A stretch of DNA of 64,000 bases from Bradyrhizobium sp. CCBAU 53338. GTDB taxonomy: Bacteria; Pseudomonadota; Alphaproteobacteria; Rhizobiales; Xanthobacteraceae. The stretch covers positions 682,001 to 746,000 of the forward strand of contig NZ_CP030049.1 of NCBI RefSeq assembly GCF_015291665.1. The letters run 5' to 3'. The position numbers and the translations under genes were made by a program. Shown piece by piece: positions 1 to 64,000 of this stretch (position 1 is the stretch's first letter; each line of letters begins with the position of its first letter). The notes beneath the pieces were generated by a model. It was given only the letters and a program-made list of their open reading frames with translations, did not search any database and had not been told where the DNA came from.

Positions 1-741
1 GGAGGCTCAGGTCGACTAATCACTATGGCTGCGATGCAGCCCAATCTGTTCTACATTATTGCCGCCGATCAGTATGGGGGCGATCGCTACGGCGTAATTG
101 TCGCGAACCATTCATCTGTCAAAGCGGTGGCTGAACTCAAAGGAAGGAAGATCGGCGCGGTTGCCGGATCCGGCTCTTTCAGCACTTTCCGTGTCTTTTT
201 AGACAAGAACGGGATGAAGGAAGGCGACTTCCAGATCGTCAATATGAAGGTTGAGGACCTGCGAGCCGCCGTGCAGCAAGGTGTTGTCGACGCTGCAGTG
301 GCATGGGAGCCGCATGTTGCGATTGGCGAGACGATGGGCGTGGTAAAGCGTATTCAGTCGATGAAGGGCGTAAGTGAATCGCCGAACCTTGTGCTGGTGC
401 GCCGCAAGTTTGCTGATGAGCATCCCGAGGCCGTGGCGCGATATCTTGCCACGTTGATCGATGCCGGCACGTACATGAAGACGCAACCGGACGATGCCGC
501 CAGCAAGGTTGCAGCCGATATCAGCAAGCAGGGCGTGGACATCGATCCAAAGGCGCTGGAGCTTGCCTTGACGCGGATCAACGTCGATCCAAAGCTGACC
601 GACGCGATGACCGACGAGCTCATGCCGGTTGCCGAGTCTATGAAGGCGGCCGGAAAGATTCCCAACATTCCGGACTTCAAGAGCCTCGTGCGCAATCAAT
701 TCTATGAGGAAGCGGCGAAACTCGCGTCATCTACCAACTAA
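1..741 (+). CDS. NitT/TauT-type ABC transporter substrate-binding protein (5' end outside window)
   Basis: This is the C-terminal part of a periplasmic solute-binding protein of the NMT1/NrtA/TauA type. The frame is open to base 1 without a stop, so the gene starts upstream and the ATG at 25 is probably internal. Seen in the sequence: a lobe with 'LKGRKIGAVAGSGSF' (the usual 'L+GKKIGV..GS' stretch after the hinge) and 'AVAWEPHVA', the 'D+...WEP' signature of taurine/sulfonate/nitrate-binding proteins. Two permeases and an ATPase follow on the same strand, giving a complete importer. The substrate is not determinable; the nearby YeiH-type exporter makes an organosulfur compound possible, but that is inference. 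Confidence 0.88.
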   Translation, partial: GGSGRLITMAAMQPNLFYIIAADQYGGDRYGVIVANHSSVKAVAELKGRKIGAVAGSGSFSTFRVFLDKNGMKEGDFQIVNMKVEDLRAAVQQGVVDAAVAWEPHVAIGETMGVVKRIQSMKGVSESPNLVLVRRKFADEHPEAVARYLATLIDAGTYMKTQPDDAASKVAADISKQGVDIDPKALELALTRINVDPKLTDAMTDELMPVAESMKAAGKIPNIPDFKSLVRNQFYEEAAKLASSTN

Positions 742-751
742 GGGCTCCATC

Positions 752-1621
752 ATGTCTAACGCGACGCCGTCGGCGCCGTTCGCGGGTGTTGCCGACGAGC
801 AGAGGCTGCGTAGCATCTTGTACCGCGGGGCGGCATCGGCATTCTTGTTCGCGCTGCCAATCATCGTCTTCCTGTTAATATGGGAGACAACGGTACGTCT
901 CGGCTGGATCAATGCGACGATCCTGCCTTCGCCATCAAATATCGCGCGGCGCGCGTGGGTGCTGCTTGATCCAGCCGATCCCGCCAAGAGCATATTGCTG
1001 ACGCATATTGTCGTTAGTTTGTGGCGTGCGCTGAGTTCGTTCGCTCTGGCATGCGTGCTGGCCATCCCAATGGGCCTCTTCCTGGGCCTCAACAGGACGG
1101 CCTATCTGATTGCTTCCCCACTCCTGAGCCTGTTACTGCCGCTACCGGCAGTTGCCTGGGCTCCGATCTTCCTGGTCATTTTCGGTCAAGGCGATATCAC
1201 GATCATTGCTGTCTGTTTCCTCGGTGCCTTCTTTCCGATTCTGTACAGTACTATCCAGGGCGTGCGCGCAATCGGCCGACACTCCTTGTGGGTCGTGCGC
1301 AGCATGGGCGCAAGCCGGTTTGATATCTTTCGGCGTGTGCTGTTACCCGGTGCGCTGCCGGCGCTGATCTCGGGGCTGAAGCTTGGAATGGCGCATTCGT
1401 GGCGCACGCTGGTCGCGGCCGAAATGCTAGCTGCGTTGACCCATGGCCTCGGATTCATGATATTCGCGGCGCGTTCCTATATGGACGTATCCACGATGTT
1501 CGTCGGCATCGTATGCCTGGCCCTGATCGGTCTCCTTATCGAACGTGGCGTGTTTGGCTCGCTCGAAGCACTTACCATTCACCGCTGGCACGGTAACGGA
1601 AAAGTGGGTAGCCATCGATGA
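752..1621 (+). CDS. ABC transporter permease, NitT/TauT (SsuC/TauC) type
   Basis: This is a 289-residue inner-membrane permease of the binding-protein-dependent family. An upstream in-frame codon at 704 exists, but ATG 752 is preferred because it lies just past the stop of the binding-protein gene. Seen: several hydrophobic segments and the EAA-type cytoplasmic loop around 'RSMGASRFDIFRRVLLPGALPAL', which contacts the ATPase. The stop overlaps the start of the next gene in ATGA at 1618-1621, indicating translational coupling. It pairs with the second permease (1618-2460), so this importer probably has a heterodimeric channel. Confidence 0.9.
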   Translation: MSNATPSAPFAGVADEQRLRSILYRGAASAFLFALPIIVFLLIWETTVRLGWINATILPSPSNIARRAWVLLDPADPAKSILLTHIVVSLWRALSSFALACVLAIPMGLFLGLNRTAYLIASPLLSLLLPLPAVAWAPIFLVIFGQGDITIIAVCFLGAFFPILYSTIQGVRAIGRHSLWVVRSMGASRFDIFRRVLLPGALPALISGLKLGMAHSWRTLVAAEMLAALTHGLGFMIFAARSYMDVSTMFVGIVCLALIGLLIERGVFGSLEALTIHRWHGNGKVGSHR

Positions 1622-2460
1622 GCGTGGACACATCCGGCATCCGTCTGCAGCGATATACTCGGTCCCCAGCCTCGTCCGGTCTCGCGATACCGATGGCTCG
1701 TATCGCGCTGATCCTGGTGCCGCTGGTGGCTTGGGAGGTGTGCTCGCGGTTAGGGTTGATAAACGGCTTCTTGTTTCCGGCGCCGTCCGCGATCCTCAAC
1801 AAGCTTTGGGTGCAATCCGGCCCAAACGGAAACCCGCCATATGCAATTCTGTGGCACGTGGCAGACAGCATGCTGCGCTTGCTCTCGGGATTATCACTTG
1901 CGGTAATCATAGGTACCCTGCTCGGGGTTGGACTTGGCATGAGTCAGCGGGCGCGGCTGGTGTTTCAGCCAATCATTAGCATCTTGATGCCTGTGCCGAC
2001 GCTAGCATGGACCCCCGTCCTGCTGTTGGTCATGGGTATCGATAACCGCACGACCATCCTAGTCGTATTTCTCGCAGCGGTTTTCGAAATGATATACATC
2101 GTCGCGAGCGGCATCGAAATGCTGAACGTCAAAATGCTTTGGGTGGCTTGGTCGATGGGCGCGAGCCGACGGCAGGTATTTTGGCGCGTCATTATTCCCG
2201 GCATTTTTCCTTGCCTGATCACCGGCACACGGCTCGGTACAGGTTACGCCTGGCGCGCTCTGATCGCCGCCGAGATGCTGGCCGCCAGCAGCTATGGCCT
2301 GGGTTTCATGATCTATGACGCCTCCGAATACATGAACATTGGCGTCATCTATGGTGGCGTGATGATGATTGCGGCGCTCGGCTATCTTCTTGAGAACGTT
2401 CTGGTTGGCAAGATCGAAGCTGCTACCATCGAGAAATGGGGAGTACTCAATGAGCGTTGA
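1618..2460 (+). CDS. ABC transporter permease, second subunit
   Basis: This 280-residue permease is homologous to the preceding one. It has multiple membrane segments and an EAA loop 'WSMGASRRQVFWRVIIPGIFP'. It overlaps the upstream permease by 4 bases (ATGA) and the downstream ATPase start (2450) by 11 bases, so the four genes from base 1 to 3283 form a tight operon. Having two distinct permeases distinguishes this importer from the usual TauABC or SsuABC systems, which have one. Confidence 0.9.
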   Translation: MSVDTSGIRLQRYTRSPASSGLAIPMARIALILVPLVAWEVCSRLGLINGFLFPAPSAILNKLWVQSGPNGNPPYAILWHVADSMLRLLSGLSLAVIIGTLLGVGLGMSQRARLVFQPIISILMPVPTLAWTPVLLLVMGIDNRTTILVVFLAAVFEMIYIVASGIEMLNVKMLWVAWSMGASRRQVFWRVIIPGIFPCLITGTRLGTGYAWRALIAAEMLAASSYGLGFMIYDASEYMNIGVIYGGVMMIAALGYLLENVLVGKIEAATIEKWGVLNER

Positions 2461-3283
2461 AACGGCAAAAATACTCCCGCTGCGCGACGGTGCCGGTACC
2501 AAGCCCAAGATTGTCGCCAAGAATGTCCAGAAGTATTTCGGAAACGTGCTGGCGATGGAGGACATTTCTTGCACGATCAACGAACGGGAATTCGTGGCTA
2601 TCATCGGTCCAAGCGGTTGCGGCAAGTCGACGTTTCTGTACCTGATCGCTGGATTCGAGAAGGCAAGCCAGGGGGAACTGCTAATCAACAACGAACTCGT
2701 GGTGGGGCCAGGACCCGACCGTGGCGTGGTCTTTCAGGAGTTCGTGCTGTTCCCCTGGCTTACGGTGTTGCGTAATGCGACGCTGGGCCTGGACATCAAA
2801 GGTGTGCCACGGCAGGAAGCTGAGGAGCGGGCGAGGAAGTGGCTTCGTCTGACAGGCCTTTCGGGGTTCGAGAATGCCTATCCATCGTCTCTGTCGGGCG
2901 GCATGAAACAGCGCGTCGCCATCGCTCGGGCACTTAGTTACGATCCGGAGGTGCTGCTACTCGATGAGCCGTTCGGCGCACTCGACGTGCAAACAAAGAA
3001 CTACATGATCCAGGATCTACAAAACCTCTGGGTCGAGGCCAATCGAACTATCGTGATGATAACTCATAGTGTATCAGAGGCCGTTCAGCTTGCCGATCGA
3101 GTGCTTATTCTGAGCTCACGGCCCTCGCGAATAATTGCGGACGTGGCGATCAAGCTACCCCACCCTCGGGACTTAAGGGACCCGCAGGTCCGGCGATACG
3201 AAGACGAGGTTACGGCTCTTCTGTCGGCGGAAGTCGACAAGGCGATGAAGCGCGAACGCCAGACGTTTGCTGGCCGCTCATAG
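2450..3283 (+). CDS. ABC transporter ATP-binding protein, NitT/TauT type
   Basis: This is a cytoplasmic ATPase of 277 residues. Walker A 'GPSGCGKST', the Q-loop in 'VVFQEFVLFPWLT', signature 'LSGGMKQRVAIARAL' and Walker B 'LLLDEPFGALD' are all intact. The start at 2450 (ATGAGCGTTGAA) is chosen because it follows a GGGGAG-like ribosome site and overlaps the permease stop; a longer frame from 2369 lies mostly inside the permease gene. It energises the importer encoded from base 1. The next gene is convergent, so the operon ends here. Confidence 0.93.
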   Translation: MSVETAKILPLRDGAGTKPKIVAKNVQKYFGNVLAMEDISCTINEREFVAIIGPSGCGKSTFLYLIAGFEKASQGELLINNELVVGPGPDRGVVFQEFVLFPWLTVLRNATLGLDIKGVPRQEAEERARKWLRLTGLSGFENAYPSSLSGGMKQRVAIARALSYDPEVLLLDEPFGALDVQTKNYMIQDLQNLWVEANRTIVMITHSVSEAVQLADRVLILSSRPSRIIADVAIKLPHPRDLRDPQVRRYEDEVTALLSAEVDKAMKRERQTFAGRS

Positions 3284-3337
3284 AGCGCTGTGAATCAATA
3301 GCCCAGATTACCGCAGGCCGACACTCTAACGCTCTGA

Positions 3338-4207
3338 TCAGCTTGCGTCGGCACGCCGGTGGCGCCGCGCCCGCTCCAAGAGTTGCCGGGCACGTTCGAC
3401 GACGGGCTCGTCGACCATCCTGCCTTCCAGCGAATAGGCGCCGACGCCACGTTCGGTTTGCTGACGGGCGGTCTCGATGATCAATTGCGCCCTTGCGACA
3501 TCAGCGTCGGACGGTGCAAAGGCATTGTTTAGGATCGGTACCACTGAAGGATGGACACAGGTCGCACCCGTAACTCCGTGACCGAATGCCTCCTCCGCTA
3601 GCTCGCGCATTAGTCGGACATCCTTGTAGTCCGCAACGGAGCCGAACAATCCGAACGAGTATTTTCCGGCTCCGGCAGCGGCCATGTGAACCAGCATCTT
3701 GGGTATCTTAAGTGCCTCATGAGTGGGATTAGCTCCCATCGATAGCGCTAAGTCCTCACTACCGCCCATCAGGCCTATCACCCGCTCGTGGGCGCGTGCG
3801 ATGTCGTCCGCTTTGGCCAAAATCTTGACGGACTCGATGACTGCGATCGCTTGGAGTGGCTCGCGACGGTCATGATCCCGTTCGGTTCGCTCAGCAACCT
3901 CTAGAAGCAACCGCACGTGCTCGGCGCCCTCGACTTTTGTAATCAGAATGCCCTTGGCACCACCGAGCACCGAAGCCTCGATATCTCGGACGGCAGCCGA
4001 CAGAGGTCGATTAATACGCACCCAAATGTCAGCTCCTGCGGCAGCGCATCGTTTTATCGACGACGCAAGCCTATTGCGTGCCCCCTCCTTCTGTGCGGGC
4101 GCGACGCTGTCTTCAAGATCCAGGATTATGGCATCGGCGCCACAAAGCGCCGACTTTGCAATGAAGCGCTCAGATGAGGCGGGGACATAAAGCAGAGATC
4201 GGTACAC
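3338..4207 (-). CDS. HpcH/HpaI aldolase / citrate lyase beta (CitE-like) family protein
   Basis: This 289-residue protein belongs to the CitE-like TIM-barrel lyases that cleave or condense malyl-CoA, citramalyl-CoA or similar beta-hydroxyacyl-CoA thioesters with Mg2+. Seen: N-terminal 'RSLLYVPASSERFIAKS' and 'ADAIILDLEDSVAP', a substrate Arg in 'VRINRP', a metal-binding Glu in 'AVIES', and 'GSEDLALSMGA'. It lies 24 bases downstream of a class III CoA-transferase on the same strand. A plausible pair is acid to acyl-CoA by the transferase, then C-C cleavage by this lyase (compare itaconate or mesaconate catabolism). The actual substrate is unknown. Confidence 0.85.
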   Translation of the reverse strand: MYRSLLYVPASSERFIAKSALCGADAIILDLEDSVAPAQKEGARNRLASSIKRCAAAGADIWVRINRPLSAAVRDIEASVLGGAKGILITKVEGAEHVRLLLEVAERTERDHDRREPLQAIAVIESVKILAKADDIARAHERVIGLMGGSEDLALSMGANPTHEALKIPKMLVHMAAAGAGKYSFGLFGSVADYKDVRLMRELAEEAFGHGVTGATCVHPSVVPILNNAFAPSDADVARAQLIIETARQQTERGVGAYSLEGRMVDEPVVERARQLLERARRHRRADAS

Positions 4208-4231
4208 TGGTGTCTTCCGGTCGCCTACGGG

Positions 4232-5473
4232 TCATTGGGATGATGGCTTAGCCTGCACGATGACGCCAGCCTCGCGCAGTTCTTCCAACCGGGCCTGCGT
4301 GATGCCGAGGGAGCGCAGAATCGCAAACGTGTGTTGACCGAGATCCGGAGCGGGCATCCGAATCCTTCCGGGCGTAGTTTCGAGCCTCGGGACCACGTTG
4401 TGCATTAAAACCGTTCCGAGTTCGGAGTCCGGTAACCCAACGACGATTTCGCGAGCTTGAACATGGGGGTCATCCAAGAATTGATCGATGTCGTAGATTG
4501 GTGCAGCAGTTACGTCTGCCCGCTCGAATATACTCATGTTATCTTCAAGCGTCCGCGCGGCAATGAATTCCGCGATAGGCTCCTCGCAAGCATCGGCGTT
4601 TTTGATGCGATCAGAGTTCGTCAAAAATCGGGGATCCACGATCATGTCAGGGCGACCGATAGTCCGGAACAACCTCTCGGCCACAACTTGCATCGAGGCG
4701 GAGATTGCGATCCAGCGAGAGTCGCTGGTACGGAATGTGTTGCGCGGCGCTCCGGTAAGCGATCGACTGCCGGTCCGCGGGCGTACCTGCTGTGTTAGTT
4801 GATAGATTCCGGCTTCGGGACCGAGGAGGGAAAAAAGCGGATCTAACAAGGGCAAGTCGATAACCTGGCCGTTACCCCCGCTCACTTCTCGATGCCTGAG
4901 CGCAACCATGGTTGCCCCAAATCCGTAAATGCCCGCGACCATATCGGCGAGCGTGGCGGGTGGCAGCAGCGGAGGTCGATCAGGGAATCCGTTGCGGGAA
5001 GCGAAGCCTGACATGCCTTCGACCAGAGTGCCGAAGCCGGGCCTGTCCCGATAGGGACCGGTCTGCCCCCATCCCGAGATTCTCACGATGATCAGTCCTG
5101 CATTCTGTGCTCGAAGGACCTCGGGCAACAAACCCAGCTTTTCCAGACCTCCGGGTCTGAAGTTCTCGACCAGCACGTCCGCCGTCGCGAGCAGATCCGA
5201 TAGGATCGTCCGACCTCTCTCGTCGCGAAGGTCTAGCGCGACACTCTTCTTGTTCCGGGCGTAGGTCTTCCAATGGATGCTGACATCGTTGACCCGCCAA
5301 GCGCGCAGAGGGTCGCCCGAGACGATGTCCTCAATCTTGATGACTTCGGCTCCGAAGTCGGCGAGCTGCAGGGTGAGCATATTCCCGGCGACCAGACGCG
5401 AAAGGTCCACGACACGGACGCCGTTAAGCGCGCCAGCAGCCTCTGGCTCGAACTGCTTAGGTACGGCCTTCAT
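4232..5473 (-). CDS. CaiB/BaiF (class III) CoA-transferase
   Basis: This 413-residue class III CoA-transferase would move CoA between carboxylic acids through an enzyme aspartyl-CoA anhydride. Seen: 'GVRVVDLSRLVAGNMLTLQLADFGAEVIKIE' at the N terminus, 'WKTYARNKKSVALDL', and the conserved catalytic Asp in 'TLADMVAGIYG'. Length fits the family (about 380-430). It is followed directly by the CitE-like lyase gene and preceded by the exporter gene 5659-6717 on the same strand, with a 185-base gap that carries an inverted repeat (5604-5624). Confidence 0.9.
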   Translation of the reverse strand: MKAVPKQFEPEAAGALNGVRVVDLSRLVAGNMLTLQLADFGAEVIKIEDIVSGDPLRAWRVNDVSIHWKTYARNKKSVALDLRDERGRTILSDLLATADVLVENFRPGGLEKLGLLPEVLRAQNAGLIIVRISGWGQTGPYRDRPGFGTLVEGMSGFASRNGFPDRPPLLPPATLADMVAGIYGFGATMVALRHREVSGGNGQVIDLPLLDPLFSLLGPEAGIYQLTQQVRPRTGSRSLTGAPRNTFRTSDSRWIAISASMQVVAERLFRTIGRPDMIVDPRFLTNSDRIKNADACEEPIAEFIAARTLEDNMSIFERADVTAAPIYDIDQFLDDPHVQAREIVVGLPDSELGTVLMHNVVPRLETTPGRIRMPAPDLGQHTFAILRSLGITQARLEELREAGVIVQAKPSSQ

Positions 5474-5603
5474 TGCGCCGACTTAACGATGCAAGGCGGA
5501 AGTAGTGCCTGTACAGTACCCGCGGAGGTCCCCATCGATCCTCAACAAGCTGACTTGTATGGGGTAGTATTAAGTGATACGACCACATCCTGCAACATCC
5601 TTT

Positions 5604-5624
5604 CGGTGAACCCGATGTTCACCG
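5604..5624. promoter_or_regulatory. Perfect 8-bp inverted repeat upstream of CoA-transferase gene
   Basis: CGGTGAAC, a 5-base spacer, then GTTCACCG: a perfect palindrome 131 bases upstream of the CoA-transferase start (5473, minus) and just past the stop of the exporter gene. The symmetry and short spacer suggest a dimeric repressor or activator site. The divergent LysR regulator at 6804 is a candidate partner. A weak attenuator hairpin is the alternative. Confidence 0.4.
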
Positions 5625-5658
5625 CAGCTGGCAACCCGAAGTTAAGCAGAGAGTGCCC

Positions 5659-6717
5659 TCACTTGAAGAGTTGAACCAGGCCGAGGCTCATCGCGAGCAG
5701 AAGTATCAGAGACAAGGTCACCGCAATCGTGACTTTCCCGCCGGCCTTCGAAAGCACCCGGATATCGACACCCAGCCCGAGTGCGGACATGGAGACTACG
5801 GTTAGCACGCTGGCGAGCTTCGCAACGGGGGCGGCAACGCTGCTGGGTATGATCTGCAACGAACGAAGGCCGGCCAGTACCAAGAAGCCGATGATGAACC
5901 AAGGTACCAATTTGATGAGGTTAATGCGCTTGCCGGGCGCGACTTCGCCACGCAGGCGTGGTGCGACAAGCGACAAGCCGACCACCAACGGCCCTAGCAT
6001 GAGGACCCGAACGAGCTTCACCACGGTGCCAATTTGAGTGCTGACGATTCCTGCCGGAACGGTCGCGGCAAGCACCTGGGGAACGGCGTACACGGTGAGG
6101 CCGGCGAGAATCCCGTACTGAGTAGCCGAGAGCTCCAAGAGTGGAATGAGCAGTGGAAGCCCGAGCACCATCAGCACGCCAAGGACCGCGGTGAAGGAAA
6201 TCGATGACGCGATATCATCGCCATCTGCCCCTATAACGGGGGCGACCGCGGCGATCGCGGAATTGCCGCAAATGGAATTTCCGGAGGCGATCAGGAGCGA
6301 AAGCTTAGTGGGTAGGCCGAGCATGCGGCTGAGGCCGAAACTCACGGCAAGCGTGACCGCAACCGTTCCGACGATCGCGGCAATCAGAAATAATCCGGAA
6401 GGCAGGATTGCCCCAAAGCTGATCGAGGCCCCGAGCAGCATCACGGCCACTTCGAGAAGTTGTTTCGCGCTGAAGGCGATTCCGACCTTCCAGCGCTCGG
6501 AAGTAGTTGAGACGCTGCGGATCATCATCCCGAGCAGGATGGCGATGACCAAGGCTTCAACATAGGGATGTTGGAAGATGTGCTCCTCGGCCTCCTGGAT
6601 TCCAATCGACAGCAGCGTCAGGAGCACGCATAAGAGGATGCCGGGAAGCAATGCAACCAAACGACCGGCAGGCGCGTCTACCTTGCTCGATTTGGGAAGA
6701 TCTTTGCATGGAGCCAT
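5659..6717 (-). CDS. YeiH-type putative sulfate/sulfite exporter family transporter (PF03601, UPF0324)
   Basis: This 352-residue membrane protein has about ten hydrophobic segments and fits the YeiH/UPF0324 family, whose members include putative exporters linked to sulfonate breakdown. Seen: 'LPGILLCVLLTLLSIGIQ', 'ALVIAILLGMMIRS' and 'SGNSICGNSAIAAVAPVIGADGDDIASSIS', the family's hallmark stretch. The start at 6717 is preferred for its GAGGG ribosome site; an in-frame codon at 6765 would add 16 residues. It lies divergent from a LysR gene (6804), the classic arrangement for YeiE/YeiH-like pairs. Export of sulfite or sulfate released by organosulfur catabolism is an inference from family precedent. 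Confidence 0.85.
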   Translation of the reverse strand: MAPCKDLPKSSKVDAPAGRLVALLPGILLCVLLTLLSIGIQEAEEHIFQHPYVEALVIAILLGMMIRSVSTTSERWKVGIAFSAKQLLEVAVMLLGASISFGAILPSGLFLIAAIVGTVAVTLAVSFGLSRMLGLPTKLSLLIASGNSICGNSAIAAVAPVIGADGDDIASSISFTAVLGVLMVLGLPLLIPLLELSATQYGILAGLTVYAVPQVLAATVPAGIVSTQIGTVVKLVRVLMLGPLVVGLSLVAPRLRGEVAPGKRINLIKLVPWFIIGFLVLAGLRSLQIIPSSVAAPVAKLASVLTVVSMSALGLGVDIRVLSKAGGKVTIAVTLSLILLLAMSLGLVQLFK

Positions 6718-6803
6718 GAGTCCCTCGCCAGCCGACAAGGCTATGCCCGAGAACCAAGGGCTCATAACAGTAGAATTTTGATCTAGGCCGATAAGCAGGC
6801 GTT
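6718..6803. promoter_or_regulatory. Shared divergent promoter region, exporter / LysR
   Basis: These 86 bases separate the two divergent starts. An A/T-rich stretch (CAGTAGAATTTTGATCTAG, around 6768-6786) contains TAGAATTTTGATCTA, which fits the loose LysR box T-N11-A. I infer autoregulation and control of the exporter by the LysR protein. Confidence 0.4.
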
Positions 6804-7694
6804 ATGCCAATGAATTTGCATTTCCTCCGCTTCTTTACCACCGTCGCTGAGGCTGGAAGCTTTTCGCGAGCAGCGGACATCTTGCGCGTTAGCCAGCCCG
6901 CGGTCTCGAAAGGAGTACGCGATTTCGAACTGCAAGTGGGCTGTCGCTTGCTGGATCGTACATCGAAAGGAGTACGTACGACCCGCGAGGGGCGGGCACT
7001 TCTCAGGCACGCAGAAAATCTGTTCGCTGCCGAGCGGGCCGCCGAAGAGGAACTGTCGTCGCTGCGCAACCTCGCGAGCGGATCGCTTCACATCGGGGCA
7101 AGCACCACGATCGCGACCTACATGATCGCTGAGTACATAGGCAGCTTCCGGCGCAGGTATCCGAGCATCGATGTGCATCTGGTAAGCGCCAACACGCGGG
7201 ATATTGCCGGAATGATGCGCGCGCATGAAATAGAGATCGCCCTCGTGGAAGGACCGGTCGAAGACGATGATCTCGTCAGTACGGCCTGGCGGACGGACAT
7301 GATGAGCCTGATAGCAGGTCCGACTCACGCCTTCGCATTATCGGAAAATCACGTGTATGCGGCGGCCCTCGAAGATGAAATCCTGATCGTTCGGGAACCA
7401 GGCTCCGGCTCACGGGAGATCGTCGCGCAGGCGCTGTTGAACCATGGCGTGCGGCCGCGCAAAACCCTCGAAATCGGCAGCACGGAAGCGATCAAGCAAG
7501 TTGTCGCATGCGGTCTTGGTGTCTCGATCGTCTCAACATCAACCATTGGCGATCAGATCAAGCTTGGCCGGCTCAAGGCGATAAAAATGAAGGATCTGCA
7601 GATATCGCGCACGCTTTGGCACGTGGAAGTACGGGGACGAACCAAAATTCCTGCCGCGATTGCCTTTGAGCGAATCATAGGTGTCGCCCCATGA
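6804..7694 (+). CDS. LysR-type transcriptional regulator
   Basis: This 296-residue LysR regulator has an N-terminal winged helix: 'LRFFTTVAEAGSFSRAADILRVSQPAVSKGVRDFELQVG' holds the typical helix-turn-helix. Then 'LLDRTSKGVRTTREGRALL' and a two-lobed effector domain with 'LHIGASTTIATYMI' and 'GLGVSIVS' follow. Either ATG 6804 or ATG 6810 could be the start. It is divergent from the YeiH-type exporter (start 6717). By family precedent it would activate that gene and possibly the CoA-transferase and lyase genes. Effector unknown. Confidence 0.93.
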   Translation: MPMNLHFLRFFTTVAEAGSFSRAADILRVSQPAVSKGVRDFELQVGCRLLDRTSKGVRTTREGRALLRHAENLFAAERAAEEELSSLRNLASGSLHIGASTTIATYMIAEYIGSFRRRYPSIDVHLVSANTRDIAGMMRAHEIEIALVEGPVEDDDLVSTAWRTDMMSLIAGPTHAFALSENHVYAAALEDEILIVREPGSGSREIVAQALLNHGVRPRKTLEIGSTEAIKQVVACGLGVSIVSTSTIGDQIKLGRLKAIKMKDLQISRTLWHVEVRGRTKIPAAIAFERIIGVAP

Positions 7695-8452
7695 CATCAA
7701 TATGATGGAGTCGCGGGATCGTCTCGTCATTCGGAAGGCTTTGCTGGACGTGACGGCGGATCAAAAAAGGCGAGCGGCGCGAGATAAACCCAGTTTGCGT
7801 CAGCAACATCCAGAGAGCAACTTATCCGATCCACCATAGATAGCGAGACAGTTCGCCAGATGTCTGCTGCACTGCAATCCGATCAACGTCCGAGGGGTCC
7901 GTAGTCAGGACATCCCATCGCGGTTCTTGTGCCGACGCGCAAATTATTGGTGGTTGGCCGTTGGATGCAATGGTAGCGAGGTCTCGTTTTGAGCGGCCGT
8001 AATGGGAATATGTTCTCCGAGGGGGCGCCCCGACAGGATATTTTGGGCAGGGTCCTCTGTTGCTTGGAGGCTGAGACTGTGCCCCCAGTCCGCTCTCCGG
8101 AAAATCTGGCGAGTCGGGTGGGCCTGATTAGGTCGATGATTGTGGCCATCTCATCTCGAGCGCTCGCTTTGGCTGGCTTTGCGATCGGCTGGTCGCGATC
8201 TGGTCGAACGCGCCATCGCGATCAAGTCATGCACTTGACACGAAAGCCATAGTCATAAAGGCTGCTACCCATGTTAGTTTCGCTTTGCCCGCTGGATATC
8301 AAAGACTTGCGCTTCTATCAAAATTGAGCGCCGACGGCGTCGAGCGGCAAGGAGCTACGTCGGAATGGTCAGCTAGGGCGTGACAATCAAGCTTCGAAGG
8401 CGAATTGATCAACTGAGGCAAAGCACTTCTTGTCGACGGGTGGGGGCGCTGC
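7695..8452. other. Gap of about 760 bases without a recognisable gene
   Basis: Open frames here are short and low in complexity (for example 7883-8149 minus and 7989-8252 plus, which overlap each other), with no motif I recognise. No convincing ribosome site precedes them. The last part should hold the promoter of the TrmB-like regulator. It may be decayed sequence. Confidence 0.5.
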
Positions 8453-9382
8453 TTGGCTCAAATCAGGAAAAATCGGGTGAGCGGCGATAAGCAAGCTAAT
8501 CTAAGTGAGTTGATGCCAGACTTGCTCGCTCTGGGTTTTAGCGAGTACGAAGCGCGTGCCTACCTCGCGCTCTATGAGCTTTCGCAGGCGACTGCCTACG
8601 AAGTAGCCAAACTTGCAGGCTTACCCAAGGCGAACGCATATTCTGTCCTCGAGAGTCTGGCAAAGAAGGAGGCGGCTCAACCGATCTCCGAAACTCCACT
8701 GCGGTATGTGGCGGTAGCGCCCAAGGTTCTGTTTGAGCGAATTGCGACAGCGACGAGCAAGCGCTGCGCAAAGTTGATCCGAACGATTCCGGCTGTTTCA
8801 CAGTCCAACGACGGTGGCTACGTATGGACCATTAACGGCGAGGACGCGATCGCCGCCAAGATGGAGGCTATGATCGACGGAGCGAAATCACACATTTGGG
8901 TAAAAACAGAAGAGAAAATACTGCTGCCGCACCGCGACGCGCTTCGACGTGCTGCAGACCGCGGGGTTGCGATTCTCATCATCCTTTTCGGGACTCAAGT
9001 CGAGAAGTTTCAATTCGGTGCGAAGTCGCGAACTTATCTCCACGAGGGAAACGGCATTCCCGTGGGAATCGCACCGCATCTTGTAACCCTTACAGTGGAT
9101 TTCGAAGAAGCTCTGGTGGCGGAGATTCGTGCGCAAGGCGGCTCCTACACGCGAAATAAGCCGATAGTTAATCTTGCTGACTCCCTATTGCGGCACGAGA
9201 TCTACTTCGCGGAAATATTCGAAATGTTCGGGCAACCGATCCAGAAGACGTTCGGCCCCGCTATTATCGAGCTTCGAAGGAAGTATCTTCCCGCACCGCA
9301 AGTTGCGGCGCTGGAAAGCCTTCTAGGGCTTACCGCGAGTCGAGTTGAGAAAAAATCCAAGCTGAAAGAAGAAAAGATCTAA
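8453..9382 (+). CDS. TrmB-family winged-helix transcriptional regulator
   Basis: The 309-residue protein starts at TTG 8453 behind a G-rich stretch. Its N-terminal part, 'LLALGFSEYEARAYLALYELSQATAYEVAKLAGLPKANAYSVLESLAKKEA', is the TrmB-type winged helix (SEYEARAYLAL is the family's opening). The remainder resembles the C-terminal effector domain ('HIWVKTEEKILLPHRDALRRAADRGVAILIILFG', PLD-like fold). TrmB proteins are best known from archaea as sugar regulators, and bacterial copies control diverse genes. It lies upstream of a LysR gene and an EhuBCDA-like importer, its likely targets by position only. The C-terminal tail is Lys-rich. Confidence 0.82.
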   Translation: MAQIRKNRVSGDKQANLSELMPDLLALGFSEYEARAYLALYELSQATAYEVAKLAGLPKANAYSVLESLAKKEAAQPISETPLRYVAVAPKVLFERIATATSKRCAKLIRTIPAVSQSNDGGYVWTINGEDAIAAKMEAMIDGAKSHIWVKTEEKILLPHRDALRRAADRGVAILIILFGTQVEKFQFGAKSRTYLHEGNGIPVGIAPHLVTLTVDFEEALVAEIRAQGGSYTRNKPIVNLADSLLRHEIYFAEIFEMFGQPIQKTFGPAIIELRRKYLPAPQVAALESLLGLTASRVEKKSKLKEEKI

Positions 9383-9465
9383 CGCGTCTGTCGCGGCGAT
9401 TGGCACGCTTCGCCGGCGTGTTTCGCGCGCCTGCAAGGAGCAGCAATCTTAAGGGGGAGTTGGCT

Positions 9466-10389
9466 TTGAACCTTCAAAAGTTGCGCGCGCTGCATAGTGT
9501 AATCGTGACCGGTTCGGTCACCGGGGCCGCAACTCGACTTCATTTGACCCAACCAGCGGTAAGCCGTTCGCTGTCTGCCCTTGAAGCGGAGCTGGGATTC
9601 AAGCTCTTCAACCGGCTTGGTGGGCGCCTGGTTCCGACTCCTCAAGGAGAAGCCTTCTCGCGGGAATGCGAGCGTATCCTGCTGGATATCGACGATCTTA
9701 CCCGCATCGGCAAAGAAATCCGCGCCAATCGAGGCGGTCGCCTTCGGATCGTGGCAATGCCACAACTCGCCCGAAGTCTACTCGTGCCGGCACTGGCCCA
9801 ATTTTCGAAGGAGTTTCCGAGTGTTTCGATTTCTTTGGAAGTCAGGGAAAGACGCGAAGTCGAACGTTGGGCTTCGGGACTTAGGTTCGACGTTGGGATA
9901 GTAATGCTCCCGACTCAATTTGAAATGTTGACGTCGCATTCCTTCGCCGAATTGGTTCCCGTTGCGGTGCTTCATCCCGATCATCCACTTGCGGCGAATA
10001 AGACGATTCTCCCCAGTGATCTGATCGAGGACCGTTTTATTGCGCTGGACCGGACGACGTTGTTGCGGCAGATCGTTGATGGAATGTACGTACAAGCTGG
10101 CCTTGCCGCGAACATTTGGGTTGAAGTGTCGTCGGCGTTCATCGCGTGCCAAATGGTGGGAGCCGGAATGGGTGTGTCGATATCGGATCCATTCAGCGCA
10201 GCGCTGCTAGCAGAGCGAGATGTCGTGGTTCGCCCTTGCAAGACGTCGGCAAGGCTCAACTATGCTTTCGTCTATCCGCGCCATTCGAAGAAGACGGCGC
10301 AGGCGGTCCGGTTTTCCGAAATCGTGAGGAGCACTCTGGAGAATTTGATGGGGCGGTTCGAATTCGTGCAAGGGCAAACAATTCGATAA
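9466..10389 (+). CDS. LysR-type transcriptional regulator
   Basis: This 307-residue regulator has helix-turn-helix 'VIVTGSVTGAATRLHLTQPAVSRSLSALEAELGFKLFNR' and substrate-domain segments 'GRLRIVAMPQLARSLLVPALAQF' and 'VGAGMGVSISDPFSA'. I place the start at TTG 9466 (N-L-Q-K-L), 6 bases after the GGGGGAG at 9453-9459; the in-frame ATG upstream would add unrelated sequence. The 'VSRSLSALEAELG' pattern resembles LysR proteins governing amino acid or opine transport. It sits immediately upstream of the EhuB-like gene in the same direction and probably regulates it. Confidence 0.92.
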   Translation: MNLQKLRALHSVIVTGSVTGAATRLHLTQPAVSRSLSALEAELGFKLFNRLGGRLVPTPQGEAFSRECERILLDIDDLTRIGKEIRANRGGRLRIVAMPQLARSLLVPALAQFSKEFPSVSISLEVRERREVERWASGLRFDVGIVMLPTQFEMLTSHSFAELVPVAVLHPDHPLAANKTILPSDLIEDRFIALDRTTLLRQIVDGMYVQAGLAANIWVEVSSAFIACQMVGAGMGVSISDPFSAALLAERDVVVRPCKTSARLNYAFVYPRHSKKTAQAVRFSEIVRSTLENLMGRFEFVQGQTIR

Positions 10390-10666
10390 ATTGCACTTCT
10401 TCCGTGCAGTGCTGTAGACGCGCGGGTCGCGGCGGTACGCACAGCCAACTTGACCACGTTTTCCTGAGGAATCGGGAGGATCCGGCAAGTCGCGCGTCCT
10501 CGATATTACAGCAAGTAATGCATCCATTACGCTAATTGAATTGCTGCGGTTCCGAATAACCCTTCAGATATGTAGGATGCGAGTCTGGCTCAATCCAAAC
10601 TGAGCAGAAGCCAAAAGAGATGCCGGTGTGTCAATGGCGACGCATTCGAGACAGATGAGGAAACAC

Positions 10667-11512
10667 ATGCTACGAACTTTGCATATTTTTCTAGCACTCG
10701 CTTTCCTGACTTTCTCGTCATCGAGTTTTGCCGGTGCCAGGCTGGACGACGCAAAGAAGAGCGGCCTTACCCTCGGCTTCAGCAACGAGCCGCCCTTCGC
10801 GTTCAAGCAGGCCGATGGATCATTGGCCGGGTCAGACTACGATCTCGCAAAGCTCGCATTCAACCGCCTTGGAGTAGAGCGGATCGAAGGAACGGTGGTT
10901 GCGTTCGGATCGCTCATCCCGGGACTTCAAGCCAAACGTTTCGATTTTATCGCGACCGGACTCTATATCCTTCCCGCGCGCTGCCTTCAGGTTCTCTTCA
11001 CCGAGCCCAACTTCACCGTTCAGGAAGGTCTTCTCGTTCGCAAAGGCAATCCCAAGCAAATCCATAGTCTTGACGACATCGTCAAACACGAGGACATCAA
11101 GGTTGGTGGCAACATAAGTGGCCAGCCGACACAGAATGCAGTCAAGGCCGGCGTGAAGGATAGCCAAATCACGCGTTTTCCGGACATCCCCTCCAATGTC
11201 GCGAGCCTGAAAGCGGGCAGGATCGACGGGGCATTGCTTATATCGGTAACTGCACGCTGGAACGCAAAGAACGATCCGACCCTGGAAGTCGCCGAACCAT
11301 ACACGGGCCTGCTCATAGATGGCAAGCCGAAGCAAGACTACGGCGCATTTGCCTTCCGTAAGGAGGATTCGGAGCTTCGGGACGCATTTAATGCCGAGAT
11401 GCTCAAGATCGTGCATTCTTCGGAATATGTTGAGATCCTGAAAAAGTACGGCATGACGCAGAACGAAGTGCCGGCGGCCGACGTCAAGCTCGATACTCTT
11501 TGTAAGCAGTAG
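10667..11512 (+). CDS. ehuB: Ectoine/polar amino acid ABC transporter substrate-binding protein, EhuB-like
   Basis: This periplasmic SBP family 3 protein has 281 residues, with a signal peptide (hydrophobic core 'LHIFLALAFLTF', cleavage near 'SFAGA'). Seen: 'GLTLGFSNEPPFAFKQADGSLAG', 'VVAFGSLIPGLQAKRFDFIATGLYILPARC' and a C-terminal 'LKKYGMTQNEVP'. The 'FGSLIPGL...RFD.IA.G.YI.P.RC' run matches EhuB of the ectoine/hydroxyectoine importer more closely than generic amino acid binders. The start at 10667 is supported by GAGG six bases upstream; starts at 10628, 10634 or 10655 are possible. It heads a four-gene importer (binding protein, two permeases, ATPase). Ectoine as ligand is unproven, because no ectoine breakdown genes (doeA/eutD) follow. 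Confidence 0.8.
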   Translation: MLRTLHIFLALAFLTFSSSSFAGARLDDAKKSGLTLGFSNEPPFAFKQADGSLAGSDYDLAKLAFNRLGVERIEGTVVAFGSLIPGLQAKRFDFIATGLYILPARCLQVLFTEPNFTVQEGLLVRKGNPKQIHSLDDIVKHEDIKVGGNISGQPTQNAVKAGVKDSQITRFPDIPSNVASLKAGRIDGALLISVTARWNAKNDPTLEVAEPYTGLLIDGKPKQDYGAFAFRKEDSELRDAFNAEMLKIVHSSEYVEILKKYGMTQNEVPAADVKLDTLCKQ

Positions 11513-11540
11513 GACTCGTGCCCGAAGCGGACGGTGACAG

Positions 11541-12224
11541 ATGTCGGCGCTCTACGAGGGTAGATGGCTGCTCCTTTCTGGTGCGGTAACGACGATGGCC
11601 CTTTACGCGCTCTCGACAGTATTGATGTTCGCTTGCGCGCTCGTTTTCGGTATCGCCAGGACATCCAAGAGCTGGTGGATCCGAACCATCAGTTTGCTCT
11701 ATGTCGAGATCTTCAGGGGCATATCTCTGGTGGTCGTCCTGTTCTGGCTCTACTTTGTTTTGCCGTTCTTCGGGGTTGCGATTTCCGCCTTTTGGGCGGC
11801 CACACTCGCCATAGGCATGTGCTTCGGGGCTTATGGAGCTGAGGTCGTCAGGACGGCGATCGGCGCTATCCCGCGGGGCCAGTATGACGCCGCCTTGGCG
11901 ATCAATATGGTGCCATCAATGATGATGCGCCGGATCATTCTTCCTCAAGCAATGCTGTCGATGATACCACCTCTCGGTAACCTCAGCATCCTGGTATTGA
12001 AAGCCACCTCGGTTGCCGCCTTGGCGACCGTTCCGGAACTGACTTTTGAAGCCTACTCTCTCAATATCAGAACCTTTCAGACCGTGCCGATCTATCTCGT
12101 TGTCATGATCTTCTATGTGGCTGCGGCGCAATTGATAGGAGCGGCAATCGCGTACGCAGAGCGACGTCTCGGGTTATGGCAGGGTAAGCCAACGCACGGC
12201 GCAACCAGGGGCTGGTCGGCATGA
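11541..12224 (+). CDS. ehuC: Amino acid ABC transporter permease (EhuC-like)
   Basis: This 227-residue HisM/GlnP-type permease has about five membrane segments. 'VEIFRGISLVVVLFWLYFVLP' is the family's 'EFFRGTPLLVQL' motif, and 'AAL AINMVPSMMMRRIILPQAMLSMIPPLGN' carries the EAA-like loop. Its stop overlaps the next permease start (ATGA, 12221-12224). It would form a heterodimeric channel with that permease for the EhuB-like binding protein. Confidence 0.85.
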   Translation: MSALYEGRWLLLSGAVTTMALYALSTVLMFACALVFGIARTSKSWWIRTISLLYVEIFRGISLVVVLFWLYFVLPFFGVAISAFWAATLAIGMCFGAYGAEVVRTAIGAIPRGQYDAALAINMVPSMMMRRIILPQAMLSMIPPLGNLSILVLKATSVAALATVPELTFEAYSLNIRTFQTVPIYLVVMIFYVAAAQLIGAAIAYAERRLGLWQGKPTHGATRGWSA

Positions 12225-12880
12225 AGGTCGATTTCCAATATGCCTGGGAGTTGCTTCCGCAACTCGTGGTCGCGGCGCAAACCACATTGCTCGCCGCCGT
12301 CCTCGGTTTTATCGCCTCCCTGCTTGGCGGCCTCCTTCTCTTTGCGCTGTACAGCGCTAAGCACCGTCTGACCAAAATCTTAGTTCGCGGCTACGTCGAA
12401 TTCGCAAGAGGGGTGCCGCTCCTGGTCCTGATCTATTTTCTGTACTTCGTGGGGCCTTCGGCAGGCGTCGTGATCAGCCCGCTGGTGACCGGCGTCATTG
12501 CTCTCGGCTTGCACTACAGTGCGTATATGGCCGAGGTCTACCGTGCCGCAATGATCGGTGTTCCGGCCGGGCAATGGGAGGCATCAACATCCATAAATCT
12601 CTCAACGTTCGACACATATCGGCGGATCATTGTTCCACAGATGATCCCATTCATCATTCCAAATGCCGGAAGTTACTTCGTCTACATGCTGAAGGACACG
12701 CCGCTGCTCGCATCCATATCCGTTTGGGAACTCATGGCCGTTGCTCAGGCGGAAGGAGCCAGGCGGTTTCAGTACTTTGAACCCATAACGATGGTTGGGA
12801 TAATGTTTCTCGTCCTCAGCATTGCCGGCGCGTTTCTCATCAACAGGCTCGAGCGACTGTCCCAGAAGGGATGGCGGTAA
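12221..12880 (+). CDS. ehuD: Amino acid ABC transporter permease (EhuD-like)
   Basis: This is the second HisM/GlnP-type permease (219 residues). Seen: 'YVEFARGVPLLVLIYFLYFVGP' (family RG-P-LLV motif), 'GLHYSAYMAEVYRAAMIGVPAGQWEAS' and the loop 'FDTYRRIIVPQMIPFIIPNAGS'. It is translationally coupled to the upstream permease. The following ATPase start is interlocked with its stop (TAATG around 12878-12882). Confidence 0.86.
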   Translation: MKVDFQYAWELLPQLVVAAQTTLLAAVLGFIASLLGGLLLFALYSAKHRLTKILVRGYVEFARGVPLLVLIYFLYFVGPSAGVVISPLVTGVIALGLHYSAYMAEVYRAAMIGVPAGQWEASTSINLSTFDTYRRIIVPQMIPFIIPNAGSYFVYMLKDTPLLASISVWELMAVAQAEGARRFQYFEPITMVGIMFLVLSIAGAFLINRLERLSQKGWR

Positions 12881-13659
12881 TGTCGGCCGGACCGTTCTCA
12901 GTACAGCTAAGGAACGTTACAAAACGTTTTGGGGCGTCCACGGTCCTAAATGACCTAAATCTCGAAGTCGGACAGGGTGAAAAGCTTGTGGTCATCGGTC
13001 CGAGTGGATCGGGAAAATCAACTCTCCTCAGGGTTCTCATGACATTGGAGGGAATCGACAGAGGCAGTGTCTCTATCTGCGGCCGTGAGTTGTGGTCGTG
13101 CGATTCGACCGGCGCAGCACGCCAAGCATCGGCCCGGCAAACACGTACGATTCGGAGCGATGTCGGCATGGTCTTTCAGAGCTTTAATCTTTTTCCTCAC
13201 CTTACGGCGCTTGAAAACGTGACCGAGGGACCGATTCGCGTCCTCAAGATGCCGAAGGAGAAAGCCGTGAGCCTCGGAAAGGAGCTGCTTCGAAGGGTGG
13301 GACTGGAAGATCGGTGCGACTACTACCCTGCGAGGATGTCAGGCGGTCAGCAACAAAGGGTTGCGATCGCGAGAGCAATGGCGATGAGACCGAAAATACT
13401 CCTATTCGACGAGGTGACCTCGGCGCTCGATCCTGAACTCGTTGGCGAGGTGCTAGCGGTCATTCGGGAGCTGACTCACCAAAAGGAACTGACGGTTATC
13501 ATGGTAACGCATCAGATGTCCTTCGCGCGAGAGATCGCCGACAGGGTTTGCTTCTTCGATCACGGCCGAATTGTCGAGGAAGGAGAGCCGTACCAGTTCT
13601 TTTCTCAACCGAAAAGCGCGAGAACCCAGGCGTTTCTAAAGTCGGTCCTGGACGCCTGA
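12880..13659 (+). CDS. ehuA: Amino acid ABC transporter ATP-binding protein (EhuA-like)
   Basis: This 259-residue GlnQ/HisP-type ATPase has Walker A 'GPSGSGKST', Q-loop 'MVFQSFNLFPHLTALENV', signature 'MSGGQQQRVAIARAM', Walker B 'LLFDEVTSALDPELV' and H-loop 'VMVTHQM'. 'FNLFPHLT' and 'TSALDPELV' are diagnostic of the polar amino acid subgroup. I prefer ATG 12880, since AAGGG lies about nine bases before it, over ATG 12871, which the same site abuts. It completes the importer 10667-13659. Confidence 0.9.
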   Translation: MSAGPFSVQLRNVTKRFGASTVLNDLNLEVGQGEKLVVIGPSGSGKSTLLRVLMTLEGIDRGSVSICGRELWSCDSTGAARQASARQTRTIRSDVGMVFQSFNLFPHLTALENVTEGPIRVLKMPKEKAVSLGKELLRRVGLEDRCDYYPARMSGGQQQRVAIARAMAMRPKILLFDEVTSALDPELVGEVLAVIRELTHQKELTVIMVTHQMSFAREIADRVCFFDHGRIVEEGEPYQFFSQPKSARTQAFLKSVLDA

Positions 13660-13703
13660 CGATCTTAGTCTCAGCAGTCGAATTCCTCTTAGGAGACACT
13701 CAA

Positions 13704-14570
13704 ATGACTTCCAGATCCATTTCGATGCCCGAGCCGGAGAATGCTCAGACTCGCCGGTCGGCGCGCAAAGAAACGGTCTACGCCGTCGGACAAATTCCGG
13801 CGCTCGATATGGAATTCTACCAGAACGTTGGGTCCGGTGCTGAGAAAGTGTCGGAGTTGACGATCCCTGCTCGGGATGGCGGCGCGTTCGAAGTGCCTGC
13901 CGGGCACCTCTTTCGGATCGTGAGCGTGGAGGGATCGCAGGTTGGTGATTTTAATCTTTGGAATAGCGACAATCTTTCTGAACACTTCTACAGCGGTAAG
14001 ACGCGGGCGATTCATGCGACGCACATTTCTACTGGTGATCGCCTGTGGAGCAGCATGCCATACCTGAGGCCGATGGCGACTATCACTTACGACAGTCTGG
14101 GATGGTATGGGTGGGATTCCGATGGTTGTGGAATTCACGATGTGATCGGAACACGCTGCGACCCTTACACGAGAAGAATGATAACCGGTGAAGATTACGA
14201 TCACTGTTGCCATTCCAATCTCGTTCGAGCCCTATCTGCCTTCAGAAAGATTTCGGCGAAGGAAGCCGAGGGCTACGTGCACGACGTCATGAACGTCTTT
14301 ATGTGCACAGGCTTCGATGTCGAAAGTCACGAGTATATCAAAAAGGCAAGCCCGGTTCGTCCAGGCGACTTCATCGAATTCTTCGCGGAGATCAATCTCC
14401 TTGGTGCGCTATCCGCCTGTCCCGGCGGCGACTGTGGGCCGCGGGTCCCAGGGCAGACCCCCAAGTGCTATCCCCTGAAGGTGGAAATCCTTCGTCCCGC
14501 GAAGGGCGCGCTGAATGGTTGGAAGTCGCCTGAACCCTCGCCCTACAAAGGCAAGCACGGGATGAGCTGA
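13704..14570 (+). CDS. DUF1989 / urea carboxylase-associated family protein
   Basis: This 288-residue DUF1989 (PF09347) protein starts at 13704 behind AGGAGAC. Seen: 'GGAFEVPAGHLFRIVSVEGSQVGDFNLWNSDN', 'DRLWSSMPYLRPMATITYDSLG', 'CGIHDVIGTRCDPY', 'CCHSNL', 'NVFMCTGFDV' and a Cys-rich 'LSACPGGDCGPRVPGQTPKCYPL'. The conserved Cys and His residues are typical and probably bind metal. Family members flank urea/guanidine carboxylase genes, and two-subunit versions act as carboxyguanidine deiminase. Here there is one copy, placed right after the Ehu-like importer, so it probably acts on the imported compound. Exact reaction unknown. Confidence 0.8.
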   Translation: MTSRSISMPEPENAQTRRSARKETVYAVGQIPALDMEFYQNVGSGAEKVSELTIPARDGGAFEVPAGHLFRIVSVEGSQVGDFNLWNSDNLSEHFYSGKTRAIHATHISTGDRLWSSMPYLRPMATITYDSLGWYGWDSDGCGIHDVIGTRCDPYTRRMITGEDYDHCCHSNLVRALSAFRKISAKEAEGYVHDVMNVFMCTGFDVESHEYIKKASPVRPGDFIEFFAEINLLGALSACPGGDCGPRVPGQTPKCYPLKVEILRPAKGALNGWKSPEPSPYKGKHGMS

Positions 14571-14862
14571 TTTGCGGAGCGCATTGTAAGAGCCGATTAA
14601 CATCAAGGCGCTCGGAAATACCGTCGGCAGCTAGGCGCCGACCGGAATGGCGTCAGCCGTGCCAAGTTGACGCCGCGTTTGGGTTTGAAGTGCAACCGCG
14701 ACAGCGAATTTCGAGATTATTCTCGTCATGCATGGTTGCAGGCGCTTTAGTAATTGGCGTCGTGGCGAGGCGTGATTGATAATTTGGCCCCATAAGCGAT
14801 CGGTCAATCCTGTCCGCTGTGGCCAGGCCGACAGCAATTGCTCATCGGTGGTAGGATCCGGA

Positions 14863-15515
14863 ATGTCCAGTGACGTGTCGAGCTTTCCCGCACAATTGAT
14901 GCAGGGCTACGCCGCTTTCATGTTGGACCGCTTTCCTCAGGAACGACAAAGGTTCGATTCATTGGCCGCGCGCGGGGCAGTCACCGGAAGCCCTGGTGAT
15001 CGGATGTTGCGACAGCCGCGTTTCACCCGAATTGATATTCAATGCGAGACCCGAGGAAATCTTCGTCATCAGAAACGTTGCAGCGCGTACCGCCCTTCGG
15101 TGTCGAGGGAGAATTCCACGCCGCCGGGGCTGCTCTGGTTGTGCTCGGTCACGCCCGGTGTGGGGCGTCCCCGCTTATGCCAAAGGCAAGGTATCGGCCT
15201 CACCAGAAAGCTTCACGACTCCATGGATGCAACGTCTGGTCCCGGTGGCGCACAGAGCTGGCCGTGTTGCGGCGGCCTGGACGACGATCACACCGACTTG
15301 GAGCTGGCTGCGATCGATCAGTCCTTGCTCAATCTAATGAGTTTTCCGTGGTGTGCGATCGCGTAGGTCGCAAGCAGCTCACGTTGCATGGATCGTATTT
15401 CGAGATTGCGAACGGTGTTCTGCACATACGAGATCGAGAGACCGGCAAATCTGATCCAGCGTGTGCGGACCGTTTTACGGACGCGATTACCTGTGCATCC
15501 GGACGATATCGATGA
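14863..15515 (+). pseudogene. Frameshifted beta-carbonic anhydrase
   Basis: A beta-class carbonic anhydrase can be followed across all three plus frames. From ATG 14863: 'AQLMQGYAAFMLDRFPQERQRFDSLAARG'; then from about 14992 another frame: 'VIGCCDSRVSPELIFNARPEEIFVIRNVA'; then 'ALVVLGHARCGA' in the third; back to 'AYAKGKVSASPESF...WMQRLVPVAHRAG'; then 'IDQSLLNLMSFP'; and finally 'RKQLTLHGSYFEIANGVLHIRD'. The zinc ligand motifs (CCDSR and H-x-x-C in GHARCG) survive as sequence but in different frames. At least four frameshifts make it non-functional. It lies upstream of a biotin-carboxylase operon, which would consume bicarbonate. Confidence 0.88.
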
Positions 15516-15611
15516 GGGGGCCGCTCCTGCGCCGATAGGTTTGAAATCGAAATCGGCTCGCGAATGGCCTGCTGCACATCCGGCAGATGACAACGACGAG
15601 AGGAACTACCA

Positions 15612-16847
15612 ATGACAGTCTTCGACGCCGCGTCTGCGTCCAACCGCTCCGAGTTTGCCGCACGCGTGAATCGAATTCAACCGTCGCAGAGTGGTGCTGC
15701 GGCCCAGCGAGTGCGGGAATTGCAGGCTCAGGGGCGAACAATTCTCAATCTGACCCAGGGTGAACCCGACTTCGACACACCCGATAATGTCGTGCAGGCT
15801 GCGCTCGCCGCCATGAAGAGGGGCGAGACGAAGTATACCAACACGGATGGTACGGCAGTCCTGAAAGAGACAATTGCGAAGAAATTCGCGCGTGAGAACG
15901 GCCTCTCCTACAAGGTCAGTCAAATTTCGGTCGCCAACGGCGCCAAACAAATCTTATTCAATGCGTTGGCGGCGACGTTGGATCACGGAGACGAGGTCAT
16001 CATCCCGGCTCCGTACTGGGTGTCGTACCCGGAAATGGTGTCGTTCTTCGGTGGGGTACCCAAAATCGTCGCTTGCCCGGCGGCGAGGAACTTCAAGCTC
16101 GATCCGATCGATTTGGAACGTGCGATCACGTCGAGGACTCGGTGGCTCCTCTTGAACTCGCCTTCTAATCCCACGGGGGCCGTATACACGCGCAGGGAGC
16201 TGGAGCCAATCATCGATGTATTGCGAAGAAATCCGCACGTCTGGCTCCTTAGCGACGACATATACGAGCATCTTGTCTATGACGGGCTCGAATATTGTAC
16301 GCCGGCGGCGATCGATCAGTCCGTCGCGGAGCGAACCCTGGTCGTCAATGGCGTCTCGAAGGCCTATTGTATGACGGGTTGGCGCATCGGTTATGCCGCG
16401 GGTCCGGCGAAGTTGATATCCCAAATGGCGAAATTGCAATCTCAGGCCACGGCCAATCCATCGTCCATCAGCCAAGCTGCGGCCGTCGAGGCTTTGAACG
16501 GGCCGCAAGAGGGGCTTCGAGAGCGAGCAGAGAAATATCAACGACGGCGCAATCTGGTTCTGGAAGGACTCGCGTCCGTGCCCGGGTTGGCTTGCGACAA
16601 GCCGTCCGGCGCCTTTTACGTCTTCCCCTCCTGCCGCGACCTGATCGGAAAGCGGACCCCGGACGGAACCGTCCTTGCCGATGACAAGGACTTTTGCAAG
16701 TATCTCCTCGATGCCGAAGGGGTGGCGGTGGTGCACGGAGCGGCCTATGGCTTATCGCCCCACTTCAGAATCTCATATGCTACTGCGGACGAAACCTTAA
16801 AGGAGGCCTGTGTCCGCATAGCCCGGGCATGCAGTCGACTGAGTTGA
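15612..16847 (+). CDS. PLP-dependent class I/II aminotransferase (aspartate aminotransferase-like)
   Basis: This 411-residue fold-type I aminotransferase starts at 15612 after AGAGGAAC. Seen: 'TILNLTQGEPDFDTPDNVVQAA', 'YTNTDGTAVLKETIAKKF', 'SVANGAKQILFNALAA', 'NSPSNPTGAVY' (Asn and Pro of the active site), 'LLSDDIYEHLVYDG' and the PLP lysine in 'VNGVSKAYCMTGWRIGYAAGP'. C-terminal 'FRISYATADETLKEACVRI' supplies the carboxylate-binding Arg. It resembles the bacterial Asp/aromatic subgroup. It stands between the dead carbonic anhydrase and the biotin-dependent operon, but a 317-base gap separates it from the latter, so it need not be co-transcribed. Confidence 0.9.
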   Translation: MTVFDAASASNRSEFAARVNRIQPSQSGAAAQRVRELQAQGRTILNLTQGEPDFDTPDNVVQAALAAMKRGETKYTNTDGTAVLKETIAKKFARENGLSYKVSQISVANGAKQILFNALAATLDHGDEVIIPAPYWVSYPEMVSFFGGVPKIVACPAARNFKLDPIDLERAITSRTRWLLLNSPSNPTGAVYTRRELEPIIDVLRRNPHVWLLSDDIYEHLVYDGLEYCTPAAIDQSVAERTLVVNGVSKAYCMTGWRIGYAAGPAKLISQMAKLQSQATANPSSISQAAAVEALNGPQEGLRERAEKYQRRRNLVLEGLASVPGLACDKPSGAFYVFPSCRDLIGKRTPDGTVLADDKDFCKYLLDAEGVAVVHGAAYGLSPHFRISYATADETLKEACVRIARACSRLS

Positions 16848-17164
16848 TGCAGCTCGCTGCCCTGACAATACGTGTGGAGCGATGTCGGACCACATTCGAG
16901 CAGCTCATATCGTTTTGCGGTTCATCGGGTCCGTGATGCGAAATGGAGATCTGCGACATGATGTCATCATTGCTCCAGGGCCGCATGAGCTCTCTAACCA
17001 GCGTTCTGTATCGCGGCCAAACGGGCGAACCGCCAAGATCAACTCATCGAGCTGGCCGCTGAGCTGGTCTTGCAAAACCGCCTCCACGAAAGTCGAGGTA
17101 TTTGGTAGCTTGAAATAATACTACCAAATGGCTAGCCTCAAAGCGATCGACAAGGGAGGAAGTA
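16848..17164. other. 317-base intergenic region with promoter and possible coding remnant
   Basis: No intact gene. One plus frame around 17018-17105 reads like a protein end ('DQLIELAAELVLQNRLHESRG') but has no start and may be a relic. The 3' end holds a strong inverted repeat (17100-17129) and the GGGAGG ribosome site of the next gene. The promoter of the 17165-26858 operon must lie here. Confidence 0.5.
17100..17129. promoter_or_regulatory. 9-bp perfect inverted repeat upstream of the biotin-dependent operon
   Basis: ATTTGGTAG, 12 A/T-rich bases, then CTACCAAAT, ending 35 bases before the ATG at 17165. The arms are perfect, and the centre (CTTGAAATAATA) is A/T-rich in a G/C-rich genome. 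This fits an operator for a dimeric regulator over the promoter or start region of the operon; the half-site GGTAG/CTACC resembles GntR/FCD sites only loosely. No regulator gene is adjacent, so the partner is unknown. Confidence 0.5.
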
Positions 17165-17926
17165 ATGGCCGCCATTCGACGGATAGGTATCCTCGCGCCG
17201 CCGATAAATGTGGCTATGGAAACCGAGCTACCGTCCTACGTTCCTCCCAATGTCAAGCTCAATCACAACAGGCTCACCAAACCCGGCACCGCTATAGCGA
17301 AGGAAGCGCAGCTCGCTATGGCCAACTCGTTGGATCGAGCGGCCTCGGATCTCGCACAGGCGAATCCGGAGGTGATAGTTTACGGATGTACGAGTGCCAG
17401 CTTCCTAGAGGGGCTAGGCAACGAAGCCAAGCTAGCCGACCGCATCACGATGTTGACCGGAATTCCCGCTGTCACCACTTCAACAGCCGTCATCGAAGCC
17501 TTGAAGGCCGTTCGGGCGACCAGAGTATTCATGCTCACTCCCTATCCGGATCTAATCAACAAGGAAGAGGCCCTCTTTCTGCAGCACTATGGCTTCGGCG
17601 TGGAGGCCGTCGATTCCTTCTTTTGCGCAGATGGACGACAGATCCTGACCATCTCGTCGGCGGACGTTGCCTCCAAGGTGCTCTCAAGCCGTGAGGTCAT
17701 TTCAAGGTGTGACGCCGTGTTTGTCAGTTGCACCAATTTGCTGGTGATGGATCAAATCGACCGATTGGAAAGGGAATTGAACCTGCCGGTTGTCACCTCG
17801 AACCAAGCCTCTCTTTGGGCGGCACTCCGAAGGATGAAGATCGATGTCACCTCAACGGGGGTAGGCCGCCTGTTCAAGGAGCGGCGGCCACAAGAAGCAC
17901 CGGTATTCGAGTTGAGCAATGCCTAA
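17165..17926 (+). CDS. Maleate cis-trans isomerase / arylmalonate decarboxylase-like (Asp/Glu racemase superfamily)
   Basis: This 253-residue protein has two cysteine loops at the expected positions: 'VIVYGCTSASFLEG' (about residue 75) and 'AVFVSCTNLLVMD' (about residue 190). These give the two-Cys active site of maleate isomerase, Asp/Glu racemase and hydantoin racemase-type enzymes. N-terminal 'RRIGILAPPINVAMETEL' and 'TGIPAVTTSTAVIEAL' fit the maleate isomerase branch best. It has a strong ribosome site (GGGAGG). It opens the operon ahead of the ABC importer, so it probably handles the imported or released compound. Isomerisation of a maleate-like diacid or racemisation of an amide are the main options. 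Confidence 0.82.
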   Translation: MAAIRRIGILAPPINVAMETELPSYVPPNVKLNHNRLTKPGTAIAKEAQLAMANSLDRAASDLAQANPEVIVYGCTSASFLEGLGNEAKLADRITMLTGIPAVTTSTAVIEALKAVRATRVFMLTPYPDLINKEEALFLQHYGFGVEAVDSFFCADGRQILTISSADVASKVLSSREVISRCDAVFVSCTNLLVMDQIDRLERELNLPVVTSNQASLWAALRRMKIDVTSTGVGRLFKERRPQEAPVFELSNA

Positions 17927-19076
17927 CCGCGCCGTCAGGATCGTCGAACCGCCAGCATGCTCGATCGATTCCGACGCGGATAGAGTGGCCGCGCTCGAAA
18001 TCATCGAAGTGTCGAAACGATTTGGAGATAACTCGATCGTCGACAACTTGTCATTGACGGTCAAGCAGGGCGAATTTTTGACATTTTTGGGACCGTCAGG
18101 CTGCGGTAAATCAACGACCTTGCGCATGATCGCGGGGTTCGAGCAGCCGGACGCGGGATCAATCAAGATCGGCGGCCATGTGATGACGGGCGTTGCGCCT
18201 TATCGGCGTCCCGTCGGCTTGGTCTTCCAAGGTTTGGCGCTATTTCCGCACCTTACTGTCGAGGAGAACATCGCCTTCGGGCTGGCGGTGAAAAAGGTCA
18301 AACGCGACGAAATCGTAGCAAGAGTACGCGAGGCGCTCGCGTTGGTGGATCTGAGCGAGCTCGGACGACGTCGGATACAACAGATATCGGGCGGTCAACG
18401 TCAACGCGTGGCCCTGGCGCGCGCGCTGGTCACTGGCCCGTCCGTTCTCCTGCTGGATGAGCCCTTCGGTGCACTGGACTTCAAGCTGCGCCGCCAGATG
18501 CAGATCGAATTGAAGCGTATCCAGCACCAAGTCGGCACAACATTCGTATTCGTGACTCATGATCAGGAAGAGGCGATGATCCTGTCGGATCGGATAGCCG
18601 TTTTCAATCATGGAAAGCTCGAACAATTGGGCAGCGCGCGTGAGGTCTACGAGAACCCGAAGAATGCATTCGTCGGAGGCTTCCTCGGGGATATCAACAT
18701 CTTCGTCGGCCACGTGCAGTCTCTCGAGAAAAACGGTGCGAGTCTGCACCTGAGCGAGGTCTCGGCCGACGCTCTGATAGTGGCAACTCCAGAGATGAAA
18801 ATCGGCGCAGAAGTCGCGATATCGATTCGTCCCGAGAACGTACGTGTGGGACGCGAAGTGTGGGGTAACAGTTGTCTTATGGTCGGCCAGATCGTGGCGA
18901 ACATCTATATGGGCGCGACCGTCCGTCAAAGCGTTGTGGTCGACGACAAGGTCGTGGTGGTGGATACGACGGCCCGGCATGTGCAGCAGCAAGGCCTGCT
19001 TCCGGGAACTCAGGTCAAGTTGGCATGGGATTTGGAGGACGCCATCGTTTTCGCGAACAAGGAGGTGCGGAAGTGA
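17919..19076 (+). CDS. Spermidine/putrescine-type ABC transporter ATP-binding protein (PotA-like)
   Basis: This 385-residue ATPase has Walker A 'GPSGCGKST', Q-loop 'LVFQGLALFPHLTVEENI', signature 'ISGGQRQRVALARAL', Walker B 'LLLDEPFGALD', H-loop 'VFVTHDQEEAM', and a C-terminal TOBE-type region (about residues 285-385) with 'ISIRPENVRVG'. It overlaps the upstream gene by 8 bases, showing that the isomerase-like enzyme and the importer are made together. The following binding-protein gene starts within its stop codon (GTGA). Confidence 0.92.
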   Translation: MPNRAVRIVEPPACSIDSDADRVAALEIIEVSKRFGDNSIVDNLSLTVKQGEFLTFLGPSGCGKSTTLRMIAGFEQPDAGSIKIGGHVMTGVAPYRRPVGLVFQGLALFPHLTVEENIAFGLAVKKVKRDEIVARVREALALVDLSELGRRRIQQISGGQRQRVALARALVTGPSVLLLDEPFGALDFKLRRQMQIELKRIQHQVGTTFVFVTHDQEEAMILSDRIAVFNHGKLEQLGSAREVYENPKNAFVGGFLGDINIFVGHVQSLEKNGASLHLSEVSADALIVATPEMKIGAEVAISIRPENVRVGREVWGNSCLMVGQIVANIYMGATVRQSVVVDDKVVVVDTTARHVQQQGLLPGTQVKLAWDLEDAIVFANKEVRK

Positions 19077-20119
19077 AGCACGCTGCCGGTCTATTGATGG
19101 CCCTGAGCTTGTTCAGCCTTTCGACGACGGTTGCGTGCGCCGCCGACGGAGAAGTTGTCATGGGCACCTGGGGAGGAGGCAACAGCGAGATGTGGCGAGA
19201 GAAAGTCGGCAAGCCGTTCTCCGCGTCGTCCGGTATCGTGGTCAAGATCCGCGACTGGTCGGATCCGGAGCCGACGTTAAGAGCCCAAGCGAGAAAACCT
19301 CAGTTCAACGTCGCACTGGGCACCTGCTACAACGCCGCAAATCTCCAAAAGGATGGATTGCTGGAAAGCTTTAAGAAGGAAGACTTCCCCGAACTGGCTA
19401 ATTTCGAGAAGTCGTCCTATCTGATAGACCAGAACGGCGAAGTTTACGCTTTCGGCATCTACTTTCAGTATTACGGGGCCGCATTCAACAGCGATCAGGC
19501 AAAAGCGTCAGACTTCGAGTCCTGGCGGGCATTGGCCGACCCGAAATTCAAGGATAAAGTCGCTATCGCCCGGCCGATCTATGCTGCTCCCAATGATTTG
19601 GTTCTCTTTGCGAAAGTCGGAGGGGGCGACGAAAACAACATTCAGCCCGGCATTCCTCTGCTTACGTCGATCGCGCGTAATGCTCTGACTGTCACGAACT
19701 CCACTGCTCAGATGAATGCCCTGCTGTCGCGCGGAGAGGTCACGGCGGGAGCCTACTATTCGAGCCGCGTCTGGACCATGCGGGCTTCCGGTGTAAAGAA
19801 CGTCGATATCACAATACCCTCCGAAGGAGGATTGCTGCTGTCATATTTCTTGATCGTGCCGAAAGGCGCGAAGAATCTGGACGCCGTGAAAGCCTGGATA
19901 AACTATGCTTTAAGGCCAGCACCAGAATTGGCCATGCTTGATGCGTCTGGCTTCCTACCGCTCAATCAAACTGCCGCGCTTAGCCAGGAACAGCTCAAGG
20001 AGGTTGGTTCGCCGCAATCGTTGCGTTCGAAACTTTACCAGCCAGACTGTTCGGTGCTTGCCGCGAACCAGGAGAAGCGGGTCAATTTGGTCGAACAAAT
20101 CTACTCTCAGGTCAAGTAA
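19073..20119 (+). CDS. Polyamine-type ABC transporter extracellular substrate-binding protein (PotD-like)
   Basis: This 348-residue periplasmic protein starts at GTG 19073, overlapping the ATPase stop by 4 bases; ribosome site GGAGG lies about 8 bases before. Signal peptide 'AAGLLMALSLFSLSTTVACA' ends near 'CAADG'. Seen: 'VVMGTWGGGNSEMWREKVGKPF', the SBP family 1/8 opening, and 'YGAAFNSDQ' and 'IPSEGGLLLSYFLIVPKGAKN'. Such proteins bind polyamines, iminodiacids, opines or similar. The acidic residues that hold polyamines cannot be assigned with confidence, so the ligand is open. Confidence 0.88.
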   Translation: MKHAAGLLMALSLFSLSTTVACAADGEVVMGTWGGGNSEMWREKVGKPFSASSGIVVKIRDWSDPEPTLRAQARKPQFNVALGTCYNAANLQKDGLLESFKKEDFPELANFEKSSYLIDQNGEVYAFGIYFQYYGAAFNSDQAKASDFESWRALADPKFKDKVAIARPIYAAPNDLVLFAKVGGGDENNIQPGIPLLTSIARNALTVTNSTAQMNALLSRGEVTAGAYYSSRVWTMRASGVKNVDITIPSEGGLLLSYFLIVPKGAKNLDAVKAWINYALRPAPELAMLDASGFLPLNQTAALSQEQLKEVGSPQSLRSKLYQPDCSVLAANQEKRVNLVEQIYSQVK

Positions 20120-20145
20120 GCAATAAATTGGAAAGCGGCGGGTCA

Positions 20146-21042
20146 ATGACGGATGTCGGAACTGAGAGGACGACCCGGCGGCACAGCGGCAGCGGAATGT
20201 TGTTCAAGGCGCGGCCGGTAAAAGTCGACTCCCAATTTCTTCTTCTCGTTCCAACTAGCGTACCGTTGATGCTTCTGGCGATCGGTGTCATCTCACTCGT
20301 GGTCGGCTCGTTCACGTCGAACAACGAATTGAGCTTCGCGCAATACCAGGCAGTCTTGGCGCGTAAAGATTACATTGAGACTCTTTATCGAACGATTTGG
20401 TTGGCCGGTCTCACGACCTCGATTTCGCTCCTGATAAGCTATCCCACTGCCTACTGGATCGCGCGATATCCGGGAAGGCGCGACATCTTTCTCATCATTC
20501 TGATGATGCCCTGGTTGGTAAGCGTCGTCGTGCGAACGTACGGCTGGATAGTGATCCTGGGCAAGAAAGGGGTCATTAGCCAGGCGTTGATGTCATCAGG
20601 CCTGATCGCGGGTCCATTAGAAATCCTGTTCAGTCCGACCGCCATCGTGATCGGGCTGGTTCATGTATTCTCACCCTTCATGATCCTTGCGATAGTGACA
20701 GTTCTGATCCGGCTGGACAAATCACTGGAGGAGGCGGCAGCCAGTCTCGGCGCGGGACCGTTTGAAACGTTCCGCAGGGTACTGTTGCCGTTGAGCTTTC
20801 CTGGGATCGTGACGGGCAGCATCATCGTGTTTCTGATGTCAATGGGATCGGTGGTCACTCCTCTGTTGCTCGGCAGCATGCGTGACAAGATGCTTGGTGC
20901 GCAAATTTATCAAGATGTCTTTCAACTCTTCAATTTTCCGAAGGCCGCGGCGCTAGCGATGATTCTTTGCGTCGCTGCCCTGGCGGTCGTGCTGCCTCTG
21001 CAGCTACTCGAGGCTCGTGCGAAGAAAAGTGCGGCCTCTTAG
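20146..21042 (+). CDS. Polyamine-type ABC transporter permease (PotB-like)
   Basis: This 298-residue permease starts at ATG 20146 behind GGCGGG; an in-frame TTG 20128 is less likely. Seen: six hydrophobic segments, 'YPTAYWIARYPGRRDIFLIILMMPWLVSVVVRTYGWIVILG' (a PotB landmark: 'RTYAW'), and the EAA loop 'EEAAASLGAGPFETFRRVLLPLSFPGI'. It precedes the PotC-like permease by 9 bases. Confidence 0.9.
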   Translation: MTDVGTERTTRRHSGSGMLFKARPVKVDSQFLLLVPTSVPLMLLAIGVISLVVGSFTSNNELSFAQYQAVLARKDYIETLYRTIWLAGLTTSISLLISYPTAYWIARYPGRRDIFLIILMMPWLVSVVVRTYGWIVILGKKGVISQALMSSGLIAGPLEILFSPTAIVIGLVHVFSPFMILAIVTVLIRLDKSLEEAAASLGAGPFETFRRVLLPLSFPGIVTGSIIVFLMSMGSVVTPLLLGSMRDKMLGAQIYQDVFQLFNFPKAAALAMILCVAALAVVLPLQLLEARAKKSAAS

Positions 21043-21051
21043 GGAGGTAGG

Positions 21052-21852
21052 ATGAAAGTCGCTTGCCGCATAGTCGCCGTCCTAGTGCTCGCCTTTTTGC
21101 TCGCACCGATTGTGGTCGTGGTGCTGTCCTCATTCTTCGAGTCGGGATTCATCGAAGTTCCGCTCAGCCAGCCTTCACTGAAGTGGTACAGTCAATTCTT
21201 CAGTAGCGACGAGTGGATTTTAACGGCGGCCGACAGCGTCGTCATTGCTTTTGTTGTCGCGGTGGCGAGCACTGCCCTAGCGCTGACAACCGCATTGGTG
21301 ACCGCGCGCCGCCATTTTTGGGGCCGCGCATCATTCGAGTTCATGATTTTGGTGCCGCTGGTATTGCCGCACGCCGCAATGGGTGTCGTGATGCTGACCG
21401 TGATCGGATCGCTCGGCTGGAATGGAACGTATAGCGGCATTGTGCTGGCCCATACAATCCTAGCGTTACCCTTCGCTTATCGACCGATCCTGAACAACAT
21501 GCGGAGCCTTGAGAAGGATGTCGAGGAGGCGGCGATGAATCTGGGCGCGACGCCCGTCGTGATGTTCTTCAAGGTTATTCTTCCACTGATGCGGCCGGGC
21601 ATTGTCACGGCACTCATCTTCAGTTTTATCATTTCGTTCGACGAGTCGACCGTGACGCTCTTCCTAATCGGACCCGACGCCACAACTCTGCCAGTCAAGA
21701 TTTTTGCCGCGATACAGGAGGACGCAAGTCCGATTATATCGGCAATTTCGACGATGTTGATCGGAGCAACCGTCTTTGTACTGATCGCTGTGCAGAGGTT
21801 GGTTGGCTTGGAGGCGTTTGCTGAGGCCGAGGGAGGGCCAGGCCGGCGATAG
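21052..21852 (+). CDS. Polyamine-type ABC transporter permease (PotC-like)
   Basis: This 266-residue permease is preceded by GGGAGG. Seen: 'LLAPIVVVVLSSF', 'SLKWYSQFF' (the PotC 'W+Y..+' stretch), 'LVPLVLPHAAMGVVML', the EAA loop 'EEAAMNLGATPVVMFFKVILPLMRPGI' and 'ISFDESTVTLFL'. It completes the importer with the genes at 17919, 19073 and 20146. A 257-base gap follows before the biotin carrier. Confidence 0.9.
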   Translation: MKVACRIVAVLVLAFLLAPIVVVVLSSFFESGFIEVPLSQPSLKWYSQFFSSDEWILTAADSVVIAFVVAVASTALALTTALVTARRHFWGRASFEFMILVPLVLPHAAMGVVMLTVIGSLGWNGTYSGIVLAHTILALPFAYRPILNNMRSLEKDVEEAAMNLGATPVVMFFKVILPLMRPGIVTALIFSFIISFDESTVTLFLIGPDATTLPVKIFAAIQEDASPIISAISTMLIGATVFVLIAVQRLVGLEAFAEAEGGPGRR

Positions 21853-22109
21853 CAACGGCTGCTGTGTAGAAGGCGTCCGGTCTCTTCCGACAGGAGGTGC
21901 TTGACGGCGGAAAAAAGAAGCTGCCGTCAGCCGGGGCTATATGCATCATATGCATGAAAGTAGGTACTTTTGTTATTGGCGTTGTTTTGGCGAACTGTTT
22001 TTAGTGTTGCCCAGCATATGGCTGGCACGCAGCTCCATCGAGGATCGATGGCTGAATGGCTTCGACGTTTGCGACGCAAGAAGATGAGTCTTGGAGACGA
22101 AAAGGAGCC
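21853..22109. other. Intergenic region with ATATGCAT direct repeat
   Basis: No gene. ATATGCAT occurs twice with one base between (21939-21946 and 21948-21955), so the unit is also a palindrome of ATGCAT blocks. A hairpin (GACGGC 21903-21908 with GCCGTC 21923-21928) lies before it. This could be an internal promoter or attenuator separating the importer from the enzyme genes. The ribosome site AAAGGAGC serves the next gene. Confidence 0.4.
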
Positions 22110-22586
22110 ATGAAAAGCGAAGACTTCAAGATGATCTCAAAGCTCATTGGCTTGATGCATGGATCAGGGGTCGAGGAGCTGGAAGCATCCGACGGAGACT
22201 TGCGCGTAAAGATCACGATGTTTGCGGCCGCACAGGGTAGGCAGGAAATGCATGGGGCGGCGCCTTCCGATCCGCCAGTTGATGCGACCGTGTCGAACGA
22301 AGCCGTCGACGAAACGACGTCGTTCGTCTGCGCTTCAATGCAGGGCATTTTCCATCGCGCGCCCGCGCCGGGTGCCGAACCTTTCGTAGTAGTTGGAAGC
22401 CGGATCTCCACAGGTCAGCAGGTCGGCATCATCGAAGCGATGAAGCTCTTCACTCCACTGCTCGCTCCGACAGCCGGTGTAATCGAGCAAATATTGGTGG
22501 AAAACGGAGTGGAAGTGCAGGCCGAACGGCCATTGTTCAAGGTGAAGTGCAATAGCAATACCAGTAGCGATGGCGAAGCGACATGA
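22110..22586 (+). CDS. Biotin carboxyl carrier protein (AccB-like)
   Basis: This 158-residue protein has ATG 22110 directly after AAAGGAGC. The N-terminal part ('KMISKLIGLMHGSGVEELEASDGDLRVKI') is the AccB helix/strand that docks on biotin carboxylase. A linker rich in A/P/D/E follows, then the lipoyl/biotinyl domain (about residues 72-148) with 'GTQVGIIEAMKLFTPLLAP'-type sequence: E-A-M-K is intact with the biotin-accepting Lys at residue 112, and the second beta-hairpin 'AGVIEQILVENGVEV' is standard. It carries the carboxyl group between the carboxylase at 25494 and, I infer, the PxpB/PxpC pair. It overlaps the next gene by 4 bases. Confidence 0.9.
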   Translation: MKSEDFKMISKLIGLMHGSGVEELEASDGDLRVKITMFAAAQGRQEMHGAAPSDPPVDATVSNEAVDETTSFVCASMQGIFHRAPAPGAEPFVVVGSRISTGQQVGIIEAMKLFTPLLAPTAGVIEQILVENGVEVQAERPLFKVKCNSNTSSDGEAT

Positions 22587-23287
22587 AGCCTTCCAGGCCG
22601 ATAGAGTTTGCAAACCCGCAGGTGAGCTTGTGCGGAAGTGCGGCGCTCTTGTTCGATGCGGAGGGGCCGATGTGTCTACCCACACAGGAGCGTATCTGGA
22701 CTCTTAGCAAGCAGGTCGGTCAATGGGACGTGGTTGTCGATACTCAAGTCGGTATGAATAATCTTCTCGTCCTGTTCGACTCTTCGAAGGCCGATCCGGA
22801 AGCACTTGCATCGAGACTTCTGGAGAGCTGGAGGAAAGTTGAACCGGGCGGTCCACAAGGGAAGCTTCTTGAGGTTGGTGTCGTTTATGGAGGCGATCGC
22901 GGCATGGACCTTGGTGAACTGGCTGCTCATCACGGTATCGATCCGGAGACCGTCGTAAAGCTGCATTCCACTCCGGAATATGTCGTGTTCGCGCCCTCCA
23001 CGACGCCGGGATTCGGCTATCTCTTCGGTTTAGACCCACGTCTCTTCACACCTCGAAGAAAGGTGCCCGTGGTGCGTCCGTTTGGGGGAAATGTGACGAT
23101 CGGGGGCGGGCAATCAAATCTTGGAAATCCTCGCGGCGCCGGTGGGCCACCGACGTTTCCGACCGGCTGGTACGTCATCGGGCACGTACCGGAGGCGCCG
23201 GTGCCGTTTGATCTAAGTCGCAATCCGCCAAATCTTCTCGATGTCGGTGATCGAATTCGCTTCCGCGTGGAGCGCATAGAGAGATGA
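22583..23287 (+). CDS. pxpB: 5-oxoprolinase subunit B / allophanate hydrolase subunit 1 family (PxpB/KipI, AHS1)
   Basis: This 234-residue KipI/AHS1 protein contains 'LFDAEGPMCLPTQERIWTL', 'VVDTQVGMNNLLVLFD', 'VYGGDRGMDLGELAAHHGIDPETVVKLHSTPEYVVFA', 'PGFGYLFGLDPRLFTPRRKVP' and C-terminal 'LLDVGDRIRFRVERI'. The core is clear, but the usual 'GSV.I.G.QTGIYP..SPGGW.+IG' stretch is altered to 'GNVTIGGGQSNLGNPRGAGG...GWYVIGHVPE', a longer loop. In urea carboxylase the AHS1/AHS2 pair forms the carboxyltransferase that passes CO2 from biotin to the amide. With carrier and carboxylase genes in the same run, that role is at least as likely as plain 5-oxoprolinase. The gene symbol denotes family, not proven activity. 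Confidence 0.85.
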   Translation: MKPSRPIEFANPQVSLCGSAALLFDAEGPMCLPTQERIWTLSKQVGQWDVVVDTQVGMNNLLVLFDSSKADPEALASRLLESWRKVEPGGPQGKLLEVGVVYGGDRGMDLGELAAHHGIDPETVVKLHSTPEYVVFAPSTTPGFGYLFGLDPRLFTPRRKVPVVRPFGGNVTIGGGQSNLGNPRGAGGPPTFPTGWYVIGHVPEAPVPFDLSRNPPNLLDVGDRIRFRVERIER

Positions 23288-24288
23288 TTGAGGTTGTTCA
23301 GACTCCGCCGCTCAACTCCGTGCAGGATGACGGCCGTGTCGGCTTTCGAGGATTTGGGATTGGACGATCCGGGGCGATGGATCACGTGGCCTTGGCGGCG
23401 GCCAATGCGCTTTTGGGAAACGAGGAGAACGCGGCCGCCATCGAACTGCAATTGTATCCGTTCGCGGTGAAGTTTCATTCTGACACTCTTTTTGTGCTTA
23501 CAGGCGCGACAGCTCGTGCAAAGCTCGATGGCGTGGCGGTACTTCCTTGGTGGGTGACGCCGGCTCGCGGCGGCCAAAAGCTTGTGGTGTCCGAGCCGGT
23601 GGACGGTTTGCGGACGTATTTGGCGATCGCCGGTGGCGTCGAAGTTCCCGTAATACTCGGATCTCGCAGTACGCAGCTGCGCGATGGCTTCGGCGGCTTT
23701 GAAGGGCGCTCGCTTAAGGCCGGAGACCAATTGGAGGTAGGGCACGCCGCTCCGGTCACTCTGCGGGATTTAGGAGGATATGGCGCCAGTCCAGCCTTGT
23801 CTGAGCTGCCGTCGGCGACGTGGGCGGGCAGCAGCCCGGGGGGAGTCATCCTCCGCGTCATTACGGCATCGGAGTACGACCTGTTCGACGAATCCTCCAA
23901 AACCGCCTTTTGGACCACACCTTGGACGATTTCCACGAAAAGCAGCCGGATGGGCTATCATCTTACGGGCGCGACACTGTGCCGGACGCATGACGTGGAA
24001 ATGAGGTCGCACCCGATCGTACCTGGCGTCATTCAGGTGCCGCCTTCCGGTGATCCGGTGATACAACTGGCGGACGGTAACTCTGCGGGCGGTTACCCGA
24101 AGATTGGTGTCGTCATCGAGCCCGATCTTTGGCGGATTGGGCAAGCAAGGCCAGGCCAGTGTCTTCACTTCGTTCGGTGCAGCTTCGCCGAAGCTCGCGA
24201 TGTCGAGAGGGTGACGCGCAGCTACATCGAGGAGATCCGACGGTTGGCAAAGTTTTGTAGGTGTTCCCCGCGAGCGAAGCTCCCATGA
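23284..24288 (+). CDS. pxpC: 5-oxoprolinase subunit C / allophanate hydrolase subunit 2 family (PxpC/KipA, AHS2)
   Basis: The 334-residue KipA/AHS2 protein contains 'MIEVVQTPPLNSVQDDGRVGFRGFGIGRSGAMDHVALAAANALLGNEENAAAIE', the family's opening; 'TGATARAKLDGV', 'YLAIAGGVEVPVILGSRSTQLRDGFGGFEGRSLKAGDQLEVG', 'SSRMGYHLTGATL' and 'GVIQVPPSGDPVIQLADGNSAGGYPKIGVV'. Length is normal. It overlaps both the PxpB gene and the next small gene by 4 bases, so expression is tightly coupled. It is predicted to form a complex with PxpB that binds the amide substrate and bicarbonate- or biotin-borne carboxyl. Confidence 0.87.
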   Translation: MIEVVQTPPLNSVQDDGRVGFRGFGIGRSGAMDHVALAAANALLGNEENAAAIELQLYPFAVKFHSDTLFVLTGATARAKLDGVAVLPWWVTPARGGQKLVVSEPVDGLRTYLAIAGGVEVPVILGSRSTQLRDGFGGFEGRSLKAGDQLEVGHAAPVTLRDLGGYGASPALSELPSATWAGSSPGGVILRVITASEYDLFDESSKTAFWTTPWTISTKSSRMGYHLTGATLCRTHDVEMRSHPIVPGVIQVPPSGDPVIQLADGNSAGGYPKIGVVIEPDLWRIGQARPGQCLHFVRCSFAEARDVERVTRSYIEEIRRLAKFCRCSPRAKLP

Positions 24289-24698
24289 GCATCGAGTCTT
24301 GGGAATTAGCGGAGTTGATCGCCCAAATGAAACGGGCAGGCGTGAAAGAGTTGGAGGCGCAACGCGGAGAGAGTTCGATCCGCCTCTCTCTGGGCCGGCA
24401 CAACCGCAAAATGGTGGGGACGAGAGCGCTAGAGCTGGCTGGCGTCGAGCGGACCGACGCAGCCACGTTCGTTCGGGCTCCTGCTGTGGGTAGGTTCTCG
24501 AATAGACACCCGTTGGGAGAGGCGACGACCGTAGGAGATCACGTTCAAGAAGGTGACTTGCTCGGGGTGATCGCTATCGGACCAATCTTCAGGCCGGTGA
24601 TCGCGCCCGTCGCCGGTCGTGTGATCGAGCAGGTCTGCCGCAGTGAGAGCGACGTCGAATACGGAACGACGCTATACCGCATAATGGCATCGGGCTGA
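24285..24698 (+). CDS. Biotinyl-domain protein lacking the biotin-accepting lysine
   Basis: This 137-residue paralogue of the carrier at 22110 overlaps PxpC by 4 bases. The N terminus 'SWELAELIAQMKRAGVKELEAQRGESSIRLSLG' matches the AccB docking region, and the C-terminal domain aligns without gaps to the real carrier: G-V-I-A-I-G-P-I-F-R-P-V-I-A-P here against G-I-I-E-A-M-K-L-F-T-P-L-L-A-P there. The biotinyl Lys is therefore Pro100 and the whole E-A-M-K is lost, while 'VAGRVIEQVC...DVEYGTTLYRI' keeps the fold. The frame is clean, so I do not read it as decay. A structural or assembly subunit of the carboxylase complex is my inference. Confidence 0.82.
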   Translation: MSIESWELAELIAQMKRAGVKELEAQRGESSIRLSLGRHNRKMVGTRALELAGVERTDAATFVRAPAVGRFSNRHPLGEATTVGDHVQEGDLLGVIAIGPIFRPVIAPVAGRVIEQVCRSESDVEYGTTLYRIMASG

Positions 24699-24726
24699 AA
24701 CGAAGGTCCTGCCGAAAGGAGCACCC

Positions 24727-25494
24727 ATGGAGATTGATCTCAATTCTGATCTTGGCGAAGGCCTTGGCCGTTGGAGGATGGGAGACGACGAGGCGCTGAT
24801 GAAGCTGGTCTCATCAGCGAACGTCGCTTGCGGCTTTCACGCGGGCGATGCGGTCATCATGACGCGCATGGTCGAGGCAGCGAAAGAGAACGGCGTAGCT
24901 CTCGGCGCACATGTCGGGCTGCCGGACATACTCGGTTTCGGGCGTATCCCGATGAAGATCGATCCGCGTGACATGCAGAAGCATGCGCTTTATCAACTGG
25001 GTGCGCTTTCTGCTATCGCGAAGGTCAATGGCTACAAGGTTACCCACGCGGGGACCCATGGCGCCCTGGGCCAGATGGCACAGGAAAACAAGGAATATAT
25101 CGAGAAGATTCTCGAAGTGTTCGCGGCGTTCGACAGGGATCTGATCATCGCGGCTTCGGTCAAGAGTCACGCAGGCACATTCGCGAAGTCGCTCGGATTG
25201 CGGGTGGTAGGCAAGATCTTTGCTGACCGGGCATACGACGACGAGGCTCGCTTGGTTAATCGGCGACATCCGGGCGCACTTATCACCGATCTGACCGAGG
25301 TTGCGAGGAGAATGAGCCAGTTCCTCGATGACGGGACTATCACGTCCGTGTCGGGAAAGCGGATCAAGGTCGACGCAAAATGTGTCCTGGTCCATAGCGA
25401 TACTCCGGGCGCTGTGGAAATCGCGAGAGCCGTAAGGACGGTGGTCGAAGACGGCGGAGGACGTATCGTTCCGCTAACGGAGCTTGCGGCGTAA
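24727..25494 (+). CDS. pxpA: LamB/YcsF family protein (5-oxoprolinase subunit A-like, PxpA)
   Basis: This 255-residue LamB/YcsF TIM-barrel-like protein has a GAAAGGAG ribosome site. Seen: 'IDLNSDLGEGLGRW', 'SSANVACGFHAGDAVIMTRMVEAAKENGVALGAHVGLPDILGFGR', 'YQLGALSAIAKVNGYKVTHAGTHGALGQ', 'ADRAYDDEARLVNRRHPGALI' and 'VLVHSDTPGAVEIAR'. Compared with 5-oxoprolinases, the usual GAHPGYPD is GAHVGLPD and the usual H-V-K-P-H-G-A-L-Y is H-A-G-T-H-G-A-L-G, so a conserved Lys and Pro are missing. In PxpABC this subunit completes ring opening of the activated lactam. The motif differences argue for another substrate. Confidence 0.87.
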   Translation: MEIDLNSDLGEGLGRWRMGDDEALMKLVSSANVACGFHAGDAVIMTRMVEAAKENGVALGAHVGLPDILGFGRIPMKIDPRDMQKHALYQLGALSAIAKVNGYKVTHAGTHGALGQMAQENKEYIEKILEVFAAFDRDLIIAASVKSHAGTFAKSLGLRVVGKIFADRAYDDEARLVNRRHPGALITDLTEVARRMSQFLDDGTITSVSGKRIKVDAKCVLVHSDTPGAVEIARAVRTVVEDGGGRIVPLTELAA

Positions 25495-26858
25495 TGTCGG
25501 TGCGGTCCATATTGATCGCTAATCGAGGCGAGATAGCGCTCCGGATCATTCGCGCGTGTCGGACGCTGGGGCTGCGAACAATCGCTGTCTGCTCCGAGGC
25601 AGATCGAGGGGCGGCTTACCTTGCTCTTGCCGATCGAGCGGTCTGCATCGGCGGCGCGGCGGCAGATACGAGCTATCTGGATATTGGGGCGGTGATGCTC
25701 GCAGCAGCCGCCGTTGGTGCCGACGCAATTCACCCCGGATACGGGTTCTTGTCGGAGAACGGAGACTTCGCGGAAGCGGTCGAAGGCGCTGGGCTCATCT
25801 TCATTGGTCCGACCTCCGATGTTGTCCGGCTAATGGGGGATAAGATCGCCGCGAAGGCGAAAATGCGCGAGCTCGGCGTGCCTTGCGTTGCGGGAAGTCA
25901 TGGCGCGCTTCCCGATGATCCGCAGCTCTGCCAAGCGTGTGCGACCGAGGTTGGGTACCCTCTTATCATTAAGGCGGCGGGCGGCGGCGGCGGTCGCGGC
26001 ATGCGGATCGTACGAGACAGCGCAAGTCTCCACCAAGCGATCGGAGCCACGCGGGAGGAGGCGAGGCGGGCATTTGCCAATCCGACGATCTACCTGGAGA
26101 AATTTTTGGAGCACCCGAGGCACGTCGAGATCCAGGTCATCTGCGATGGGGGAGGCGAGGGAGTATGGCTCGGCGCCCGCGACTGCTCGATGCAGCGCCG
26201 CCACCAGAAATTAATTGAAGAGGCGCCGCCGCCAGGCGTGCCTGAGGCCAATATCGCCGAACTTGGGGAGCGCTGTGTAGCCGCTTGCCGGGCGATCGGC
26301 TATCGCGGCGTAGGCACCTTCGAATTTCTCTACCAGGACGGGATATTCGCTTTCATCGAGATGAATACGCGCATACAGGTCGAACATCCAATAACCGAGG
26401 AAACCAGCGGCATCGATATCGTGCGCGAGCAGATTCGGGTGGCATTGGGCGAGCCGCTCGGACTTCGTCAATCCGAGGTCACCTGCAGAGGCCATGCTAT
26501 TGAGTGCCGGATCAATGCGGAACATCCTTTCGACGGCATTCCTTCTCCTGGTCGTGTTGAGAGCTGGCTGGCTCCGGGCGGACCGGGAATTCGGGTCGAT
26601 ACCCATATCGTGGCAGGTTCGGAAGTCCCTTCACACTACGACTCCTTGATAGCCAAGGTGATCGCTAGGGGCGAGGATCGTTCGGAGTGTATCGAGCGCA
26701 TGCTTTCGGCCTTGGCAGACCTGCGCGCAGAGGGTATCCGGTTGAACACCGAGCTTCACTCGGTGGTATTGAAGGACGCGTCCTTTCGGGACGCGCGCCT
26801 TAGCATCCACTCCTTGGAAGACATCCTTCGACGGCGCGCCTCGTCCGATCGACGGTGA
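25494..26858 (+). CDS. accC: Biotin carboxylase (AccC-like)
   Basis: This 454-residue ATP-grasp biotin carboxylase has its start overlapping the PxpA stop (TAATG). Seen: 'SILIANRGEIALRIIRACRTLGLRTIAV', 'HPGYGFLSENGDFAEA', glycine loop 'KAAGGGGGRGMRIV', 'CSMQRRHQKLIEEAPPPGV', 'FEFLYQDGIFAFIEMNTRIQVEHPITEETSGIDIVREQI' (metal Glu/Asn and bicarbonate Arg) and C-terminal 'SLIAKVIARGEDR'. All catalytic motifs are intact. It carboxylates biotin on the carrier (22110) at the cost of ATP. No acetyl-CoA-type carboxyltransferase (AccA/AccD) is nearby; the AHS1/AHS2 pair is the only candidate acceptor. The gene symbol denotes family, not a fatty-acid role. Confidence 0.93.
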   Translation: MSVRSILIANRGEIALRIIRACRTLGLRTIAVCSEADRGAAYLALADRAVCIGGAAADTSYLDIGAVMLAAAAVGADAIHPGYGFLSENGDFAEAVEGAGLIFIGPTSDVVRLMGDKIAAKAKMRELGVPCVAGSHGALPDDPQLCQACATEVGYPLIIKAAGGGGGRGMRIVRDSASLHQAIGATREEARRAFANPTIYLEKFLEHPRHVEIQVICDGGGEGVWLGARDCSMQRRHQKLIEEAPPPGVPEANIAELGERCVAACRAIGYRGVGTFEFLYQDGIFAFIEMNTRIQVEHPITEETSGIDIVREQIRVALGEPLGLRQSEVTCRGHAIECRINAEHPFDGIPSPGRVESWLAPGGPGIRVDTHIVAGSEVPSHYDSLIAKVIARGEDRSECIERMLSALADLRAEGIRLNTELHSVVLKDASFRDARLSIHSLEDILRRRASSDRR

Positions 26859-26995
26859 GCGTGATAGGCGACGGCCCGTCGAACCTAATGTGCAATCGAG
26901 CACGCATCAAAGGCGGGCAGCCTTGGGCGAATTCGTGCAGTGCGAGATCGCGTCCGATCGAGTCGATGACTTCGGGCTCGGGTCCCAGGAAGATA

Positions 26996-28147
26996 TCAGC
27001 TCTCGCGGAACTCGGTCAGACCGAATTCCTTCAAGACGGCCTCGGTATGTTGTCCGAGGGACGGCACCGGGTCCATACGCGGCTGCCAGGACTCACCGCT
27101 AATTGGTCGCAAAGATGGCATCGGGCCCGCCGGGGTTTCGATATAAGCCCAGCGCTTGCGGCTGCGCAGTTGCGGATGATCCCACACGGCGGACATGTCA
27201 TTCACGCGAGCCGTACCGATCCCGGCGGTCTCGAGGCGCGAGATGGCTTCGTTCGACGGCAGCTTGCGGAACGTGTCACAGATGACGGCATCGATCTCAG
27301 CTCGCTCTTTCATCCGGCCCGCATTGCCCTTAAAGCGTGCTTCGCTGGCCCACTCGGGCCGTTGTAAGACGATCGTCGTGAACGCGGCCCACTCGCGATC
27401 ATTTTGAAGTCCGAAAAGTACCATGCCATCAGCAGTTTCGTAGGGCCCATATGGGAAGATCGTGGCATGGCCAGCTCCCGCCCGAGCCGGAGGTTGTGCT
27501 CCGTCCATCGCATAGTAAAGCGGATATCCCATCCATTCCACCATGGCCTCCAGCATCGAGACTTCGACATGATCGCCCTGTCCGCTTTTGGCTCGACGCA
27601 GCAAGCAGGCCAAAATGCCCTGAAAAGCCATTGTGCCCGCAGCGATGTCAGCAATCGAGATGCCGGCCTTTGCAACGGCGTCCGGCGTGCCGGTCGTTGA
27701 CAAAAAGCCGGCCTCCGCCTGAATCAGTAGATCGTATGCTTTGCGCTTCTCCCACGGCCCATTCGGACCGTATCCAGATATGTTGCAAGTAATCAGCTGC
27801 TTGTATGTGGAGCGCAGCACGCCATCGGCGAGCCCTAGGCGGGCAGCTGCCCCTGGAGCAAGATTTTGCACAAACACGTCTGCGTGCGCGATGAGCCGTT
27901 GCACGGCTTCCAACGCTCCCGGCCGTTTCAGGTCGAAGGTGACGCTCTCTTTCGACCGATTGGTCCAGACGAAATGACTGGCAAGACCACGCGCACGCGT
28001 ATCATAGGCCCGAGCAAAGTCGCCACCATCGGGCCGTTCGATCTTTATGACTCGGGCGCCGAGGTCGGCAAGCTGACGCGTGCAATAGGGAGCCGCGATT
28101 GCCTGCTCGATTGCGATGACCAATACCCCGTCCAGTGGCCGCGTCAC
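26996..28147 (-). CDS. CaiB/BaiF (class III) CoA-transferase
   Basis: This 383-residue protein starts with GTG 28147 behind GGAGG. Seen: 'GVLVIAIEQAIAAPYCTRQLADLGARVIKIERPDGGDFAR', 'FVWTNRSKESVTFDL', 'VQNLAPGAAARLGL', 'ISGYGPNGPW' and catalytic Asp in 'ISIADIAAGTMAF'. It lies 13 bases downstream of a mesaconyl-CoA hydratase-like gene on the same strand. That pair is reminiscent of Mct/Meh of the 3-hydroxypropionate bicycle or of C5-dicarboxylate breakdown. Convergent with the biotin carboxylase gene. Confidence 0.9.
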   Translation of the reverse strand: MTRPLDGVLVIAIEQAIAAPYCTRQLADLGARVIKIERPDGGDFARAYDTRARGLASHFVWTNRSKESVTFDLKRPGALEAVQRLIAHADVFVQNLAPGAAARLGLADGVLRSTYKQLITCNISGYGPNGPWEKRKAYDLLIQAEAGFLSTTGTPDAVAKAGISIADIAAGTMAFQGILACLLRRAKSGQGDHVEVSMLEAMVEWMGYPLYYAMDGAQPPARAGAGHATIFPYGPYETADGMVLFGLQNDREWAAFTTIVLQRPEWASEARFKGNAGRMKERAEIDAVICDTFRKLPSNEAISRLETAGIGTARVNDMSAVWDHPQLRSRKRWAYIETPAGPMPSLRPISGESWQPRMDPVPSLGQHTEAVLKEFGLTEFRES

Positions 28148-28160
28148 GACACCTCCGACC

Positions 28161-29009
28161 TTAGATTGTAGCTTCCGCCTTCATGATAAGCTCGTCCCGA
28201 TCGTTCGTGGCCCACAGCAGGATTTTTCCGGTTTCGTCCGGCGGACTGCCATTCAGATGAAGTTCGCTGCCGTCGAAAAGCGGCGACACCGCGCGGAAGG
28301 AATATGCCTTCACCACCACTGAGGAAGGGAGACTGCGCCTAACGAGATCGATCAGGAGAGTAGCAATGAGCGGACCATGGACGATCAGGCCTGGATAACC
28401 TTCCACCGCAAAGACGTACGTTCGGTCATAGTGAATACGATGGCCGTTGAACGTGAGAGCCGAATAGCGAAACAGCATGACGGTATCCGGCACGATGCTG
28501 CGATGCCATGGTCCTTTCGGTGCAGTTGATCTCGCTCTGTCGGCGGGCGCTGTGACATCTCGATAGACAATGTCGTGATGGTCCGTCAGAAGTAGATGGC
28601 CGTTCTCGTCGTGGACGGCGTGCCCTACCGTGACGAACACCAGAGGGCCGGTCGTACCTTGTTTGGACGTCACGCTTTCGATCGTCGATGTCCGCTTGAC
28701 ATGCATGCCCACGCGCAGCGGGCTCTTAAAGGTGAGCCTGCTGCCCGCCCACATCCGCCGGGGAAGGTCATGGATGGGAGGAAGAAAGCCCCCGCGCTTG
28801 GGATGCCCGTCAGGCCCTAATGTCGATTGCCGTTCGTTAGGTAGAAAATACAACCAGTGGGCCAGCGGAGGCAGCGCAACCCCCGTTGAATAGAGCTGGT
28901 GGTCGGTTTCGAGGGTCGCATCCAGACGCTCAATCGGACTGGCTGTCACCATGTCTTCCTGGGTTACTGTGCGCCCGATCCATTCCTGGTAGTCGTGTCC
29001 GTCAACCAT
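28161..29009 (-). CDS. Mesaconyl-C4-CoA / 3-methylfumaryl-CoA hydratase-like protein (FAS1-like dehydratase, MaoC fold)
   Basis: This 282-residue double-hotdog protein contains 'WIGRTVTQEDMVTASPIERLDATLE', 'LPPLAHWLYFLPNERQSTLGPDGHPKRGGFLPPI', 'PRRMWAGSRLTFKSPLRVGMHVKRTSTIESVTSKQGTTGPLVFVTV' and 'SALTFNGHRIHYDRTYVFAVEGYPGLIVHGPLIATLLIDL'; the last has the catalytic-type D/H region of hotdog hydratases. The 'PPLAHWLYF' and 'NGHRIHYD' runs are typical of mesaconyl-C4-CoA and 3-methylfumaryl-CoA hydratases. It is predicted to add water to an enoyl-CoA made by the adjacent CoA-transferase. It is divergent from a LysR gene. Confidence 0.85.
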   Translation of the reverse strand: MVDGHDYQEWIGRTVTQEDMVTASPIERLDATLETDHQLYSTGVALPPLAHWLYFLPNERQSTLGPDGHPKRGGFLPPIHDLPRRMWAGSRLTFKSPLRVGMHVKRTSTIESVTSKQGTTGPLVFVTVGHAVHDENGHLLLTDHHDIVYRDVTAPADRARSTAPKGPWHRSIVPDTVMLFRYSALTFNGHRIHYDRTYVFAVEGYPGLIVHGPLIATLLIDLVRRSLPSSVVVKAYSFRAVSPLFDGSELHLNGSPPDETGKILLWATNDRDELIMKAEATI

Positions 29010-29101
29010 CTAGACCTCTCGTTCTGGTCGAACCTATTGGATATCGCTGGTGGACCAACAGTCGTATTATCCAGCAACAGCATTCGGAGTTGGAGAAAGG
29101 C
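29010..29101. promoter_or_regulatory. Divergent promoter region, hydratase / LysR
   Basis: These 92 bases separate the hydratase-like gene (minus) and the LysR gene (plus). The stretch CAACAGTCGTATTATCCAGC has an A/T-rich centre (TATTAT, 29066-29071) that could be a -10 for the plus strand. LysR autoregulation with control of the 26996-29009 pair is inferred from the arrangement. Confidence 0.35.
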
Positions 29102-30037
29102 ATGCATTTCGATCTGGTGGATCTGCGGCTGCTTGTGCTCGTCGTGGACAGAGGTGGGCTTGCCGCGGCAGCCAGACATGCCAACCTCTCTGTTTCTGCG
29201 CTGTCCGAACGCATGAAATCGCTAGAGGAGCGGGCTGGCCTGCAGTTGTTCGAGCGTACGGTCAAAGGGACACGACCGACCTCAGCGGGACTGGAGTTCG
29301 CCGGGCACGCCCGCAGCATACTTATGCAGGCAGAGCGGCTGAGCGGGGCGGTCCGATCGTGGAGAAAGCGCGAACGGGGCCTGATACGGATGCGGGCCAA
29401 TTCGAATGCCATCGCAAGCTTCCTTCCGGATGTCTTGGCGAGCTATCTCGCCCGGCATCCCGACGTGACGGTCGATCTCCAGGAGCAGACGTCGGATCTC
29501 ATCGCGGTGGCGGTAAGAGCGGGTGAAGCAGACCTCGGAATTGCCGCCGAGAATGCGCAGTTTGAAGGGCTGCGAACGGAGCCATTCGGAGTGGACCGCC
29601 TTGTCGTACTGGTTCCTCCGGGGCATTGGCTCGCCGACTACACCTCAATAGGGTTCGCCGAGGTGTTGAACGAGCACTTCATCGGCCTAGATGAGCAGGC
29701 ATCCATTCAGACATATCTCGCCGATCATGCGCGAAGGCTCGGTCGAGAGCTGGTCATCCGCATACGTTTGCGAGGGTTTGAAAGTGTTTGCCGCATGGTG
29801 GCTGCGGGCGCCGGCGTTGCCGTCGTCCCAGTAAGCGTCATCTCTTCTTCGGTGAAGGACGCAGGAGCGCGGGCTGTCGAGTTGTCGGATAACTGGGCCC
29901 AACGCAATCTTGTGGTCTGCCTCCCGGTCGATCGTCCCGTATCAGATCTGGTGCAGAGACTAATAGCGGACATAGCGAGGTCTACTAGGTCTCGATTCGC
30001 CGAAATCGGCGGAGATGCCGGCCCCCTGCGGACATAA
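29102..30037 (+). CDS. LysR-type transcriptional regulator
   Basis: This 311-residue LysR regulator starts at ATG 29102 after GGAGAAAGG; the longer frame from 28886 runs through the divergent gene and is rejected. Seen: 'LRLLVLVVDRGGLAAAARHANLSVSALSERMKSLEERAGLQLFERTVKGTRPTSAGLEF' with the helix-turn-helix, then 'LIRMRANSNAIASFLPDVLASYLARHPDVTVDLQE' and 'MVAAGAGVAVVPVSV'. It probably governs the divergent hydratase and CoA-transferase genes. Confidence 0.92.
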   Translation: MHFDLVDLRLLVLVVDRGGLAAAARHANLSVSALSERMKSLEERAGLQLFERTVKGTRPTSAGLEFAGHARSILMQAERLSGAVRSWRKRERGLIRMRANSNAIASFLPDVLASYLARHPDVTVDLQEQTSDLIAVAVRAGEADLGIAAENAQFEGLRTEPFGVDRLVVLVPPGHWLADYTSIGFAEVLNEHFIGLDEQASIQTYLADHARRLGRELVIRIRLRGFESVCRMVAAGAGVAVVPVSVISSSVKDAGARAVELSDNWAQRNLVVCLPVDRPVSDLVQRLIADIARSTRSRFAEIGGDAGPLRT

Positions 30038-30150
30038 TCAGCCAGTGTTCGCCCACCGCGAGGGCGGCTTTCGGCAGAAACGAGTTTACAAAGAGTTCGC
30101 CGCGTGCGCTTTAGATCTCGGCCTCGCATGAGGCGTTTCCTCCCTGACTC

Positions 30151-30178
30151 GCCGAGGCCTTCAAAGGTCTCGGCATTT
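30151..30178. terminator. Hairpin between convergent genes (bidirectional terminator candidate)
   Basis: GCCGAGGCCT, TCAA loop region, then AGGTCTCGGC: a 10-bp stem with one wobble pair, followed by ATTTTC. It lies between the LysR stop (30037) and the glutamate dehydrogenase stop (30236, minus). The T-run is short, so termination is plausible rather than certain. Confidence 0.6.
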
Positions 30179-30235
30179 TCGTGAGATGAGGATGGGCAGA
30201 GTGCCGCTCGCCGTTAGCGAAGAATGGTGAGCTTA

Positions 30236-31495
30236 TTATGGGAAAAGCCCTCGGGTCGTTTTCGCTGCCCGCACTCGTTCGACACCTATGGCCATGGCGG
30301 CGGTTCGATGAGAGACGTTGTCACGAGCGGCGCGGGTAACCATATCGTTGAATGCGCGATCGAGGATCTGATATTCCCTCCGCATAACCTCTTCTTCTTC
30401 CCAGAACAATTGCTGGAGGTCTTGAAGCCACTCGAAATAACTCACGATCACGCCGCCCGAGTTACAGAGAATATCCGGTATGAGGAATATCTCGTTGCGG
30501 CGCCTCTCTAGGACCAGATCAGCCTCCGGAGTGGTCGGGCCGTTGGCGCCCTCAGCAAGCACGCGACATCGCAGATCCCGCGCCACGCGATCATCGATCA
30601 CCCGCTCCATGGCTGCTGGCACAAGGACGTCGCAAGGAAGCTGCAGGAGCTCGGCTGGATCGAGACGGGGCGCTTCGTGATAATCAGACAGACTTCCGTG
30701 CCTCGCCGCATGACGGATCAACTGTGTGACGTTGAGGCCTGCACGGTCGTAAAATGCGCCCGTGTGGTCGCCGACACCTACTATCTTGACGCCGCTCCTG
30801 CTCAACTCCAGTGCCGCGTACGAGCCGACGTTGCCGAAGCCTTGAACCACCGCGGTCGCCGTCGACCAGTCGATCGACAGATCCTTCAAAACTCGTTTGG
30901 CCAGATGGGCGACGCCGCGTCCTGTCGCCTCCCGACGCCCTAAGGTGCCTCCCGCGCCAACAGGCTTGCCGGTTACGATCTCCGTTACGGTACGCCCCTG
31001 GTACATGGAATACGTGTCCATGAACCACGCCATCACTTGCTCGTTGGTGCCCATATCGGGAGCCATGACGTCGACGTGCGGACCCACGAACGGAATCATC
31101 TCCTGCATATAGCGGCGCGAGAGCGCCTCAAGCTCTCGGTGGGAAATCTTCGCTGGATCGACACGAATACCGCCCTTCGCGCCGCCATAGGGTAGTCCGA
31201 CCAGTGCGCATTTCCAGCTCATCCAAATCGCGAGGGCGGCGACTTCGCCGATATCAACACTAGCGGCAAAGCGCGTTCCTCCCTTGGTCGGCCCGAGTGT
31301 AAGGTGATGCTGGACTCGATAGCCCTCGAATACGGAGATCGACCCGTCATCACAATGGATGGGGCAAGAAACCGAGATGGCGCGCTTGGGAAGAAGCAAG
31401 CGGCTGCGTTCGTCGATGGGAATTGCCAGATGATCGGCAATCACGGTGAACTGTCGTGAAGCCATCTCGAAGACGGGCCCACTATAGATGCTCAT
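30236..31495 (-). CDS. Glu/Leu/Phe/Val dehydrogenase (glutamate dehydrogenase)
   Basis: This 419-residue amino acid dehydrogenase starts at ATG 31495 after CGGAGCC. Seen: 'GYRVQHHLTLGPTKGGTRF', catalytic Lys in 'LPYGGAKGGIRVDP', 'DVMAPDMGTNEQVMAWFMDTYS', 'GTLGRREATGRGVAH', the dinucleotide fold 'AVVQGFGNVGSYAALEL', and 'VLAEGANGPTTPEADLVL'. It deaminates glutamate (or a branched-chain amino acid) to the 2-oxoacid with NAD(P)+. It is followed by an aldehyde dehydrogenase gene in the same direction upstream, suggesting a nitrogen/carbon catabolic unit, but the 150-base gap leaves operon status open. Confidence 0.93.
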   Translation of the reverse strand: MSIYSGPVFEMASRQFTVIADHLAIPIDERSRLLLPKRAISVSCPIHCDDGSISVFEGYRVQHHLTLGPTKGGTRFAASVDIGEVAALAIWMSWKCALVGLPYGGAKGGIRVDPAKISHRELEALSRRYMQEMIPFVGPHVDVMAPDMGTNEQVMAWFMDTYSMYQGRTVTEIVTGKPVGAGGTLGRREATGRGVAHLAKRVLKDLSIDWSTATAVVQGFGNVGSYAALELSRSGVKIVGVGDHTGAFYDRAGLNVTQLIRHAARHGSLSDYHEAPRLDPAELLQLPCDVLVPAAMERVIDDRVARDLRCRVLAEGANGPTTPEADLVLERRRNEIFLIPDILCNSGGVIVSYFEWLQDLQQLFWEEEEVMRREYQILDRAFNDMVTRAARDNVSHRTAAMAIGVERVRAAKTTRGLFP

Positions 31496-31648
31496 TTTGG
31501 CTCCGATTTATCAATAAGCGACGGCCCGGGAGCAATCGACTAAGCGCCCGCGAGCGGATGGAGGACGCGCGGCTGTCTCGCAGCGCCGGCGATCACGTGA
31601 GAACTTGCGGGCGTGCAAGCACGCAGGCCCGAAATAGCAGCGGGATGT

Positions 31649-33097
31649 CTACTGCAATCGGAGCCACACGCTCTTCGTCTGAAGGAAATCCTTCATCGCG
31701 TCGATCCCACTTTCACGCCCCAAGCCGGATGTCTTGTAACCACCAAAGGGAACGGCAGGATCAGTCTTCCGATACATGTTGATCCAGACCGTTCCGGCCT
31801 GGAGTCGGGCTGCGACGCGGTGAGCGCGACTTACGTCCTTGGTCCAGAATCCCCCGGCTAAGCCGAAGTTGGTCGCATTAGCCGTGCGGATCGCATCCTC
31901 TTCATCCTTGAACGCGATAACAGAAAGAACGGGACCAAAGACTTCCTGCTGGGAAATCGTCATCGTGTTCTTCACATCGGCATAGATCGTCGGTTCGACG
32001 AACCATCCCTTGCCGCATTCCGGGGCGTGGGATCGCTTGCCGCCAAGCACTAGCCGCGCGCCCTCCGAGCTGGCTGTGTCAATCATCGAAAGTATCTTGC
32101 GGAATTGCTGTTCCGTCGCGACAGGGCCGATGTCGGTCGCTGGATCCAACGGGTCGCCCAGCCGCATGCCGCTTCCACGCCGGACCAGCTTTTCAAGGAT
32201 CTGTTCAAGCACCGTCTCTTGAACGAGTAGGCGGGAGCCCGCGACACATGTTTGCCCGGTCGAGGAGAAAATACCTCCGACGGCACCGGCTGCCGCAGCA
32301 TCCAGATCGGCGTCCTCGAAAATGATGTTAGGCGATTTCCCGCCCAGTTCCAGGGCTACCGGTTTGAGGTGGCGAGCGGCGAGCTCGTAGACTTTGCGAC
32401 CGGCGTCGACACCACCAGTGAAGGAGATCTTGGCGACTAGTGGGTGCTGGACCAGCGCGGGTCCGATCTCGGAGCCGTAGCCGGTAAGAACATTCACGAC
32501 GCCGGGCGGCACTCCAGCCTCTTCGAGCAGATCCACGAACAACAGTGTCGATGTGGATGTGAATTCTGATGGCTTGACGACCACCGTGTTGCCGGCGGCG
32601 AGGGCCGGGGCAATCTTCCAGGAAAGAAGTCTCAACGGCGAATTCCACGGAGTGATCGCGGCGACGACGCCGATCGGCTCGTATCGTGTGTAGTTGAAAT
32701 AATTCTCCGGATCGACGGGGATAACGGAGCTGTGGACCTTGTCGGCAAGGCCGGCGTAGTAGTGATACCACTGCGCCATCGTCTGCATTTGGGTCCGCAT
32801 TTCGGAAATAGTCTTTCCGTTGTCGCGGATCTCCCATCGCGCCAGGCTCTCGATGTTCTTCAGCACGAGATCTCCAACCCGGTGAAGAATAACCCCTCGC
32901 TGCTTTCCGGTCAGCCGAGGCCAAGGTCCTTCGACGAATGACCTGTGTGCGGAGTCGACTGCGTCGTTCACGTCGGAAGCATCGGCTTGCGGGACAGTCG
33001 CCCAGGTCTCTGATGTAAAAGGGTTCTGTGTTTCCAATCGCCGTTGGCTCTTTGACGCGCGCTTTTTTCCTCCGATCACCATCTCGAAGTGCTGCAT
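31649..33097 (-). CDS. NAD(P)-dependent aldehyde dehydrogenase
   Basis: This 482-residue ALDH superfamily enzyme has ribosome site GGAGGA before ATG 33097. Seen: 'GVVAAITPWNSPLRLLSWKIAPALAAGNTVVVKPSEFT' (cofactor and Asn), 'VALELGGKSPNIIFEDADLDAA' (general base Glu), catalytic Cys in 'STGQTCVAGSRLLV', and 'QEVFGPVLSVIAF'. The C terminus reads 'VPFGGYKTSGLGRESG', typical of broad-range ALDHs. It is divergent from the split ThDP decarboxylase genes (33390), whose product would be an aldehyde, so the two may act in sequence. Confidence 0.93.
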   Translation of the reverse strand: MQHFEMVIGGKKRASKSQRRLETQNPFTSETWATVPQADASDVNDAVDSAHRSFVEGPWPRLTGKQRGVILHRVGDLVLKNIESLARWEIRDNGKTISEMRTQMQTMAQWYHYYAGLADKVHSSVIPVDPENYFNYTRYEPIGVVAAITPWNSPLRLLSWKIAPALAAGNTVVVKPSEFTSTSTLLFVDLLEEAGVPPGVVNVLTGYGSEIGPALVQHPLVAKISFTGGVDAGRKVYELAARHLKPVALELGGKSPNIIFEDADLDAAAAGAVGGIFSSTGQTCVAGSRLLVQETVLEQILEKLVRRGSGMRLGDPLDPATDIGPVATEQQFRKILSMIDTASSEGARLVLGGKRSHAPECGKGWFVEPTIYADVKNTMTISQQEVFGPVLSVIAFKDEEDAIRTANATNFGLAGGFWTKDVSRAHRVAARLQAGTVWINMYRKTDPAVPFGGYKTSGLGRESGIDAMKDFLQTKSVWLRLQ

Positions 33098-33389
33098 TCC
33101 ATCTCCTCCGTTTGAGCGTTCGCAACAAGCAGCTCAATAGATCGAGGTAGCAGCATGGGCAACGACAGCAGCTGTTATGGAAGTATGATCAAAATGAAAG
33201 AGGAGGCTTGTCCTGCGCGTAAGCTTCGGGGACTTCGAGTAAATTTGTCGCGACGGCCGTGGTTTGGTGCAGCGCGGGAAGCGACCGGCTGTCGATCTCG
33301 CCTTGACGTCTCCGGCTCACTGATCGTAGCAATCACTACGACGTCGTCCCGGTTGCCGGGTTGGTCGGAGATACAAGGAGGATCGTTCA
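33098..33389. promoter_or_regulatory. Divergent intergenic region, aldehyde dehydrogenase / ThDP decarboxylase
   Basis: These 292 bases hold no gene. They must hold promoters for the minus-strand aldehyde dehydrogenase and the plus-strand operon starting at 33390. I see TCAAAATGAAAGAGGAGG around 33188-33205 and an ACAAGGAGGA ribosome site at 33373-33382. No clear operator. Confidence 0.4.
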
Positions 33390-33947
33390 TTGTCAGCAGC
33401 TGTGCACGCAGAGAGCCGCGTTAAGGCGAAGGAAGCCGCCCGGGCGGGCTGGCAATATGAGTTGTACGACCTGCTCCGACGAAACAACTTCACGCAGTTT
33501 GCCTACGTCCCGGATGCCGGCCACACCGTTCTCATCAACGAGTCGCTCGCAGATGCCGAGGTCGAGTCGATCGCGCTTACAACCGAAGAAGAAGGTGTCG
33601 CGATGATGGCGGGTGCCGAGTTGGGCGGCGCCCGTGGCGTGCTGCTTATGCAGAGCAGCGGCGCGGGTAATTGCGTCAACCTTCTCTCCCTGATAGCGGG
33701 CGGACGCTTCCCTTTCTTGACGCTCCTGAGTATGCGCGGAGATTTCGGCGAGGGTAATCCCTGGCAGATGCCGATGGGGAGGGCCGTCGAGCCGGTCCTG
33801 GAAGCGATGTCGGTTCGATGTCTGCGTGTAGACCGGCCTGAGGACGTCGTGCCTGTCGTCTCGGCTGCCATCACGATGGCCTTCCAAGGCGGCGAGGCAG
33901 TTGCGGTCCTCCTCACTCAAAAACTCATCGGCGCGAAGGCGTTCTAG
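33390..33947 (+). CDS. ThDP-dependent decarboxylase, N-terminal (alpha) subunit, sulfopyruvate/phosphonopyruvate decarboxylase-like
   Basis: This 185-residue protein corresponds to the pyrimidine-binding half of a ThDP enzyme (ComD-like). Seen: 'WQYELYDLLRRNNFTQFAYVPDAGHTVLINESLADAEVESIALTTEEEGVAMMAGAELGGARGVLLMQSSGAGNCVNLLSLI', with the catalytic Glu in 'TTEEEG'. The pyrophosphate-binding half is the separate gene 33953-34585. This ComD/ComE split is known for sulfopyruvate decarboxylase. Substrate here is unknown: a 3-sulfo-, 3-phosphono- or plain 2-oxoacid. ACAAGGAGGA precedes the start, which is GTG- or TTG-type at 33390. Confidence 0.82.
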   Translation: MSAAVHAESRVKAKEAARAGWQYELYDLLRRNNFTQFAYVPDAGHTVLINESLADAEVESIALTTEEEGVAMMAGAELGGARGVLLMQSSGAGNCVNLLSLIAGGRFPFLTLLSMRGDFGEGNPWQMPMGRAVEPVLEAMSVRCLRVDRPEDVVPVVSAAITMAFQGGEAVAVLLTQKLIGAKAF

Positions 33948-33952
33948 GGGGC

Positions 33953-34585
33953 ATGATCATGAAAGCAAATGTTGGCAATCCGGAGTTCGACGAGCGCTAC
34001 GTCCTTGATCGACGTGAGGCCGTTCCAGCGTTAGTGGGAGGTCACAAGGAGTTCCTGTTCATCGCGGGCTTGGCTGGCACCGCGCGCGATGTGACTTCGC
34101 TGGTGAACGATGGTCCGTCCGCCTATGGTCTCGGAGGGGCCATGGGGGCGGCGACGATGATGGGGTTGGGTCTCGCTCTCGCTCGTCCCGATCGTACCGT
34201 CATCGCCTTTTGCGGTGACGGAGAGTTGCTGATGAACGTCGGGTCCCTGGCCACCATCGGCGTCCGCAATCCTCCCAACTTGAGAATCGTTTGTGTCGAC
34301 AACGGTCACTACGGCGAAACCGGCTACCAGCGCAGCCATACGAGTTTGGGCGTAGACCTTGAGAAGATCGCCGTCGGGTCCGGCATCAGGCGCACCCTGA
34401 CTATCGGTACAGCAGCCGAGCTACCGAAAGGCAGCAAGTTGCTGCGGGAATCTGAAGATGCCGTCTTCATCTTGATGCGGGTCAAGCCCACCGATCCGCC
34501 GAAGTTTAAGCGAACTCTGGATCCGGCCGTGTGCCGCGTCCGTTTCAAGGCTGCTTTGGCGGATGCAGCTCGTGCGGGCGGCTGA
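33953..34585 (+). CDS. ThDP-dependent decarboxylase, C-terminal (beta) subunit
   Basis: This 210-residue protein is the pyrophosphate-binding half (ComE-like). The ThDP/Mg motif is 'CGDGELLMNVGSLATIGVRNPPNLRIVCVDNGHYGETG' (GDG...N about 30 residues apart). Also seen: 'AYGLGGAMGAATMMGLGLALARPDRTVIA'. Start 33953 or 33959. It lies 5 bases after the alpha subunit and overlaps the ABC ATPase start at 34563 by 23 bases, so decarboxylase and importer are co-expressed; this implies that the importer brings in the decarboxylase's substrate or a precursor. Confidence 0.83.
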   Translation: MIMKANVGNPEFDERYVLDRREAVPALVGGHKEFLFIAGLAGTARDVTSLVNDGPSAYGLGGAMGAATMMGLGLALARPDRTVIAFCGDGELLMNVGSLATIGVRNPPNLRIVCVDNGHYGETGYQRSHTSLGVDLEKIAVGSGIRRTLTIGTAAELPKGSKLLRESEDAVFILMRVKPTDPPKFKRTLDPAVCRVRFKAALADAARAGG

Positions 34586-35408
34586 GTCGAAGAGGCGCGA
34601 AGTGCCGACGGCACGCAGCGAAGACGCCGCGCCGTCGGCTACCGGCATCGACGTTCGCGATGTATCGAAGATCTTCGCGCTCGGCGCTTCGGAACAGACC
34701 GTGGCGCTCAAGCCGCTTTCCCTCACGATCCGGAAGGGCGAGTTCTTCAGCTTCATCGGACCGTCGGGATGCGGCAAGACAACCTTGCTCCGCATCATCG
34801 CCGGCCTCACCACCCCCACGACAGGTGGCGTTTTCATAAATGGCACGCAAGTGACCGGACCGGATTCACGGATCGGTATGGTCTTCCAGAAGTCCACGCT
34901 TCTACCCTGGCGAACGGTTCTTCAGAATCTTCTCCTTCCCGTCGAGGTGACGAAATCATGCTCGATGCAAGAGGCGAGATCGCGGGCCGATCGCCTGCTT
35001 GAGATGATGGGAATTGCCGCTTTCAAAAATCGCTCGCCAGACGAGTTATCCGGCGGCATGCAACAACGAGCGGCGATAGCTCGGGCGTTGATCACAGATC
35101 CCGAAATCCTGGCCATGGACGAGCCCTTCAGCGCGCTCGACGAATTCACGCGTGAGCGCCTGAACGATGAACTGATGGGTCTGCAAAAGAGCGCGCAAAA
35201 GACCATCATCTTCGTCACGCACAACATATCCGAAGCGGTCTTTCTGTCTGATCGCATCGGAGTGATGGCCCCAAGACCCGGGCGCTTAGACAGCATCATC
35301 GAAGCGCAGGGCTTTCCCGCTGTGAGGGACGCCTCACTCCGGAAGAAGCAAGAATTTTTCCGGGAGGTGGCGAGAGCCCGGGATGCCTTCGATAGGCTTC
35401 ATTTGTGA
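34563..35408 (+). CDS. ABC transporter ATP-binding protein, NitT/TauT type
   Basis: This 281-residue ATPase has Walker A 'GPSGCGKTT', Q-loop 'MVFQKSTLLPWRTVLQN', signature 'LSGGMQQRAAIARAL', Walker B 'LAMDEPFSALDE' and H-loop 'IFVTHNISEAVFLSDRI'. The start at 34563 overlaps the decarboxylase gene; GTG 34602 is an alternative that would trim a poorly conserved tail. With the permease (35449) and binding protein (36320) it forms a taurine/sulfonate/nitrate-type importer. Confidence 0.92.
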   Translation: MQLVRAAESKRREVPTARSEDAAPSATGIDVRDVSKIFALGASEQTVALKPLSLTIRKGEFFSFIGPSGCGKTTLLRIIAGLTTPTTGGVFINGTQVTGPDSRIGMVFQKSTLLPWRTVLQNLLLPVEVTKSCSMQEARSRADRLLEMMGIAAFKNRSPDELSGGMQQRAAIARALITDPEILAMDEPFSALDEFTRERLNDELMGLQKSAQKTIIFVTHNISEAVFLSDRIGVMAPRPGRLDSIIEAQGFPAVRDASLRKKQEFFREVARARDAFDRLHL

Positions 35409-35448
35409 CTCGGGACCTATCGTTCGATGTTGTAAACGGAGAATGCAA

Positions 35449-36267
35449 GTGTCCAGCCAGGCCGTGAGAAGCGAATCCGAGATCGGCTCAGTCCCCTCGA
35501 TCCTAGAGGGGGGCCGAAAATTCGGAGCAGCACTGCTAGCGCTCGGCATTGCGCTGCTGCTTCTCGCTATCTGGCAACTCTCGTCCCAATATCGACTTGT
35601 GTCCGCTCTGATCCTCCCGAGCCCAGCTCTGGTAGCGGGCGCGCTCTACGAAGGCGTGGTCGGCGGACGCTTCCTGAACGACATCCTCGTGACATTCAAC
35701 GAAACCGTACTTGGCTTCCTGTTTGGAACGGTCGTCGCCATCACTCTGGGGGCGACGTTCGCATATTCGGGGCTCCTGCGGCGTGCCGGCTATCCCTACG
35801 TCATTGCTGTTCAGACGTTCCCGAAGATCGCTATCGCTCCCTTGCTGATAGCCTGGTTCGGATACGGCATAGGACCGAAGGTCATCATTTCGGCTCTACT
35901 CGCCTTCTTTCCGGTATTCACCGCTACACTTGCCGGATTCACTGAAGTGAACTCGGACATGATCGATCTGCTGCGATCGATGAAGGCGACGCGGCTACAA
36001 GAACTTCGCAAATTGAGGCTGCCCTTCGCGATGGCTTTCATCGTGCCTTCTCTCGATGTGGCCATCGTGCTGGCTTTGCTCGGAGCAATCGCTGCCGAAC
36101 TGGTCGGCGGAGCCGCAGGTCTGGGGCAGGTCATTCAACAAAAGTCGTTCACGGGCGACATAGCGGCCGTTTATGCGGTCCTCGCTCTCACGGCCGCAAT
36201 CGGCATAAGCCTTAGAAGCATCGTCAGGACGGTGACCCGAGCTCTTCAGTCAATGGCGTGGGGCTGA
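35449..36267 (+). CDS. ABC transporter permease, NitT/TauT type
   Basis: This 272-residue permease starts, I judge, at GTG 35449, seven bases after GGAG (35438-35441); ATG 35443 and 35383 are in frame. Seen: 'ALLALGIALLLLAIWQLSS', 'LILPSPALVAGALYEGVVGGRFLNDILVTFNETVLGFLFGTVVAITLG', and the EAA loop 'LLRSMKATRLQELRKLRLPFAMAFIVPSLDVA'. It pairs with the ATPase and binding protein on either side. Confidence 0.9.
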   Translation: MSSQAVRSESEIGSVPSILEGGRKFGAALLALGIALLLLAIWQLSSQYRLVSALILPSPALVAGALYEGVVGGRFLNDILVTFNETVLGFLFGTVVAITLGATFAYSGLLRRAGYPYVIAVQTFPKIAIAPLLIAWFGYGIGPKVIISALLAFFPVFTATLAGFTEVNSDMIDLLRSMKATRLQELRKLRLPFAMAFIVPSLDVAIVLALLGAIAAELVGGAAGLGQVIQQKSFTGDIAAVYAVLALTAAIGISLRSIVRTVTRALQSMAWG

Positions 36268-36319
36268 TTGCAGGTATGGGCACGCAATGCCTTTCGGCAC
36301 GATTGAATGGAGGAAGTCC

Positions 36320-37393
36320 TTGCGTTTAGTAGGTTGTTTGGCGGTTGCAGCCAATCTGTCCGTCTTCGTCTGTGGTGCGACGCAAGCCGAGAGTCTGAAG
36401 GAAGTGACCTTCGCATCCTCGGATACAGCATTGAGCATCGGGTCCGCGCCTTACTCATCGCTCCAGCCCACCTTGAAGTTGCCGGAGAAGTACGCGGGGG
36501 TGACGGTCAAGTTTCAACCTACCGCTGGCGCGACGGCTGCGGTGCAGGCCGTAAGCAACGGCAATGCATTCTATACTTTGGTGGCGTTAGCGTCCTTCTT
36601 GCCGCTCGCCCGTCAAGACCCGAACCTTGTTATCGTCTCGTTCGACCCCGGCAATTCTCTCCGGGTGATTGTGCCCCCCGATAGTCCGGTGAAGGGTCCC
36701 TTAGACCTGAAAGGTAAAGTTATTGGAGTCGGTAGTTTTGGCACGGCGGCCTATCCGTATGGCAAGGCTATCCTCAAGGAAGCCGGCCTCGATCCCGACA
36801 AGGACGTGACCTTCCTGCCGGTCGGTCTCGGAGCACCAGCGGCGGACGCTTTGAAAAGCGGCAAGATCCAGGCTTTCGCGGGGTTCGATAGCCCGAACGC
36901 GGTGATCGGAAATCTCCTCGGCGTGAAGATGAGAGACGTGCCGTCCCCGCTGAACGATCTCGTTGGTATGGTCGGTATGGTTGTCACCCGCAGTGAAATC
37001 GAAAAGCATCCGAAGGTGGTCGCAGGCCTGTGCCGTGCGCTCTACGAATCGTTCTTCTTCGCCGAAGGAAACATCGAAGGGACCGTGCGCAATCACTTTA
37101 AGGTCTATCCTGGCCAGCTCCCATCGAACAAACCACTTGATGAAGCGGTCCGGGAAGGCGAGGTCATCCTGAGAGCCAAGCTCGACGTCGTGAACCACAG
37201 AGGAGCCGGTGGCATCATCGGCTACCAGGAACTGCCGACCGTTCAGCACACCGTCGACAAGCTGTACGAGAACGGAATCCTTCCGGAGCGGATGGAAATA
37301 TCAAAGTACGCGGACCAACGGTTCAAGAACGATTGTGGCGGTTTCGATCCCGCTGAGCTCCGGGCGCAGGCCCGCGCTTGGAAACCGCAATAG
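36320..37393 (+). CDS. NitT/TauT-type ABC transporter substrate-binding protein
   Basis: This 357-residue periplasmic protein starts, I judge, at TTG 36320, six bases after GGAGG; ATG 36287 is the alternative and has no ribosome site. Signal peptide 'VGCLAVAANLSVFVCGATQA' ends near 'AESLK'. Seen: 'ALSIGSAPYSSLQPTLKLPEKY', 'VKFQPTAGATAAVQAVSNGNAFYTLVAL', 'PLDLKGKVIGVGSFGTAAYPYGKAILKEAGLDPDKDVTFLPVGLG' and 'VTRSEIEKHPKVVAGLCRA'. It provides specificity for the importer 34563-36267. Confidence 0.9.
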   Translation: MRLVGCLAVAANLSVFVCGATQAESLKEVTFASSDTALSIGSAPYSSLQPTLKLPEKYAGVTVKFQPTAGATAAVQAVSNGNAFYTLVALASFLPLARQDPNLVIVSFDPGNSLRVIVPPDSPVKGPLDLKGKVIGVGSFGTAAYPYGKAILKEAGLDPDKDVTFLPVGLGAPAADALKSGKIQAFAGFDSPNAVIGNLLGVKMRDVPSPLNDLVGMVGMVVTRSEIEKHPKVVAGLCRALYESFFFAEGNIEGTVRNHFKVYPGQLPSNKPLDEAVREGEVILRAKLDVVNHRGAGGIIGYQELPTVQHTVDKLYENGILPERMEISKYADQRFKNDCGGFDPAELRAQARAWKPQ

Positions 37394-37433
37394 AGGAAAT
37401 CGACAACTGGACACCGAGAGAGGAGAATATTCA

Positions 37434-38840
37434 ATGACGGTCATCGAGCATCTTGCAAAGTGGGGGTCCGAAGCGCCCTTCGAACATTCAAGGGCAGCGC
37501 GAGACGTCGCTCGGCACGCTGTTGAAGACGTAATTGCCTGCATCATAGCGGGATCCAACGATCTCGGCGCCTCTAACGTCCGCAAGATGGTGTACGCCTC
37601 CGATAGTGCCGGTCCTGGCACGGTCGTCGGAGAGGAGAAGGCCGTGTTGCCGCAGCTGGCGGCGCTCGCAAATGGAACGGCCGGCCATGCATTGGACTAT
37701 GACGATACGTTCCTTCCGGGCGTCAATCACGCCAGTTCGGTTCTCGTCTCGGCCCTCATGGCGCTTGGCGAGCAAGCGGGATCCTCGGGCGCCGAATTAA
37801 TCGATGCCTATTTGGTCGGTCTAGAGCTCCAATTCGCGGTCGGCAGCGGTGTGATGCGTAGCCACTACGATTTTGGTTGGCACTCCACTTCGACGATCGG
37901 GTGCATCGGAGCCGCCGGCGCCTGCGCGCGGCTTCTCAAGCTGGATGCCAGGCGCTTCGCGCATGCGCTCAGCCTCGGGACGAGTATGGCGTCTGGGTGC
38001 AAGGTCCAGTTTGGCAGCATGGCAAAGCCTCTGCACGCCGGGCTTGCCGCTCAGCACGCCATCGAGGCGGCCCAATTGGCCGCGGCCGGCGTCGAGGGAC
38101 GGCTGAATGCGCTTGAAGGAGGGATGGGCTTTCTCGAATTGTTCGGCGGCAAAGGACCGGCTGGCTGGGGAAAAAACATCGAGAAACTGGGCGCGCCGAT
38201 GACGGCGGAGTCTCGCGGTCTCATGTTCAAACGCTATCCGTGTTGCGCCTCGACGCACCGGGTTCTAGACGCGTTCTTCGAGCTAAGGGCGCAAGAGAAG
38301 TTCGAGGCCGACGAGGTCGAAAGCATCAACACGCTAATTGGATACGGTAACTCGCGAAATCTGATGTACACAAATCCAGTCTCCGAAATGGAGGCTAGAT
38401 TCTCTATGCAATATTGCATGGCCGTGGCTCTTGTCGACGGTGCTCCGAAGCTCAGTCACTTCACGCCGCAATCCGTCAAGCAGGAAAAATACCGTCGACT
38501 TTTCGGACTGACAACCGTCAGTTGCTACGATCCTGCGGAGGAGCAGAAGAACGTCGACCTAATGCGTCCTCATGTCATTACCGTCAAGTTGAAGAATGGC
38601 CGGTCGCTGGAACGGTCGCGGGATCTTCCGGTCGGTACCCTCAAATACCCGTTTAGCCTCGACGACCGCAAAGCAAAATTCGACGATTGCTGCAAATCTA
38701 GATTGGACAAGGTATCCTCCGATAGGCTCTTCGAGGCCATCAACAATATCGAGAGCGAAGGGCATCTGTCCCGGTTCACCGGTTTGCTGCGATTCGGAGC
38801 AAAGGCAAACCACGCTTTCCGCACTTCGAGCTTCGCGTGA
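37434..38840 (+). CDS. MmgE/PrpD family protein (2-methylcitrate dehydratase-like)
   Basis: This 468-residue protein starts at ATG 37434 after GAGAGGAGAA; a longer frame from 37209 overlaps the binding-protein gene and is rejected. Seen: 'DVIACIIAGSNDLGASNVRKMV', 'VLPQLAALANGTAGHALDYDDTF' (the PrpD 'NG.AAHALD+DD' motif), 'GWHSTSTIGCIGAAGACARLLKLD' and 'KPLHAGLAAQHAIEAAQLAA'. PrpD proteins dehydrate 2-methylcitrate; the wider family includes other dehydratases and cis-aconitate decarboxylase. It sits between an importer and CoA-dependent enzymes, so a role in processing the imported acid or propionyl units is plausible. Confidence 0.9.
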   Translation: MTVIEHLAKWGSEAPFEHSRAARDVARHAVEDVIACIIAGSNDLGASNVRKMVYASDSAGPGTVVGEEKAVLPQLAALANGTAGHALDYDDTFLPGVNHASSVLVSALMALGEQAGSSGAELIDAYLVGLELQFAVGSGVMRSHYDFGWHSTSTIGCIGAAGACARLLKLDARRFAHALSLGTSMASGCKVQFGSMAKPLHAGLAAQHAIEAAQLAAAGVEGRLNALEGGMGFLELFGGKGPAGWGKNIEKLGAPMTAESRGLMFKRYPCCASTHRVLDAFFELRAQEKFEADEVESINTLIGYGNSRNLMYTNPVSEMEARFSMQYCMAVALVDGAPKLSHFTPQSVKQEKYRRLFGLTTVSCYDPAEEQKNVDLMRPHVITVKLKNGRSLERSRDLPVGTLKYPFSLDDRKAKFDDCCKSRLDKVSSDRLFEAINNIESEGHLSRFTGLLRFGAKANHAFRTSSFA

Positions 38841-38913
38841 GTGCGGCCGGAAGACCACGCATCCGGCCTCACGTGATCCATTCAGCGCAGAACGACTGCG
38901 ACCGGAAAAAAAT

Positions 38914-40104
38914 ATGTCGTCGAAGCCACTTCCCCTGGATCAGGTTAGCGTAGTCGAATTCTGCTCGACGGCAGCGGGGCCTTTCGCGTCCATGCTGCTC
39001 TCGGATATGGGAGCGAGCGTCATCAAGGTCGAACCGCCAAATGGAGATGGCTTACGCCAATGGCCGCCGTTGACAGAAGGATTTAGCGAGAACTTTGCCT
39101 CACTCAATCGCAACAAGAAATCGATCGTCCTGGATCTCAAGAATGATGAGGACAATGACATTGCGCGGCGGCTTGTGCTCGATGCCGACGTGCTGATCGA
39201 GAACAATCGTCCCGGCGTGATGGAGCGCTTGGGGCTCGGTTATCCGCAATTCGCCGCGGAGAGGCCGGATCTTATCTACTGCTCGATATCCGCATATGGT
39301 CAAACCGGACCTCGAGCCGACGAAGGTGGGTTTGATCTCACCATTCAGGCCGCTGCTGGCGTGATGAGCGTAACGGGCGAAAGCGATGGAGCGCCGGTCA
39401 AATGCGGAGTTCCGATCTCGGATTTTGCGTCGGGTCTATACGCCGCTTTTGCCGTGACCTCCGCTCTGGTGCGGGTTCGGGCGGGGGGCAACGGCGCTCA
39501 CATAGACGTTCCGATGTTTGGCTGCACGTTGGGTATAGCCGCGTTACAGACAAGTGAATTTTTCGGGACTGGTCTGCTCCCCCGCAGATTGGGATCCGCC
39601 CACCCGCGTAATGCGCCCTACCAGGCTTATCGAGCGGCGGACGGCTTCTTCGCGATTGCGGCTGGCAACGACGGACTGTGGCGCGAGGTCTGTCGTGTCG
39701 TCGGACGCGACTATCTCGTCACCGATGGGCGTTTCCTTACCACCGCTGACAGGGCTTCGAACCAGCACTCCCTCAAGGAGCTGCTGGAGGCCGTATTCGA
39801 AACCCAGCCGGTCGATTACTGGATCGGAGCCTTCGCGAAGGCTCGTGTGCCTCATGCAAGGATTAATAGCTACGACGCGGCCCTTGGAGATCCTCAGACG
39901 CGCCACATGGGATGGATCAAAGAACTCCAGTTGCCGGGTGGACGAACGACGCAGACTTTCGCATCGCCCCTGAAGTTCGGCGGCGAAAGCTTTGAAATCC
40001 GGAGCCGACCGCCCCTGCTGGGTGAACATACAAAGGAGTTCCGTGACGCCTACAGCCGCAGGCAGCCGGACCTCAACCGAGTTTCAACAAGGTCGGAGGA
40101 CTGA
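38914..40104 (+). CDS. CaiB/BaiF (class III) CoA-transferase
   Basis: This 396-residue protein starts at ATG 38914; the upstream frame extension overlaps the PrpD gene. Seen: 'VSVVEFCSTAAGPFASMLLSDMGASVIKVEPPNGDGLR', 'FASLNRNKKSIVLDLKND', 'LIENNRPGVMERLGLGY', 'ISAYGQTGPRADEGGFD' and catalytic Asp in 'VPISDFASGLYAAF'. It is immediately upstream of a thiol dioxygenase gene. In known 3-mercaptopropionate catabolism the dioxygenase product, 3-sulfinopropionate, is activated by a class III CoA-transferase, which makes that function attractive here, but it is inference. Confidence 0.9.
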   Translation: MSSKPLPLDQVSVVEFCSTAAGPFASMLLSDMGASVIKVEPPNGDGLRQWPPLTEGFSENFASLNRNKKSIVLDLKNDEDNDIARRLVLDADVLIENNRPGVMERLGLGYPQFAAERPDLIYCSISAYGQTGPRADEGGFDLTIQAAAGVMSVTGESDGAPVKCGVPISDFASGLYAAFAVTSALVRVRAGGNGAHIDVPMFGCTLGIAALQTSEFFGTGLLPRRLGSAHPRNAPYQAYRAADGFFAIAAGNDGLWREVCRVVGRDYLVTDGRFLTTADRASNQHSLKELLEAVFETQPVDYWIGAFAKARVPHARINSYDAALGDPQTRHMGWIKELQLPGGRTTQTFASPLKFGGESFEIRSRPPLLGEHTKEFRDAYSRRQPDLNRVSTRSED

Positions 40105-40105
40105 G

Positions 40106-40681
40106 GTGAGCCAAAAGCTGCTTGCATTTGTGGCCGAGGTGACACGCTGTGTCGAAAACGTTCAGGACGAAGTCATAGTCGTTTCGCGCGTCAGGAAGGC
40201 GATGAGCGAGCTTGTGTCAACGGATGACTGGTTGCCTGAGACGATGGCGCTGTCCGATCCCAAATTCTATCAGCAACATCTGCTATATGGAGACCCTCTT
40301 GATCGCTTTTCGGTCGTGAGCTTCGTTTGGGGACCGGGCCAGCAGACGCCGGTCCATGACCATTCCGTGTGGGGTGTCATCGGCATGTTGCGAGGATCCG
40401 AGATCAACCAGAGGTACGGCCGGACGGCCTATGGGATGGACCCGATCGGTGGTTCCGAGCGACTGGAGCCAGGCGACGTGGAAATCGTGTCGGAAGCGGT
40501 TGGCGACATTCATCAAGTGCGAAATGCGTTCGATGACCGCGTGTCCATTAGTATCCACTGCTACGGTGGGAATATCGGGAGAATCCGACGTCATGTCTTC
40601 AAAGATCTCGGTGAGACCCAAGAGTTTGTCTCGGGTTATTCCAATGCTCTCACTCCCAACCTCTGGGCGCCAGCGCAGTGA
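40106..40681 (+). CDS. Cysteine dioxygenase family protein, likely 3-mercaptopropionate dioxygenase type
   Basis: This 191-residue cupin starts at GTG 40106 behind GGAGG. Iron ligands are visible: two His in 'TPVHDHSVWG' and a third in 'GDIHQVRN'; the catalytic Ser-His-Tyr triad is in 'SISIHCYGG'. In cysteine dioxygenase the substrate carboxylate is held by an Arg in 'YTRNLV'; the aligned segment here is 'YQQHLL', with Gln in that place. Gln there is the mark of 3-mercaptopropionate dioxygenases, as is the lack of the crosslinking Cys after the HDH motif. Product would be 3-sulfinopropionate. It overlaps the enoyl-CoA hydratase start (GTGA, 40678) and follows a CoA-transferase. Confidence 0.83.
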   Translation: MSQKLLAFVAEVTRCVENVQDEVIVVSRVRKAMSELVSTDDWLPETMALSDPKFYQQHLLYGDPLDRFSVVSFVWGPGQQTPVHDHSVWGVIGMLRGSEINQRYGRTAYGMDPIGGSERLEPGDVEIVSEAVGDIHQVRNAFDDRVSISIHCYGGNIGRIRRHVFKDLGETQEFVSGYSNALTPNLWAPAQ

Positions 40682-41454
40682 GTGGGACGGAAGACCTTTT
40701 CGTCGGTCGCGCCGACGGTGTCGTGCGATTGCGCCTGAACCGACCGGAAGTAGGCAACGCCTTGAACCCAGGTTTGATCGCGGCCCTCACGCGCGAGGTA
40801 GAGGAGGCACGAAGATCGTGCGCCAGGCTTATGATCGTCGAGTCGAGTGGGCGCAACTTCTGCACTGGCTTTGATCTGTCGCGACTCCAGGAGGAAACAG
40901 ACGATACGCTATTGGCAAGATTCGTCCGTATCGAATATTGTCTCCAGGCGATCAAGAATGCACCTTTCCCGACGTTGGCAATAGCCCGAGGGCGAGCGAT
41001 CGGAGCCGGGGCCGACCTGTTCTGCGCCTGTGCCATCCGTTGGATCCTACCGGGGTCGTCGTTCGTCTTTCCGGGAGCGAATTTCGGCCTTGTCTTGGGT
41101 ACCTCAAGGCTCGCCGAGATCGTCGGCGCCGCGACGGCCGCGGAATGGATCATGGGAGGGGCGACGGTCGATGCGCAATCCGCGCTGGAATCCGGCTTGG
41201 CTATGAAACAAATTGGCTACGAAGACATCGAAAGGGCAGTGTCTAGCGAGACCGCTCGCGCCTGTCGGCTAGATAGTTCGACGCATCAATCGATTTGGAT
41301 GGCTGCAGCGAGTGCTCGCAGCGTTCGCGGAGAAACGGGTGACGGCTTCGACATGCTGAGGCTCATCGCGTCCGCTTCGCAGGTCGGCCTAAAGGAAAGA
41401 ATAGCATCATACCGAACGGCAAGCCAATCGATCTGGCCCGTCACGTCACCTTGA
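40678..41454 (+). CDS. Enoyl-CoA hydratase/isomerase family protein
   Basis: This 258-residue crotonase-fold protein starts at GTG 40678, overlapping the dioxygenase stop. Seen: 'GVVRLRLNRPEVGNALNPGLIAALTREVEEA', 'LMIVESSGRNFCTGFDLSRL' (first oxyanion loop), 'AIARGRAIGAGADLFCACAIRWILPGSSFVFPGANFGLVLG' (second oxyanion Gly region). The usual catalytic Glu of hydratases in the 'PE.GL' stretch is not evident: the segment reads 'PGANFGLVLG', so another crotonase activity (isomerase, hydrolase or desulfinase-like) is possible. It ends the operon that began at 33390. Confidence 0.85.
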   Translation: MSGTEDLFVGRADGVVRLRLNRPEVGNALNPGLIAALTREVEEARRSCARLMIVESSGRNFCTGFDLSRLQEETDDTLLARFVRIEYCLQAIKNAPFPTLAIARGRAIGAGADLFCACAIRWILPGSSFVFPGANFGLVLGTSRLAEIVGAATAAEWIMGGATVDAQSALESGLAMKQIGYEDIERAVSSETARACRLDSSTHQSIWMAAASARSVRGETGDGFDMLRLIASASQVGLKERIASYRTASQSIWPVTSP

Positions 41455-41710
41455 TATAGGATCGTGATCTAACCTCGCCGAACAATCAGCGTGAACGATG
41501 TTACCTCGGGCCGGCCACAATTTGACCTTCGAAACGTTTCGTCCGGTCGGTCACCATCGCTTCTTTTGAGATGGTAGCTGCGACGTCTGACAATCTGACG
41601 AGATATTGCTTGCCGGCCTACTCCGCTTGTTTGGTCTCATCACACACAAGATCGTCGACGGACCCAGGCGTCTTTGAGTAGCTTACATTTAGCAAATATT
41701 CGTCGCGGCG
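41455..41710. other. Intergenic region without recognisable gene
   Basis: About 256 bases between the enoyl-CoA hydratase stop and the first recognisable AbiEii codons. Short frames only. It may include the unreadable N-terminal part of the AbiEii relic and marks the junction between the catabolic operon and the decayed toxin/defence area. Confidence 0.4.
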
Positions 41711-42070
41711 GAGCCTACTTTTGCGCTCGAGGACGGCGCCGCCATCAATCCTTTCCACCGCGACATGCCGCGCCTGTCGGTGGATATCGACCACACCTAT
41801 CTGCCGGTGGTTCCGCGCCCCAAATCTCTGGCCCCGATCGATGCGGCGATGGAGCGCATGGCGGCGGCCATCAGGAAAGGATTGCCGGCAGCACGGGTGA
41901 CGGAAGTCGTCAGCGCCGGTGAAAGATTGTCATCAAGCTGACCGTCCAGAGAGGCGCCGCGCAGGTCAGGATCGAGGTCACGCCGGTGATCAGGGCCGAG
42001 CTAGAGCTGCGCGATGTCTCGTCGAGCGTCGAAGAAATGTCCGGCTTCCGGACCCAAATGGAGCTGCTCA
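41711..42070 (+). pseudogene. AbiEii/AbiGii-type nucleotidyltransferase toxin remnant
   Basis: From 41711 one frame reads 'TFALEDGAAINPFHRDMPRLSVDIDHTYLPVVPRPKSLAPIDAAMERMAAAIRKGLP' followed by a stop after 'SAGERLSSS'; shifting frame, the protein continues as 'IKLTVQRGAAQVRIEVTPVIRAELELRDVSSSVEEMSGF'. This is the core of AbiEii-type nucleotidyltransferases ('GGTA+NLF.RD.PRLS.DID+TYLP'), with the GGT loop degraded to DGA, D-I-D retained, one frameshift, no start and no C-terminal part. It is a non-functional relic next to an intact hipBA pair. Confidence 0.8.
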
Positions 42071-42075
42071 GGCTG

Positions 42076-42108
42076 TTGTCAAGTAAACCAATTCGTCATA
42101 TATGGCAT
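42076..42108 (+). promoter_or_regulatory. hipBA promoter with candidate HipB operator
   Basis: TTGTCA (42076-42081), 17 bases, TATATG (42099-42104) make a plausible sigma-70 promoter. The -10 is embedded in ATTCGTCATATATGGCAT (42091-42108), and nearly the same string, ATTCATCATATATGAAAT, lies directly after the hipA stop (43756-43773). A second partial palindrome CACATATGGTG lies at 42129-42139, just before the start. The arrangement fits autorepression by HipB. Confidence 0.55.
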
Positions 42109-42143
42109 ATAAACAAGTGTTAGTCGCCACATATGGTGATATT

Positions 42144-42524
42144 ATGAGTTCGCCCAAATCCAATGCCGCGCTTGAACGTCTTGGTCACGACCTTCGATCG
42201 GCTCGCCTGCGCCGTCGTGTGGCTGTGGCCGACTTGGCTGCGCGCGCGGGTACGTCGCCTAGCACCATCGCACGCCTGGAAAAAGGCGATCCGGGAGTCG
42301 CCGTAGGCACGCTCGCGGACGTGCTCGTCTCTCTCGGGCTTATCGAGAATCTCGCCGATCTCGTCGATATACGGAAAGACGATCTGGGTTTGGCGTTGAC
42401 GTCGGAGCGGTTGCCGCAGCGCGGTCGATCGTACGCTGCAAGGCTGCGCAAGCAGGAGAGGCAGGGCGACAAGGACGGGAAAAACGAACCGGACGATGTT
42501 GATCCGAACGGCGTGGCCTTCTGA
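42144..42524 (+). CDS. hipB: HipB-like XRE-family antitoxin
   Basis: This 126-residue protein starts, I judge, at ATG 42144 (M-S-S-P-K-S); the in-frame ATG at 42102 lies within the promoter elements. Seen: 'LGHDLRSARLRRRVAVADLAARAGTSPSTIARLEKGDPGVAVGTLADVLVSLGL', a Cro/CI-type helix-turn-helix, then a charged C-terminal tail rich in Arg/Lys/Asp. It overlaps the hipA-like gene by one base (TGATG). It is predicted to bind and inactivate the kinase and repress the operon. Confidence 0.88.
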   Translation: MSSPKSNAALERLGHDLRSARLRRRVAVADLAARAGTSPSTIARLEKGDPGVAVGTLADVLVSLGLIENLADLVDIRKDDLGLALTSERLPQRGRSYAARLRKQERQGDKDGKNEPDDVDPNGVAF

Positions 42525-43756
42525 TGACTGAATACTACGCCCAAGTAGCCCTTGGCGAAGGCTTAACGCGAGTCGGTGAACTACGCTTCACGCAGACCGG
42601 GCCTCGTCAATTTTCGATCTTCACCTATGACCCGGCCTGGGCGAAGGATCCGCGTGCTTTCGCATTGCAGCCGAACATGCCCTTTGAGGGCGGGCCGTTT
42701 CATGCGTCGGCGCAGTCTGGCAATTCGCGCGAGGCGCTTGCTGGCGTCTTCTCCGATGCTGCGCCCGACAGCTGGGGGCGCAGACTGCTTGAACGTGCCT
42801 ATGGCAATGGCCTCTCTGAATTCGAATATCTCACACTGTCCGACGATACATGCCGGCAAGGTGCTCTGCGTTTCATCGATGAACATGGGAAGATCATTAC
42901 CGGTAAGGCCAACGAAGCGGTACCGCGTCTTCTTGATCTAGAGGCGATCACGGCGATTGCCCGCGCCTACGAACAAGGCAAGGAGATTTCCCCTGCGGAC
43001 ATGCAAGCTCTTGCCGGAGCCGGCGGCTCGGGCGGGGCTCGGCCCAAAGCCAACGTTCGTGACGGCGACGTTCTCTGGCTTGCCAAGTTCACTTCCGTCC
43101 ACGATCAGCACCCGATCGAACAGGTCGAGGTCGCGACGCTGAACCTTGCCAGGATGTGCGGCATCCGCATTCCAGAGGTCAGACTGGAACTCGCTGACAC
43201 GAAATTTCCGGTCGCGCTGGTCCAGCGTTTCGATCGACGCGGCCGCGCCCGCATTCCCTACATCTCCGCCCGAACGGCGCTCGGGAAGACAGGCTTAGAG
43301 CTCGGTTCGTACACGGAGATTGTCGATTTCATGCGGACGTCAGCTCCGGATCCGCAAGTCGATTTTGAGGAGCTCTATCGGCGGATGGTCTTCACTATCC
43401 TTGTTTCGAACAAGGATGATCATCTGAAGAACCATGGCTTCCTGTACGTCGGTTCGGGACGGTGGCGTCTGTCGCCGATGTTCGATGTGAACCCGGCGCC
43501 CGATCGCAACCCGCATCTCGAGACGGCGATCATGGAAGGTGGCACGCACGACCGATCAATCAAGCTCGCCCTCGAGGCCTGCGAGTTTTTCGAAATCACC
43601 GACGCCAACGCGCGAAAGATCATCCGAGATACAGCTCAACGCGTGTCCGATGGATGGCGGGAAACTTTCCGACGGGCAGGGGTCGGCCGTGCCCAATCGC
43701 GCGACTACGAAGCCGCCTTCGTCCATGATCAGAGCGACACAGCGCTTGGTCTATAA
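42524..43756 (+). CDS. hipA: HipA-like serine/threonine kinase toxin
   Basis: This 410-residue HipA-family kinase contains 'YYAQVALGEGLTRVGELRFTQTGPRQFSIFTYDPAWAKDP', 'GVFSDAAPDSWGRRLLER', the glycine-rich loop 'AGAGGSGGARPKANV', 'WLAKFTS' (ATP Lys), 'RFDRRGRARIPYISARTALG', catalytic 'VSNKDDHLKNHGFLY' and the DFG-like 'LSPMFDVNPAP'. All kinase motifs are intact, so the toxin is probably active. Family members phosphorylate aminoacyl-tRNA synthetases or other targets. It is flanked by remnants of other defence or toxin genes, and is the only complete system among them. Confidence 0.92.
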   Translation: MTEYYAQVALGEGLTRVGELRFTQTGPRQFSIFTYDPAWAKDPRAFALQPNMPFEGGPFHASAQSGNSREALAGVFSDAAPDSWGRRLLERAYGNGLSEFEYLTLSDDTCRQGALRFIDEHGKIITGKANEAVPRLLDLEAITAIARAYEQGKEISPADMQALAGAGGSGGARPKANVRDGDVLWLAKFTSVHDQHPIEQVEVATLNLARMCGIRIPEVRLELADTKFPVALVQRFDRRGRARIPYISARTALGKTGLELGSYTEIVDFMRTSAPDPQVDFEELYRRMVFTILVSNKDDHLKNHGFLYVGSGRWRLSPMFDVNPAPDRNPHLETAIMEGGTHDRSIKLALEACEFFEITDANARKIIRDTAQRVSDGWRETFRRAGVGRAQSRDYEAAFVHDQSDTALGL

Positions 43757-43773
43757 TTCATCATATATGAAAT
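43756..43773 (+). repeat. Second copy of the hipBA operator-like repeat, after hipA
   Basis: ATTCATCATATATGAAAT begins on the last base of the hipA stop codon and matches ATTCGTCATATATGGCAT at 42091 in 15 of 18 positions. Its inner part (TTCATCATATATGAA) is close to palindromic. A distal HipB site allowing looping, or a duplicated boundary of the hipBA cassette, are the two readings. Confidence 0.45.
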
Positions 43774-43814
43774 GTTATCTGCTTCAATATATCATATTTG
43801 ACTACTACGTAGTG

Positions 43815-45412
43815 ATGCGCCAGAGACTTGCGAAGGCGCGGCCGGGTTCCCTCTGCCCTATCCACTTAGGTACGATCGACGATTTGCCTCGTATCGGACG
43901 GGAGGCATTCCAAGATTTGTGCCTCGCCATCGTGGCGGAAGATTTGAAGTCCCCGATACAGAACTTTTTGGCCTCCCACGATGGCGGTCGGACGAGCATT
44001 TCCCGGCGCTTGGGAAGGAGGCGAGGCCGCCCCGCGCCGGAAAGTGCACGATCCAGATCAAGCATTTCGGAAATGCCGCCGCCCGTCTATCTCTGTCGCA
44101 CCTCACCAAGAAGCCGGGTGTCAAACGCCATCCGGAACTGAGGGGGCAGTTTTCCATGGCGCGCGACAGCCGGGCAATGCCAAGGAGCTCGCTGCCCAGG
44201 GGGCGCGCAGGCGATTACATCTTCATTACGAACGCCGGGGTTTCGGGAGCTGCCGAGGCAAGCATCTGCAGGCTTTCGAAAAGGCCGGTGTGCAGCGTTG
44301 TCGCGTGTTTGGAGGCGACTGGGTCGCGGCCCAGCTTCGGAGCCGCCCGTCCCCGAGGATGCTAATTCCGCGAATCTACAACCTCACGCATCTCCGACAA
44401 TTCATCGACGGCGGAGCCTATCTTCAGGCATGACATCTACTCGGCGCGATGGGCGACAAATCTGCGCTGCTTCGCGACCACGGACGCGCATAGACGGAGC
44501 GTGGAAGCGCTGCTGGATCACCGGTTCGTCTTGCTTCGCGGGATCCGGCTTCCGGCAAATCGATGATCGCGGCGATATCGTCTCTTGGCGCGCTGGATGA
44601 CCTTGCTATAGCCGAGCACGAGGAAGGCGACAGGTGGACCTTTCGTCATCCGACGATCGCGGATGCCTATTCGTCGCGGGAGGCCCCGACCTCGTCGAGA
44701 TATACCTGCCCGGAGCCAAATCCGAGCGACTGCTGGCGTACGTGTTTTGCGGACGTCGCAGCGATGTCGATGCGTCAGAACGCCATAGAGCGCAGAAGGT
44801 ACTATTGGACGTGCCGATCAATAGCGTCCTTCATTACTTCCTAGCCGAGCGCTGTGATGAAGATTTCTGCGCACTTTCGTCGAGGCGCGCCCAGAGATTT
44901 GGTAGTTCCCCTGCATATTCCGATGGCTGACGGCAATAACATCCGCTTGCTTGCCCGATTCAAACAAATCGTCCTTTGTCCGAAGAGGACATTGAAACCT
45001 GATGAGGGAGATACGGGAATACGCTGGAATGCTTCGACGAGTCGATTTTCCAGGATGGACGTGTGCGATCACTGTTGCCTTCTGACGAATTCGAACGGCT
45101 CTGCGCCGACGTGAAATGGGAATGGCTTGCCGACCTTGGTGCGTCGGTCGGTCGCACGCGAAGAAGTTACAGCTCGAGCGATCAGGCAGGAATGTATCGT
45201 GACTTTCGCGATTCTCTCGAGGCCGCCGCAAAGTATTTTTGGGACGATGACGCGTTGCAAGCGGCGTTGTCAACGGCTTTGCGCCGGATGGACGAGATGA
45301 TCTACGAGGATGAGGACCAGCGGCCTCCCCGCGGCGAAGCGAAACTTTCAAATCTTCGCCGAAGATCTCCGGAGCGTTGATCGAGATATTCAGTGATGTA
45401 GATGAAGAGTAG
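43815..45412 (+). pseudogene. Broken nSTAND-type NTPase with N-terminal nuclease-like domain (defence gene remnant)
   Basis: Pieces of one large protein can be followed through shifting plus frames. They are 'DDLPRIGREAFQDLCLAIVAEDLKSPIQNFLASHDGG' (from 43815); 'AGKCTIQIKHFGNAAARLSLSHLTKK' in the next frame; 'KAGVQRCRVFGGDWVAAQLRS' and 'MLIPRIYNLTHLRQFID' (about 44286-44415); 'CFATTDAHRRSVEALLDHRFVLLRG' (near 44460-44545); a Walker A-like 'KSMIAAISSLGALDD'; and, after an internal deletion, 'EEGDRWTFRHPTIADAYSS', 'PDLVEIYLPGAKSERLL', 'VLHYFLAERCDEDF', 'LLPSDEFERLCADVKWEWLADLG', 'LEAAAKYFWDDDALQAALSTALRRMDEMIYEDED' and 'ALIEIFSDVDEE' ending at 45412. N-terminal restriction-like fold plus STAND ATPase is known from antiphage systems. 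Many frameshifts make it dead. Exact family assignment is from pattern memory. Confidence 0.7.
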
Positions 45413-45672
45413 GGGCGCCATGATCTTGATCCAGCGCTTGCCCGGGGCAGTTCAGAAAATCGTGCCTGTCGTACCCGCGGCGCTGTTTCGCGGTGCGTTC
45501 GCCGTTTTCGTTGAAGTCCGACAGGCCCGGAGCTTGCGGGCTTCGCCTCGGTCACCTATCGCGAGCTCAGCAGCGATTGCCACAAATGCCGTTATGAAAT
45601 TTCTGAATCGTCGGCCCTGGTCGATTCACTTATTTAATTGGACGGTTGATTCGGGAATTGCGATTCTGGCGC
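45413..45672. other. Degraded sequence without recognisable gene
   Basis: One frame (about 45540-45625) reads 'GFASVTYRELSSDCHKCRYEISESSALVDS', which looks protein-derived with a C-x-x-C pair, but frames break on both sides. I cannot name a family. It lies between the NTPase relic and the WGR relic and is probably part of the same decay. Confidence 0.35.
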
Positions 45673-45905
45673 ATGTCCGAACTCACCGTGCAATAAGCCC
45701 GCAAAGTTCTACGTGCTGACGATCGAGCCGACGCTGTTTGGCGATACAGCATTGGTGCGCGAATGGGGCCGCCTCGGTGGGCACGGCCAACGGCGGCTCG
45801 ATCTGTTCGATGGGCACGTGCAGAGGCGCTTGAGTCCTGGTTCAAGCGCAAGACCCGTCGTGGTTACGTACAGCGGCACTTTCGCTTGGAGCCGGCTGCG
45901 ACGTG
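45673..45905 (+). pseudogene. WGR-domain protein remnant
   Basis: From ATG 45673 'MSELTVQ' runs into a stop; in the next frame 'KFYVLTIEPTLFGDTALVREWGRLGGHGQRRLDLFDGHVQ' is a textbook WGR domain (W-G-R in 'REWGRLG'); a further shift gives 'AEALESWFKRKTRRGYV', the usual end of these short (about 80-residue) proteins. Two frameshifts break it. Stand-alone WGR proteins bind nucleic acid and are common on rhizobial plasmids and islands. Confidence 0.75.
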
Positions 45906-46216
45906 CGGCAAGCGGTCTGATCTGGAGAAAATCTCCAATTAAAGTATGTCAAAGTAATCCGAAGGTATTTCGAATCTATTCCGAGAATTGCAGTATTCCA
46001 TAGTACAACAATAGCGTACCTTCGCCGTGATCGAGGCTCATCAGGAAGGCTTTCCGCTCTCTACGTCAAGCTACCTTATCCTGGTTTGAAGTCGGAACAT
46101 CGAGATGAAGTTGGAGCCCTTCTCAAGGTCCCGATAGCTCGAACACTGCGTCTTTGCGCCCGCGTTCAAGCGAATCGGTGGTGATGTTCGTCCGGACGGC
46201 CGCCACCTGAGCCAAC

Positions 46217-47197
46217 CTAATTCGATCCCGCCGCAGCAGCCGTGAAGCTGCGGTCGACGGCTTTGCTGACGTCGAGCGTCTTCGGCAGGATGCCGTAGCG
46301 GGTCGAGCGGTCGGAGGCTTCCTGCACCTCTTTCACCACGCCCTCGTCGATCACAATCGGGCTGGTGCGCTGCGCGGTGTAGGCCGAGATCAGCACGTCC
46401 TCCGGCAGCTTGGTCAGCTCGGCCGTGCTCCTGGCGTATTCCGCAATATGGTCCAGCGACCACAGCCGTGCCTTGTTCAGCCGTTGCACGAGGTCCTGAA
46501 CCGCGGCGCGCTTGGTGGCGATGGCATTGTCGGAGGCGACGATGAAGGTGATGGTCGGCGTCAGGCCGTCGCCGTCGGCGATGACGCGCGCCTTGTCCTT
46601 CAACGTCGCGAATGAGACATAGGGCTCCCACACCGCCCAGGCGTCGACTGACCCCGCCACCAGTGCCACCTTGGCATCGACAGGGCCGAGAGGCGCGAAG
46701 GTCGCCTCGTCCAGCTTGATCTGCGCCTTCTCCAGGGTTGCATCGATCAGGAACTGGCCCCAGCCGCCGCGCGTACCAGCGAGGCGCTTGCCCTTGAGGT
46801 CGGCGGCCGACTTGATCGGTGAATCCTGACGAACCAGGATCGCCTGCGTCTTGGCATCCGACCGCGTGCCGCCGATCGCCTTGATCGGCGCGCCCGCTGC
46901 ATAGACGGAGAGGAAAGACAGATCGCCCGTGTAGCCGACGTCGAGCGCGCCGGCGTTGAGCGCTTCCAGAATGGGAGCTGCCGCCGGGAATTCCGACCAT
47001 TCGATCTTGTAAGGCAGGTCCTTCGCATAACCCGAGATCTCGAGTAGCGAGCGTTTACCGCCTTTCTGGTCGCCGACGCGCAGCACGACTGTATCGGCCG
47101 CGAACGACGCGGCTGCCGTCGACAAGGTGACGACCGCGGCGAACAGAGAGGCCGCCAGGCGGTGCGTGATCGAATGGTCCGAAGAGTTGATGCTCAT
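46217..47197 (-). CDS. Aliphatic sulfonate ABC transporter substrate-binding protein (SsuA-like)
   Basis: This 326-residue periplasmic protein has a signal peptide 'HRLAASLFAAVVTLSTAAASFAADT'. Seen: 'VVLRVGDQKGGKRSLLEISGYAKDLPYKIEWSEFPAAAPILEALNAGALDVGYTGDL', the SsuA opening ('R+GYQK...L.E.SG.L...+.+.W.EF.AG.P+LEAL'); 'LKGKRLAGTRGGWGQFLIDATL' and 'VDAWAVWEPYV'. It is a paralogue of the binding protein at 52831. It is divergent from the rest of the cassette (47675-53769) and probably supplies the same permease and ATPase with another sulfonate. Confidence 0.9.
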   Translation of the reverse strand: MSINSSDHSITHRLAASLFAAVVTLSTAAASFAADTVVLRVGDQKGGKRSLLEISGYAKDLPYKIEWSEFPAAAPILEALNAGALDVGYTGDLSFLSVYAAGAPIKAIGGTRSDAKTQAILVRQDSPIKSAADLKGKRLAGTRGGWGQFLIDATLEKAQIKLDEATFAPLGPVDAKVALVAGSVDAWAVWEPYVSFATLKDKARVIADGDGLTPTITFIVASDNAIATKRAAVQDLVQRLNKARLWSLDHIAEYARSTAELTKLPEDVLISAYTAQRTSPIVIDEGVVKEVQEASDRSTRYGILPKTLDVSKAVDRSFTAAAAGSN

Positions 47198-47674
47198 GTG
47201 ATCTGTCTTGTTGCTTGCCTGTTACGACACGTGGGCGCGTGATGCGGCGAGACGATCAAGTCTATGACCGCGTGATACGCAGTCAATGAAATGGCCAACC
47301 GTATTGCGCGCGCGATGAGCAAGGACATTTCAATGAATGTGTGCTTTTCAGAAAAGCGGCGTGCGCATGCCTCAGACTGGGTGACAGTGATCCTCTCGCA
47401 GAGTCGTGAAGCTGCCTGGGAGCCGATGCGTCAGCGAAAATCGTTTCATCGTTGTTGCGTGTGCCGATGGAGAGAATGACTTCGCATCGCGCCAGATTCG
47501 AAATTCCATTTCATTGACGATGCGGTACCCGCGCCGCATGATTTGCACATCGCATCAACGTGGACGCAGGAAGCGACCCGCGAAAAATATTCTCTCTACG
47601 CAGCTCCCTCAGGAACATCCGCAACGCGAACAGTTGTGCCGATGGCGGAGCGTGCCAACTCAGGAGTGGGGCTG
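47198..47674. promoter_or_regulatory. Divergent intergenic region of the sulfonate cassette
   Basis: These 477 bases separate the two divergent binding-protein genes. No supported gene. It should carry promoters in both directions, probably sulfur-starvation controlled (CysB/Cbl-like LysR regulation is known for ssu genes elsewhere; no such regulator is in the cassette). The CAGGAG at 47661-47666 is the ribosome site for 47675. Confidence 0.4.
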
Positions 47675-48775
47675 ATGGGAAACGACATTAAGCGCAACGG
47701 ATCGAGCCTCGACCGGCGTCATTTGCTTCAGGCGGGACTGGCGGCGGCCTTTGCGGCCCCGTTCGGCGCCCTGGGCGCACAGGCGTTTGTGCCGCAGGCG
47801 CCCGCGCCTGGCATAGACTTCTCGGAATTCCCGCTATGCCGCACGGCCGCGGACGGTCCTGTGCTCACGGGAGCCCCGCGCAAGCTAAAGCTCTCGTGGA
47901 ATGCCGGCGCGGTGTGCCTTGCGCCGCTGCCTGTTGCGATCGAGCACGGCTTCTTCCAGAAGCAGAATCTCGATGTCGAGCTCGTCAACTATTCCGGTTC
48001 GACCGACCAGTTGCTCGAGGCCATCGCGACCGGAAAGAGCGATGCCGGTCTCGGCATGGCGCTGCGCTGGCTGAAACCGCTCGAGCAGGGCTTTGACGTC
48101 AAGATCGCCGCCGGCACCCATGGCGGCTGCATGCGCGTGCTGAGCCGCGCCGATTCCGGCGTGAACAAGCTTGCCGATCTCAAGGGCAAGATCGGTGCGG
48201 TCGGCGATCTCGCTGGTCCCGACAAGAACTTCTTCTCGATCCAGTTGGCAAAACTCGGCATTGATCCTAACAAGGACGTCGACTGGCGCGCCTATCCCGG
48301 CAATCTGCTCGATGTTGCGGTCCAGAAGGGCGAGGTGCAGGCTTTCCTGTCGTCCGACCCGCTTGCCTATCTCTGGCTCAAGGACACCCAGTACAGGGAG
48401 GTCGCCTCCAACCTCGATGGCGACTATCGCGACAAGAGCTGCTGCATCGTCGGCCTGCGCGGCTCGCTGGTTCGCGAAGAACCCCAGGTCGCGCGTGCGA
48501 TCACTCAGGCGCTGCTCGACGCCGCCATGTTCACCTCGCAGAATCCGGCCGTCGCGGCAAAGTCATTCCAGCCCTACGCACCGAAGGCCGCAACGCTCGC
48601 CGATATCGAGGGCATGGTGCGCTACCACACCCACCATCATCATCCGACCGGTGAGGTGCTCAAGCGCGAACTGAAGGCTTACGCCGACGATCTCAAGAGC
48701 GTGCAGGTCTTCAAGCAGAGCACCGATACGACCAAATTCGCGGAGCGCATCTATGTCGACGTATTCTCTGTCTGA
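47675..48775 (+). CDS. ABC transporter substrate-binding protein with Tat-type signal (sulfonate/nitrate type)
   Basis: This 366-residue protein starts at ATG 47675, eight bases after AGGAG; ATG 47642 is possible. The N terminus carries a twin-arginine signal: 'DRRHLLQAGLAAAFAAPFGALGAQA'. Seen: 'KLKLSWNAGAVCLAPLPVAIEHGFFQKQNLDVELVNYSGSTDQLLEAIATGKSDAGLGMALRWLKPLEQGFDVKI' and 'DLKGKIGAVGDLAGPDKNFFSIQLAKLGIDPNKDVDWRAYPG'. It is NrtA/SsuA-like but of a different subgroup from the other two binding proteins here. It overlaps the permease gene by 23 bases. A Tat signal suggests export already folded. Confidence 0.9.
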   Translation: MGNDIKRNGSSLDRRHLLQAGLAAAFAAPFGALGAQAFVPQAPAPGIDFSEFPLCRTAADGPVLTGAPRKLKLSWNAGAVCLAPLPVAIEHGFFQKQNLDVELVNYSGSTDQLLEAIATGKSDAGLGMALRWLKPLEQGFDVKIAAGTHGGCMRVLSRADSGVNKLADLKGKIGAVGDLAGPDKNFFSIQLAKLGIDPNKDVDWRAYPGNLLDVAVQKGEVQAFLSSDPLAYLWLKDTQYREVASNLDGDYRDKSCCIVGLRGSLVREEPQVARAITQALLDAAMFTSQNPAVAAKSFQPYAPKAATLADIEGMVRYHTHHHHPTGEVLKRELKAYADDLKSVQVFKQSTDTTKFAERIYVDVFSV

Positions 48776-49769
48776 CGGGCTCGCCTCCGGCGCGCCGCGG
48801 ACCACGACGGCGTTTGCCAGCTGGGTGCGCGAGTCCGGCGCCGGGGTTTTCGCCAGCATCGCGTGGATTGCCTTCGGCCTCTCCTGCCTGTGGTGGGAGG
48901 ATGTCGGCGACTGGTCGCGCACCCATTCGCTCGGCATCGCGGCGCTCGTCATTGCCGCGGTCGTGTTGTTCGGGACCGTCGGCGCCGACTATCTGGGCAC
49001 GGCGGGCAGGGCGCTGCGCCAGCGCGCGCCCTGGCTCATCGCGCTCGGCGCGTTCCTGACGCTGTGGGAGGTCGCGACCGCCAAGTTTGCCTGGCTGCCG
49101 CTGCCGTTCTTCCCGCCGCCGCAGGCGATCATCGAGGTCTATACCGACGATCTGCCGAAGCTGCTCGACAGCCTGTTCGCCTCGGTCAAGCTGCAGCTCG
49201 GCGGCTACATCATTGGCGCTGCGGTCGGCTTCCTGACGGGGGTGTCGATCGGCTGGTCGCGCGCGGTCGGCTATTGGGTGCACCCGGTGCTGCGCTTCAT
49301 CGGGCCGCTGCCGGCAACCGCCTGGCTGCCGATCGCGTTCTTCACCTTCCCCTCGAGCTGGAGCGCGTCGACCTTTCTGATCGCGCTCGCGACCGGTTTT
49401 CCCGTCACGGTGCTGACATGGTCGGGCGTCGCGAGTGTCAGCAGTGCTTATTACGATGTCGCGCGGACGCTCGGGGAAAAACCGTCCTTCCTGGTGCTGA
49501 AGGTCGCGATCCCTGCCGCGCTGCCGCACGTCTTCGTTGGGCTGTTCATGGGGCTCGGCGCCTCCTTTGCCGTGCTCGTCGTCGCCGAGATGATCGGCGT
49601 AAAGGCCGGTCTCGGCTGGTACCTGCAATGGGCGCAGGGCTGGGCTGCCTATGCCAACATGTATGCGGCGCTGATCGTGATGTCGCTGCTCTGCTCCGGC
49701 GCGATCACGCTGCTGTTTGCGATCCGCGACCGTCTGCTGGTCTGGCAGAAGGGGACCGTGAAATGGTAG
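48753..49769 (+). CDS. ABC transporter permease, sulfonate/nitrate type
   Basis: This 338-residue permease has an additional N-terminal membrane region ('GVFASIAWIAFGLSCLWWEDVGDW', 'LGIAALVIAAVVLFGTVGADYLG') before the standard permease core, making it longer than the usual 250-280. Core: 'LPFFPPPQAIIEVYTDDLPKLLDSLFASVKLQLGGYIIGAAVGFLTGVSIG' and the EAA loop 'YDVARTLGEKPSFLVLKVAIPAALPHVFVGLFMGLG'. It overlaps the binding-protein gene upstream and the ATPase gene (49763) downstream, so the three are coupled. Confidence 0.9.
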   Translation: MSTYSLSDGLASGAPRTTTAFASWVRESGAGVFASIAWIAFGLSCLWWEDVGDWSRTHSLGIAALVIAAVVLFGTVGADYLGTAGRALRQRAPWLIALGAFLTLWEVATAKFAWLPLPFFPPPQAIIEVYTDDLPKLLDSLFASVKLQLGGYIIGAAVGFLTGVSIGWSRAVGYWVHPVLRFIGPLPATAWLPIAFFTFPSSWSASTFLIALATGFPVTVLTWSGVASVSSAYYDVARTLGEKPSFLVLKVAIPAALPHVFVGLFMGLGASFAVLVVAEMIGVKAGLGWYLQWAQGWAAYANMYAALIVMSLLCSGAITLLFAIRDRLLVWQKGTVKW

Positions 49770-50545
49770 AGGCAATCGTGCATCCGGCCGCCGGTGCCGC
49801 GCTCGACATCGAGCAGGTCGGCCATGCCTTCGACATCGACGGCGCCGCGCTGCCGGTGCTGAGCGATGTCAGCATCGCCGTCGAGCCCGGCGAGTTCGTC
49901 GCGCTGCTGGGGCCTTCCGGCTGCGGCAAGTCGACCTTGCTGCGGCTGGTGGCAGGGCTCGACAAGCCCAAGGCGGGAAGTCTGCGCGAGGACGAAGTCC
50001 GCATCGTCAGGCCGCATCCGTCACGCGTCGTCGTGTTCCAGGATCCGACCCTGTTTCCCTGGCGGTCGGTCTGGGACAACGTCGCCCTGGGCCTCGAAGC
50101 CCAGGGCATTCTGAAGAGCCAGCGGCAGCGTGTCGATGATGCGCTCGATCTCGTCGGACTGTCGTCGTTCCGCAATGCCTATCCGCACCAGCTCTCCGGC
50201 GGCATGGCGCAGCGCGTGGCGCTGGCGCGGGCGCTGGTGAACGATCCCAAGATCCTGATTTTGGATGAGCCGCTCGGCAAGCTCGACTCGCTGACCCGCA
50301 TCACCATGCAGGCCGAGCTGGTCTCGTTGTGGCAGCGCAAGGGCTTTACCACGCTCCTCGTCACGCATGATGCCGAGGAGGCGCTGGTGCTCGCCAACCG
50401 CGTCATCGTCTTCAGCGAGCGTCCGGCGCGCGTGAAGGCCGACATCCGCGTCGACCGTCCCTATCCGCGCCATCGCGGCGATCCATATCTTGCGGACCTG
50501 CGCCGCCAGATTCTTGGCCTGCTGGGATTGGATGCAACATGGTGA
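49763..50545 (+). CDS. ABC transporter ATP-binding protein (SsuB-like)
   Basis: This 260-residue ATPase starts at ATG 49763, inside the permease stop region. A much longer open frame from 48863 lies antiphase over the permease gene and is rejected. Walker A 'GPSGCGKST', Q-loop 'VVFQDPTLFPWRSVWDNV', signature 'LSGGMAQRVALARAL', Walker B 'LILDEPLGKLDS', H-loop 'LLVTHDAEEALVLANRV'. 'PLGKLD' in place of 'PFGALD' is typical of sulfonate and nitrate ATPases. Its end overlaps the next gene by 7 bases. Confidence 0.93.
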   Translation: MVEAIVHPAAGAALDIEQVGHAFDIDGAALPVLSDVSIAVEPGEFVALLGPSGCGKSTLLRLVAGLDKPKAGSLREDEVRIVRPHPSRVVVFQDPTLFPWRSVWDNVALGLEAQGILKSQRQRVDDALDLVGLSSFRNAYPHQLSGGMAQRVALARALVNDPKILILDEPLGKLDSLTRITMQAELVSLWQRKGFTTLLVTHDAEEALVLANRVIVFSERPARVKADIRVDRPYPRHRGDPYLADLRRQILGLLGLDATW

Positions 50546-51711
50546 CTTCTATCGCTCAGGGACGGGTGGCGCATGGCGAACCCGACTATATCGCGCGCGC
50601 CGAGGCGCTTGCGCCGGGCTTTGCCGTGCGCGCAGCCGAGCACGACCGCGCCGCCAGCTTTCCCTTCCAGAACTTTCGCGAGCTCTCCGAAGCCGGCCTG
50701 CTGTCACTGACGGTGTCGGCGGCTCTCGGCGGGGCCGGCGCGGGCGCACGATATGCCGCGCGTGTGCTCGGCATCATCGGCAAGGCCGATCCGTCGACCG
50801 CGCTGGTGCTGTCGATGCACTACATCAATCATTTGGTGATGGCGCGCAGCCCGACCTGGCCGGCGCGGCTGTCGCGCAAGCTTGCGCGCGAAAGCGTCGA
50901 GGGCCTCGCGCTCATCAATGCGCTCCGGGTCGAGCCCGAACTCGGCTCGCCCGCGCGGGGCGGCCTGCCGGCGACAGTGGCCCGCCGCACCGAGACCGGC
51001 TGGCGGCTCTCTGGCCACAAGATCTACTCGACCGGCGCGCCGATCCTGAAATGGTATCTGGTATGGGCGCGGACCGACGAAGCCGAGCCGCGGGTGGGCC
51101 AGTTCCTGGTGCCGGCAGGCCTGCCGGGAACGCGGATCGTCGAGACCTGGGACCATCACGGCCTGCGCGCCAGCGGCAGCCATGACGTCATTTTCGACGA
51201 CGTCGTGATCCCGCTCGACGCCGAGGTCGATGTCCGCAAGCCCGCCGACTGGCGCGCCCCCGACGTCGCGCAGGCGACCGTCCACACCGTCTTCGTCGCC
51301 GCGATCTATGATGGTATTGCCCGTGCGGCGCGCGACTGGTTCGTCCAGTTCCTGAAGCAGCGCGTGCCCGCCAGCCTCGGCGCGCCGCTTGCCACGCTGC
51401 CGCGCGCGCAGGAAATCCTCGGTGCGATCGAGGCCAGGCTCGCGGTTAATGCTCGGCTGCTCGACACCTTCGCCCGCGACTTCGACGACGGCGTCGATCT
51501 CTCCAACGGCGAATCCAACGTCATCAAGCTGACGGTCACCAACAATGCGGTCGCCGCGGTCGAGGACGCGCTGTCGCTGACCGGCAATCACGGCCTATCC
51601 CGCAGCAATCCGCTGGAGCGGCATTATCGCGATGTCCTGTGCGGGCGCGTGCACACGCCGCAGGACGATGCCACGCGCACCGGCCTCGGCCGCGCCGCAT
51701 TGGGCCTCTAG
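50539..51711 (+). CDS. Acyl-CoA dehydrogenase-family flavoprotein (SfnB/DszC-like)
   Basis: This 390-residue protein has the acyl-CoA dehydrogenase fold: 'RAASFPFQNFRELSEAGLLSLTVSAALGGAGAGARYAARVLGIIGKADPSTALVLSMHYINH', 'RRTETGWRLSGHKIYSTGAPILKWYLVWARTD', 'DHHGLRASGSHDVIFDDVVIP' and C-terminal 'NHGLSRSNPLERHYRDVLCGRVHTPQDDA', the last being characteristic of the flavin-dependent monooxygenase/desulfurisation branch (SfnB, DszC). In sulfonate and sulfone gene clusters such proteins accompany SsuD-type monooxygenases. It overlaps the ATPase gene and precedes ssuD, fitting a role in organosulfur breakdown. Exact reaction unknown. Confidence 0.88.
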   Translation: MVTSIAQGRVAHGEPDYIARAEALAPGFAVRAAEHDRAASFPFQNFRELSEAGLLSLTVSAALGGAGAGARYAARVLGIIGKADPSTALVLSMHYINHLVMARSPTWPARLSRKLARESVEGLALINALRVEPELGSPARGGLPATVARRTETGWRLSGHKIYSTGAPILKWYLVWARTDEAEPRVGQFLVPAGLPGTRIVETWDHHGLRASGSHDVIFDDVVIPLDAEVDVRKPADWRAPDVAQATVHTVFVAAIYDGIARAARDWFVQFLKQRVPASLGAPLATLPRAQEILGAIEARLAVNARLLDTFARDFDDGVDLSNGESNVIKLTVTNNAVAAVEDALSLTGNHGLSRSNPLERHYRDVLCGRVHTPQDDATRTGLGRAALGL

Positions 51712-51739
51712 CCTTTCCGAAAACAACAGGGAGATTATC

Positions 51740-52834
51740 ATGTCGGTCGAGTTCATCGGCTTTATCGCCAACAGCAATGCTTCCGAGACCATCGTGCGCC
51801 AGGGACCGATCCTCGATCCCGCTTATATCGAGACGGTGGCAAAAGCACATGAGCTTGCCGGTTTCGACCGCGCGCTGCTCGCGTTTCATTCCACCACGCC
51901 GGATGCGCTGCAAGTTGCCCAGCATGTGCTGACCATCACCAAACAGCTCAAGGTGATGATTGCGCAGCGGCCGGGCTTCACCGCGCCGACGTTGCTGGCG
52001 CGCCAGCTCGCCACGCTCGACCAGCTCTATGGCGGCCGCGTCTCGCTGCACGTCATCACCGGCGGCAATGCCGCCGAGCTGCGTCAGGACGGCAACACCT
52101 TCGACGACAAGGACGAACGCTACGCCCGCACCAGCGAATTCCTCGACGTGGTCAGGCTGGAATGGACCAGCGAAAAGCCGTTCAACTACAGCGGCAAATA
52201 TTACACCGTCGAGAACGGTTTCTCCCAGGTGAAGCCGCTGCAGAAGGGCGGCATCTACACCTTCGTCGGCGGCGGCTCGGATGCCGCGATCGAGGTCTCG
52301 GGCAAGTATGCCGACACGTTTGCGCTCTGGGGCGAGTCCTATGCGCAGGTGCGCGACGTCACGGCGCGGGTGCGCGCAGCGGCTGCGAAACACGGGCGGC
52401 CGAGTCCGCGCTTCAGCCTGTCGGTGCGGCCGATCCTCGCTGAGACCGAGGAGAAGGCCTGGCAGAAGGCGGAGCACATCCTCGAACGCGCAACTGCGCT
52501 CCAGGACCAGACCGGCTATCGCCGGCCAAACCACGCCACCGACGGCGCCAAGCGGCTCCTGGCGCTGGCTGACCAGGGCGCGCGCATTGACAAGCGGCTG
52601 TGGACCGAGATCGCAAAGCTCACCGGCGCCAACAGCAACACCACCGCGCTGGTCGGCACGCCCGAGCAGGTCGCCGAGGTCTTCGCCGATTATTATGATC
52701 TTGGCGTCAGCCATTTCCTGATCCGCGGCTTCGATCCGCTGCCCGATGCCATCGACTACGGCCGCGAGCTGATCCCGCTGACGCGCAAGCTGATCGCGAC
52801 ACGCGACCAGCAACGGGGCATCGCGGCGGAATGA
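51740..52834 (+). CDS. ssuD: FMNH2-dependent alkanesulfonate monooxygenase
   Basis: This 364-residue luciferase-like monooxygenase starts at ATG 51740 behind CAGGGAG. Seen: 'EFIGFIANSNASETIVRQGPILDPAYIETVAKAHELAGFDRALLAFHSTTPDALQVAQHVL', 'MIAQRPGFTAPTLLARQLATLDQLYGGRVSLHVITGG', 'YARTSEFLDVVRLEWTSEKPFNYSGKYYTVENGFSQVKPLQ' and 'TGANSNTTALVGTPEQVAEVFADYYDLGVSHFLIRGFDPLPDAIDYGRELIP'. This matches SsuD over its length. It releases sulfite from alkanesulfonates using reduced FMN and O2. No SsuE flavin reductase is in the window, so FMNH2 must come from elsewhere. It overlaps the next binding protein by 4 bases. Confidence 0.92.
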   Translation: MSVEFIGFIANSNASETIVRQGPILDPAYIETVAKAHELAGFDRALLAFHSTTPDALQVAQHVLTITKQLKVMIAQRPGFTAPTLLARQLATLDQLYGGRVSLHVITGGNAAELRQDGNTFDDKDERYARTSEFLDVVRLEWTSEKPFNYSGKYYTVENGFSQVKPLQKGGIYTFVGGGSDAAIEVSGKYADTFALWGESYAQVRDVTARVRAAAAKHGRPSPRFSLSVRPILAETEEKAWQKAEHILERATALQDQTGYRRPNHATDGAKRLLALADQGARIDKRLWTEIAKLTGANSNTTALVGTPEQVAEVFADYYDLGVSHFLIRGFDPLPDAIDYGRELIPLTRKLIATRDQQRGIAAE

Positions 52835-53769
52835 TCCGGCTCATCGCTGCTTTGGCGCTCGCCCTTGCGGGCGCCGGTCTCGCCAGCGCGCAGACGACGC
52901 TGCGCGTCGGTGACCAGAAGGGCAATGCGCGGGCGGTGATGGAAGCCGCGGGCCTGCTCAACGACGTTCCCTACAAGATCGAATGGAAGGAGTTTCCGGC
53001 CGCGGCGCCGCTGCTGGAAGCGCTCAGCGCCGGCGCGATCGAGACCGGGCTGGTCGGAGACGCGCCCTTCACTTTCGCCGCCGCCTCCGGCGCGCCCGTC
53101 AAGGCGATCGCCGCGATCCGGCAGACGCGCGAGGGGCTCGCGATCCTCGTGCCCGAGAGCTCGGCGATCAAGACCTTCGCCGACCTGCGCGGTAAAAAGA
53201 TCGCGACCGGCCGTGGCTCGATCGGGCATCAGCTGATCCTGGCCGCGCTCGAAAAGAACGGCTGGAGTGCCGGTGACGTGCAGATCGCATTCCTGGCGCC
53301 GTCCGATGCCAAAATCGCCTACACGCAAGGTTCGGTCGATGCTTGGTCGACCTGGGAGCCGTACGTCAGCCAGGAAGAGGTGCTGTTCAAATCGCGCCGC
53401 ATCATCACCTCGGAAGGCCTGACGCCGGGCCTCAGCTTCCAGGTGGCGCGATCCGATGCCATCAGGGACAAGCGCACCGAGCTCAACGACTTCATCCGTC
53501 GCCTCACCGCGGCGCGCGCGTGGTCGCTGAACAATATCGACAGCTATGCCGCGACCTGGGGCAAGTGGATGAACATCCCGACATCAGTACCGCAGAACTG
53601 GCTCTCGCGCGCAAAAATCCGGATCGCGCCGATCGACGACGGCGTGGTTGCGGACGAGCAGGGCACGATTGATCTGTATTTCCGCTGGGGCCTCATCAAG
53701 CAGAAGCTGGTTGCGGCGGAGATCGTCGATCGTTCGTTTGCTGATGCGATCGGAAAGGCGGGGTTCTGA
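52831..53769 (+). CDS. Aliphatic sulfonate ABC transporter substrate-binding protein (SsuA-like)
   Basis: This 312-residue periplasmic protein has signal peptide 'IRLIAALALALAGAGLASAQTT'. Seen: 'LRVGDQKGNARAVMEAAGLLNDVPYKIEWKEFPAAAPLLEALSAGAIETGLVGDAPFTFAAASGAPVKAIAAIRQT', 'FADLRGKKIATGRGSIGHQLILAAL' and 'VDAWSTWEPYV'. It is a clear paralogue of the protein at 46217. It overlaps ssuD (ATGA), so its expression is coupled. With three binding proteins and one permease/ATPase pair in the cassette, several sulfonates are probably imported. The recognisable sequence decays right after its stop. Confidence 0.92.
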   Translation: MIRLIAALALALAGAGLASAQTTLRVGDQKGNARAVMEAAGLLNDVPYKIEWKEFPAAAPLLEALSAGAIETGLVGDAPFTFAAASGAPVKAIAAIRQTREGLAILVPESSAIKTFADLRGKKIATGRGSIGHQLILAALEKNGWSAGDVQIAFLAPSDAKIAYTQGSVDAWSTWEPYVSQEEVLFKSRRIITSEGLTPGLSFQVARSDAIRDKRTELNDFIRRLTAARAWSLNNIDSYAATWGKWMNIPTSVPQNWLSRAKIRIAPIDDGVVADEQGTIDLYFRWGLIKQKLVAAEIVDRSFADAIGKAGF

Positions 53770-54059
53770 TGCTTCTTTGCGAGAATATGCGTGGTGCTCC
53801 GTAGCAGCCGCCGCCGACACGAAGCAACTATCGCGGATAGCGCGCTCGCGCATTAGGTCAAGCAATTTGTCTCGGAAATGTGGCTCGCACGCTGGCGCTG
53901 TGCGACATCGGTGACGGAAAGATCCCAGTTGCCGAGATCGTTCTCATGTCAACCAAGGTCGATGTTGGCCCTCTGGTGGTGAATGGCATGCCTTCGGTGG
54001 GCTTCCAGTGAGGTCATGCTTATAGCTGTCCGCGAATTGTCGAAGGCGGCGTCGCAAGA
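53770..54059. other. Intergenic, no gene seen
   Basis: About 290 bases after the last sulfonate gene with only short frames and no recognisable protein relics. Base composition drops from the strongly G/C-biased cassette to a more even one. It marks the right edge of the cassette and the left edge of the second decayed area. Confidence 0.45.
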
Positions 54060-54260
54060 GATAGGACATCGACGATGTCTCTGCCGCAGGTGGACGAGCA
54101 AACAACGCTGAACCAATGGGCCCCTTGAAGCAGGCAGAGCCGCTTGATCGCTCGTTGTAGCCGCGCCGCTCTGGTGGCTCCGCCGCGACGAGGGATATTG
54201 AAGCCCTGGGCCGCAAGCGTGATGCGCCGCGCTTCGGAAAGCGAGAGTTCCGACTTTAGC
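54060..54260 (-). pseudogene. YcaQ-like (winged-helix crosslink-repair glycosylase family) N-terminal remnant
   Basis: On the minus strand 'ALLKSELSLSEARRITLAAQGFNIPRR...RAARLQRAIKRLCLLQ' (about 54255-54125) is the N-terminal signature of YcaQ-type proteins ('LSLSEARRIALAAQGF' and 'RLGLLQIDSVNV'). After 'LLQ' the expected 'IDSV' is lost and the frame continues in unrelated sequence. Only the first 60 or so of about 400 residues remain. A relic, adjacent to an epoxide hydrolase relic on the same strand. Confidence 0.65.
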
Positions 54261-54289
54261 AGCGCTCTCCCAAGACTCTGCCGTTGATA

Positions 54290-54600
54290 GCTCGCAAGTC
54301 GGCCAGCATCAGCTTTGGCTCTCCCATCGCTGCGAAATGGCCGCCTGTTGGCATGTCGGTAGGTGTGCTCCGCAAATGAGCGCGGAGTCGGCAGGAACAC
54401 GGGATCGGGGAAGGCCGCCACGCCATCGGCGCTCCAACACGGGTGCCCGCGGGAAACCGAGCTGATCCTTCAAGGCGCTTACCGTGATAAATCCGTGTCG
54501 CGGTTACAACCGCCGGCGTCGCGACATAGGAGGCGTCGTTCGACCGTGCGACAATCGAAACTATCCAGCGAATAGGCGGCGTGCCGCTTGGACATGGCAG
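54290..54600 (-). pseudogene. Epoxide hydrolase-like alpha/beta hydrolase C-terminal remnant
   Basis: Minus-strand frames alternate to give 'WIVSIVARSND...TRIYHGKRLEGSARFPAGTRVGAP', then 'MAAFPDPVFLPTPRSFAEHTYRHAN' in another frame, then 'DMPTGGHFAAMGEPKLMLADLRA' back in the first. This is the C-terminal end of bacterial epoxide hydrolases ('VPTGVA.FP.E...PPR+WAE..Y......+P.GGHFAA+E.PELL..D+R.FF'), including the catalytic His in 'GGHFAAM'. Two frameshifts and loss of the N-terminal half make it dead. Confidence 0.7.
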
Positions 54601-54749
54601 CGTTGCACCCGGTTGCCCTAAATGCCGGTCAATTTGACCTCGGTCCTCAGATGCTCGGCGGCAGCGCCGAGCATGGTCGTTCCGATCGTTCACTAGCTGC
54701 GCCGGTGATGCGCTTGAATTCCTCACTTTGCTCTCCTCGGTCGACGTCA

Positions 54750-55245
54750 TCGTGCAATGCGGACTTGTCGGATGCAGCCTCCTTCATCCTCTCCGCCGCA
54801 TTTAAGAAAGAAGCGTTCGCCATAAAAATCGAGCCCCATGAGTTCGTGAAGGTGGCTGTCTTTATGCGCGAATCTTGTTGCGCATCTCGATGATTTCATC
54901 ATGAACTTTGTGAAACGTTTAAGGAAGGTTATGGCGATCGAATCCGCTGCCGTTTCCGCCCTGATGCAGACGCACATAGGCTACGACAAACGCCGTCGTG
55001 AGCATGTCGAGCTCCATGATGGCATCCATGGTTGCGTCGAATGTGTATTCCGACAGGCGTTTTGCGCATATTTATGAGCCACCGCGGAGGTGAACGAGTT
55101 GGAAACTCGGGAGAGCTGCAACAGTTCTGTCTCGACGGAGTCTAGGGTGGCGCGTCCGCTCTGGAAGTCAATGCACCACTCTTCGGGAAGAAGATGAGAC
55201 TGCCCGCGTTCTTCGGAAAGCCACCTGCCCTTTCCAGTCACTGGC
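54750..55245 (-). pseudogene. HEPN-like hypothetical protein remnant
   Basis: Minus-strand pieces: 'SEERGQSHLLPEEWCIDFQSGRATLDSVETELLQLSRVSNSF' (ATG 55241), then, one frame over, 'FDATMDAIMELDMLTTAFVVAYVRLHQGGNGSGFDRHNLP' and 'VHDEIIEMRNKIRA' followed by a stop, with the chain continuing in the next frame as 'HKDSHLHELMGLDF'. Joined, R-N-K-I-R-A-H matches the R-N-x4-H motif of HEPN domains, which are RNases or RNA binders in toxin and defence systems. At least two frameshifts and one stop. Family call is tentative; the brokenness is clear. Confidence 0.5.
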
Positions 55246-55316
55246 CGGTCGTTGACCGGGATTTGTAGCTCTCGTCCTGGCCTACACTTGCCGTGAGCAC
55301 TCCTGCGCGGACGGCA

Positions 55317-55711
55317 TCATGCAGCTTCAATATTAGTCTGCGGAAAATCGGTGCCTTTGAACATCAAAGGCTCTCCTAAATGGCAGGCGCATGCATAAGC
55401 AAAACAGTCCCGAAATTCAGCCGTGCTGGGTGTCGGCCCTTGCCTTAACGGTCAAAGGCGTCGAGCGCGATCCGGGCCGTTTCGGGCGGCACTTGCACCA
55501 TCTTGATTTCCATTAGCGCCAGATAGCTCTCGACTGCTTCGCTAGCGTCCGAGATTGGAAGACCAAGTATTCGGGCTACGGCGATCACCGCCTCCCACAC
55601 TGCCAGCGGCGAGTGTCAACGCGCGGCCGCTTGTTGAAGGCGCGTCAACAGCTCCCGCGCTTCGTCTTCATCGATCGACATCGCGGTCAACGCCGAGGCA
55701 TCGATAAACAT
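55317..55711 (-). pseudogene. VapC-type PIN-domain toxin, broken
   Basis: Starting at 55711 (minus) and overlapping the VapB stop: 'MFIDASALTAMSIDEDEARELLTRLQQAAAR' then TGA, 'HSPLAVWEAVIAVARILGLPISDASEAVESYLALMEIKMVQVPPETARIALDAFDR' then TAA, 'GKGRHPARLNFG' then a frameshift and 'CFAYACACHLGEPLMFKGTDF'. This is the PIN toxin paired with PSK-type VapB (acidic Asp in 'FIDASA', the usual 'NFGDCFAYA' damaged at its Asp codon). Two in-frame stops and one frameshift: not functional. Confidence 0.85.
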
Positions 55712-55956
55712 CAGTCAACTTCGTAAAGGCCGTCGCGAAACACCTTGTCTGCCGGCCTACTTTTTTGCGGATTGCCCCTGGCCCGGAGATCGCGACAGAA
55801 CTGTACGCCCAAGTCGACCAAGGTAGGCTTACCCTGCTCACGCTCCAGCTCATGGGTGAGCGCCGTATGCACGGCCTCGGTGAGGCCGATCTTCTTGAGC
55901 GCCGCGATCCTGCGGGCCAGCGCGTCAGTATCAGGATTCTTAATATGGAAAGCCAT
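55711..55956 (-). CDS. vapB: VapB-type antitoxin (PSK/Rv0623-like)
   Basis: This 81-residue intact antitoxin, 'MAFHIKNPDTDALARRIAALKKIGLTEAVHTALTHELEREQ', has the PF07704-type ribbon-helix DNA-binding start, and 'LGVQFCRDLRARGNP...PADKVFRDGLYE' is the toxin-binding tail. Its stop overlaps the start of the broken vapC (TGATG). Upstream lies a good promoter with an inverted repeat (55978-56007). The antitoxin remains open while its toxin is dead: an orphan. Confidence 0.85.
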   Translation of the reverse strand: MAFHIKNPDTDALARRIAALKKIGLTEAVHTALTHELEREQGKPTLVDLGVQFCRDLRARGNPQKSRPADKVFRDGLYEVD

Positions 55957-55977
55957 CCGGATCCTCTAGCCGTTGCC

Positions 55978-56007
55978 GTGTATCATTATATAGCACGTCG
56001 GATACAC
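55978..56007 (-). promoter_or_regulatory. vapB promoter/operator
   Basis: GTGTATC (55978-55984) and GATACAC (56001-56007) form a perfect 7-bp inverted repeat. Between them, read on the minus strand, is TATAAT (complement of 55985-55990), an ideal -10. The repeat brackets the -10 and lies 22-51 bases upstream of the VapB start at 55956, as expected for antitoxin autorepression. Confidence 0.55.
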
Positions 56008-56185
56008 CCTTTGAAGGCTAGGGCTCCAAGTTGATCACCGAGCTCCCGACGCAGGCAGTCGGCGCGCTGATGGTTAACCTCGCGTCGCTCTAGCTTTTCA
56101 GTCCTGAATTCCACCCGGGTGCGCCTCTTCTAGAGGTACTATTCGGAATAGCCGGTGGCCCTCTGCCGCAGCCAGTTTGGCCGGA

Positions 56186-57130
56186 CTATTCTGCCGCGCC
56201 GAACGGAGCTGCCTCGGTCATCCACGATTGGGGAGGAGGGGGGCCCCATCCACCGGCCAATACCTTCGCCATCTCCCATTTGAGCGGTTCGTCCTCGATG
56301 TCGATCGTCTGGTAGTGAGTGTTGAACAGTTCGATGCGGTGTCCGTCCGGGTCGCGGAGATAAACGAAGCGGGCATATCCGGGAGCGAAATGGCGCGCCG
56401 GGCCGTACTCCACCGACCTACCGAAGCCCATCTCGGCGAGCAGATCGCAGATGAACATGAGATGGTAGGTCTCCGGGATGGTGAAGGCGGCGTGATGAAG
56501 GAGAGGTCCTGGGCCCGGACCTGGGGCGAACACTATGTCGTGCGGATTGCCCTTTCTCTGCAGGAAAACGAAGCTCGGTTCTTCCGATCCGTCCTGCGTA
56601 ATGTACTCCGACAGTCTGAATCCGAGACGAGTGTAGAATTCGAGCGCCCGGTCCACGTGTGGTGTCAAAATCTGAAAATGGTCGAGCCGCTGCGGACAGG
56701 CGCCGCTAAAACGGCTGGATTGCAAGATCAGACGAGGCCTCGTTTCCATGGAGGCGCAAATATCGAGAGGAACACCCGCGGCGTCGGAAACACGCAGCGT
56801 ACGAGCCTGATGAGGTACCTCGACCCAGGTCGGACGATGACCTAGATCCCGGAAGAAAGCTTCTGCAGCATCCAAATCCTCTTCGGTCAGAACGCGAAAG
56901 CCAATGTGTTGCGCGCTCGGCTTGCCGCCCTGTTCCAGAACGAGGGAATGATGGCAACCTTCTTCGAGTCCTCGGAGGTAGAGGCGGTTTTCGTCTTCGC
57001 TGCTGACTACGAATCCGAGCGCGTCGACGTAGAAGCGCTTGCTCTCTTTCAGGTCTTTCACCGCGAGCACGACATGGCTTGCTCGGGTCATGTTGAACGG
57101 TGGACGAAATACGGGTCGCGGTATCGCCAT
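56186..57130 (-). CDS. VOC-family extradiol (catechol 2,3-dioxygenase-type) dioxygenase
   Basis: This 314-residue two-domain vicinal-oxygen-chelate protein starts at ATG 57130 after GGGAGG. N-domain: 'ASHVVLAVKDLKESKRFYVDALGFVV'. C-domain: 'RLDHFQILTPHVDRALEFYTRLGFRLSEYI', 'LLHHAAFTIPETYHLMFICDLL' and 'ARFVYLRDPDGHRIELFNTHYQ'; the His in 'LDHF', the His in 'LHHA' and the Glu in 'RIELF' give the two-His-one-Glu metal site. It resembles 3,4-dihydroxyphenylacetate or related homoprotocatechuate 2,3-dioxygenases. It would cleave the catechol made by the FAD monooxygenase at 58766. Confidence 0.88.
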   Translation of the reverse strand: MAIPRPVFRPPFNMTRASHVVLAVKDLKESKRFYVDALGFVVSSEDENRLYLRGLEEGCHHSLVLEQGGKPSAQHIGFRVLTEEDLDAAEAFFRDLGHRPTWVEVPHQARTLRVSDAAGVPLDICASMETRPRLILQSSRFSGACPQRLDHFQILTPHVDRALEFYTRLGFRLSEYITQDGSEEPSFVFLQRKGNPHDIVFAPGPGPGPLLHHAAFTIPETYHLMFICDLLAEMGFGRSVEYGPARHFAPGYARFVYLRDPDGHRIELFNTHYQTIDIEDEPLKWEMAKVLAGGWGPPPPQSWMTEAAPFGAAE

Positions 57131-57157
57131 CAAGTCCTCCCTTGTATTGGTTTTCGT

Positions 57158-57937
57158 TCAAATCAGGCCGGGGTAGGAGCCGCCGTCCAGTTGAAGATTC
57201 TGGCCGGTGATGAAGCCCGCCTGTACGCTGCAGAGGTAGGCACAGGCATCCCCGAATTCTTCTGGCTTTCCGAATCGCTTCGCCGGAAGCGAGTCGGCGA
57301 TCCTGGTGCGTGCCTCTTCAAGCGATATTCCCAGCTCCGACATCATCCTTTCCGCCATGAAGCGCTGACGATCGGTATCGATGCGCTCGGGCAGCATGTT
57401 GTTGATGGTGACGTTGTAGGCGGCGTATTGCCGGGCAAGCGACTTGCAGGCCGCCGTGAGCCCGGCGCGCGCGCCTGACGAGAGTTCCATCTTGGGATGC
57501 GGCGCCTTCACCATGGCAGACGTGATATTGATGATCCGCCCGAACTTCCGGTCCCGCATTCCAGGAAGAAAGGTTTTTACGAAGTGAAGGGGCGCGAGCA
57601 TGTTCTGCTCGATCGCCTCCAACCACTCCGTGCGGCCGAACTCGAGGAAATTTCCGGGCGCCGGCCCGTGATTGTTGTTGATGAGGATGTCGGGTTCGGG
57701 ACAGGCCTCGATAACCGTTTGGCGACCCGATTCTTCCGCGATGTCCGCCTGGACGAACGCCACTGGCTTACCCGCGAGGGCCTCGATGGACTTTGCGGCC
57801 AGGCGAAGGCGCTCCTCATCCCGGCCGTTCAGTGTGATTTCGCAGCCCTCGCGGGCGAGCGAAGTCGCGCATGCAAAACCCAACCCCTTAGAGGACGCGC
57901 ATACGAGGGCCCGTTTAGCCGCCAAACCGAGGTCCAT
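57158..57937 (-). CDS. SDR-family oxidoreductase with atypical active site
   Basis: This 259-residue protein starts at ATG 57937 after TTGGAG. NAD(P) fold 'ALVCASSKGLGFACATSLAREGCEITLNGRD' and 'DILINNNHGPAPGNF'. The usual catalytic S...Y-x-x-x-K is replaced: after 'INITSAMVKAPHPKMEL' comes 'SSGARAGLTAACKSLARQYAAYNVTINNMLPERIDTDR', with no Tyr and Arg where Lys is expected. C-terminal 'FGDACAYLCSVQAGFITGQNLQLDGGSYPGL' is standard. A recognised SDR subgroup shares the 'S.GAR.GLT' pattern, so this is divergence rather than decay. It is co-directional with the dioxygenase, 27 bases apart. Confidence 0.88.
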   Translation of the reverse strand: MDLGLAAKRALVCASSKGLGFACATSLAREGCEITLNGRDEERLRLAAKSIEALAGKPVAFVQADIAEESGRQTVIEACPEPDILINNNHGPAPGNFLEFGRTEWLEAIEQNMLAPLHFVKTFLPGMRDRKFGRIINITSAMVKAPHPKMELSSGARAGLTAACKSLARQYAAYNVTINNMLPERIDTDRQRFMAERMMSELGISLEEARTRIADSLPAKRFGKPEEFGDACAYLCSVQAGFITGQNLQLDGGSYPGLI

Positions 57938-58030
57938 TTCGGCTCCAAACAATATATTATTTGACTTGCCCGACTTAAATAAAGATTATCATACGTCAAG
58001 GCAAGAAATTTCTATTTCAGGAGGGGTAGT
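57938..58030. promoter_or_regulatory. Divergent promoter region of the aromatic cassette
   Basis: This A/T-rich stretch lies between the SDR (minus) and GntR (plus) genes. Plus-strand TTGACT (57961-57966) and TTATCA (57986-57991) could be -35/-10. CTTGCC (57965-57970) and GGCAAG (58000-58005) form an inverted repeat around them, a candidate operator for the adjacent GntR regulator. CAGGAGGGG (58018-58026) is the ribosome site for 58031. Confidence 0.45.
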
Positions 58031-58723
58031 TTGTCGGACGCATCAGAGACGCTCGCAACGGCCGCCTACCAGAAGCTCCGTATGGACGTGATCGGAGGGA
58101 TGTTTTCCTTCGGCCAAAAGCTGAAGATCCGCTCGCTGTGCGAACGTTATGGGGTCAGCGCAGCTCCGATGCGCGAGGCTCTGACCCGGGCGGCCAAAGA
58201 CGGCCTCATCATGCATTCCGACCAGCGCGGCTTTTCCGTCGCGCCGTTGAGCATCGAGGATTTGGACGACCTCTTGCAGACCAGGATCGTGCTCAACGAG
58301 TTCGCTCTCAGAAAATCGTTCGAGTACGGTGGGGCCGAGTGGGAGGAGCAGGTCCTGCTCTCATGGCACCGGCTGTCCCGCATTCCGTTTACGCCGGCTT
58401 CCGTTGACCCGGAATGGGAGCGCGCGCATCGTGTCTTCCACGCCACGCTTCTCTCCGCGTGCCGCGCGCCGCGCATTCTGGCGTATTGCGATCAGTTGTT
58501 CGACAGCGCCGACAGGTATCGGTTCATGTCTCGCGCCGCACACGTCGGCGGAGCCCGCACCGCCGACCACAAGATGATCGCCGACGCGGTGCTCGCGCAC
58601 CGTCCGGACGAGGCGGTCGTCCTGCTGACACGACACTTCAGCGAGACCGCCGAACTCTGCCGGCAGCAACTGCTGTTGCAGGGAAAAGCCCAGCCCGGTG
58701 TCGTGACGCGAACGCCTTGCTAG
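58031..58723 (+). CDS. GntR-family regulator (FCD/FadR-like)
   Basis: This 230-residue regulator starts at TTG 58031 behind AGGAGGGG. N-terminal winged helix: 'AYQKLRMDVIGGMFSFGQKLKIRSLCERYGVSAAPMREALTRAAKDGLIMHSDQRGFSVAPLS'. C-terminal FCD helical domain: 'LNEFALRKSFEYG', 'WERAHRVFHATLLSACRAPRILAYCDQLFDSADRYRFMS', and 'DHKMIADAVLAHRPDEAVVLLTRHF' with the metal/effector His residues. It is divergent from the dioxygenase/SDR genes and upstream of the monooxygenase, MFS and hydrolase genes, so probably represses both arms until the aromatic inducer binds. Confidence 0.92.
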   Translation: MSDASETLATAAYQKLRMDVIGGMFSFGQKLKIRSLCERYGVSAAPMREALTRAAKDGLIMHSDQRGFSVAPLSIEDLDDLLQTRIVLNEFALRKSFEYGGAEWEEQVLLSWHRLSRIPFTPASVDPEWERAHRVFHATLLSACRAPRILAYCDQLFDSADRYRFMSRAAHVGGARTADHKMIADAVLAHRPDEAVVLLTRHFSETAELCRQQLLLQGKAQPGVVTRTPC

Positions 58724-58765
58724 GCAGCGTTCCTAAAAACAAACAAGAAGCCGAAGAGAGAGGAA

Positions 58766-60388
58766 ATGACAGGCGATTTCGAGGAAACGTTCGTTCTTAT
58801 CGTAGGCGGAGGACCCGTCGGGCTGACATCCGCGATCGATCTCGCGCAGAGGGGGGTACCTTGCATTCTGATTACGGAAAACCTCGAGACGGCGACCCAG
58901 CCCCGCTGCAATTTCGTGAATGCACGCACTATGGAGCATTTCCGTCGTCTCGGACTGGCGGAGGAAGTTCGCGCGGCGGCGCCGCTTGCCAAAATGCATC
59001 CGCGCGTAGCCTTCGTCACGCGCTTCTGCGGCCACGAATTCGGTAACATCGATCTGCTGAAGACGCGCCTTAGTGAAGGGCAGCTCGGACCGGAGTCCGG
59101 CCTGTCCATCTCCCAGCTCTTTCTGGAGCCGCTGCTGCGCCGACATGCCGAGGCCTCGGAGTCGGTCGACGTGCGCTTCGGTACACGCCTGGTCGCGCTC
59201 GGTGGGGAGGACGGCGCTCCGATCGCAACGGTCGAAGACGTGCGCACGGGAGTGCGCAAACGAATCCGGTCTCGGTACGTCATCGGTGCCGATGGGGCTC
59301 GGAGTCCGGTTCGTCGTCACTTCAACATTTCCATGGCGGGCGACGACGGGCGCATCGACAATGCGTTCGTCTCCGGCACCATGATCACGTATTTCGTTCG
59401 GGCCCCGACTCTGCTGGAGGAGAGCAGGCGTGCGCCGGCGACCATCACCTGGATCATAAATCACGACCTCCGCGCGTTCGTTTTTGCCCAGGACGGCCGC
59501 GAGCGCTGGATCATTCATTATCAGGTTCCGGAAGGCCTCGGCTGGGAGCAGGTCCGCAGCGACGAGGTGATGCGGTCGATATTCGGCAAAGACCTTCCGT
59601 ACGAAATCCTCGCGGAGGGGCCGTGGACCGGCGGTTTGTCTTTGGTTGCCGCGGCATACCGGGCAGGTCCCGCTTTCCTCGTTGGCGACGCGGCGCACCT
59701 CTACACACCTCTAGGTGGCTTCGGCATGAACACGGGCATCGGAGATGTCCTGAACCTGACTTGGAAGCTTGCGGCAGCATACTCGGGGTGGGCCGGTCCC
59801 AACCTCCTGGATTCGTACGAGGCCGAGCGGAGATCCATCGGTTTGAGGAACTCGAAGATCGGCATCCACTGCTCGAAACGGAAAGGCAAGTGGCTGATCC
59901 CGCCGACCATCGAGGATGAAGGCGAGGCCGGTGCGCGTGCCCGGAAGACGTTCGGGGATTTCGTGGTCGTAGACGATCTCGACGAATACGACACGTCCGG
60001 ACTGCAGTTGGGCGAGCGGTACGAATCCTCCCCCATCGTTTGTGCCAATGGCACTGCCGCGCCTCCGGACACATGGAGCAACTACAAGCCCGCCGACTTT
60101 CCGGGAGCGCGTTCGCCCCACTTCTGGCCGTCGCCCGGACGCGGCTTCTACGATCTGTTGGGTCGAGACTACACCCTTGTCGATTTCGAAAGCGGAGAAC
60201 CTCTCGAGGCGTTGCTCGAGGCCGCGAAGCTGCGGAGGCTCCCGCTGTCGGTGGTCCGTTGTCCCGCTCCTGGCCAGCCCTACCAATCCAAACTCGTTCT
60301 GGTCAGGCCCGACCAGCACATCGCATGGCACGGAAACGCTCCACCGGAGGATCCGACGGCTGTGATCGACCGGGTGCGCGGAGCTTGA
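58766..60388 (+). CDS. FAD-dependent aromatic-ring monooxygenase (MhpA/PheA family)
   Basis: This 540-residue class A flavoprotein hydroxylase has ribosome site GAGAGGA. Motifs in order: 'VLIVGGGPVGLTSAIDLAQRGV' (GxGxxG), 'RCNFVNARTMEHFRRLGL', 'RSRYVIGADGARSPVRRHF' (DG motif), 'AFLVGDAAHLYTPLGGFGMNTGIGDVLNLTWKLAA' (GD motif), and a C-terminal thioredoxin-like domain after about residue 400 with 'DVNRV...LVRPDQHIAWHG'-type ending ('LVLVRPDQHIAWHG'). It uses NAD(P)H and O2 to hydroxylate a phenolic ring and so make a catechol for the extradiol dioxygenase at 56186. Substrate unknown. Confidence 0.92.
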   Translation: MTGDFEETFVLIVGGGPVGLTSAIDLAQRGVPCILITENLETATQPRCNFVNARTMEHFRRLGLAEEVRAAAPLAKMHPRVAFVTRFCGHEFGNIDLLKTRLSEGQLGPESGLSISQLFLEPLLRRHAEASESVDVRFGTRLVALGGEDGAPIATVEDVRTGVRKRIRSRYVIGADGARSPVRRHFNISMAGDDGRIDNAFVSGTMITYFVRAPTLLEESRRAPATITWIINHDLRAFVFAQDGRERWIIHYQVPEGLGWEQVRSDEVMRSIFGKDLPYEILAEGPWTGGLSLVAAAYRAGPAFLVGDAAHLYTPLGGFGMNTGIGDVLNLTWKLAAAYSGWAGPNLLDSYEAERRSIGLRNSKIGIHCSKRKGKWLIPPTIEDEGEAGARARKTFGDFVVVDDLDEYDTSGLQLGERYESSPIVCANGTAAPPDTWSNYKPADFPGARSPHFWPSPGRGFYDLLGRDYTLVDFESGEPLEALLEAAKLRRLPLSVVRCPAPGQPYQSKLVLVRPDQHIAWHGNAPPEDPTAVIDRVRGA

Positions 60389-60421
60389 CGAACCAAAACG
60401 AACGAAAAAGCGGGAGGGAAT

Positions 60422-61843
60422 ATGGGAATCGGAGGACAAGTCGTCGTTCCGTTCGATGGGTCCGCTCCGGTCGATAGCCGACCGGACGGCCGCAGGATCG
60501 ACTTGGACGAATTCGTGGAAGGCCGATCGATCGGCGCCTTCCACCTCAATGTCGTGCTTTGGCCACTGCTGGTCACGATCGCAGATGGTTTCGATCTTGT
60601 CGTAATGGGCTATGCCGCCCCCGAGATCATCAAGATATTGAACTTCGATCGGAGCGCGATGGGCGTCATCCTGAGCTCCAGCCTGGTCGGAATGCTGATC
60701 GGCACTCCGATAGCCGGCTATCTCGGCGACCGTTTTGGCAGGAAGCCTCTGATCGTTCTGTCGACATTGCTTTTCGGCCTAGCCACGTGCTCGACCGTGC
60801 TGGCCGCTTCCGTCGCGCAGTTCTGCGCTCTTCGTTTCGTCGCGGGAGTCGGCCTTGCCGGGATCATCCCTAACGCGACCGCGCTCGTATCGGAGTTCAT
60901 TCCACGCCGCGTCCGCGGTGCCTTCCTCATAGTCGTACAGCTCGGCGTGCAGATCGGAGGCATAGTACCCGGCCTCGTCGCCGCGTATCTGGTCTCCCGC
61001 TACGGCTGGGAAGTACTTTTCCATATAGGAGGCGCCGCTCCGGTGGTGCTGGCGACGGTGCTCGTTTTCGTACTGCCCGAGTCCATCAAGTACCTGTCGC
61101 TCGTTCCATCGAAGCGAGCGGAGCTTCTCAGGATCGCCAGGGCTCTCGACCCGAGGGGCCACCTTCCGGACGACGCGGTTTTCGCCTTGAAGTCCACGGG
61201 CTCGAGGGGAGCCTTGTCCCCGCTCGTGCCGCTTCGAAACGGCATGCACATCATCACACCGCTCCTCTGGCTACTCGCGGTGGTCAATTTGTTCACGACC
61301 CTTCTGATGGCGAGCTGGGCTCCGACGGTCTTGCGTGACATTGGACTTTCACCCGAAGCCGCCGCGCTCACGGCGACCCTGTTCGGTCTCGGAGGATTGA
61401 TCGGAAGCTTCATGCTTACGGTGGGGTTCAATCGCTATGGTTTTCTCGTCATCGTCGCTTTCTACATCGTCGCGATCCCCTCGATGGCGCTCATCGGCCA
61501 GCCGTTCGTCGATCGCGGAGTCCTGCCGTGGTTGGTTCTTGTGACCGGCATATGCGTTGCCGGTACCCAATCCGCGATCAACTCGGCTTTCGGAATGTTA
61601 TATCCAACCACCATCCGGTCGAACTGCGTCGGGTGGGGAATGGCGATCGGCCGCCTCGGAGCGATCGGAGGCCCTCTGTTCGGAGGCTTCCTGATGTCCA
61701 AGCAACTCTCCGGTACCGCTTTCTTCGAAACCGCCGCGTTGCCTCTCGTATTCGGCGTCCTGATAGCTGGCGTGCTGACGTACGCCTGCCGGCAGAGGTT
61801 CGGAGGCTGGACTTTGGATGAAAGGGCAAAGGGGGAGGCATGA
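60422..61843 (+). CDS. MFS transporter, aromatic acid:H+ symporter (AAHS) type
   Basis: This 473-residue twelve-helix transporter starts at ATG 60422 after GGGAGGG. Seen in helix 1: 'IADGFDLVVMGYAAPEI', the AAHS hallmark (D-G-x-D). The loop 2-3 motif is 'GYLGDRFGRKPLIVLS'. Also 'VAGVGLAGIIPNATALVSEFIPRRVRGAFLIVVQLGVQIGG' and loop 8-9 region 'LLWLLAVVNLFTTLLMASWAPTVLRDIGLSPEAAALTATLFGLGGLIGS'. It would import the aromatic acid degraded by the neighbouring enzymes. Overlaps the hydrolase gene by 4 bases. Confidence 0.92.
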   Translation: MGIGGQVVVPFDGSAPVDSRPDGRRIDLDEFVEGRSIGAFHLNVVLWPLLVTIADGFDLVVMGYAAPEIIKILNFDRSAMGVILSSSLVGMLIGTPIAGYLGDRFGRKPLIVLSTLLFGLATCSTVLAASVAQFCALRFVAGVGLAGIIPNATALVSEFIPRRVRGAFLIVVQLGVQIGGIVPGLVAAYLVSRYGWEVLFHIGGAAPVVLATVLVFVLPESIKYLSLVPSKRAELLRIARALDPRGHLPDDAVFALKSTGSRGALSPLVPLRNGMHIITPLLWLLAVVNLFTTLLMASWAPTVLRDIGLSPEAAALTATLFGLGGLIGSFMLTVGFNRYGFLVIVAFYIVAIPSMALIGQPFVDRGVLPWLVLVTGICVAGTQSAINSAFGMLYPTTIRSNCVGWGMAIGRLGAIGGPLFGGFLMSKQLSGTAFFETAALPLVFGVLIAGVLTYACRQRFGGWTLDERAKGEA

Positions 61844-62769
61844 CCGCTCCATTCGAAAACAATCGCTGGATGTCTTCGCCGCCGAACGAGATAGCAGAAA
61901 GAATAAGAGCCTTGGGGCCGGTGATAGATCCGCCCGGAACCGCGCGGATCTACGCAGACATCCTGGCTCACCAGCCGACCGACGGAGTCGACGTCATTCC
62001 CAACATCCGCTACGGAAACGGGACCAGGCAGTCGTTGGACGTCTATCGGCCGGTTGCGACATCGGGTTCGGTGCCTGTGGTGCTGTTCTTCCACGGTGGC
62101 GGCTACAGTCGCGGCGACAAGTCCGATAGGAGCAATGTGGGTTACTTCTTTGCCCGCAACGGGGTCACGGCCTTCATCGCGAACTATGGCCTTGCCCCGG
62201 AATGCAAGTGGCCGTCTGGGGCACGCGACGTGATTGCTGCCTTGAGGTGGGCCCAGGAGAATGCGCAAGATCATGGAGGAGATCCGAGACGAATATGTCT
62301 GCTCGGAGAATCGGCGGGAGCCGCGCACGTCGCTCTCGCTTCCTTCGTCTCCACCTTCCACAAGGGGCGACCTCTCCGAGCGGCCGGCGTGGTTCTGCAG
62401 TCCGGGTCTTACAACGTCGCTCTCGAACGCGTCGCGGCTGCGGCTTTCGGTATACCTTCTCCCGACCTGCGCAATCAGGCCTATTTCGGCGAGGAGACTG
62501 CCCGATATTTGGAGATGTCGACGACCCGTCTGATAGATGCCCCGGACGTGCCGACCTTGATCACCTACGCGGAATACGATCCGGTTCCGATGCAGGTGCA
62601 AGCCGGAGAACTATTCGCCACCTTGGCGCTGCGGGCGTCCCATTGCCCCCTGCTACTCCGGTTGTTGGGCCATGGGCATATCTCTCAATTCAGCTCGTAC
62701 AATACGGTGGATACCAGCGTAAGCGGACGGGTGCTCGATTTCGCGAAGTCTCTGCCGAGAGTCCAATGA
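61840..62769 (+). CDS. Alpha/beta hydrolase (HSL/esterase-like)
   Basis: This 309-residue alpha/beta hydrolase contains 'VPVVLFFHGGGYSRGDKSDRSNVGYFFARNGVTAFIANYGLAPECKWPSGARDVIAALRWAQENA' (oxyanion HGGG), nucleophile Ser in 'ICLLGESAGAAHVALASF', acidic residue near 'TYAEYDPVPMQ' and catalytic His in 'LLGHGHISQF'. This is the kynurenine formamidase/HSL-type subgroup. In the aromatic cassette it could release the aromatic acid from an ester or amide, or hydrolyse the ring-cleavage product. It is the last gene of the operon 58766-62769. Confidence 0.9.
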   Translation: MTAPFENNRWMSSPPNEIAERIRALGPVIDPPGTARIYADILAHQPTDGVDVIPNIRYGNGTRQSLDVYRPVATSGSVPVVLFFHGGGYSRGDKSDRSNVGYFFARNGVTAFIANYGLAPECKWPSGARDVIAALRWAQENAQDHGGDPRRICLLGESAGAAHVALASFVSTFHKGRPLRAAGVVLQSGSYNVALERVAAAAFGIPSPDLRNQAYFGEETARYLEMSTTRLIDAPDVPTLITYAEYDPVPMQVQAGELFATLALRASHCPLLLRLLGHGHISQFSSYNTVDTSVSGRVLDFAKSLPRVQ

Positions 62770-63566
62770 TCCATGGAGAACTGCAATTCGGATCCGAACG
62801 CCGGCCTCAGTCCCGCATTGCGATGTCAGGGGGGCCATCGCTGAATTGCGAAGCCGAAAGCGAACGGGGCGGCGACTTCCAGGCCGCTCCACGAAAGCGC
62901 TCTATGACCACGTAGTCCAAAGCAAGCTTCATCTGAATTGACGGCGCTCTGTTGAGATACCCGGTCCTTTGGTGATGCCCACCAGAGCTCTCTTTCCAAG
63001 CGGCTTACCTAGAGCCTTACTGAGTAACACTTGCGCTATGAAGAGTAATACGAGCCGTGCCTCGGTTGTCCTGATAGTTCCTGTTGAGCGGCCCTTGGAG
63101 ACGACGGTAATACTCCGGAGTGATGTCAGGCGGCAGAATGGTTGGAAGCGTTTGAACCGCGTCATTTACGTAAGGCAGACCTCTCCCGTTTCCGGGGCGA
63201 CAAAGTCAGCAATGAGAAGGCGAGACAGATTTTGCTTTTGCCAAACCTCATTGGCGACGGGCAATAGAGCGTCCGGGATGGGGTCTAGAGTCTCCAAGTC
63301 GCTCTGTTCTTTTTGACGCCCAATAATCCCGGCATCATCCGACGTTTCTTCCAGCCGCTTTGGGCGTGCAGAGTGTCGGCTGCATCCCCTAGGTCTAGAT
63401 TGAGCCCCGCATCGCTGGGTTCAAGGGGAAGCTCGCCGCCGCCACTGCCCCAAATAGTGAGAATTGGTTGAAACCAATTCGCGCCGTAAACGCGACGAAA
63501 GGGGAACAAAAGGAATCTCGGTCTGTCGTATGATCCGAATCCCATTACGCCGGACAAGAGAACACC
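62770..63566. other. Gap of about 800 bases, no supported gene
   Basis: No intact gene. On the minus strand two adjacent frames look protein-derived: 'SDAGLNLDLGDAADTLHAQ' (about 63425-63365) and then 'GIIGRQKEQSDLETLDPIPDALLPVANEVWQKQNLSRLLIADFVAPETGEVCLT' ending in a stop near 63167. I cannot name the family; this may be a decayed gene. The 3' end is the upstream region of the methyltransferase. Confidence 0.4.
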
Positions 63567-64000
63567 ATGGCACAGAATATCTACGACAATCCCGATTTCT
63601 TCGCCGGTTACAGCCAGCTTCCGAGACAAATTCGCGGTCTGGACGGTGCGCCTGAATGGCCCTCCATACGCGCGATTTTGCCAGCGATTTTCGGCAAGCG
63701 CGTCCTCGATTTGGGGTGCGGCCTTGGTTGGACGTCGCGCTGGATGCGCAAGCAAGGCGCAAACTCGGTGCTCGGCCTGGACCTCTCCGAAAACATGATC
63801 AGCCGGGCAAAGGCGGATACCAACGATCCAGAAATTAAATACCGGATTGCAGACCTGGAGACAGTGGAGTTGCCGCCGGCAGCCTTCGATCTCGCTTATA
63901 GTGCACTCACCTTTCACTATATCAGGGACTTCAGCCGTCTCGCGCGCATGGTCCACCAAGCGCTCACGCCCGGCGGGCATATCGTATTCACCATCGAGCA
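63567..64000 (+). CDS. Class I SAM-dependent methyltransferase (3' end outside window)
   Basis: The frame runs from ATG 63567 to the window end without a stop, giving 144 residues so far. Seen: 'NIYDNPDFFAGYSQLPRQIRGLDGAPEWPSIRAILP', motif I 'VLDLGCGLGWTSRWMRKQGA', acidic loop 'VLGLDLSENMISRA', 'YRIADLETVELPPAAFDLAYSALTFHYIRDFSRLARMVHQALTPGGHIVFTIE' (motifs II-III). This is the standard UbiE/COQ5-like Rossmann methyltransferase pattern. The substrate cannot be told from the visible part. Confidence 0.9.
   Translation, partial: MAQNIYDNPDFFAGYSQLPRQIRGLDGAPEWPSIRAILPAIFGKRVLDLGCGLGWTSRWMRKQGANSVLGLDLSENMISRAKADTNDPEIKYRIADLETVELPPAAFDLAYSALTFHYIRDFSRLARMVHQALTPGGHIVFTIE

Follow-up and report, generated by a model that had tools for sequence, protein, structure and literature searches.

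Among the closest described relatives of the locus studied here are the PxpABC 5-oxoprolinase and urea carboxylase. PxpABC corresponds to YbgJKL of E. coli and YcsF-KipI-KipA of B. subtilis, and its discovery was reportedly published by Niehaus in 2017. In urea carboxylase the general base is Lys1605 of the yeast enzyme (PMC5770610), and PxpB and PxpC are assumed to phosphorylate 5-oxoproline (PMC13274462). No study on the function of the present cluster appeared among the literature matches listed, from a search with most subscription journals outside its range; absence from print is not claimed.

The window analysed, a stretch of 64,000 nucleotides from the soil- and plant-dwelling Bradyrhizobium sp. 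CCBAU 53338, holds eleven predicted genes between positions 17165 and 26858, delineated by profile search and a list of open reading frames (Table 1). All lie on the plus strand and mostly overlap, and their families match the names given earlier, so that profile matches and coordinates confirm the gene array described in the initial annotation. Overlaps within the six-gene enzyme block fall at 22583/22586, 23284/23287, 24285/24288 and 25494/25494, the sole non-overlapping junction being a 28-base gap between the BCCP2 and PxpA genes. Judged from the sequence, the BCCP1 start at 22110 (AAAAGGAGCC-ATG, with a likely ribosome-binding site before it) is more likely than the one at 22056, and BCCP2 most likely starts at 24285. 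As 257 bases separate the end of the importer (21852) from BCCP1, the importer and enzyme blocks may be separate transcripts. A pattern scan of the operon for promoters and terminators scored near the shuffle mean.

Table 1 Predicted genes of the operon and the upstream aminotransferase gene (positions in the window).
Predicted product	Position	Strand	Profile evidence
Aminotransferase class I, PRK06107-like	15612..16847	+	Aminotran_1_2 9.4e-82; PRK06107 575.5 bits, below cut-off 617
Asp/Glu racemase-superfamily enzyme (Amdase / maleate isomerase / EutA-like)	17165..17926	+	Amdase 3.6e-35
Importer ATPase, PotA-like	17919..19076 (alternative start 17985)	+	ABC_tran+TOBE_2; TIGR01187 potA 361.2 bits, cut-off 355.6
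Periplasmic solute-binding protein	19073..20119	+	SBP_bac_8 7.6e-23
Importer permease 1	20128..21042	+	BPD_transp_1 6.5e-13
Importer permease 2	21052..21852	+	BPD_transp_1 6.3e-16
BCCP1, biotin carrier with biotinyl Lys (EAMKLF)	22110..22586	+	Biotin_lipoyl 6.2e-14
KipI / PxpB-like subunit	22583..23287	+	CT_C_D 1.1e-40
KipA / PxpC-like subunit	23284..24288	+	CT_A_B
BCCP2, predicted pseudo-carrier (AIGPIF where carriers show EAMK)	24285..24698	+	Biotin_lipoyl 23 bits, cut-off 22.1
PxpA (LamB/YcsF), hydrolase-type subunit	24727..25494	+	LamB_YcsF 6.5e-87; PRK05406.1-3 312.3 bits, cut-off 226
Biotin carboxylase (BC)	25494..26858	+	PRK08591 634 bits, cut-off 597; Biotin_carb_N, CPSase_L_D2, Biotin_carb_C

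We tentatively propose, at somewhat less than even chances, that the products of the six genes from 22110 to 26858 work as a single biotin-linked machine, a member of a widespread family, that opens amides or lactams, N-carboxylation included; that these products form one machine is in itself probable. BC would charge the biotin of BCCP1 using bicarbonate and ATP, the KipI-KipA pair would activate the nitrogen of an amide or lactam by means of the carboxyl group, a step for which N-carboxylation is plausible, and PxpA would hydrolyse the activated C-N bond with release of the carboxyl group as CO2. BCCP2 is proposed to act as an assembly subunit that would dock KipI-KipA-PxpA onto the carboxylase. 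The importer would bring the substrate in, the racemase-like enzyme would adjust it, and the product would be an amino acid, then taken on by the aminotransferase. The substrate is perhaps an alpha-amino acid lactam, for instance a substituted 5-oxoproline. Oxindole-acetic acid was dropped as a candidate, since opening of its ring gives an aromatic amine, which an aminotransferase would not use.

To place the operon among its relatives, we considered the 80 best named related loci, in which all six subunits occur together in 52; in 33 of these 52 the genes share a strand and lie within 8 kb. PxpA is encoded in 77 of the 80. The operon's gene order recurs in a single locus (L041) and differs between lineages, so that of the conserved co-occurrence in this order anticipated earlier, the co-occurrence stood and the order did not. 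Clustering of neighbouring open reading frames at the related loci returned some further transporter-like clusters (up to 21 loci) and many that resemble antisense reading frames. In a phylum-wide draw of 200 genomes (66 positive), 59 KipA places lay outside urea-carboxylase-sized chains. A BC gene was found near 16 of them, against an expectation of 1.0-2.4 (P 9e-10 or less, simple binomial), and the other 43 were without BC nearby; the association of biotin parts with KipI, KipA and PxpA is beyond chance. The BC-linked places form three architectures, of which one shows BC-BCCP fusions and, in most cases, KipI-KipA fusions as well, and the operon's own (type I) accounts for 2 of the 59.

The second carrier-like protein differs from the first at the decisive residue. 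The biotinyl Lys is missing from all 75 BCCP2 family members, this genome's three included, and likewise from the top 43 database matches of BCCP2; it is present in all 65 true carriers (BCCP1), the operon's own having it within an E-A-M-K motif. We therefore read BCCP2 from its sequence as a pseudo-carrier predicted to be incapable of holding biotin, a new observation that corrects its initial annotation as a second carrier-like protein among the biotin parts. According to its AlphaFold model (pLDDT 87.3; top Foldseek match 1bdo, TM 0.86 by target), the protein retains the biotinyl-domain fold. Because the BCCP2 profile aligns to residues 19-176 of the 176 of E. coli AccB, as found in the AccB-biotin carboxylase crystal 4hr7, the likeness extends past the biotinyl domain, which counts in favour of the proposed machine. 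Several sources name the BCCP2-like family an acetyl-CoA carboxylase carrier.

Alignment of KipI places Arg at the Lys1605-equivalent position in the operon's protein, and the same residue occurs in all type I rows examined, as in plain PxpB, and in type III. Lys is found in all seven type II sequences, which fell below the coverage cut of the main KipI alignment and were aligned separately. The type I rows, the operon's included, are also unlike PxpB around the base site, with the operon's row sharing the type I signature only in part. In one locus (L146), BC and BCCP1 are accompanied by a second carrier that, judged by eye, lacks Lys at the column, with a Lys adjoining it, yet the KipI signature there is plain PxpB-like. 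A tie between biotin linkage and one active-site change fails on this locus and on the Lys of type II against the Arg of types I and III. The operon's KipI does not reach the PxpB model TIGR00370 (130.1 bits, cut-off 145.55), and KipA, with 314 bits, does not reach the PxpC model NF045499 (cut-off 500) and does reach the broader TIGR00724 (230.2). The urea carboxylase model TIGR02712 (cut-off 1303.85) is reached by none of BC (441.6 bits), KipA (173.1) and BCCP1 (27.9). The predicted fold of KipA is that of the urea-carboxylase carboxyltransferase.

In the KipA tree, type II groups with urea carboxylase (support 100/94), and PxpA lies beside the type II set in six of seven stretches, the seventh (L129) stopping at a contig end. 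Since type II keeps the base Lys, groups with urea carboxylase and adjoins PxpA, carboxyltransferase and PxpA make a natural pair. The type I clade is nested in a branch (99/95) together with the plain Enterobacterales sets L180-L182. A moderately supported branch (81/81) unites types I and II and urea carboxylase and includes plain rows too, and type III falls elsewhere. With type III apart and the deep forks weakly supported (82/50), a single origin of biotin linkage is not supported by this tree.

Fifteen of the 80 loci, all from Enterobacterales, retain BCCP2 although the fetched stretch has neither BC nor BCCP1, and the three of them placed in the KipA tree (L045, L067, L100) sit inside its type I clade. 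Among the KipI rows, 16 have BCCP2 but no BC, two of these not from Enterobacterales. In four of eight such Enterobacterales genomes searched, the only further BCs were a single chain of AccC size and chains roughly 1200 residues long. It is possible, if doubtful, that the family is a biotin-dependent amide or lactam hydrolase in which carboxybiotin would activate the nitrogen, PxpA would open the bond, and the carrier paralogue, its biotin Lys permanently lost, would serve as the adaptor needed for assembly, to a dedicated BC or, in Enterobacterales, to housekeeping AccB-AccC. The Arg at the base position of type I KipI and the 15 loci without BC or BCCP1 nearby weaken simple urea-carboxylase chemistry. 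The earlier view of biotin parts and PxpABC as one machine thus survives in that the parts belong together, as the three architectures and the fusions indicate, while its urea-carboxylase-like chemistry is weakened. Elsewhere in this genome, a third set has BCCP1 and BCCP2 with no BC nearby; this set, the 43 KipA places of the phylum-wide draw without BC and the low share of type I among the 59 count against the proposed machine. The genome also holds a plain KipI-KipA-PxpA set (L009), which means that 5-oxoproline itself need not be the operon's substrate.

Among the flanking genes, the aminotransferase gene ends 317 bases upstream of the racemase-like gene on the same strand; as 73 of the 80 related loci have an aminotransferase, it is probably part of the system. 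The racemase-like gene has no counterpart in the 80 loci. Its product contains YGCTSAS and SCTNL, which we take to be the two active-site Cys motifs, and its best PDB relative is the putative maleate isomerase 2xec (9.3e-24). Scores below the arylmalonate decarboxylase (111.5 against 225) and EutA (98.1 against 318) equivalogs limit the maleate isomerase-like assignment to superfamily membership. The polyamine-type importer of the initial annotation is upheld for the ATPase, which reaches the PotA subfamily cut-off, and not for the solute-binding protein, which scores 39.8 bits with PotD (cut-off 582) and 19.9 with PotF (cut-off 636); polyamine import, read from the ATPase alone, was rejected.

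What the six genes do together can be read in other ways. KipI-KipA-PxpA may be an ordinary ATP-dependent phosphorylating lactamase for a substrate other than 5-oxoproline, its biotin parts being losable accessories for bicarbonate supply, regulation or structure. The Arg at the base position, the Enterobacterales loci lacking BC and BCCP1, the phosphorylation assumed for PxpB and PxpC, and the branch shared with L180-L182 all favour such an enzyme, which would however leave unexplained why BC, BCCP and KipI/KipA join in three architectures and would not account for the departure of type I KipI from PxpB around the site; we regard it as rather unlikely. A split urea- or guanidine-type carboxylase, with PxpA doing an unrelated job, would have the same parts as urea carboxylase and the shared KipA fold in its favour, but the missing base Lys, on which a plain split urea carboxylase was set aside, the near-constant presence of PxpA and the low KipA score on the urea carboxylase model make it improbable.

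It is still less probable that BC and BCCP1 are a spare half of an acetyl- or acyl-CoA carboxylase whose carboxyltransferase is encoded elsewhere. Although BC exceeds the general AccC subfamily cut-off, the BCCP1 and BC genes overlap those of KipI and PxpA, and a separate housekeeping-type BCCP-BC pair exists on another contig (C1). No AccA/AccD/PccB-type carboxyltransferase was found on the operon's contig (C2), in agreement with the initial annotation as far as that contig goes; all eight Carboxyl_trans matches in the genome are confined to C1, and a spare acetyl-CoA carboxylase was set aside on this ground. A purely genomic cause for the clustering, with no common reaction among the genes, fits the variable gene order but conflicts with the binomial test and with the way the arrangement recurs across distant lineages and different architectures, and we consider it very improbable indeed. 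If the proposed biotin-linked machine is real, it would represent a new reaction class for biotin enzymes, the activation for hydrolysis of amides beyond urea and guanidine, and would assign a role to a family of carrier-like proteins annotated as acetyl-CoA carboxylase carrier yet unable to hold biotin; genes labelled as subunits of 5-oxoprolinase or acetyl-CoA carboxylase may then be neither. The assumed PxpB/PxpC mechanism becomes testable, because nature offers side by side variants that have or lack biotin partners and that carry either Lys or Arg at one site.

Compared with PxpABC, the operon likewise has PxpA, PxpB-like and PxpC-like genes together, but adds BC, a biotin carrier and the putative pseudo-carrier, falls short of the PxpB and PxpC models and differs in KipI around the site. 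In urea carboxylase (urea amidolyase), a single chain some 1200 residues long unites BC, carboxyltransferase and BCCP, whereas the operon encodes them separately, replaces the base Lys1605 by Arg, has PxpA as hydrolase-type partner and adds the pseudo-carrier. With acetyl-CoA carboxylase it shares an AccC-type BC and two AccB-type carriers, but C2 has no AccA/AccD match and the second carrier is without Lys. To our knowledge, no pseudo-carrier is known for the M. smegmatis KipI/KipA pair MSMEG_0435-MSMEG_0436. Judging from title and chain names, PDB entry 9yx5 shows this pair attached to the complex of the long chain acyl-CoA carboxylase, which counts in favour of the proposed machine. The pair resembles the operon in the KipI/KipA pair itself, in an Arg seen by eye at the base position and in that AccA3, a biotin carboxylase subunit, belongs to the same entry; its partner is a shared acyl-CoA carboxylase, whereas the operon has a dedicated BC and BCCP.

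The gene block is arranged as the initial annotation had it, with all genes on the plus strand and four of the five junctions between the six enzyme genes being overlaps of one to four bases, the remaining one a 28-base gap. From the sequence, the biotin carrier (BCCP1) most likely starts at the listed position, preceded by AAAAGGAGCC. The flanking DUF1989-family protein, which follows an amino-acid-type importer, belongs to a family that is a frequent neighbour of urea carboxylase; none was found in the best 80 related loci. The CoA-transferase and dehydratase genes downstream possibly form a dicarboxylate-CoA route.

Features of the operon and its flanks (window positions)
Feature	Position	Strand	Remark
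Amino-acid-type ABC importer	~10667-13659		judged from ORFs
DUF1989-family protein	13686-14570		after the importer
Class I aminotransferase	15612-16847	+	directly upstream, same strand as operon
Racemase-superfamily enzyme	17165-17926	+	
ABC importer, four genes	17919-21852	+	
BCCP1 (biotin carrier)	22110-22586	+	
KipI (PxpB-like)	22583-23287	+	
KipA (PxpC-like)	23284-24288	+	
BCCP2 (pseudo-carrier)	24285-24698	+	
PxpA (LamB/YcsF)	24727-25494	+	
BC (biotin carboxylase)	25494-26858	+	
Class III CoA-transferase and FAS1-like dehydratase genes, divergent LysR regulator	26996-30037	-	directly downstream of operon; strand given is that of the two enzyme genes

Scanning a collection of 84,980 genomes with a KipA alignment matched at least 596 stretches, at least 506 of them relatives, and the best 80 were retained, a set that is skewed towards the window, holds several strains per genus and includes loci shortened by contig ends. 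All six subunits occur in 52 of these best 80 of at least 506 relatives; 15 lack both BC and BCCP1 and have the remaining four (KipI, KipA, BCCP2, PxpA), and the other 13 represent seven kinds of partial set. Within the same 80, PxpA is present in 77, an SDR match in 74, the aminotransferase in 73, a LysR regulator in 71 and an RraA-like protein in 35; the window's racemase is present in 0/80. Of the conserved co-occurrence in the window's order that the initial annotation had suggested looking for, the co-occurrence was found but the order proved rare: BCCP1-KipI-KipA-BCCP2-PxpA-BC recurs in a single locus of the 80 (L041); among the 80, the most frequent arrangements are BCCP1-BC-BCCP2-KipI-KipA-PxpA (19) and BCCP1-BC-KipI-KipA-BCCP2-PxpA (15).

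A less biased sample of 200 genomes drawn phylum-wide contained the KipA domain CT_A_B in 66, and 59 places were fetched, namely all except those of the source genome and chains of more than 1000 residues. BC lies within ~7 kb of KipA in 16 of the 59, against an expectation of 1.0 to 2.4 for 5 to 12 BC genes per 4.5 Mb (P 2e-15 to 9e-10 from a simple binomial in which the places count as independent); of the 43 without BC nearby, PxpA lies in the stretch in 36 and is absent from it in 7. The 16 places comprise two of type I, the window's architecture with two carriers of ~120-190 residues; one related (L146); four of type II plus one cut by a contig end (L129); and eight of type III. Type II combines a single carrier of 77-93 residues with BC, a long KipI, KipA and PxpA, presumably the same make-up as P. 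aeruginosa PA0492-PA0496. Type III has PxpA, a BC-BCCP fusion (8/8) and a KipI-KipA fusion (7/8, the exception being L142). A KipA tree built on 98 rows puts type I, L011 (a carrier-less set of the source genome) and four rows that have BCCP2 but no BC into one clade (99/97); urea carboxylase groups with type II (100/94), and type III stands apart (100/100) together with L189, a locus with no BC called though a BC match sits at that contig's end; plain sets, which are KipI-KipA-PxpA without biotin subunits, fall between the types, with weakly supported deep forks. L146:4394-10687 carries BC, BCCP1 and a second carrier lacking Lys at the biotin column; its KipI signature is plain PxpB-like and it branches outside the type I clade.

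The surprising element of the system is the pseudo-carrier. The biotin-lysine column holds Lys in 65/65 BCCP1 rows, which include L106, likely an ordinary AccB, and L044, a short carrier of another kind (80 residues), and in 0/75 BCCP2 rows (three rows from the source genome in each count). A protein search for which 28 BCCP2 rows served as query gave 86 matches, whose scores step down after match 43; Lys occupies the column in 0/43 above the step, where the window's own protein and some from the query rows' species are included, and in 41/43 below, the two exceptions being one Arg and one truncated row that is gapped there. Several sources name members of the top 43 as acetyl-CoA carboxylase carriers. 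The AlphaFold model of BCCP2 (pLDDT 87.3, pTM 0.57) best matches the AccB biotinyl domain, and the BCCP2 profile also matches AccB past that domain (AccB-biotin carboxylase crystal 4hr7). BCCP2 has thus retained the predicted fold and lost the attachment site; we infer a role in assembly or docking.

The source genome (8.44 Mb) consists of two contigs, C1 (7,456,045 bases) and C2 (981,946 bases), with the window at C2:805756-869755. C2 looks like a symbiosis-type replicon because it carries a full-length nifH-family match, and it seems to have moved between species: window positions 14396-34296 are 100% identical across 19,901 bases to L194, from a genome also home to L089 and L101, both Bradyrhizobium zhengyangense loci, whereas the plain PxpABC region of C1 is only 88-90% identical (L009 versus L193). 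There are four PxpA and four KipA matches in the genome and eight BCs, two of them on C2. The plain set L009 on C1 could serve 5-oxoproline itself. On C2, L010 has BCCP1-BC-KipI-KipA-BCCP2-PxpA, accompanied by an SDR and an importer of the polar-amino-acid type; a third set (C2:771000-806000) consists of L011, KipI-KipA-PxpA with an aminotransferase and without carriers, and L012, a BCCP1-BCCP2 pair ~15 kb from the L011 genes, with no BC found in either stretch. The L012 pair adjoins FAD-oxidase-like and argininosuccinate-lyase-like genes (both models under cut-off). RraA-like proteins lie next to the plain set (L009:6654-7352) and the biotin-linked set (L010:2943-3608); the two pass the thresholds of different subfamilies, both uncharacterised.

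For the window we prefer a mechanism in which carboxybiotin would activate the substrate and PxpA would then hydrolyse it. The main rival is a phosphorylating route in place of carboxybiotin activation; in PMC13274462 the assumed division of labour gives 5-oxoproline phosphorylation to PxpB and PxpC and ring opening to PxpA. In the K. lactis enzyme the general base is most likely Lys1605; urea amidolyase carrying K1605A has a kcat about a tenth of wild-type (PMC5770610). This column, located by counting along a bacterial urea carboxylase alignment to PDB 5i8i, holds Lys in 3/3 urea carboxylases and 7/7 type II KipI rows and Arg in all 152 other rows (61 type I; 6 BC without BCCP2; 16 BCCP2 without BC, among them L048 and L081 from outside Enterobacterales; 11 type III; 54 plain; 4 others). 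Type II thus looks like a true urea-carboxylase relative, whereas at this site type I KipI matches PxpB. Around it, most type I rows listed read LGSAPGFGYLHG and TGPNGWN, and PxpB reads GFxPGFxYL and SPGGWQ; the window's KipI matches the type I signature only partly (APSTTPGFGYLFG, PTGWYVIG), as does L011. Six type II sets (L126, L127, L131, L134, L183, L188) keep the base Lys, the urea-carboxylase grouping and an adjoining PxpA, and perhaps make the strongest argument that carboxylation precedes hydrolysis by PxpA.

The initial reading of a single machine that N-carboxylates an imported amide, lactam or imide before hydrolysis has support for half of its claim: the six parts are strongly associated, and N-carboxylation is plausible. 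As for the substrate, the constant aminotransferase points to an amino acid as product, and hence probably to a 5-oxoproline-type lactam; further down the pathway, the RraA-like aldolase family would be in keeping with a keto acid that is hydroxylated.

Ten Enterobacterales genomes were searched for BCs and carriers: eight behind the 15 loci without BC and BCCP1, and the two of L082 and L106. Five (G001, G002, G004, G005 and G010, the last being that of L082) have one BC of 459-462 residues, all other BC chains being ~1200; in G008 the BC matches are long chains and two short pieces only; and G003, G006, G007 and G009 have a second short BC, that of G007 in a type II set and that of G009 in another type I set. 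In G001, G004 and G005, the carriers of 150-165 residues found standing alone are one of AccB size, beside AccC, and another in the BCCP2 position. The Enterobacterales KipI rows listed keep the type I active-site signature. Either these loci borrow AccB-AccC, or the biotin step is dispensable.

In the literature searched, with little coverage of subscription journals, we found no published account of the six-part association. Lombard and Moreira (PMC3199775) describe paired genes resembling both carboxyltransferase parts of urea carboxylase, none studied by 2011. By its title and chain names, PDB 9yx5 contains MSMEG_0435-MSMEG_0436, a KipI/KipA pair, bound to the long chain acyl-CoA carboxylase complex of M. 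smegmatis, which suggests that a shared biotin enzyme can accommodate such a pair.
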